Notes under the pieces: generated by a model
The model's input: only the letters and a program-made list of their open reading frames with translations
What the model was told of the DNA's origin: nothing
Databases searched by the model: none
Shown: positions 1 through 23,245 of the stretch, one piece after another
How the letters are laid out: each line of letters opens with the position of its first letter
Numbering within the stretch: the first letter of the stretch is position 1
Made by a program: the position numbers and the translations under genes
Source: a virus
DNA: 23,245 nucleotides
Reading direction: 5' to 3' (one strand)
IMG/VR virus record: IMGVR_UViG_3300046413_000118
Coordinates: 1-23,245 of that record

Positions 1-264
1 ACGCATCTCATTACGAAGGTACTGCAACGCATTCTGAAATTTCTGTTGTTTAAAAATAGAGTACACTCGATCTATGTCAGAGTACCCCGCAGCACGGCCG
101 GCGGCTGCTTTACTCATACCACGTAGATGAAATAACAAGAGTCTTTCTTCCTGTAACGAAAGCTCGTTTAAGTGTATTCCAGCATATGGAAAGTGTGATT
201 GGAGCTCTGCTCGATCTGAGTCAGTGACTAGGTGAGCTTCTTCTTTTTCTCTAAGAATGGACAT
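1..264 (-). CDS. Terminase small subunit-like protein, partial (C-terminus beyond window)
   Basis: The minus-strand frame is open from an ATG at 262-264 to the window edge, giving 88 residues without a stop. The protein begins MSILREKEE and contains LSLQEERLLLFHLRGMSK followed by AAAGRAAGYSD, then a helix ending in LQYLRNEMR. The pattern 'helix, small-residue-rich turn, R-A-A-G-Y' resembles the N-terminal helix-turn-helix of phage small terminase subunits, which bind packaging sites before the large subunit cuts. It is transcribed leftward, away from the early genes, which fits a packaging/late module starting off-window. No strong Shine-Dalgarno is visible upstream; the stretch there is a T/A-rich run. 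Another phage HTH protein is possible because the diagnostic C-terminal part is missing. Confidence 0.5.
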   Translation of the reverse strand, partial: MSILREKEEAHLVTDSDRAELQSHFPYAGIHLNELSLQEERLLLFHLRGMSKAAAGRAAGYSDIDRVYSIFKQQKFQNALQYLRNEMR

Positions 265-366
265 TAGGTGTCATTTTGCAAAAAATTTTAAAAAAAGTAC
301 AGCATAACAGGTTCACCTCTTCTCCCCCCCTCGCTCTCAGCGCACTCCGTCTCCCGATTTTCTATT

Positions 367-405
367 TGGAACCTTGTTTTATTTTTTTGACCCCTGGAAC
401 CTTGT
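367..405. repeat. Two direct repeats of TGGAACCTTGT
   Basis: Identical 11-mers lie at 367-377 and 395-405, 28 bp apart start to start. They share the TGGAAC core with the array at 1083-1375, so they may bind the same protein. Their position upstream of the rightward gene suggests an operator. Confidence 0.55.
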
Positions 406-480
406 CCATGGGACCCCTATAGTTGTAATACATCGTCGCCCAGCTACGCTGTACGCCGTAAGTTAATCCGAAGTAAGTTT

Positions 481-494
481 GTATCAGGTGATAC
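481..494. promoter_or_regulatory. Palindrome GTATCA-GG-TGATAC, possible operator
   Basis: The two 6-bp arms are exact inverted repeats with a 2-bp centre. The site sits 24 bp upstream of the ATG at 518, where an operator or 5' UTR element would lie. No cognate repressor is encoded in the window. Confidence 0.35.
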
Positions 495-517
495 AGACAG
501 TAACTAATATTAAACAC

Positions 518-772
518 ATGAATATATTATACACACTTGGAAAGATGAGCTTCCAAACCAAACGACTCACATCTACTATCATCAAACACCCTAAGTCAGC
601 ATGGCAAGACATTCAAGCCGGCTACGAGATGGCTAAGATAGATCATGAAGAAGAAGAGAAAATGATATCTGAAGAGGTATCAAAGCTCGGTGAATTCACC
701 GACGCACTTCTCAAGAAAGAGCAAGAGGACAAACCGACTCAAGGCGAGTTCGACTTCGGAGGTAACAAATGA
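518..772 (+). CDS. Hypothetical acidic helical protein, 84 aa
   Basis: I do not recognise this protein. From the ATG at 518 it runs MNILYTLGKM, then a basic stretch (KRLTSTIIKHPKSAWQDI), then a strongly acidic helix rich in E and K, ending GEFDFGGNK. An upstream in-frame TTG at 479 would extend it across the 481-494 palindrome and is less likely. An ATG at 545 with GGAAAG just before it is a possible shorter start. It overlaps the next gene by 4 bp (ATGA), which implies translational coupling. It is the first rightward gene after the divergent regulatory region, so it is probably an early gene. Confidence 0.6.
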   Translation: MNILYTLGKMSFQTKRLTSTIIKHPKSAWQDIQAGYEMAKIDHEEEEKMISEEVSKLGEFTDALLKKEQEDKPTQGEFDFGGNK

Positions 773-966
773 AATACCTTACACTACTAATGGCTATACT
801 ATCATTCTCCATACTCTCAGTTATGACCACTGACTTAATTATGAGTGGCAACAACTGGGGTATCCTTCACGTTCTATACTATGTATTCGTAGCTGTATCA
901 GCCTACGGTTTCACATACGCACACATTTCATTCTTACGTATGTTCCGCATACGCAATCGCAGATAA
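769..966 (+). CDS. Small two-span membrane protein, 65 aa
   Basis: The protein has two hydrophobic segments, roughly residues 3-25 (LTLLMAILSFSILSVM) and 34-53 (ILHVLYYVFVAVSAYGF), and a basic tail RMFRIRNRR. This predicts a small inner-membrane protein with a short loop between spans and a positive C-terminus. Its start overlaps the stop of the upstream gene (ATGA), so the two are co-translated. Small early membrane proteins of phages include superinfection-exclusion and lysis-timing factors, but nothing in the sequence decides among these. A G/C-rich hairpin follows 11 bp after the stop. Confidence 0.65.
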   Translation: MKYLTLLMAILSFSILSVMTTDLIMSGNNWGILHVLYYVFVAVSAYGFTYAHISFLRMFRIRNRR

Positions 967-977
967 TCCTACCAACT

Positions 978-997
978 AGGGGGTGTAACAACCCCCT
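978..997 (+). terminator. Hairpin AGGGGGT / ACCCCCT after the small membrane gene
   Basis: A perfect 7-bp stem (978-984 with 991-997) encloses a 6-nt loop GTAACA. It lies just downstream of the stop at 966 but has no T-run after it (CCCACCTC follows). It is therefore more likely a 3'-end-protecting or Rho-assisted structure than a classic intrinsic terminator. Confidence 0.5.
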
Positions 998-1019
998 CCC
1001 ACCTCTACTATCATACTAT

Positions 1020-1035
1020 CATCAGCTTGCTGATG
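1020..1035. promoter_or_regulatory. Palindrome CATCAGC-TT-GCTGATG, possible operator
   Basis: Exact 7-bp arms surround a TT centre. It is immediately upstream of the TGTTCCA array and inside a gene-free stretch, so a protein-binding role is plausible. A 2-nt loop makes an RNA hairpin unfavourable. Confidence 0.35.
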
Positions 1036-1082
1036 TGAATTGTGCATTGAATCGTGCGCGCATTTGCGTGCTGTATGCAAAA

Positions 1083-1375
1083 TGTTCCACGTGTTCCATG
1101 TGTTTAGCCCCTTATGGAACACACTTGTGGAACACAATTTGCTCAGCATTTACGCGGGATGCATGCCAATCAGGGTGTCGATGTTCCAGTGTTCCACTGG
1201 TTTCAGGTTGTACAAACTAAACTGACCGTCGACCGTGTTCCATTTTTCCTTAACATTTTATACTGGAACATTTGGAACATTGCCCAAGAACACGGTACAA
1301 CCCGCATTCTTTGGCTCTAAATCGTGTTCCAACTTTGTCCATTTCACGTGGAACATTGTGGAACATCATGGAACA
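1083..1375. repeat. Array of 13 TGTTCCA/TGGAACA sites with parS-like cores
   Basis: TGTTCCA occurs at 1083, 1092, 1182, 1190, 1236 and 1325, and its complement TGGAACA at 1115, 1128, 1264, 1273, 1349, 1359 and 1369 (starts given). Many sit in tandem pairs 8-13 bp apart, close to one helical turn. The first site reads TGTTCCACGTG, identical to the left 11 bases of the known parS form TGTTCCACGTGAAACA. At 1340-1355 CATTTCACGTGGAACA matches TGTTTCACGTGAAACA at 13 of 16 positions. No coding signal is credible across 967-1455. Such an array suits a ParB-like centromere, replication iterons, or a multi-site repressor operator; no ParA/ParB is encoded here. Confidence 0.8.
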
Positions 1376-1410
1376 TTTTCAACGAACGGTGGCTAACGCC
1401 GCCGCTCGAA

Positions 1411-1439
1411 AGTTAATCCGTAATTGTTTAATAACTAAT
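1411..1439 (+). promoter_or_regulatory. AGTTAATCCG ... TAACTAAT block upstream of the 76-aa gene
   Basis: AGTTAATCCG (1411-1420) and TAACTAAT (1432-1439) both also occur at 461-470 and 501-508, in each case just upstream of a rightward gene (36 and 48 bp before the start codons). The spacing between the two parts differs (11 versus 30 bp). A shared promoter or activator element is the simplest reading; no standard -35/-10 pair is obvious. Confidence 0.35.
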
Positions 1440-1455
1440 GACATAGGAGGTAATC

Positions 1456-1686
1456 ATGTCAAAACTATATTCTTTATACATTCTCGTACCAGGCAAAGAC
1501 AAGCCACGTAGCCGAGAGCTCGGTATTGCTACCAGCAACAAAGACGCAAGTCTAACGTTGCACTTCGATGTAGCGGTGCCCATTGACCCTACCACAGGAT
1601 ACCCTGCTAAAGTTTTCTTGAGAGAGATTGAAAGGAAACAAGAACGTGCGCCAGTCCAACAGGAGTTGGAGCTAGCTAGTTCTTAA
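1456..1686 (+). CDS. Hypothetical protein, 76 aa
   Basis: An ideal ribosome-binding site (AGGAGGTAATC) precedes the ATG. The protein starts MSKLYSLYILVPGKDKPRSREL and contains a DVAVPIDPTTGYPAKVFLREIE stretch, then a charged tail ending ELELASS. The alternating pattern suggests a small beta-rich fold, but I do not recognise a family. It is a single-gene unit: the repeat array and AGTTAATCCG block lie upstream and a strong intrinsic terminator follows 6 bp after the stop. That layout suggests high or tightly controlled expression. Confidence 0.7.
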   Translation: MSKLYSLYILVPGKDKPRSRELGIATSNKDASLTLHFDVAVPIDPTTGYPAKVFLREIERKQERAPVQQELELASS

Positions 1687-1691
1687 CAATC

Positions 1692-1726
1692 AAGGGAGGA
1701 TCACTTCGGTGGTTCTCCCTTTTTTT
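1692..1726 (+). terminator. Rho-independent terminator with TTCG tetraloop
   Basis: The stem AAGGGAG.../...CTCCCTT, continued by GATCAC against GTGGTT (with wobble pairs), is capped by the stable TTCG tetraloop at 1705-1708 and followed by a run of T. It ends the transcript of the 76-aa gene. Confidence 0.9.
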
Positions 1727-1741
1727 ATGTTTGAGTCATGT

Positions 1742-1935
1742 TAGGTTGCCAGTCAACCGTGCTCGTACCCTTATGCTTGCGCTGCTCGTACCTCGCAGTT
1801 TCGTTTGCGTTCCGCAAACAACACTCACTCGGGCGACGTTCGTTGTTTCACAACCGCTTCGCTCTCACGTTGCCGTCGTTGAGTGCGCTGGCGCTCCAGG
1901 GTACATCCGCACTCCCACTCGCGAGCTAACGCTCT
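1742..1935. other. GC-rich gene-free segment made of consecutive small hairpins
   Basis: The 304-bp gap 1687-1990 is mostly this segment, visibly richer in G+C than its surroundings. Inverted repeats include GGTTG/CAACC, GTTTGCG-TTC-CGCAAAC, GTTG/CAAC around TTTCA, GAGTGCG/CGCACTC enclosing CTGG-CGCT-CCAG, and GAGC-TAAC-GCTC. On the minus strand several loops read as GNNA or GNA (GTTA, GCAA, GAA), as in stable RNA loops. GCTCGTACC is repeated directly at 1761 and 1784. TCGCGAGCTAA at 1919-1929 recurs at 2057-2067 in the next small gene. It could be a structured RNA, an origin, or a mobile palindromic element. I see no tRNA or protein gene. Confidence 0.5.
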
Positions 1936-1990
1936 CAAGTGCAAGTTAAAGTTATGTGAATTTTATATGTAATTAAAAATAGGAGGCTAT

Positions 1991-2128
1991 ATGTACATAT
2001 CTGAAGTTCCTGTACCTGACTGGGTACTCAAAAGCGCTGAAGCTAGTGAAATGCGTTCGCGAGCTAAAGTTTTCGATATAAATAAACTAAATACCATAAA
2101 GGAGGTAAATTATGGGAAAGAATGTTGA
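1991..2128 (+). CDS. Small protein, 45 aa, overlapping the next gene
   Basis: A strong AGGAGG at 1981-1986 precedes ATG 1991 at good spacing. The product begins MYISEVPVPDWVLKSAEASE and ends KEVNYGKEC. The last 17 bp overlap the start of the next gene, whose own ribosome-binding site AAAGGAGGTAA lies inside this frame, so the two are probably co-translated. I recognise no domain. The frame carries a copy of TCGCGAGCTAA also found in the upstream hairpin segment. Confidence 0.6.
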   Translation: MYISEVPVPDWVLKSAEASEMRSRAKVFDINKLNTIKEVNYGKEC

Positions 2129-2879
2129 TAATGATATTTTTGATCCATCAGATCAAGAGGTAGGTCCAGAGTTAGTGTACGCTGGGCCAACAGACGAGTC
2201 TATGTTCACCGCAGATGTATCGGGTGATCCAGAAGGCTCGGAGACAAGAGCTACACCAGATGCTATATCGCTGCCTGACTTCTATTACAAGAAGTACAGT
2301 CTCGATGTCGAAGGTAATCCAACCTTCAACGAGTCGAGAGTTGCGGGCATCATGGAGGTGTTCATGTCTAAAAAAGAGTTACCGTTCGCTGTTGCGACTG
2401 AGAACGAAGACGTCAAAGCTAAAGAGCTAGCGTTGTTCGAGACTCAGGTACAAGCAATCGCTGATGGTCTCATGCCTTTGTTGGAGGTTGACCCCCAGAC
2501 AACAGGCATCAACTTTTTACAGTTGACAACTAGGACCTGGGCAGAGTTTGCATCAATTGCATACGAGTTCAAAGAAGATGCAGAAGCATCCAATCCGAAC
2601 GATGATCTACCTGATTGGTTGATCGAACGCGAGGACAAGATGTTTCAACTTGGTCGCAAGGCTAGGATGTGTCGAGAAGTACTAGCTAAAGTAGACGACA
2701 AGTTCGGTTTGAATGACACTAAAATCAATGATTTCAGAGTGCAAAACGAAGTTGAGCGTAGACTACAAAGACTGGCTGAGTGGAACTACAACAAGCAGGC
2801 CGACAGGTCTGGTAAGGTAGCCATGGATCTTAACAAAGGTACCCATGAGCACGTCAAGTCCATCTTTGAGCTAGCTTAA
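2112..2879 (+). CDS. Hypothetical acidic protein, 255 aa
   Basis: An AGGAGGTAAATT site precedes the ATG. The N-terminal 60 residues are acidic and probably disordered (MGKNVDNDIFDPSDQEVG...). The rest is helical and rich in charge, with a region LTTRTWAEFASIAYEFKEDA around residues 137-156, a DLPDWLIEREDKMFQLGRKARM segment, and a final EVERRLQRLAEWNYNKQAD helix. I see no nucleotide-binding or metal motif. It leads the long rightward accessory operon. The length and helical content would fit a protein-binding host-takeover factor, but that is a guess and no family was recognised. Confidence 0.65.
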   Translation: MGKNVDNDIFDPSDQEVGPELVYAGPTDESMFTADVSGDPEGSETRATPDAISLPDFYYKKYSLDVEGNPTFNESRVAGIMEVFMSKKELPFAVATENEDVKAKELALFETQVQAIADGLMPLLEVDPQTTGINFLQLTTRTWAEFASIAYEFKEDAEASNPNDDLPDWLIEREDKMFQLGRKARMCREVLAKVDDKFGLNDTKINDFRVQNEVERRLQRLAEWNYNKQADRSGKVAMDLNKGTHEHVKSIFELA

Positions 2880-2984
2880 ACTGTTCGTTAGGTAACAGTA
2901 TAATGACCTAAACGTTGGCACCACGGAGAAAGCCCAGGGGAGGATGAGATAGACTCCCCACCACTTTTATATAAGGAGAAAACA
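2880..2984 (+). promoter_or_regulatory. Structured leader with competing hairpins before the MGLD-family gene
   Basis: ACTGTT (2880-2885) pairs with AACAGT (2894-2899). The loop sequence TTAGGT (2888-2893) can instead pair with ACCTAA (2906-2911), so the two hairpins exclude each other. A third stem GGGGAG/CTCCCC (2937-2942 with 2954-2959) lies 25 bp before the next start. This could be an attenuator or processing leader. It matches no riboswitch class I can name. Confidence 0.4.
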
Positions 2985-3371
2985 ATGGGACTAGATCAAA
3001 GAGCTGGCTGGATAGCTTCAAACAATCCAGAAGAAGAAGTTACAGAATTCGAGTGGCGCAAACATTCACGTTTGCAAGAGTACATGCGTATTGCTTGGCA
3101 CAAAAAGAATAAAGGTACTGAACCGCCTGTAAGCGTAATGGAAGATGAATTCAATTGTTCAAACCTATACCTATGTGAAGAAGACATTTATGCACTTCAA
3201 ACACTTGTCTTAAATCAAAACTTACCTGAAGCAAAAGACGGGTTCTTTTGGGGTACTGAATACCAAGAAGAAGCCGCTAAAGAAAACAAGATGTATGATC
3301 TTAAATTCTGTCACGACGCGCTTGCGTGGCTAAAAGAAGATAAAACAGTGTTCTATTCTTCTTGGTGGTAA
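2985..3371 (+). CDS. Conserved phage protein of the MGLD...GFF(W)G type, 128 aa
   Basis: The protein starts MGLDQRAGW, continues with WRKHSRLQEYM, and has LPEAKDGFFWGTEYQEE around residues 80-97 and a final VFYSSWW. This order (MGLD start, WRK..., LP...GFFxG...Y, terminal Y-x-SW) is characteristic of a small protein family common in tailed phages, usually of unknown function and sometimes mislabelled as phosphoglycerate kinase. A ribosome-binding site AAGGAGAAAACA precedes the ATG. It sits between two structured intergenic segments, so it may be expressed on a separately processed transcript. Function is unknown. Confidence 0.7.
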   Translation: MGLDQRAGWIASNNPEEEVTEFEWRKHSRLQEYMRIAWHKKNKGTEPPVSVMEDEFNCSNLYLCEEDIYALQTLVLNQNLPEAKDGFFWGTEYQEEAAKENKMYDLKFCHDALAWLKEDKTVFYSSWW

Positions 3372-3379
3372 TATTTGTT

Positions 3380-3518
3380 ATAGCGGTGTGTTTTGGCAAA
3401 GTCGACAACAAACACTTAATGAAGGCTAAAGAAATGCAGCCAAACCTTCGCCGCTATTTTATTATAGCTAAGAGCAATTTTGCTTAAATACAAAATGCAA
3501 TCAAAAAACTTAGCTATA
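3380..3518 (+). other. Intergenic segment with two adjacent long-range hairpins
   Basis: ATAGCGGTG (3380-3388) pairs with CGCCGCTAT (3449-3457), with an inner helix TTTGGC/GCCAAA (3392-3397 with 3439-3444). Directly after it, TATAGCTAAG (3463-3472) is an exact 10-bp inverted repeat of CTTAGCTATA (3509-3518), and its loop holds AGCAA-TT-TTGCT. No protein gene with a usable start signal fits here. The region may encode a small structured RNA or mRNA processing sites. Confidence 0.45.
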
Positions 3519-3609
3519 CATAACCAAAGGCGTCAACTTTCAGCCGCCTTATTCACGAAGCTTGGTCCACTTTGGGTTAGAAACGGACTACATTTATGGG
3601 AGAAAAACA

Positions 3610-3744
3610 ATGGCTAAAAAACAAACACCTAGATCTAAACAAGGTATGTACAACCGCAAAATAAAAGAAAAGCTCAACAAAGAGCATAGCATAAGTAAAG
3701 AGTGGATGGATAAACATCTGATCATAGACATAGGAGATGACTAA
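3610..3744 (+). CDS. Small basic protein, 44 aa
   Basis: The start ATG at 3610 is preceded by GGGAGAAAAAC. An in-frame ATG at 3562 lacks a ribosome-binding site and is less likely. The product MAKKQTPRSKQG... is Lys/Arg-rich in its first half, with a more acidic, hydrophobic end LIIDIGDD. No domain is recognised. Its stop overlaps the next start by one base (TAATG), so the two genes are translationally coupled. Confidence 0.6.
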   Translation: MAKKQTPRSKQGMYNRKIKEKLNKEHSISKEWMDKHLIIDIGDD

Positions 3745-3962
3745 TGGAACAAGTAACTTGGATGGATAGACAGAGATATGTTTGGTGGCGTGCTACTTTT
3801 TTTGATGCAGCTACACCAGATATGCAAATGACTATTGAATTTATAGCACCTAAAGCCGGTAACTCAACGGAAGATTTACAAAGATATGCTTCTCGCCAGT
3901 TTAGAGACATGCTAGAACAAAAAACTATTAAAATCAAAGACATAGAGCCAGTAGAAACTTAA
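3744..3962 (+). CDS. Hypothetical protein, 72 aa
   Basis: Its ATG shares a base with the upstream TAA, with GGAG at 3733-3736 as ribosome-binding site. The N-terminus is aromatic (MEQVTWMDRQRYVWWRATFF), followed by MQMTIEFIAPKAGNS and a helix LQRYASRQFRDMLEQK. The pattern suggests a small alpha/beta fold with strands early and a helix late. It immediately precedes the MoxR-like ATPase and is likely in the same operon. No family recognised. Confidence 0.65.
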   Translation: MEQVTWMDRQRYVWWRATFFDAATPDMQMTIEFIAPKAGNSTEDLQRYASRQFRDMLEQKTIKIKDIEPVET

Positions 3963-3995
3963 CACATTTTGATGCAACTAAAATAGGAGGTAATT

Positions 3996-5018
3996 ATGCA
4001 ATCAATTAAACCATCGAAACTGCCAGCGTTCATTAAAATGAACTTGCAAGCAGATCTTAATACAATGATTTGGGGTGGACCGGGGATCGGTAAGTCCGAA
4101 ATCGTACAACAAGTCGCTGAAGACTTAAACTTTGGCCTTGTTGATTTTCGTGCAAACTTGTTCGATCCAGTTGACGTACGTGGTGTGCCACACATTATGC
4201 AAGTCAAAGACTCAACTAAGCGTTACACACGCTGGGCTGTACCTGATGTGTTTCCAATCGCAGAGCGTGACGGACAAAACGGCATCATGTTTATCGACGA
4301 GCTTACAACAGCACCACCAGCTACACAAAACGCTTTCTTGCAATTATTGTTAACCAGAAAAATTGGTGATTACACATTACCATCAGGCTGGTCAGTTGTT
4401 GCTGCCGGTAACAGACTAACAGACGCCGCAGCTGTATATCAGATGCCTGCTCCATTACGCGACAGGTTCAGTCATTACGAGCTCGATGTAAACTACGAAG
4501 ACTGGTGCAACTGGGCTGCAAGCAACAGGTTAGATCCGACTGTTGTATCTTTCATACAATACAGAACTAACTTGCTTTACAACTTTAGTGCAGATGAGTA
4601 TGCGTTTCCTACACCCAGATCTTGGCACTTTGTAAGTAAAGTTTCATCTAAGTTGTCTGACAACATGGATACTTCAGACATGTTCTCAGCAGTTGCATCA
4701 CTTGTTGGTGACGGCGCTGCTGGTGAGTTTGTTGCTTTCAAAGAAGTCGCAGACAGTCTACCAGACATTGATCAATTGATTGCAAAGCCTGAGACTTACA
4801 AGAAAGATGACAATCCAGCTATCTTGTATGCACTTACAGGCGCTGTAGCTGCTAGGGCTCACGATGACAAAATGGAAAACATCATGAAGGTTAATAAAAA
4901 GTTGCCTGTTGAGTTCCAAGTCATCTTGGTCAAAGGTGCGCTTGCAGTTGAGCAAGACCTCAGAAAGAATCCCGAGGTTAAGAAGTGGATTCTAGATAAT
5001 GCTAACGTAATACTATAG
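3996..5018 (+). CDS. MoxR-type AAA+ ATPase, 340 aa
   Basis: Walker A is GGPGIGKS at residues 27-34, Walker B IMFIDEL at 97-103, the sensor-1 Asn is N139 in VVAAGNR, and the arginine finger is R157 in PAPLRDRF. The order and spacing are those of the MoxR branch of AAA+ ATPases, including the PATQNAFLQLLL helix after Walker B. MoxR proteins act as hexameric chaperones that typically work with a VWA-domain partner encoded next door. Here that partner is at 5686-6780, one gene downstream. A perfect AGGAGGTAATT precedes the ATG. It probably remodels a protein complex using ATP; the target is unknown. Confidence 0.9.
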   Translation: MQSIKPSKLPAFIKMNLQADLNTMIWGGPGIGKSEIVQQVAEDLNFGLVDFRANLFDPVDVRGVPHIMQVKDSTKRYTRWAVPDVFPIAERDGQNGIMFIDELTTAPPATQNAFLQLLLTRKIGDYTLPSGWSVVAAGNRLTDAAAVYQMPAPLRDRFSHYELDVNYEDWCNWAASNRLDPTVVSFIQYRTNLLYNFSADEYAFPTPRSWHFVSKVSSKLSDNMDTSDMFSAVASLVGDGAAGEFVAFKEVADSLPDIDQLIAKPETYKKDDNPAILYALTGAVAARAHDDKMENIMKVNKKLPVEFQVILVKGALAVEQDLRKNPEVKKWILDNANVIL

Positions 5019-5027
5019 GAGGTAATT

Positions 5028-5693
5028 ATGGCAACAGTAAGAATGGCTGACAAACGTGTAGACGATATTGTTAAAAAAGCTAGTAAAAAATATGAAGAAG
5101 TAAACAAACCAATGGAGTTTGATACTACTATGACTGACAATTTATTTACAGAAGCTTATGCTTCTAAGTTGCAATCATATTATTTATGGATGGAAGAGCA
5201 CTTCCCAGAAATACCAGTAACTAAAACAAGCATTGATGCTGTTGTGCTTAGATATCTTGAACCCTCAGATCGAGAAGATGAAGAAGATGCTATGTATGAT
5301 CGATCAAAAGATTGTGATTTATCTACATCACAAATGGTTCCAAGTACTTTTACGGACCGTTATGGCAGTTTTACAATACAAGTTAAACTAGATAACCCAT
5401 GTCTACAACACGCTATACAAGTTGATAACTTCAACAAAGACTTGCGTGATAAAACATGGAGTTACGAAAGAGAAGTCAGAGACCTTTGCTATCAGTTCAA
5501 AACACTCAATCAAGCACTTAAGCATATGCCTGCTTTAGAAAAGCTATGTGATCCAAACGACATTGCGCGCGTGCATGAAAAAGTTGATCGCAATAAAGCT
5601 GAAGAAATCATGCAAGAAGTAGTTGATGAGAAAGGCCAAGAACTTAAAGAAGTGCTATTAGAATCAAGTTTACTAGGAGATAACAATGTCTAA
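5028..5693 (+). CDS. MATVRM-family protein A, possibly Nmad5-like, 221 aa
   Basis: This gene lies between the MoxR ATPase and the metallopeptidase. It begins MATVRMADKRVDDIVKKA and ends with TLNQALKHMPALEKLCDP and a charged helix closing in ESSLLGDN. The protein at 7372-8244 shares the MATVRM start, the TLKQF...WPGAENLVP-type segment and the ENKLVGD end, so the two are paralogs. The first 18 coding bases are identical in both. The TLxQ...(W/M)P...L motif near the C-terminus recalls the Nmad5 proteins, proposed on genomic grounds to associate with nucleotide modification. That assignment is tentative, and no catalytic motif is evident. The ribosome-binding site is GAGGTAATT. Confidence 0.7.
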   Translation: MATVRMADKRVDDIVKKASKKYEEVNKPMEFDTTMTDNLFTEAYASKLQSYYLWMEEHFPEIPVTKTSIDAVVLRYLEPSDREDEEDAMYDRSKDCDLSTSQMVPSTFTDRYGSFTIQVKLDNPCLQHAIQVDNFNKDLRDKTWSYEREVRDLCYQFKTLNQALKHMPALEKLCDPNDIARVHEKVDRNKAEEIMQEVVDEKGQELKEVLLESSLLGDNNV

Positions 5694-6780
5694 CGATTTA
5701 TTTACAAAATCTAGATCTAAGTTAGTTTTAGACAATCCATTCTTTGGGACGCTATGCTTACGCTTAGCTCCCAAAGCAACAGAGGATGTTGATACAGGCG
5801 CCACGGATGGCGTATCTCTTTTGTACAATCCTAAATGGTTTGAAAAGCTAAAACCTTTGGAACGCATAGGCTTTCTAGCCCACGAAGTAATGCATGTAGT
5901 GCTTATGCATCACACTCGTAGACAAGAACGTCAAACACAAAAATGGAATGTTGCTGCAGATTATGCAATTAACAATCATCTTATACAAAACAACTTTATT
6001 CTCCCAAAAGGAGGATTGGTAGATGATCAGTACGACAATATGACCACTGAAGATATATACAATAAACTTCCCGAGCCTCCGGAAGGTGATTGGCAAATCA
6101 TTCTAGATGAAAGTGGTTGTGGTGACGTGCTTGATCATCCCAACAAAGCAACTAATACCAGCTCTATTGAAGCTGAATGGACAGTTGCTATCAATCAAGC
6201 TTATGAAGCAGCAAAACAGCAAGGCAAAGCACCAGGCGGTATGGAAAGTATCATTGAAGATATCAATACACCTAAGCTTGACTGGCGTGCTATTTTGCAT
6301 AGGTTTTTATCTGCTAACAACAAAAATGATTACAGCTGGGCTAGGTACAACAGACGCTTTATTGCAAGCGGTTTGTACTTACCATCTTTGTACAGTCCTG
6401 CATTAGAAGAGATTGCGGTGGCCGTGGACACTTCAGGATCAATCAGTGACGAAGAGCTTACAACATTCACAACAGAAACTTCTGTAATACTTAGAGACCT
6501 TGATCCAGAACGCATACATTTCATACAGTGTGACGCAGAAATACAAGGCCATGATGAGTATACTCGTGAGTCGCTTCCACTAAAAGTCAAATACAAAGGT
6601 AGAGGCGGAACTGCCTTCGAGCCAGTTACTACTTATATCAATGAGAATATACCGAACTGTAAAGCTCTTGTATATCTTACTGATCTTATGGGTAGCTTCG
6701 GTGATGAGCCGGCCTATCCAGTACTTTGGGTTACAACAGAAGAAGGAGGTGCGCCCTATGGCGAAGTTATCAAAATCTAA
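5686..6780 (+). CDS. VWA-like metallopeptidase, MoxR partner, 364 aa
   Basis: The N-terminal half carries a zinc-protease motif HEVMH (residues 66-70), followed by HHTRR and AADYAIN, whose D92 is a likely third ligand. This is the arrangement of the VWA-like putative metallopeptidase family (DUF2201 N-terminal domain). The C-terminal half is VWA-like: the MIDAS motif DTSGS at 248-252, a GRGGT segment carrying the second metal contact, and VYLTDL near the end. Together with the MoxR ATPase two genes upstream it forms a chaperone plus VWA pair, here with an intact protease site. It overlaps the upstream gene by 8 bp, with AGGAGA before its ATG, so expression is coupled. Confidence 0.88.
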   Translation: MSNDLFTKSRSKLVLDNPFFGTLCLRLAPKATEDVDTGATDGVSLLYNPKWFEKLKPLERIGFLAHEVMHVVLMHHTRRQERQTQKWNVAADYAINNHLIQNNFILPKGGLVDDQYDNMTTEDIYNKLPEPPEGDWQIILDESGCGDVLDHPNKATNTSSIEAEWTVAINQAYEAAKQQGKAPGGMESIIEDINTPKLDWRAILHRFLSANNKNDYSWARYNRRFIASGLYLPSLYSPALEEIAVAVDTSGSISDEELTTFTTETSVILRDLDPERIHFIQCDAEIQGHDEYTRESLPLKVKYKGRGGTAFEPVTTYINENIPNCKALVYLTDLMGSFGDEPAYPVLWVTTEEGGAPYGEVIKI

Positions 6781-6937
6781 AGAAGTGTTTAAAGACTATA
6801 CAGTATCTGTGCTTGTGGGCAGCGCTGTGTTGCTAGGGCTACTAGCTTTGGCTACTTCTATCCACCACATGCTTATGTTGCTAGGCATTGCAGTATTGCT
6901 TGGCGTTGTTTTATATACACTATGGAGAATGTTATGA
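6758..6937 (+). CDS. Small two-span membrane protein, 59 aa
   Basis: The start ATG 6758 has an excellent GGAGGT at 6745-6750, inside the end of the metallopeptidase gene, so the two overlap by 23 bp. The product begins MAKLSKSKEVFKDYTV and has two hydrophobic stretches, about residues 16-33 and 37-55 (LLGIAVLLGVVLYTLW). It is the first of three small membrane proteins in a row and overlaps the next gene by 4 bp. A membrane anchor or target for the ATPase/peptidase pair is possible but not shown by the sequence. Confidence 0.65.
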   Translation: MAKLSKSKEVFKDYTVSVLVGSAVLLGLLALATSIHHMLMLLGIAVLLGVVLYTLWRML

Positions 6938-7086
6938 CATCTATCGTATCAACTGCGACAACAATTTTATGGATCTTAATCGAAGCTATACAGTTTGGTT
7001 ATATGGCTTATCTAATGTGGAGGAGTAGAAACAATGTATCTAATCGGCATATTCAGCGCGCTAGGTCTGCTTTTGCTTGCGCTTAA
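6934..7086 (+). CDS. Small membrane protein, 50 aa
   Basis: The ATG overlaps the preceding stop (ATGA). The product starts MTSIVSTATTILWILIEAIQ with one hydrophobic span at about residues 8-28, then a basic tail (WRRSR-like, RHIQRARS) ending AFACA. The last 53 bp overlap the next gene in another frame. It is too short for routine gene calling, but the coupled start and single membrane helix support it. No family recognised. Confidence 0.5.
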   Translation: MTSIVSTATTILWILIEAIQFGYMAYLMWRSRNNVSNRHIQRARSAFACA

Positions 7087-7369
7087 AATCGGTGGTCGTA
7101 AGACTATCGGCTCAGACATATTTGTTGACGTACTTATCACGTTGACTTTAATGGTTGCTTTTTATGGCACCTTCAGTGGCATGGCTGCTGCTATGCTTGG
7201 CGGCCTTGCCGCATCAGTTGTGTTGTTCTTACTTAAAAGAACTATGCATCACGAAGTTCTCACACTTAAACCTGTTGAGAAAAAATTGTTTAACAAAGCT
7301 ATGCATGTTCCCAAACCTACTTGGGTTGGGCAAGAACCTGCATGGCGTAAAATCAAACCAGGAGAATAA
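7034..7369 (+). CDS. Membrane protein with three likely spans, 111 aa
   Basis: GGAGGAG at 7019-7025 precedes the ATG. Hydrophobic segments lie at about residues 2-18 (LIGIFSALGLLLLALKI), 29-45 and 47-67 (GMAAAMLGGLAASVVLFLL). A soluble basic C-terminal tail (residues 68-111) ends RKIKPGE. It closes the run of three small membrane genes downstream of the metallopeptidase. The tail probably faces the cytoplasm because of its positive charge. Function is unknown; holin-like or exclusion roles cannot be told apart by sequence alone. Confidence 0.7.
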   Translation: MYLIGIFSALGLLLLALKIGGRKTIGSDIFVDVLITLTLMVAFYGTFSGMAAAMLGGLAASVVLFLLKRTMHHEVLTLKPVEKKLFNKAMHVPKPTWVGQEPAWRKIKPGE

Positions 7370-7371
7370 CT

Positions 7372-8244
7372 ATGGCAACAGTAAGAATGTCTAAGACATT
7401 AATAGATCAAATACTTAAAAACTTTAAAGAGCAATGTGCAACAGCGTACGCTGACTCTACCGGCGTTGGCGACTTTGTAACTGAGGTACATCGATCTTTG
7501 CATGATGATACGTTTTATACAATTCTTGAAGAATATCAAAAATATCAAGCTTTAGTTGATAATTACATACAACAAAAAGGTGAAACAAAAGCTAGTTATT
7601 ATAATAAGCATATAACTTCCCCTGGCTTTCCTTTTCATACTGTTAATTCAGTTTGGTTTATAGTTAATCCAACAAGACCTATTACAGAAAATAGAACACA
7701 AATTGAAGCTTGGTCTATGGAAACTTACGACGCTGGTCCTGTAGAAACTAGAGACATTAATTTATCTGAAAATTTTGTTGATGGTGACGAACTTATTGAA
7801 CTACCAATTACTTCAAGTGTACAAGTTAAAAATCAATATAATGAAACAGCTAGCGGTATGCCTTTTCATAAAAGACCGTATCAAGATCGAGAATATGGTT
7901 TGCATGACGATTTTAGACATAAACAAACTGGAGCAAAATGGCCAATTATAATATCTTCATCTATAGATGTAGACCGTATAAAATCTGTTGCAAGCGGTAC
8001 TTTTAAAATTAAACAAGCAGTAGAAGATATGGAAAACTATTTAGGTAAATTATCAACTTTGAAACAGTTTGTTGACAACTGGCCAGGGGCCGAGAACCTT
8101 GTACCAAATGAGTACATGCAAAAACATGCTGCAAAAACAGTTCGCGCAAAACCTGTAGCTGAACAAATACCTGAACTACCAGACGAATTGAAGTCTGATG
8201 TAAATGCAGCTATATTAGAAAACAAACTTGTTGGAGATTTGTAA
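7372..8244 (+). CDS. MATVRM-family protein B, possibly Nmad5-like, 290 aa
   Basis: AGGAGAATAACT precedes the ATG. The protein begins MATVRMSKTLIDQILKNF, has a variable central region rich in aromatic and polar residues (around FPFHTVNSVWFIVNP), and ends with a helix, TLKQFVDNWPGAENLVP, and ILENKLVGDL. Its ends match the shorter paralog at 5028-5693, while its middle is longer and different. The C-terminal 'TLKQ..xxWPxAExLxP' element resembles that of Nmad5 proteins of phages, whose role in nucleotide modification is only predicted. The two copies bracket the metallopeptidase and membrane genes, pointing to duplication within this operon. Confidence 0.7.
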   Translation: MATVRMSKTLIDQILKNFKEQCATAYADSTGVGDFVTEVHRSLHDDTFYTILEEYQKYQALVDNYIQQKGETKASYYNKHITSPGFPFHTVNSVWFIVNPTRPITENRTQIEAWSMETYDAGPVETRDINLSENFVDGDELIELPITSSVQVKNQYNETASGMPFHKRPYQDREYGLHDDFRHKQTGAKWPIIISSSIDVDRIKSVASGTFKIKQAVEDMENYLGKLSTLKQFVDNWPGAENLVPNEYMQKHAAKTVRAKPVAEQIPELPDELKSDVNAAILENKLVGDL

Positions 8245-8396
8245 TTAATTATAAAGAACTAGAAAAAGGTTGGAAAGAGTCCTGTCCTGAAGAAGCGATG
8301 GGACTTTCTAATACTCTACATAAACAAACCATTTGGAGGAAACAATGGGAGCGCTTAAACAAAACATGGCAGAAATACACGAATCGACTTTACTAG
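8244..8396 (+). other. Coding-like open frame without a standard start codon
   Basis: A frame open from about 8241 to TAG 8394-8396 would encode NYKELEKGWKESCPEEA followed by a Trp/Lys/Gln-rich helix. A GGAG at 8233-8236 is well placed for an ATT at 8244. The first in-frame ATG (8298) would give 32 residues. It overlaps the next gene by 52 bp. The residue pattern looks protein-like, but a rare start codon or a sequencing error would have to be invoked. Confidence 0.25.
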
Positions 8397-8542
8397 TTGG
8401 CGTGCATAACACTGCAATCATATTCAATACTACTCAAGACCATGTAAAAGATTCAACGATGGCATGGGACGGGTATCAAGATTCGTGGGAAAGTTACGTA
8501 CACCATGTTCAACAAGAATATGGCGTTGTAATAGAAGCATGA
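8345..8542 (+). CDS. Hypothetical protein, 65 aa
   Basis: GGAGG at 8335-8339 sets the start at ATG 8345; a TTG at 8333 overlapping that site is not credible. The product MGALKQNMAEIHESTLLVG... has a hydrophobic central strand region (VGVHNTAIIF) and an aromatic, acidic end (SWESYVHHVQQEYGVVIEA). No family recognised. It overlaps the next gene by 4 bp, starting a run of three coupled small genes. Confidence 0.6.
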   Translation: MGALKQNMAEIHESTLLVGVHNTAIIFNTTQDHVKDSTMAWDGYQDSWESYVHHVQQEYGVVIEA

Positions 8543-8754
8543 ATAGTTGGGATTATATTATATATGCTAGTGGTACTTTTTTAACAGAACACTTACCTAA
8601 ACAGTCAGTTAATTGGGAAGATGACAAGTTAAATAAATTCCTAAAAGACCATGCTTGGGAACCATTTGAATACCATGATGCAAATCAAATTTGGGAGCAA
8701 ATAACAATTCTTGCTCATAATTTAGAAAACGATTTTATTTTAAAGAAAACATGA
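8539..8754 (+). CDS. Hypothetical protein, 71 aa
   Basis: The ATG overlaps the previous stop (ATGA), and the gene overlaps the following one the same way. The product begins MNSWDYIIYASGTFLTEHLP and continues with a helical, Trp- and Asp/Glu-rich region (WEDDKLNKFLKDHAWEPFEY). It is acidic and probably soluble. No family recognised. Tight coupling on both sides suggests it is made in fixed ratio with its neighbours. Confidence 0.65.
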   Translation: MNSWDYIIYASGTFLTEHLPKQSVNWEDDKLNKFLKDHAWEPFEYHDANQIWEQITILAHNLENDFILKKT

Positions 8755-9035
8755 GAAGAAAATGCTCTATACCAAGAACCGATTATATATTTCAATTTAA
8801 ATCTACCAACCACGGCACTGTTGATTGGCAATTTCACAAAAAAGTTGTTGATAAAATGCATCATGCTTTATGGCTAGTAGATAAATCACATCTAGTTGTG
8901 CTTACAAAACTAGATGAACAAGCTAAAAAAGAAGTACATCAAGAATTATTTGAAAGTTTTGAAAAAATAGACAATCAAGCAGTACGAGACCATAACAACA
9001 AAAAAGCACGTGAACGACGTGCAAAAAAAAGCTAA
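8751..9035 (+). CDS. Hypothetical basic protein, 94 aa
   Basis: The start is coupled to the previous gene (ATGA). The product begins MRRKCSIPRTDYIFQFKS, contains DWQFHKKVVDKMHHALWLV and LVVLTKLDEQAKKEV, and ends in a very basic helix RDHNNKKARERRAKKS that could bind nucleic acid. No family recognised. It is the last gene before the inserted opposite-strand unit, and its stop codon lies inside the terminator stem at 9031-9041. Confidence 0.65.
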   Translation: MRRKCSIPRTDYIFQFKSTNHGTVDWQFHKKVVDKMHHALWLVDKSHLVVLTKLDEQAKKEVHQELFESFEKIDNQAVRDHNNKKARERRAKKS

Positions 9036-9073
9036 CGTTAGATGGGTGACATACTAACGCTAGCCTAATTTTT
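9031..9073. terminator. Bidirectional intrinsic terminator between convergent genes
   Basis: GCTAACGTTAG (9031-9041) pairs with CTAACGCTAGC (9054-9064) with one mismatch and a 12-nt loop. T5 follows on the plus strand (9069-9073), and A8 at 9023-9030 supplies a U-run for the minus strand. It can end both the small-gene operon arriving from the left and the 9084-9494 gene arriving from the right. Confidence 0.8.
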
Positions 9074-9083
9074 GATTAACAGA

Positions 9084-9494
9084 TTAAGATATGTATATCC
9101 ACATTTCTAACGTACCCGTTGCAACGTCACCTGCTGGTGCTACCTGACATGTAATGTCAATAGTATCATCCGCAGAGTAAGTTATAGGAGCAAGGTTAGC
9201 ATCTTCATGATCAACACCGCCGGCTTGGCCGATTGTTGAACCATCAAGAAATCTGTCAGCATCAGTAGCATCACCTACATCTAGTACTAAACCAGTACCA
9301 GTATCTAGATCAGATGATTTAATTTTGATGTCATGTAGTGTTTCACCAGCGAAGATGTCTACCATTTGGTATACGTCAGCAGCATTAGGTGCAGCAGTTA
9401 CATTAAATTTAGCGTACCTAACACCCATAGAACCACTTGGAAATGGTTTGAATGCCGAGTTACCGCTAACTGAGTCACTTGTAAAAGTAGCCAT
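9084..9494 (-). CDS. Putative virion or decoration-type protein, 136 aa
   Basis: The protein is rich in Gly, Ala, Asp and Thr and poor in Lys. It starts MATFTSDSVSGNSAFKPFP, includes MGVRYAKFNVTAAPN and LHDIKIKSSDLDTGTGLVL, and ends TGTLEMWIYIS. The short alternating hydrophobic strands suggest an all-beta fold like small phage decoration or head-associated proteins; this is a resemblance, not a family match. It stands alone on the opposite strand within a rightward operon, with a near-consensus sigma70 promoter (9543-9570) and its own terminator. AAGGTAAAACT precedes the ATG. This layout fits a moron: an independently expressed extra gene. Confidence 0.65.
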   Translation of the reverse strand: MATFTSDSVSGNSAFKPFPSGSMGVRYAKFNVTAAPNAADVYQMVDIFAGETLHDIKIKSSDLDTGTGLVLDVGDATDADRFLDGSTIGQAGGVDHEDANLAPITYSADDTIDITCQVAPAGDVATGTLEMWIYIS

Positions 9495-9515
9495 AGTTTT
9501 ACCTTATATTTTACT

Positions 9516-9535
9516 ATTACACACCATTGTGTAAT
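9516..9535. promoter_or_regulatory. Perfect inverted repeat at the transcription start of the 9494 gene
   Basis: ATTACACA (9516-9523) and TGTGTAAT (9528-9535) are exact 8-bp inverted arms around CCAT. Given the promoter at 9543-9570, they cover about +1 to +20 of the minus-strand transcript. It could be an operator or a 5' stabilising hairpin. Confidence 0.6.
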
Positions 9536-9542
9536 ACTCTCT

Positions 9543-9570
9543 GTTATAGAGACATTTTTCCGAATGTCAA
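9543..9570 (-). promoter_or_regulatory. Sigma70-like promoter, TTGACA - 16 bp - TATAAC
   Basis: Read on the minus strand, -35 TTGACA lies at 9565-9570 and -10 TATAAC at 9543-9548 with a 16-bp spacer. The -35 is perfect and the -10 differs at one base. It is placed to transcribe the gene starting at 9494, with a 40-nt leader holding the 9516-9535 palindrome. Confidence 0.75.
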
Positions 9571-9591
9571 ATTAATTAAGGAGTAATTAAG

Positions 9592-9807
9592 GTGCCACCC
9601 AGCTACGTTTACGTTAAAAGAAACCCGATACACCCTTACATTTATACAATACCTGAAGATTTGCCTCACATACAATGGAAGCGAGTTCGAGTCTCTATAG
9701 CGTATAACATGTGCACTAGTAAACAAAAAGGTTGGGAAAGAGCAAAAACGAGTGAATATATAAACTGGTGCGAACAAATGCAAGCAGCTGGTTACAAAAT
9801 TGTTTAG
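9592..9807 (+). CDS. Hypothetical protein, 71 aa, GTG start
   Basis: AAGGAG at 9579-9584 precedes the GTG start. The product is MPPSYVYVKRNPIHPYIYTI followed by WKRVRVSIAYNMC and KTSEYINWCEQMQAAGYKIV. It is Tyr- and Pro-rich early, with basic stretches and two Cys residues. No family recognised. It sits 8 bp before the DNA polymerase gene and is probably the first gene of the replication operon, whose promoter must lie in 9495-9591 or further left. Confidence 0.65.
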   Translation: MPPSYVYVKRNPIHPYIYTIPEDLPHIQWKRVRVSIAYNMCTSKQKGWERAKTSEYINWCEQMQAAGYKIV

Positions 9808-9815
9808 GAGAAACT

Positions 9816-11615
9816 ATGCGTAAATTATATTTAGACTTTGAGACGTATTATGACGTTCATTTTAGTCTTACAAAGATGACTACAGCCCAGTATGTAAATG
9901 ATGAAAATTTTTCTGTATGGGGTGTTGGATTAAAGTTTGATGATGAACAAACACAATGGATCCCAGGTGAAGAATGTTTCGATGTATTACATTCTATTGA
10001 TTGGGATGACGTTGCTGTAATCTGTCACAATACTTTATTTGATGCTTACATACTTACTCATCATTATGGAGTGACACCAAAATATTACTACGATACAGCT
10101 GCAATGAGCCGTGGAGTGTATCCAAACCAAAGCGCAAGTCTAAAAGAAGTAGCTATGCGTGTGTTCCCAAACGACAACACTAAACGTAAAGGAGATGAAC
10201 TTGTTACTGCTAAAGGCATTAAAGACCTGCCGCCAGATATAGAAGAAAGTATAGCTGAATATTGCATACAAGACGTAGATCTAACTTATTACATATTCAA
10301 TGAATTTTTACCAACTTACCCAGAACAAGAGTTACATCTCATAGATCTTACATGTAGGATGTTCGTTGAACCTAAAATTGTTCTTAATAAACAACTGCTT
10401 GAAGAACATCGAGACAACGTAAAAGAAACTACTACTAACTTAATAGATGCTAGCGGCATTACAAGAGAAGTCCTGGCGTCTCAAGTAAAGTTTACACAAC
10501 ACCTTACCGATGAGCTGCAGCTTGTAATACCAAAAAAGAAAAGCCCGCGCACAGGAGAAATGATTCCAGCACTTGGTAAATCTGACCCCGGTTACATACA
10601 AATGTGCAGAACTCATCCAGAATATCAACACATATGGGATGCTAGAGAAGCAGTTAAATCTCGTATAGAAGAAACAAGAGCTAATAGATTTATTGATTCA
10701 ATAAACCCAGACGGAACTATATCTGTCCCACTTCGTTATTACGCTGCACACACAGGGCGTTTTGGCGGTGCAGAAAAACTAAACTTACAAAACCTGCCAC
10801 GCGGATCTAAACTTCGTACTGCATTACAATCTCCAGCAGGCCAGCTTATGTATGTAGCCGATTTATCAAATATTGAAGCTAGAATGCTTGCTTGGTTAGC
10901 TAAAGAACAAGATCTTATTGATGCCTTTGCAACTGGTAGAGATGTTTATTGTGAATTTGCTAGTCAAATATACAATCGAAAGATTACAAAAGCAGACAAG
11001 CTAGAACGTTATGTAGGCAAAACTGCAATATTAGGACTTGGTTATGGTATGGGACCTGACAAGTTTAAAGCAACTCTAAAAGCAGGATCGCCATCTGTTG
11101 AAGTTACTGACGCTACAGCTATGAGTATTGTAAGCCAATACCGAGGTATGTATCCAAACATACCATTGCTATGGAATGGTTCTAAAAACTTATTGTTTGC
11201 AATGATGAACCGAGGTTCAGTAGGCATGAACTACGGGCCTTTAGTTGTTGACACTAACTCACTGCAGCTTCCCAACGGCATGCATCTTAAATACCCACTT
11301 TTACAATACCAACGAGGAGAGTTTACATATTCCAGCGGGCGAAGTTATATACGTACGCATGGCCCTAGAGTTACAGAAAATATTGTTCAAGCATTAGCTC
11401 GAATCGTTATTACAGATCAAATGTTAGAAATACAGAACATTCCTGAAGTATCAGTTGTATTACAAATACACGACGAAGTTATTTCATTAGCTTCTGATTC
11501 TGAGCCTGACAAGACTTTAGAAAAAATTATAGATATAATGAAAACACCCTTATCTTGGTGTCAAGATCTCCCATTAGACGCCGAAGGTGGATACAGTACT
11601 AGCTATGACAAATGA
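9816..11615 (+). CDS. polA: DNA polymerase I-like (family A) with 3'-5' exonuclease, 599 aa
   Basis: The start at ATG 9816 has TAGGAGAAACT before it. The exonuclease part shows Exo I LDFET (D7, E9), Exo II HNTLFD (N72, D76) and Exo III YCIQD (Y149, D153), so proofreading should be active. The polymerase part shows motif A VADLSNIEAR (D349), motif B KTAILGLGYGM (K402 to M412) and motif C QIHDEV (H552, D553, E554). The residue matching E. coli Pol I Phe762 is L406. The N-terminal 5' nuclease of bacterial Pol I is absent, as is usual for phages. It replicates the phage genome and is followed by a 4-bp overlap with the CsrA-like gene. Confidence 0.97.
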   Translation: MRKLYLDFETYYDVHFSLTKMTTAQYVNDENFSVWGVGLKFDDEQTQWIPGEECFDVLHSIDWDDVAVICHNTLFDAYILTHHYGVTPKYYYDTAAMSRGVYPNQSASLKEVAMRVFPNDNTKRKGDELVTAKGIKDLPPDIEESIAEYCIQDVDLTYYIFNEFLPTYPEQELHLIDLTCRMFVEPKIVLNKQLLEEHRDNVKETTTNLIDASGITREVLASQVKFTQHLTDELQLVIPKKKSPRTGEMIPALGKSDPGYIQMCRTHPEYQHIWDAREAVKSRIEETRANRFIDSINPDGTISVPLRYYAAHTGRFGGAEKLNLQNLPRGSKLRTALQSPAGQLMYVADLSNIEARMLAWLAKEQDLIDAFATGRDVYCEFASQIYNRKITKADKLERYVGKTAILGLGYGMGPDKFKATLKAGSPSVEVTDATAMSIVSQYRGMYPNIPLLWNGSKNLLFAMMNRGSVGMNYGPLVVDTNSLQLPNGMHLKYPLLQYQRGEFTYSSGRSYIRTHGPRVTENIVQALARIVITDQMLEIQNIPEVSVVLQIHDEVISLASDSEPDKTLEKIIDIMKTPLSWCQDLPLDAEGGYSTSYDK

Positions 11616-11782
11616 ACAATCTAATACTAACTAGGCGCGTTAAAGAAGCAGTCGTCATCTATAAAGATGGAGAGTTTGTATGTGAAGTTATCGTCACTAA
11701 CTTAGGACTTAAACAATGCAAATTAGGTTTTGTAGCAGACAAAAATATAAAAATAGATAGAAAAGAAAAAAATAAAAACTAA
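11612..11782 (+). CDS. csrA: CsrA/RsmA-family RNA-binding regulator, 56 aa
   Basis: The ATG overlaps the polymerase stop (ATGA). The product begins MNNLILTRRVKEAVVIYKDG and continues EVIVTNLGLKQCKLGFVA and IKIDRKEKNKN. It lines up along its length with CsrA: LILTRRV at the N-terminus, the central strands, the GV/GF turn, and the final 'h-x-h-x-R-x-E' whose Arg (R50 here) corresponds to the RNA-contacting Arg44 of E. coli CsrA. The usual Gly after RRV is Lys. CsrA dimers bind GGA motifs in mRNA leaders and change translation and stability. A phage copy could act on host mRNAs or on its own GGA-rich ribosome-binding sites. Confidence 0.85.
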   Translation: MNNLILTRRVKEAVVIYKDGEFVCEVIVTNLGLKQCKLGFVADKNIKIDRKEKNKN

Positions 11783-11794
11783 TAGGAGGCCCAA

Positions 11795-14236
11795 ATGGAA
11801 ATAGTTTTTTTAGAAGCAAAAAAGAAGCTTGTTAAAGAGATATCAAAAAATTCTACCACACCGTACCCACTTGTAAAAAAGTTTACTTCTCACCATTTTG
11901 ATTTTAAAAAGAACCAACAGGGGCTAGAAGATTTGTACGAAGCATTACAAACAGCAGCAGCTGCAGGTATGTGTCTACATAAAGGTTTATTGTTAAAAGA
12001 ACTACAAGACGAACCCCGGGCTTTAGTTGCAGATCGCAATGCACCAACCGAGCTGTTAGTTATAGATGTAGATGGACTACAAATGCCAGCTCAGGATTTA
12101 ACCGATGTAAGAACACTAGCTGAAAAGTTTATAGTACATATGCCTGAAGAATTTCAGAACGTATCTTACATAGCACAAGCAAGCGCATCATTAGGTTTAA
12201 AAGAAGATAAAGTGTCTTTGCATTTGTTCTTTTTTCTAAAACATGCAGTTCATCCTAAAACATTAAAAGAATGGTTAAAAACTCTTAACTATGAGACTGA
12301 TATGTTAGCTAAACATTTACAACTTTCAGCTAACGGGCAAAGTTTAAGTTATACATTAGACCCATCAGTTGCTGAAAACAGTAAACTAATTTATTTATCA
12401 GCTCCAAAATTTGTAGGTGTAGAAGACCCTATACCAGGAGACAGGTTTGTATTACAAAAAAGAGGCACACCCTGTTTAGATCTAAATGTAAGTAACATCA
12501 ATCCAGAACGCGTACACAACTTAGGAGTACAAATAAAAGATAGCTTACGTAAAAAACTAAACTTACCAAAGAAAAGCTCAAAAATAACTACAATAACTAT
12601 AGCTAACGAACAACAAGAGGTTCTTCAGAACCCAGATAAGATGACTATAGATGTAGTACGAGTTAACGAACCTTACGTAAACTGTAATGTAAACGGAGGC
12701 GACAGTAATGGCTATTACTTCTTACTTTCTAATCCTCATTATATGTATAACTTTAAAGGTGAACCTATATGGGAAATACAAAAAGCAGATCCTGATTTCT
12801 ACAGAAGTATATTTGAAGTTTTTGCCGATAAAATACAAGGTGACCAGCAGCTAAAGCCAGTTGTATTACGAGATTTTTATACCGATACTTACTTTAATGG
12901 TATCTATGATGACAATAGACAACAGTTTACAGACGAGTATCCACTCACTCCTACTCAAAAATCTTCACTAAATGACTTCATGCGCACGCATAACCGTACA
13001 TTACCTGACTACGTACCCGATGCGCAGGTAGTGTTTGATCCATCTTCTGACAAAGGAATACAACTAGACCAGGCCCCTTATCATGTAAATCTATATAGAA
13101 AGACTTCTTATATGCTAGAAGCAAAAGAAACAGTAGAACTAGAATATGGCACTGCAAAAAAACTAAAAGAACGCGTACCTAATATATATAAGTTGCTTCA
13201 TCACATACTAGGCAACGGTGATACTGAGTTTGAACATTTTATTAATTGGTTAGCTTATATATATCAAAACAAAAGAAAGACCATGACCGCATGGATATTT
13301 ACAGGCGTTCCCGGCACTGGTAAAGGTTTGTTTGTACATCGAATATTAAAACCTTTGTTTGGCGAATCACAAGTCCCTATGCGTTCTTTAGAGAATATAG
13401 AAGAACAATTTAATTTGTATATGCGCACAGCACTCTTCTTAGTCGTAGACGAGTTTCGTATGAGTGACTCATCTAATACAAATAAAATGGCAGATAAACT
13501 TAAACACCAAGTTACAGAGCCTACACTTACTATTCGAGCTATGCGTACAAACCAAGTGGAACTACCAAGTTTTTGTAACTTCATTTTTCTTACTAACAGA
13601 GGAGATGCAGTTCGTATAGAAGAAGGAGATAGACGTTACAACGTAGGGCCCCGGCAGGAAAGTAAACTACAAAATGTTATACCTGAACTATTAGACAATT
13701 TAGAAGATCTAACAAAAGAACTGTATTACTTTGCTGGTGTATTACAAACTTTCCAGGTAGATAATCGTATGGCTCATACAGCACTAGAAAACGAAGCTAA
13801 ACAACAAATGAAACAGATCTCTATGTCTGTATTAGAAGAGTTCGCACACGCAATTAAAGAAAAGAATCTTGAATATTTTATTGAAATACTAGATATAGAA
13901 ATTACAAATACATTTGACGCAGGGTCTATAGCATCAGCACAAAGATATATTAAAGACTGGGTTTCTAAAGTAGGTGTAGAAACAGTAATACCAATGCAGC
14001 ATCTTAAAGTTGTTTATGATGTTCTTACTGATAGCCGTAACAAGCTATCTCAAAGAGACTTCTCTAAAGCTATGTCTAGGCAAAATATACTAATAAAAAG
14101 AAAAAGAGTATCTTCTAACAAAAACGCCAGCATACCCAGAGGGGTTGTAATAAGTTGGAAACTTGACGATAATGTTAAGGAAACTCTTATAAAAGAACAT
14201 TTCGAAGAAAAAGATTTAAAACTATTATCTAAGTAA
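11795..14236 (+). CDS. AEP-type primase fused to SF3-like helicase, 813 aa
   Basis: AGGAGGCCCAA precedes the ATG. The N-terminal domain has the three archaeo-eukaryotic primase motifs in order: VIDVDG (D91, D93), SLH (S141, H143) and TLDP (D189). The C-terminal half is a helicase: Walker A GVPGTGKG at 504-511, Walker B FLVVDEF (D552, E553), and sensor LTNRGD (N601) followed by EEGDRRYNV, as in SF3/DUF5906-type primase-helicases. The protein would open the duplex and lay primers for the PolA-type enzyme encoded upstream. About 270 residues between the domains show no clear motif. The last 130 residues look helical and may be a DNA-binding winged-helix region. Confidence 0.9.
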   Translation: MEIVFLEAKKKLVKEISKNSTTPYPLVKKFTSHHFDFKKNQQGLEDLYEALQTAAAAGMCLHKGLLLKELQDEPRALVADRNAPTELLVIDVDGLQMPAQDLTDVRTLAEKFIVHMPEEFQNVSYIAQASASLGLKEDKVSLHLFFFLKHAVHPKTLKEWLKTLNYETDMLAKHLQLSANGQSLSYTLDPSVAENSKLIYLSAPKFVGVEDPIPGDRFVLQKRGTPCLDLNVSNINPERVHNLGVQIKDSLRKKLNLPKKSSKITTITIANEQQEVLQNPDKMTIDVVRVNEPYVNCNVNGGDSNGYYFLLSNPHYMYNFKGEPIWEIQKADPDFYRSIFEVFADKIQGDQQLKPVVLRDFYTDTYFNGIYDDNRQQFTDEYPLTPTQKSSLNDFMRTHNRTLPDYVPDAQVVFDPSSDKGIQLDQAPYHVNLYRKTSYMLEAKETVELEYGTAKKLKERVPNIYKLLHHILGNGDTEFEHFINWLAYIYQNKRKTMTAWIFTGVPGTGKGLFVHRILKPLFGESQVPMRSLENIEEQFNLYMRTALFLVVDEFRMSDSSNTNKMADKLKHQVTEPTLTIRAMRTNQVELPSFCNFIFLTNRGDAVRIEEGDRRYNVGPRQESKLQNVIPELLDNLEDLTKELYYFAGVLQTFQVDNRMAHTALENEAKQQMKQISMSVLEEFAHAIKEKNLEYFIEILDIEITNTFDAGSIASAQRYIKDWVSKVGVETVIPMQHLKVVYDVLTDSRNKLSQRDFSKAMSRQNILIKRKRVSSNKNASIPRGVVISWKLDDNVKETLIKEHFEEKDLKLLSK

Positions 14237-14238
14237 TT

Positions 14239-14994
14239 TTGAAAAACTACTTACAGGACACTCGTCCAGATCTTGACAATGTCATAGCATCGGACAAACC
14301 AGAGGAGCTGGGACTTATACCAGCTTGGTCGTACTCTACACTAAAAACTTACGAAGGTTGCGAATACAGACTCTATATTAATAAAGTAAAAAAAATACAG
14401 GAAGACTACGGCGAAGCAGCAGCACGCGGTACACACATACACGAAGAAGCTGAAGCTTATGTAAAAACAGAGTTAGGTGAATTACCAGACTCTTTAAAAA
14501 AATTCAGCTCTCAATTCTCCTTACTTAGAGATCAATACGTCGAAAGCAATGTTGAGCTAGAAGGAGAATGGGGTTTTACAATAGACTGGGAAGCATGCGA
14601 TTGGATGGCTCCCAATGTTTGGGCTCGAGTAAAACTCGATGCAATATTACATGAGTCAGATACGTCAGCACGCGTAATAGATTATAAAACAGGAAGACAG
14701 TTTGGTAATGAGATTGCACATAGCCAGCAGGGCCTTGTGTATGCAATAGCTACCTTCTTTAGATATCCTGAACTAGAAAGTCTTAACACAGAATTTTGGT
14801 ATTTAGATCATGGTGGCACTCTTGAGAAAGTATACACAAGAGCTGAAGCTATGATGTTTATGCCAAAACTACAAGAGCGAGCTTTAAACTTAACTACCGC
14901 GACTAGATTTACACCTAATCCATCTCAATACAACTGTAAGTGGTGTTCATATGGAAAAGGAGAGCATCCAGTATGCGAGTGGAGTTTTAAATAA
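14239..14994 (+). CDS. Cas4/RecB-like PD-(D/E)XK nuclease, 251 aa
   Basis: The core motifs are RGTHIHEEAE (H68), D134 in VKLDAIL, the D-x-K triad in VIDYKTG (D148, K150) and SQQGLVYA (Q163, Q164). This is the RecB/Cas4-type exonuclease fold. C41 (YEGCEY) together with C233, C236 and C246 near the end has the spacing of the four cysteines that hold a 4Fe-4S cluster in Cas4 and AddB-like nucleases. No CRISPR or cas1/cas2 is nearby, so a role in phage recombination or DNA end processing is likely. The start is a TTG 2 bp after the helicase stop with no clear Shine-Dalgarno; no in-frame ATG lies nearby. Confidence 0.88.
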   Translation: MKNYLQDTRPDLDNVIASDKPEELGLIPAWSYSTLKTYEGCEYRLYINKVKKIQEDYGEAAARGTHIHEEAEAYVKTELGELPDSLKKFSSQFSLLRDQYVESNVELEGEWGFTIDWEACDWMAPNVWARVKLDAILHESDTSARVIDYKTGRQFGNEIAHSQQGLVYAIATFFRYPELESLNTEFWYLDHGGTLEKVYTRAEAMMFMPKLQERALNLTTATRFTPNPSQYNCKWCSYGKGEHPVCEWSFK

Positions 14995-15008
14995 CTCTGT
15001 GGTAAAAT
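14980..15008 (+). promoter_or_regulatory. Possible extended -10 promoter before the SNF2-type helicase
   Basis: TGG-TAAAAT (15000-15008) fits an extended -10 (TGnTATAAT) with two mismatches or fewer. A poor -35 TGGAGT lies 17 bp upstream. It falls in one of the few gaps (14995-15054) of this dense operon. Confidence 0.3.
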
Positions 15009-15054
15009 AACTACATACAACGAAAAATGAAACACGAACTAAGAAAGGTGAACT

Positions 15055-16422
15055 ATGGACACGATCTCTATCGAGGATGCGTATCAGCATCAAATTGAAA
15101 CTACAAACTTTATCAACTCTAACCCCCGCTGTCTGATTACATCAGATCCAGGTACTGGGAAAACACGTGCAGTCTTAGATGCTATAAATCCTAAACTAGG
15201 AGCTACGTTAGTACTTGCGCCGTTATCTATACTTGAAGCTTCTTGGGTAGAGGATATAATAAAGTTCACACCAAAATTAAAATACGGAGTTGCATATGCC
15301 AAAAACAGAAAAAAAATCTTCGAAGACACCAGTTACGACATCGTCATCACTAACTTCGAAGCTGTTAACTTTTTACATAAAAACCCATTACTACTTAGCA
15401 GGTTTAATACCATCGTCCTTGACGAATTTACTGCTTTCAAAAATAGAGAAGCCAAACGCTCAAAGAACCTCAAGTCTATTATCCATCATTTTGATAATAG
15501 AATTGCTATGTCTGGTACTCCTAATAGTAATACTATTCTAGATTTATGGCATCCGACACTATTAGTAGATGACGGTAAACGATTAGGTCAAAGATTTTGG
15601 TCTTTTAGACACCAAGTTTGTACACCTAAGTTTAATGGCTTTGCTAATGAATGGATAGACAAACCCGGTATTGAAGCTGTTGTAGCTAATCAGCTATCAG
15701 ATATAACTATACGACATGCAATTGAAGATTGTATGGATCTTCCAGACAACAATGTCAGAACTATGTATACAAAACTTACACCAGCTGTGCAAAAGATGTA
15801 CAACATCTTGGCAGAAGAGTCCGTCTTGTATACAAAACAAGGGACCATCAACGCTGTTAACGCTGCATCTAGAGTTAAAAAGTTATTACAGCTAGTTTCA
15901 GGGGCTGTATATGATCAAGATGGTAATGCTACTTTATTACATAACGAACGATACGAGCTGGTTATGCAGCTTGTATCACAACGTAAACACTCACTAGTCG
16001 CATACAATTGGAAGCATGAGCGTGATTCGTTGATCGCCATTGCAGAACGAGAAAAAATATCATACGACTTAATTGATGGTTCTGTCCCTGCACATAAACG
16101 TAAAGACATCGTACAACGCTTTCAGGCTGGACATATACAAGTATTGTTCGCCCACCCGCAATCTACGTCACATGGACTTACACTTACAAAAGCTACTACT
16201 GCTATATGGTGTTCTCCTACGTACAGCGCTGAGCAGTTCCAACAATTTAATCGTCGTATACATAGAGCAGGCCAAACTCAAAAGACTGAAACTATTTTGA
16301 TTGCAGCTAAAGATACCTGGGAAAAACACGTATACAAAAAGCTAGATGGTAAGTTAGGCAAAATGGAAAACTTACTACATATTTTATCGGAGATAAATAA
16401 TGTCAAAAAAACAAATAATTGA
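15055..16422 (+). CDS. SNF2/SF2-type DNA helicase, 455 aa
   Basis: Motif I is DPGTGKT (residues 31-37), motif II LDEFT (D123, E124; a DEFT variant of DEAH/DEAD), motif III MSGTP (S153 to P156), and motif VI QQFNRRIHRAGQ lies near the end. The single-chain length and the 'R-I-H-R-x-G-Q' motif match phage SNF2-family ATPases. These translocate on DNA and are thought to assist recombination, replication-fork restart or removal of bound proteins. AAAGGTGAACT precedes the ATG. The gene overlaps the next one by 23 bp. Confidence 0.92.
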   Translation: MDTISIEDAYQHQIETTNFINSNPRCLITSDPGTGKTRAVLDAINPKLGATLVLAPLSILEASWVEDIIKFTPKLKYGVAYAKNRKKIFEDTSYDIVITNFEAVNFLHKNPLLLSRFNTIVLDEFTAFKNREAKRSKNLKSIIHHFDNRIAMSGTPNSNTILDLWHPTLLVDDGKRLGQRFWSFRHQVCTPKFNGFANEWIDKPGIEAVVANQLSDITIRHAIEDCMDLPDNNVRTMYTKLTPAVQKMYNILAEESVLYTKQGTINAVNAASRVKKLLQLVSGAVYDQDGNATLLHNERYELVMQLVSQRKHSLVAYNWKHERDSLIAIAEREKISYDLIDGSVPAHKRKDIVQRFQAGHIQVLFAHPQSTSHGLTLTKATTAIWCSPTYSAEQFQQFNRRIHRAGQTQKTETILIAAKDTWEKHVYKKLDGKLGKMENLLHILSEINNVKKTNN

Positions 16423-16666
16423 ATTGCTAGCTGAAGATGTACAACTAAAGATACAAGAACTGTCTTTAGTTGATAACGAAATACTTGCAACTGCTTTAAT
16501 TTTTGCTATGGCAGAAGTTGAAGCTGCGAATATGTATGGTTCTACTGGAGAATTTAATACTCCAGAAAAAGCCCATGACTTACTTACAAGTGCCAGCGAA
16601 GCTGCCTTAGTCATGGTTAATACTTTAATAGAGACAATAGAAAGCCAACAGGAGGTAAAACACTAA
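16400..16666 (+). CDS. Hypothetical helical protein, 88 aa
   Basis: CGGAGATAAATA precedes the ATG, which lies inside the end of the helicase gene. The product starts MSKKQIIELLAEDVQLKIQE and is almost entirely helical and acidic, with an Ala/Met-rich centre (ALIFAMAEVEAANM) and an EVKH end. The stop and next start share a base (TAATG). It may be a small partner or regulator of the helicase, but no family is recognised. Confidence 0.65.
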   Translation: MSKKQIIELLAEDVQLKIQELSLVDNEILATALIFAMAEVEAANMYGSTGEFNTPEKAHDLLTSASEAALVMVNTLIETIESQQEVKH

Positions 16667-17040
16667 TGTCAGAACTAACTATGGATGATCTCCTAAAAGA
16701 TCTTAATAGCTCAAAAGAATCGTTAAGAGAGTTACAATCGCAAGAAAAAACTCTTAAACAATCAATTAATGAGTTAGAAAACCGAATTATTCTTAATCTT
16801 GAAAACCAAGGAGTGGATAGGATTGGGAATGATGTGTGTACAGTTTCCATTAAAAAAGAAATTGTACCAACTGTAGATGATTGGGACAGCGTTCACCAAT
16901 ACATAATTGACACCCGTCAGTTTGAGTTATTGCAAAAACGTATGTCTGCAACCGCTTACAGAGAGCTTCAACAAATGGGACAAGAGGTTCCAGGTGTTGA
17001 AGCAACTGAGTTGACCCGAATTAATTTTAGGTCTAAATAG
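16666..17040 (+). CDS. Coiled-coil phage protein, 124 aa
   Basis: AGGAGG lies a few bases before the coupled start. Residues 8-50 form a clear coiled coil (LKDLNSSKESLRELQSQEKT...). The second half has strand segments, a VPTVDDWDSVHQYI element, FELLQKRMSATAYRELQQMG and EVPGVEATELTRINFRSK. I recognise this 'coiled coil, then VP..DWD..., QRR-type helix, VPGVE' order as recurring in tailed phages beside single-strand-binding-type proteins, with no known function. Its place between helicase and presumed ssDNA-binding gene suggests a role in replication or recombination. Confidence 0.65.
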   Translation: MSELTMDDLLKDLNSSKESLRELQSQEKTLKQSINELENRIILNLENQGVDRIGNDVCTVSIKKEIVPTVDDWDSVHQYIIDTRQFELLQKRMSATAYRELQQMGQEVPGVEATELTRINFRSK

Positions 17041-17072
17041 TAACTATATCAATGAAACAAGGAGTACGTACA

Positions 17073-17753
17073 ATGAACGATATAGCTATAAAAGCAAATG
17101 AGATGCCCGCTCATATAAAAAAGGGTAGTGGTCTTGGTAATGAAGGTATTACCGCAGAGCACTTACAAACTCCTCGTGTAAAGCAACTACAAAGTAGCTC
17201 GAACGAGGTTGATCCAAACCACAGTGATTATTTAGAAGGAGCCAAAATCGGTGACTTCTTTAACACTGTAACAAACGAAATATACGGAGATAAAATAAAC
17301 GTTATAAACGTATACTTTAGAGACGAATACGTTGTTTGGAAAAAACGAGAAAAGGGTGGTGGCCTAGTAGGCACTTTTGCTTCTCAAGTCGAAGCTGTCG
17401 ATGCTTTAAAAGCAGACGGTAAAGATGTTGAAGAGCATGAGATTACTCAAACTCACTCGCATACATTGATTAAAATCGATGGAAAAACAGGTGAGATAGA
17501 CAAAACACCTTTTATATTTGACTGTGCTAGTTCAAAGCTTCGCGTAAGCAGAGAATGGAACACTCAAATTATGCGTTTGGGTGGAGATAGATTTGCGTCT
17601 GTATGGACAATGTCTTCTGCTCCTACTCAAAACAGAACGGGTAAATCGTTCTATAATATTTCAGTTGAAAACGAAGGATGGGTTAACGAAGAGCATTATG
17701 CTTTCGCTAAGTCTGTTTACGAAACACTTCCAGGTGTTAAAGCTTCAGCTTAA
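17073..17753 (+). CDS. Phage DNA-metabolism protein, presumed ssDNA-binding, 226 aa
   Basis: AAGGAG at 17059-17064 selects ATG 17073; an ATG at 17052 upstream overlaps that site. The sequence order is typical of a phage family found in replication modules: EMPAHIKKGSGLGNE, HLQTPRVKQLQSSS, KIGDFFNTVTNEIYG, INVYFRDEYVVWKKREKGGG, then SVWTMSSAPTQNRTGKSFYN. Members are often annotated as ssDNA-binding or gp2.5-like, without firm proof known to me. Its position after the nuclease and helicase genes agrees. The aromatic and basic middle could contact DNA. Confidence 0.65.
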   Translation: MNDIAIKANEMPAHIKKGSGLGNEGITAEHLQTPRVKQLQSSSNEVDPNHSDYLEGAKIGDFFNTVTNEIYGDKINVINVYFRDEYVVWKKREKGGGLVGTFASQVEAVDALKADGKDVEEHEITQTHSHTLIKIDGKTGEIDKTPFIFDCASSKLRVSREWNTQIMRLGGDRFASVWTMSSAPTQNRTGKSFYNISVENEGWVNEEHYAFAKSVYETLPGVKASA

Positions 17754-17767
17754 TATTATGTTTGTAT

Positions 17768-17800
17768 TACATGGTGCGTCACAGGCTGTCGCACCATGTA
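17768..17800 (+). terminator. Perfect 11-bp hairpin between the ssDNA-binding-type and VRR-NUC genes
   Basis: TACATGGTGCG (17768-17778) is an exact inverted repeat of CGCACCATGTA (17790-17800), with an 11-nt loop. No T-run follows, so it is not a standard intrinsic terminator. It may mark an mRNA 3' end or processing point that keeps expression of the upstream gene high. Confidence 0.5.
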
Positions 17801-17830
17801 TGCACTCTCCTATATGTTATACTTGGTTAA

Positions 17831-18226
17831 GTGATCGAGAAAACATTTATAGCAAAGATCCACAAAAAACTCTCCAAAGAAATATATCGTTGGAAAATTA
17901 ATGATGCATACCATGGAGGCGTTCCTGACGTGTACTACAGCGGCCTGACTGGCTGCATGTTTGTAGAATACAAATACCACAAAAAGATACCTGTGAAATC
18001 AACTTCTAAAATTTCAATTAATACATCTACGCAACAAAAAGAATGGTTAAAAAAAGCACTAAGTCATAGTGTGCCTGCTTACGTAGTAGTCGGAGCTGCA
18101 GATAAGATTGTAATGACACAGGATATAAACAAAACATTTTTTACAGTTAAAGAATTTTTAGAACAAGCGTATAGTTTTGATGAATATGTAGATAAATTAA
18201 CTAATATGCTTACAACAGGAGGTTAG
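17831..18226 (+). CDS. VRR-NUC/PD-(D/E)XK nuclease, 131 aa
   Basis: The start is GTG 17831 with a weak ribosome-binding site. The motif GGVPDVYYSG (D33) followed by FVEYKY (E46, K48) gives the PD...E-x-K catalytic triad, and STQQKEWL adds the Gln motif. This is the small VRR-NUC form found in phages, probably a Holliday-junction resolvase or flap-type nuclease acting on recombination intermediates. IYRWKINDAY near the N-terminus suits DNA contact. It ends with AGGAGG next to the following start, so the next gene is coupled. The 77 bp before it hold only the hairpin. Confidence 0.8.
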   Translation: MIEKTFIAKIHKKLSKEIYRWKINDAYHGGVPDVYYSGLTGCMFVEYKYHKKIPVKSTSKISINTSTQQKEWLKKALSHSVPAYVVVGAADKIVMTQDINKTFFTVKEFLEQAYSFDEYVDKLTNMLTTGG

Positions 18227-18227
18227 A

Positions 18228-18425
18228 ATGTCGGATAAAATAAATCCACCCTATTACAACAAGTCAATTGAAACTACAGACTACATACTTGCCCACGACT
18301 TAGGCTACTTAGAAGGTAATATTGTTAAGTATGTCACAAGGTATAAAGAAAAAAATGGTATTGAAGATTTACATAAAGCTGAGTGGTACTTAGCTAAACT
18401 AATAAAACAAGTAAGGAACCAATAG
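18228..18425 (+). CDS. DUF3310-family protein, 65 aa
   Basis: ACAGGAGG precedes the ATG closely. The product shows INPPYYNKSIETTDYI and, toward the end, NIVKYVTRYKEKNGIEDLHKAEWYL. This 'G-N-x-x-K-Y-x-x-R-y-x-x-K-x-G-x-x-D-L-x-K-A-x-W-Y-L' signature is that of DUF3310, often called nucleotide kinase-like in phages but without proven activity. It is the last rightward gene. Its stop abuts the stop of the convergent gene at 18426 with no gap and no hairpin terminator. Confidence 0.85.
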   Translation: MSDKINPPYYNKSIETTDYILAHDLGYLEGNIVKYVTRYKEKNGIEDLHKAEWYLAKLIKQVRNQ

Positions 18426-18728
18426 TTATTTCTTTTTACGCCTGCGAGTAGTTTTTTTCTTACGTGCAATAGTACGTACATTTGTAGGTTTACCACCTGG
18501 ATTACCAGCTCTACGTTTTCTAGTAACTGCACTCTTCTTTTGTGCAGTCGTCATACTTTTGGCCTTGGAGCGTGGTACACACTTCGGGTACTTACGTTTA
18601 CTTTTACTAGCAGACTTACGCCCGCACGCTTGATACTTGCCCTTCTTTTTAGGTGCGCCTATGTCTACCCAATCCCCTTTAGAGCCTTTGCCAAACCATG
18701 CAGTTAATCCACCAGTAGGTTTAGCCAT
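18426..18728 (-). CDS. Lys/Arg-rich conserved viral protein, 100 aa
   Basis: The N-terminus MAKPTGGLTAWFGKGSKGDW is followed by VDIGAPKKKGKYQACGRKS, a YPKCVPRSKAKSMT segment, and a basic tail ending in KKKTTRRRKKK. I recognise the 'W-V-D-I-G-x-P-K...CGR...YPKCVP' pattern as recurring in marine phages and large viruses, with no known function. Two cysteines (in QACGRKS and YPKCVP) may bind a metal. The strong positive charge suggests nucleic acid binding. The start overlaps the stop of the upstream gene by one base (TAATG). Confidence 0.75.
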   Translation of the reverse strand: MAKPTGGLTAWFGKGSKGDWVDIGAPKKKGKYQACGRKSASKSKRKYPKCVPRSKAKSMTTAQKKSAVTRKRRAGNPGGKPTNVRTIARKKKTTRRRKKK

Positions 18729-18904
18729 TACCTATAGCCCCCGCCTCTTTTTTTGTATGTACGCACTAGCCAACCGTTGGCGTATGCTGAAGGATATACT
18801 TTAAATTTTCTTTTAGCTTCTGCTTTAACTCTTGAATACAAAGCTGGATTAGTAGGCTTTGCACCGCTTTTCTTTTTAGTAGCTTTTTTCTTTTTAACTG
18901 CCAT
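18728..18904 (-). CDS. Basic conserved protein with PSAYAN motif, 58 aa
   Basis: GGAGATAAA before ATG 18904 sets the start; an in-frame ATG at 18991 would overlap the neighbouring gene and lacks a binding site. The product is MAVKKKKATKKKSGAKPTNP, then LYSRVKAEAKRKFKVYPSAY, then ANGWLVRTYKKRGGGYR. The 'KxYPSAYANxWLVxxYKxRGGxY' signature occurs in many marine viral genomes, frequently next to the YPKCVP-type protein as here. It looks like a small nucleic acid-binding or virion-packed protein. Function unknown. Confidence 0.75.
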   Translation of the reverse strand: MAVKKKKATKKKSGAKPTNPALYSRVKAEAKRKFKVYPSAYANGWLVRTYKKRGGGYR

Positions 18905-18905
18905 T

Positions 18906-19157
18906 TTATCTCCTTTTTTTACGACCTGTACTAGTCCTTGGAAAAGATCTATTAGACTTTCTAGATTCCATTCTAATATTTTTTGGTTCACTGTTTAAAG
19001 GATTTCCATCTTTATGATGCACGTCTTTGCCATCTCCTTTTTTAGCTTTACCTAACCTAATCATAAGCCTTCTAGCTTTATTCCTACTAGCCCTAGCTTT
19101 TTTTTGTTTAGCTGAGCCTTGATATCTATCGTATTCAGCACGATAGTTACGAGCCAT
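18906..19157 (-). CDS. HNH-like basic protein, 83 aa
   Basis: The core VHHKDGNPLNSEPKNIRM carries the 'HHxDGNPxN...N' pattern of the treble-clef/HNH nuclease fold, with a basic helix (ARASRNKARRLMIRLGKA) before it and RSFPRTSTGRKKRR after it. Canonical HNH enzymes have a longer metal site; here the zinc-knuckle cysteines are absent, so nuclease activity is uncertain. Similar short proteins are common in marine phages. Stop and next start are separated by one base, so it is co-translated with the PSAYAN protein. Confidence 0.7.
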   Translation of the reverse strand: MARNYRAEYDRYQGSAKQKKARASRNKARRLMIRLGKAKKGDGKDVHHKDGNPLNSEPKNIRMESRKSNRSFPRTSTGRKKRR

Positions 19158-19158
19158 A

Positions 19159-19350
19159 TTACTTACCTATTTGTTTTTGCGCTTTTTTATGAGCAGCTCT
19201 AAAGTTATCACCCATTAACATACGACGTTTCATATATTTCATATGAGCAGCTGTATGGTGCTTAGAGTGCCTAGCTAAAGAAGCATCTTGACGTTTAGTT
19301 AGAGACTTCTTTTTTACCTTCATAGAAGGTTTTTTTCTCGTTCTAGCCAT
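19159..19350 (-). CDS. Small His/Lys/Arg-rich protein, 63 aa
   Basis: The product MARTRKKPSMKVKKKSLTKR continues QDASLARHSKHHTAAHMKYM and ends RAAHKKAQKQIGK. The helix-forming 'LTKRQ..SL.RHSKHHT..HM..M...M..G..F..AHK.AQ' pattern recurs among small viral proteins; its function is unknown to me. It is strongly basic like the neighbouring genes and overlaps the upstream gene by 8 bp. Nucleic acid or virion DNA association is an inference from charge. Confidence 0.7.
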   Translation of the reverse strand: MARTRKKPSMKVKKKSLTKRQDASLARHSKHHTAAHMKYMKRRMLMGDNFRAAHKKAQKQIGK

Positions 19351-19492
19351 TTTTAATTTTCATTGATTTCAGTTTAGTAGGAGCTTCTCCGTCTTTAGTC
19401 GGCACTTGATATAAGGTCACTATATGTTCACCTTTATCATTTAGCTCCCAAACCAAATCTTTATCTCCGCTAGTAGTTGAAGTTATTATCAT
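19343..19492 (-). CDS. Small protein, 49 aa
   Basis: AGAGGC lies 7 bases before ATG 19492, and the frame runs to TAG at 19343-19345, overlapping the start of the His-rich gene. The product starts MIITSTTSGDKDLVWELNDK, continues GEHIVTLYQVPTKDGEAPTK, and ends LKSMKIKNG. The alternating pattern suggests a small beta sheet. It fills what would otherwise be a 150-bp gap in a tightly packed minus-strand operon. No family recognised. Confidence 0.6.
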   Translation of the reverse strand: MIITSTTSGDKDLVWELNDKGEHIVTLYQVPTKDGEAPTKLKSMKIKNG

Positions 19493-19500
19493 AGTAGCCT

Positions 19501-19689
19501 CTAGTAAGATTTGTAATCTTTCATAGGATCGCCTAATGAAGGCATCATTCCTAATTGTGATCTTGTTTGCATAGGGTCTTGCAACATATCGTTAGCACTA
19601 TTAGGTACATTGGGTTTCATTTGGTATTCAGACACTTTCATATCTCCTACCATTCCTTGTTTAGGGCCCATTTTTATTCTATTTGCCAT
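19501..19689 (-). CDS. Hypothetical Met/Pro-rich protein, 62 aa
   Basis: ACAGGAAAAACTT precedes the ATG. The product MANRIKMGPKQGMVGDMKVS is unusually rich in Met, Pro, Gln and Asn and looks disordered, ending GDPMKDYKSY. No family recognised. Low-complexity small proteins of this sort occur near virion genes in tailed phages. It follows the cyclase gene by 33 bp and precedes the 49-aa gene by 8 bp, so it belongs to the same transcript. Confidence 0.6.
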   Translation of the reverse strand: MANRIKMGPKQGMVGDMKVSEYQMKPNVPNSANDMLQDPMQTRSQLGMMPSLGDPMKDYKSY

Positions 19690-19722
19690 AAGTTTTTCCT
19701 GTGGTTATTGTTTTTATTTTAC

Positions 19723-21462
19723 CTATAAAGTATAAATTTTCAAAGGCTCTGTAATACCTTTTGCTTCTATAGGTTTTAGAACTTTTAACTGTATGCCACA
19801 AGCTTTAGCAGTTGCTTCTGCAATTATTAAATCAACGCCTACAGTCTTACAACTTGATTCACACCTGGCTGCAATATTTACAGCAGAGCCTATAGCTGTG
19901 TAATCAAATCTAGTAGACGAACCTAGATTGCCTATAACCGCTTCACCTGTATTCAAGCCGATTCCTATTGAAACTCCAATGTCTGACTCTTTAAATTCTT
20001 TTTGTATTTCTTGCGCACAAAGCACTGCTGCTTTCTCATGGTCTTGTAAGTCAAGAGGTGCGTTAAATATAGCCATCATTGCATCTCCTATGTACTTGTC
20101 TACCATTCCGCCGTATTTCTTAACCGCATCTGACTGTATAGTAAGTGCTCTATTCATAATTTTTGTTACATTTTCAGGATCCATCGTTTCACTCATAGCA
20201 GTAAACCCACGCACATCTGTAAATAAATACGTACAAATTCTTTTTTCTCCGCCTAACTTAAGTAAACTGGGATCAGACTGCAAAGCCTTCACTTGTCTAG
20301 GATCTAAGTAATGCTCAAATTGTTTTTTAATCTGCTGCCTTAGCTTGTATTGTTCTCTAAACCTAAGATAAAAAGCTACTGTAGCTGTTATAAACTGTGA
20401 AATAAGAGCCCAAGTTACATCTATAAGAACTGCATTACTTATTGTGTAGAATCCGTAACTCGCTGTAAGTAATAATATAGATGTAGCGCTTACAAGCCCC
20501 AGTGTAATCCCAAAAGTATGTAAGCAGACCCAAATAAATAACATACCTGTTGCAAGAATTAAAAGCTCTACAATAAAAGCGTAGTCTGGTATGTATGGAC
20601 TATCCGCAATAAGTATACTTTCGGCAAGGGCTGCCTGTATCTTATGAGGTTCTAATAACCCTACAGGCGTTGCAAGTTGTGGAGATATTCCTTTAGCTGT
20701 GAATCCTACAAACACAAATTTATTTTCTACATCCATTTCAGCAAGATTAGTCTGTGGGGTATTCACGAAACTTATCCACTTGCGTCCTAAACTGTCTGTT
20801 TTTACTGGAGAAAGCCCTTTTACTCGTATTTCTTGTATTACATCATCACTCGTTTTTATAACATAAGTGTCTGCACCTGCTAAAATTTTAAGGACTTCTG
20901 TTCCATATGAAGGCACCCAACCGTCAGGAGTACGCATTAGTAAAGGTAATCTACGCACTAAATTATCAATATCAGTTCTAGCTACTGCTATGCCTTGACT
21001 AGCATTTTGTTTTAAAACGTCTATATTTTGTATTACTCCTGCTGCTGGGATGCCTCCAGTATCATCACCAAGAATAACCGTGCCCGTGGTTGGAGGGTAT
21101 TGATCCGTGTTATTTTCAAACATAGCAAGTACGCTTGGGGAAAAAGAAAGTGCTTCCATAAACTCAAAGTCACCCCCGAATCTGTCAGGTTGCGGGAAAG
21201 CCATAACCCAACCAACGCCTATTGCTCCTTTACGTAAAAGATTAATATGTATTTGAGCTAGTGTTTGTCTAGACAAAGGATATCCACCCTCTTCAGCAAT
21301 GTCTTCTTCAGTAATATTTAATATAGTAAAGTAACCACTTTCTTGCTGTTCTGGTATCAAAGCATCAAATGTTTTAAGCTTAATTAACTCTAAAGGAGTT
21401 ATTGAATAAATTAAAGGCAAACTAAGTAGTATCAGTAAAACCCCAAACTGTATTTTTTTCAT
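19723..21462 (-). CDS. CHASE2-domain class III adenylate cyclase, 579 aa
   Basis: An N-terminal membrane anchor (residues 5-22) leads to a periplasmic CHASE2 sensor (about 25-290), then three membrane spans (about 295-365) and a cytoplasmic cyclase domain (about 405-579). Metal-binding Asp are D416 (FTDVRGFT) and D460 (DKYIGDAM). The purine-selecting pair is K456 with T522 (FDYTAIG), a class IIIb pattern that favours ATP. Transition-state residues N529 and R533 are present in SAVNIAAR. The enzyme should be active and make cAMP in response to an envelope signal. Its ATG overlaps the FecR-domain gene stop (ATGA), so the two are co-translated, as in the CHASE2-cyclase/FecR pairs of bacteria. Confidence 0.93.
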   Translation of the reverse strand: MKKIQFGVLLILLSLPLIYSITPLELIKLKTFDALIPEQQESGYFTILNITEEDIAEEGGYPLSRQTLAQIHINLLRKGAIGVGWVMAFPQPDRFGGDFEFMEALSFSPSVLAMFENNTDQYPPTTGTVILGDDTGGIPAAGVIQNIDVLKQNASQGIAVARTDIDNLVRRLPLLMRTPDGWVPSYGTEVLKILAGADTYVIKTSDDVIQEIRVKGLSPVKTDSLGRKWISFVNTPQTNLAEMDVENKFVFVGFTAKGISPQLATPVGLLEPHKIQAALAESILIADSPYIPDYAFIVELLILATGMLFIWVCLHTFGITLGLVSATSILLLTASYGFYTISNAVLIDVTWALISQFITATVAFYLRFREQYKLRQQIKKQFEHYLDPRQVKALQSDPSLLKLGGEKRICTYLFTDVRGFTAMSETMDPENVTKIMNRALTIQSDAVKKYGGMVDKYIGDAMMAIFNAPLDLQDHEKAAVLCAQEIQKEFKESDIGVSIGIGLNTGEAVIGNLGSSTRFDYTAIGSAVNIAARCESSCKTVGVDLIIAEATAKACGIQLKVLKPIEAKGITEPLKIYTL

Positions 21463-22574
21463 CCTGACCCCTGTTTAATTGTAATCGTTGTAGAAGACCC
21501 TCCATTAATTTTAACCGTATTAGATACACCGTCTTGTATCAAAATAATTGTATAGCTGTTAGAGCCGTCTAAGTTTAATCTAGCACTTTGGTTAACTGTT
21601 CGATTTAAACTAATAGTTTGCCCAGCTATAATAGTTGTTATCTGTGTGTCTTTGTCTTGGCCTATTTCTGTACCAGTTATACGAATACCAACACCACCTT
21701 GTTTAAGAGCATCTTCTTCTTTAGATATAGCTAGTGCATCTAATACGTTAAGCAAGTCTTCTAAAAAGTTTACATCTAAGTAGTTAATGTCTAGCTCAGT
21801 GAATTCTAGTTCTGCTTCTGCATCTAAAAAATCTTCGTTAAGAAAGTCTATATCAAGATCATTAAAGTCAAGGTAGTCAGCAGAGGCTTGCGTTTGTGTT
21901 TGCTCTAATGATTCGTCTGTTTGTTCAGGTGGGTTAACAATAAGCATATTGTCAATCAAGTCTAGTGAGATATCTAACGTAACAGGTTTAGTCGGATTGT
22001 TTTCGTATACAGATACAGTTGTTGCCTGATAAGGTTTGTTTAATGTAACGCTACCCATAGCAGTAGCTACAACTATTTCACCACTAGAGATACCATTTTC
22101 ATCAGGCAATAGTATTACAAGGGATCTACCTAGCTCGTCCACAGTACACGTAAAGTCCGTACCTCTTATTGCAATCTGGGCTGTTGGCGTACGTATTGAT
22201 ATGTTGCTCTTGTTGTTAAATTTACCTGTAATAAATCGCGCTGTGCCACTAGCAAACTTCAAGGCCATTTTAGATTTTGACGGGTCAGGATCGTAGATGT
22301 ATTCGTCTATAACTAACTTAGAATGTTCTGTCAGTTTGACTGTAGAAGAATCTTCAAAGGTTATGGCAACTCTGCCCGCTTCTGTACGGACATCATCCAT
22401 TTGTTGTATGTTAAATTCTAGTTCAGCTCCGTAGGGTTTATCTCTTAGAACTTGTGCGTTGCCTTTAAGTTCAGATATAGAACCTATTTCAACAGACGAA
22501 TGAAGTTGTTGCGTCTGACTGAGTAACACAAACTGTGCCATTAGAGCCAGCAGATGTAATCTTAAGCCAGTCAT
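21459..22574 (-). CDS. FecR-domain exported protein with curlin-like tail, 371 aa
   Basis: A likely signal peptide (MTGLRLHLLALMAQFVLLSQ) precedes a FecR domain at about residues 60-165, with RTEAGRVAITFEDSS, ALKFASGTARFITGKF and the hallmark IRTPTAQIAIRGTDF. Residues 233-280 form an acidic repeat-like run of D-L/F-x pairs. The end, about 325-371, has NSYTIILIQDGVSNTVK and TTITIKQGSG, resembling curlin-type strands (Q-x-G-x-x-N). No TonB or sigma partner is near, so it probably serves the adjacent CHASE2 cyclase. The first 86 bp overlap the upstream gene. A start at M12 (22541) is possible. Confidence 0.88.
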   Translation of the reverse strand: MTGLRLHLLALMAQFVLLSQTQQLHSSVEIGSISELKGNAQVLRDKPYGAELEFNIQQMDDVRTEAGRVAITFEDSSTVKLTEHSKLVIDEYIYDPDPSKSKMALKFASGTARFITGKFNNKSNISIRTPTAQIAIRGTDFTCTVDELGRSLVILLPDENGISSGEIVVATAMGSVTLNKPYQATTVSVYENNPTKPVTLDISLDLIDNMLIVNPPEQTDESLEQTQTQASADYLDFNDLDIDFLNEDFLDAEAELEFTELDINYLDVNFLEDLLNVLDALAISKEEDALKQGGVGIRITGTEIGQDKDTQITTIIAGQTISLNRTVNQSARLNLDGSNSYTIILIQDGVSNTVKINGGSSTTITIKQGSG

Positions 22575-23232
22575 TGTCTGATGTAGATTCCTGATCTATG
22601 TTAAATGTTCTATCACTACCCGTATGATCTAAGTAGAAGTAGCCTCCAGCATACCCATCACCATCATAAGTAACTGTATTATCATCTCCATCGATGTCCA
22701 TGTAATTAGTAGCACCATCTACATCTATGGCTGCTGTAATACTGTTACCTCCACCTTGTATAATCCAATCTAAATCTAAGTTTGCTGCTAGAGCGGTCAT
22801 AGCGTGGTTGAGTGTCATGGTGTTTGTATTACCTGTCACTTGTACGTTTACATTAGAACCATCTGCACCTGTAGCGTTGGTCTCATCTGTAGACATATTA
22901 AACGTATTGCTGTCACCTATGAACGAGAAATAACCTGTGTAGGTATCTGCCCAAATGTCTCCTAGGAATTTATTTGTTGAACCTTTTTGTAGAATATCTA
23001 AGGTCATAGTTGCACCATCAATATCCAGTGCGGTCATAGAACCAGCTGAAGCATCAGCACCACCGATGATGTTGCCACTACCACCAACTTGTTCAATATC
23101 TAAATTAGATGTAGCACCTGACTGATCTATAAATATCTCGTTGTCAGCCCCGTATAGTAGCGATACATTCGTCATCGCAAATAGGCTCATCAATATCAAT
23201 CTTTTCATCTTTTTGCCAATAGCCATTTTCAT
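22489..23232 (-). CDS. Secreted curlin-like repeat protein, 247 aa
   Basis: GGAGG precedes ATG 23232. A signal peptide (MKRLILMSLFAMTNVSLLYG, cleavage near A29) is followed by NEIFIDQSGATSNLDIEQVG and many irregular Asn/Asp/Gly/Thr-rich strand repeats of the 'x-I-x-Q-x-G-x-x-N' sort. This pattern recalls curlin (CsgA/CsgB) subunits that form surface amyloid, but the repeats are less regular and Asp-rich. The end has two Cys (VCVTQSDATTSFVC). It is the first gene of the leftward operon seen here and overlaps the FecR-domain gene by 86 bp. A beta-solenoid surface protein not related to curli is an alternative. Confidence 0.7.
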   Translation of the reverse strand: MKMAIGKKMKRLILMSLFAMTNVSLLYGADNEIFIDQSGATSNLDIEQVGGSGNIIGGADASAGSMTALDIDGATMTLDILQKGSTNKFLGDIWADTYTGYFSFIGDSNTFNMSTDETNATGADGSNVNVQVTGNTNTMTLNHAMTALAANLDLDWIIQGGGNSITAAIDVDGATNYMDIDGDDNTVTYDGDGYAGGYFYLDHTGSDRTFNIDQESTSDNDWLKITSAGSNGTVCVTQSDATTSFVC

Positions 23233-23245
23233 AGCCCTCCTCTAT

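Follow-up and report, generated by a model that had tools for sequence, protein, structure and literature searches.

Curli genes carried by phages are widespread in the ocean among marine bacterial viruses, and there is no agreed function for them. CsgF and CsgG have been reported in pelagimyophages and in phage Melnitz (PMC7029224, PMC9004378), and FecR together with an adenylate cyclase has been described in the virus-encoded type VIII secretion system (T8SS) of HTVC023P-type and myovirus pelagiphages (PMC9599517). CHASE2 is mentioned in none of these three papers. In the HTVC023P-type module, a histidine kinase lies upstream (PMC9599517); the contig studied here ends inside csgG. Precedents for the signalling proposed below come from bacteria: the Burkholderia BiofilmReg operon pairs a FecR/LysM protein with a CHASE2 histidine kinase (PMC5192318), and CHASE2 cyclases of S. 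meliloti respond to an outer-membrane protein (PMC13001267).

The stretch of DNA analysed here, referred to as the window, is a 23,245-base IMG/VR virus record. A preliminary description of it had read three genes near one end as possibly an undescribed phage signalling module. In fact they form the 3′ part of a virus-encoded T8SS operon whose FecR and adenylate cyclase genes are already on record (PMC9599517). What is added here is a further lineage that carries the operon and a set of new comparative facts, the viral curli module having already been described as a kind.

The operon and its curlin-like protein

Judged by sequence, these genes make up the 3′ part of a csgF-csgG-curlin-FecR-cyclase operon for virus-encoded curli (type VIII secretion). 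The features of the window are as follows.

1–19700, strand not specified: phage backbone, with DNA polymerase A, primase/helicase, exonuclease, SNF2-type helicase and others (Pfam, PHROGs)
19723–21462, minus strand: CHASE2 membrane class III nucleotide cyclase, 579 aa (Pfam CHASE2, Guanylate_cyc)
21459–22574, minus strand: exported FecR-domain protein, 371 aa (Pfam FecR, 50.9 bits)
22489–22574, minus strand: overlap of curlin and FecR, 86 nt in different frames, the FecR signal peptide lying over the curlin C-terminus
22489–23232, minus strand: curlin-like exported repeat protein, the first curlin of the operon, 247 aa (ORF)
23144–23245, minus strand: 3′ end of csgG, cut by the contig end (C-terminal 33 residues and stop), translated as IEEGYENGYWQKDEKIDIDEPICDDECIATIRG followed by the stop

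ORF calls and Pfam place all three genes on the minus strand, with the positions and domains that the preliminary description had given them, and the FecR and cyclase genes overlap by 4 nt, at the stop of the former and the start of the latter. The csgG fragment is identical to the CsgG C-terminus of a related contig (L026) at 32 of 33 residues (97%). The presence of this terminus in the last 102 bases of the window indicates that the operon extends past the contig end. Another related contig (L004) encodes a full CsgG (Pfam, 171 bits), and csgF is found in relatives, including one of the same lineage (L087); its expected place in the window is past the contig end. The csgG end had been overlooked at first reading.

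The curlin-like protein carries a predicted signal peptide, in agreement with the export proposed for it earlier, and an internal Met at about 23208, just ahead of the signal peptide, may be the true start. Its Q/G/N ladder is invariant across 36 homologues. Alone, the protein scores below the Pfam Curlin_rpt cut-off (7.9 vs 20.7 bits). A second, canonical curlin gene, which passes that cut-off, is common among related operons, and the family of the window protein matches this second curlin with an hhalign probability of 99.2% (E 3e-19). By this profile-level homology, the window gene is classed as a predicted curlin repeat subunit. The structural model of the protein is all-beta (pLDDT 85), and a fold search with it gave no significant match to any solved fold. 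Third-position divergence in the curlin frame drops from 0.52 to 0.42 inside the 86-nt FecR overlap, which we take as a weak sign of dual coding; many relatives have an overlap of about this length.

Phage lineage, conservation and spread

The backbone is contiguous with the operon, as shown by an independent contig (L003) that aligns without a break over window positions 14549–22031 at 86% identity. This alignment bears out the viral location claimed for the genes and argues against an assembly chimera of phage and host DNA, a reading that the position of the operon at the contig end might favour. A further contig (L324) spans 9211–21612, two others (L326 and L327) also carry the cyclase, and a 60.8-kb phage contig of the same lineage (L086) holds the whole operon. 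On these five contigs the chimera was rejected, and we regard it as extremely improbable.

The nearest relatives of the window polymerase and primase are KPP25-like podoviruses, Rhizobium phages and phiA008. The long contig of the window’s lineage (L086/L087; 60,834 bases; polymerase 65%) is filed in a Neomarinimicrobiota MAG and has a terminal overlap of 1,288 bases, which implies a genome of about 59.5 kb. It contains the operon in full, and here a cytosine methyltransferase gene separates FecR from the cyclase; the contig also encodes portal, head and internal virion proteins and tail fibres. Its terminase (TerL) is 50% identical to that of phiA008, about 42% to that of KPP25 and 35% to that of HTVC023P. 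The window polymerase is weakly similar to that of HTVC023P (E 6e-5 over 106 residues). The window backbone is accordingly assigned, by protein comparison, to a phiA008/KPP25-like podovirus and not to a myovirus; HTVC023P-type membership was rejected on the weak polymerase match and the 35% TerL identity of the lineage. Within the open-access literature, we found no earlier report of the phiA008/KPP25-like lineage as a carrier of this operon. The window was also searched for hints of a host, and no tRNA or Rfam match was found in it.

Relatives of the cyclase gave at least 597 coding matches in viral contigs, a number that excludes chance. Among the best 80 of these, the order csgF-csgG-curlin-FecR(-curlin2)-cyclase is kept wherever the contig is long enough. 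A control set anchored on CsgG, which avoids selection on the cyclase, comprised 60 viral loci with at least 6.5 kb downstream; curlin and FecR are each present in 60/60 and the cyclase in 57/60. The conserved synteny that had been anticipated for the three genes is thus upheld, since viral contigs of sufficient length carry them together.

Contigs with a window-like polymerase show how the cyclase comes and goes. Three of them (L324, L326 and L327) have it at the same place as the window. In two others (L328 and L330), exactly the cyclase is missing and FecR is kept with its C-terminus, window positions 19766 and 21463 abutting in L328 and 19729 and 21456 in L330. These comparisons mark the cyclase as an add-on, the core being csgF-csgG-curlin-FecR. 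A further two (L329 and L363) have neither FecR nor cyclase within the 10 kb examined.

Five carriers (L028, L046, L060, L072 and L074) are of HTVC023P type by terminase (54–59%). One of these (L028) has a FecR about 92% and a curlin about 91% identical to those of the window despite its different backbone, which indicates transfer of the whole operon, or of most of it, from one backbone to another. Closely similar operons occur in different phage backbones, with FecR always present and the cyclase removable, and nearly the same operon is found in unrelated backbones.

The operon also has a bacterial carrier outside SAR11. Two contigs of freshwater Caulobacteraceae MAGs (L088 and L089) carry csgF-csgG-curlin-curlin-FecR-cyclase with ordinary bacterial genes on both sides. 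They align with each other over the operon only (87%, 5,975 bases), from which it follows that the operon sits at different sites. In a cyclase tree of 32 rows, the Caulobacteraceae copies group with a viral contig (L167; support 100/99). A search with the family found FecR over its full length in 2 of 390 genomes, just the two Caulobacteraceae MAGs. Strong csgG matches occur in 6 of 385 alphaproteobacterial genomes, one of which is the Caulobacteraceae MAG; the other five loci have curlins, with no FecR or cyclase nearby. It has been stated in print that FecR and cyclase do not occur within bacterial T8SS operons. The two Caulobacteraceae operons qualify that statement, with the caveat of MAG assembly.

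FecR and the cyclase

The window FecR, a member of Pfam PF04773, consists of a signal peptide, a FecR beta domain (residues 29–187), a disordered linker (211–266) and a C-terminal beta module (305–368). An AlphaFold2 model has a mean pLDDT of 68.6, with about 80 in both beta parts, and the FecR domain matches the cell-surface (periplasmic) signalling domain of PupR (6ovk; Foldseek E 8e-5, probability 1.00). Apart from its N-terminal signal sequence, the protein contains no hydrophobic segment. The FecR domain follows directly after this sequence, and the cytoplasmic anti-sigma N-terminus and single transmembrane segment are absent. This absence leaves the label of ‘iron-dependent regulator’ unsupported.

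The window FecR ends in ITIKQGSG. The corresponding C-terminal motif, [IVLF]x[IVLF]xQx(0-3), is present in 77/77 viral FecRs, in 7/7 FecRs of the module from MAG contigs and in 113 of the 115 FecRs of the CsgG-anchored viral set; among controls, it was found in 0/20 other FecR proteins and in 1/571 background ORFs. The C-terminal beta module, with its almost invariant, curlin-like predicted last strand, is specific to this module. The same ending occurs in 21 of 78 curlins of FecR-bearing operons. When the FecR tail was compared with curlins by profile, the result was not significant (P 0.014 and 0.023; control 0.042), and the likeness is therefore held at the level of the motif only.

The cyclase scores 86 bits for CHASE2 and 58 bits for Guanylate_cyc in Pfam, with hydrophobic segments on both sides of CHASE2. 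All six catalytic residues named in the preliminary description (D416, D460, K456, T522, N529 and R533) are in place. Among 88 cyclases, D416, K456 and D460 are invariant (88/88); 86 keep N529, and 86 have T or S at position 522. K456 and T522 are the residue pair typical of adenylate-type class IIIb cyclases. The nearest solved cyclases include CyaB of P. aeruginosa (3r5g). Judging from these residues, the window cyclase is likely to be active.

The preliminary description had also suggested that the phage manipulates host cAMP. A cNMP-binding domain occurs in just 4 of 79 Pelagibacteraceae genomes and a class III cyclase above the cut-off in 2 of the 79, with controls that worked. Since most Pelagibacteraceae lack the receptor domain, such manipulation is doubtful at least in SAR11. 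A search of 13 phage records likewise gave no cNMP-binding (receptor) domain.

A proposed mechanism and its relation to known systems

Starting from the observed gene order, domains, conserved active site and export signals, we propose, with moderate confidence, that this is a virus-encoded csgF-csgG-curlin-FecR-cyclase operon of a podovirus-type phage in which FecR links the state of secretion to the cyclase. In the infected cell, CsgG and CsgF would build a pore in the outer membrane. The curlin-like protein would be exported first by Sec and then through this pore, presumably to form a fibre. FecR would be a Sec-exported periplasmic protein and not an inner-membrane anti-sigma regulator. 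Its C-terminal beta module, which resembles the last strand of curlins, may bind curlin or the secretion complex, and in most versions of the operon FecR would also touch the periplasmic CHASE2 domain of the cyclase. The state of secretion or assembly would then set cyclic-nucleotide production, probably of cAMP, in the cytoplasm. The most likely role of FecR would thus be to report the state of curlin or of secretion to the CHASE2 cyclase. The phage might benefit from cell aggregation or from the exclusion of competing phages.

A more specific version, which we put forward tentatively and regard as rather doubtful, makes FecR a dual adaptor in a self-contained circuit, the FecR domain acting on the CHASE2 cyclase and the curlin-like C-terminal strand docking on curlin. 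If it were true, an infected cell would gauge its own secretion of curli by way of a second messenger, and such a circuit would work in hosts otherwise without curli or a CRP-type cAMP receptor. A different use of the csg genes has been proposed in PMC9004378 and PMC7029224, namely a pore for the timing of lysis or a channel for uptake; here it would be gated by the curlin-like and FecR proteins and would make no fibres. The divergence of the first curlin, below the Pfam cut-off, fits this idea, as does the lack of clumping in Melnitz cultures under the conditions used (PMC9004378), a result that we also count against the favoured mechanism. The non-significant profile result for the FecR tail, the lack of a fold match for the curlin model and the absence of cNMP receptor domains from the 13 phage records and from most Pelagibacteraceae weigh against that mechanism too. 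The repurposed pore is nevertheless unlikely, given that none of the 60 CsgG-anchored loci lacks the curlin-like gene, that the Q/G/N ladder is kept and that a second canonical curlin is common.

It seems to us quite improbable that the genes are an autonomous phage signalling cassette which chiefly raises host cAMP, the curlin-like protein being an adhesin in its own right. The conserved active site and the presence of the cyclase in 57 of the 60 csgG loci speak for such a cassette, but the genes are part of a csg operon, in which the cyclase is a dispensable part, and CRP-type receptors are mostly missing from the host group best known for such phages. We give very little weight to FecR as an iron-dependent regulator of the module, the label applied in PMC9599517. 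The fold match to the PupR signalling domain is in its favour; against it, FecR is exported by a signal peptide and has neither a cytoplasmic anti-sigma part nor a further transmembrane segment, and the conserved gene order includes no sigma factor or TonB receptor. A Pycsar-like system, in which an effector would respond to a cyclic pyrimidine or other cyclic nucleotide made by the cyclase, is more improbable again. The cyclase domain scores 103 bits against PADLOC PycC models, and a PycTM effector gene adjoins one Caulobacteraceae copy of the operon; PycTM (PF18967) was found neither in the window nor in the other virus records tested, and the cyclase, a CHASE2 membrane protein, shows the K and T typical of class IIIb adenylate cyclases. 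Coupling of secretion state to the cyclase through FecR therefore remains our preferred explanation. The csgF-csgG-curlin-FecR core, the add-on cyclase, the module-specific FecR C-terminus and the bacterial carrier outside SAR11 offer testable handles on phage-encoded curli, and the comparisons call into question both the ‘iron regulator’ label of FecR and the view that cAMP works simply through a host CRP.

Among described systems, the HTVC023P-type T8SS module (CsgF, CsgG, a CsgA/B-like repeat protein, FecR and adenylate cyclase; PMC9599517) has the same order as the window operon and differs in its carrier lineage. Pelagibacter phage HTVC008M and Methylophilales phage Melnitz have csgF-csgG-curlin-FecR-second curlin-cyclase, the order also seen in relatives of the window; they differ from the window in being myoviruses, in a protein identity of about 32–38% and in the second curlin between FecR and cyclase, and in the Melnitz cyclase Ser takes the place of the catalytic Asn. 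The Caulobacteraceae operons share the FecR ending of the window, with a FecR that is 40% identical, whereas their flanks are bacterial. FecR/PupR anti-sigma regulators share the periplasmic domain fold with the window FecR, which lacks their cytoplasmic anti-sigma part. In Burkholderia BiofilmReg (PMC5192318), as in the window, an exported FecR-domain protein adjoins a CHASE2 membrane sensor; there, in contrast to the window, the output is a histidine kinase and csg genes are absent.

Viral-looking contigs in bacterial bins

Three viral-looking contigs were found binned in bacterial MAGs, namely L084 (Maricaulis), L085 (Pelagibacter) and L086 (Neomarinimicrobiota). The last of these is part of a nearly complete phage.

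Variation within and beside the operon

The ~59.5 kb phage from the same lineage as the window has its FecR and cyclase genes separated by an inserted gene for a C5 cytosine methyltransferase (L086:1694-2857). The catalytic Asn of the cyclase is replaced by Ser in Methylophilales phage Melnitz (L083:11917-13968) and in a Rhodobacteraceae-binned copy (L091:6672-8708).

No gene for PycTM, an effector type of the Pycsar defence system, was found in one Caulobacteraceae operon copy (L088) or in the viruses tested. The other Caulobacteraceae copy carries a PycTM-type Pycsar effector gene (L089:13548-14141; Pfam E 8.8e-25), which is positioned immediately 3′ of the CHASE2 cyclase of the operon.

Window regions away from the operon

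At positions 1078-1395 of the window, where there are no clear genes, TGGAACA/TGTTCCA elements recur in either orientation; this stretch may be a replication or regulatory region. At 3996-6780, a MoxR-type AAA ATPase gene is followed by a DUF2201 metallopeptidase/VWA-like gene.
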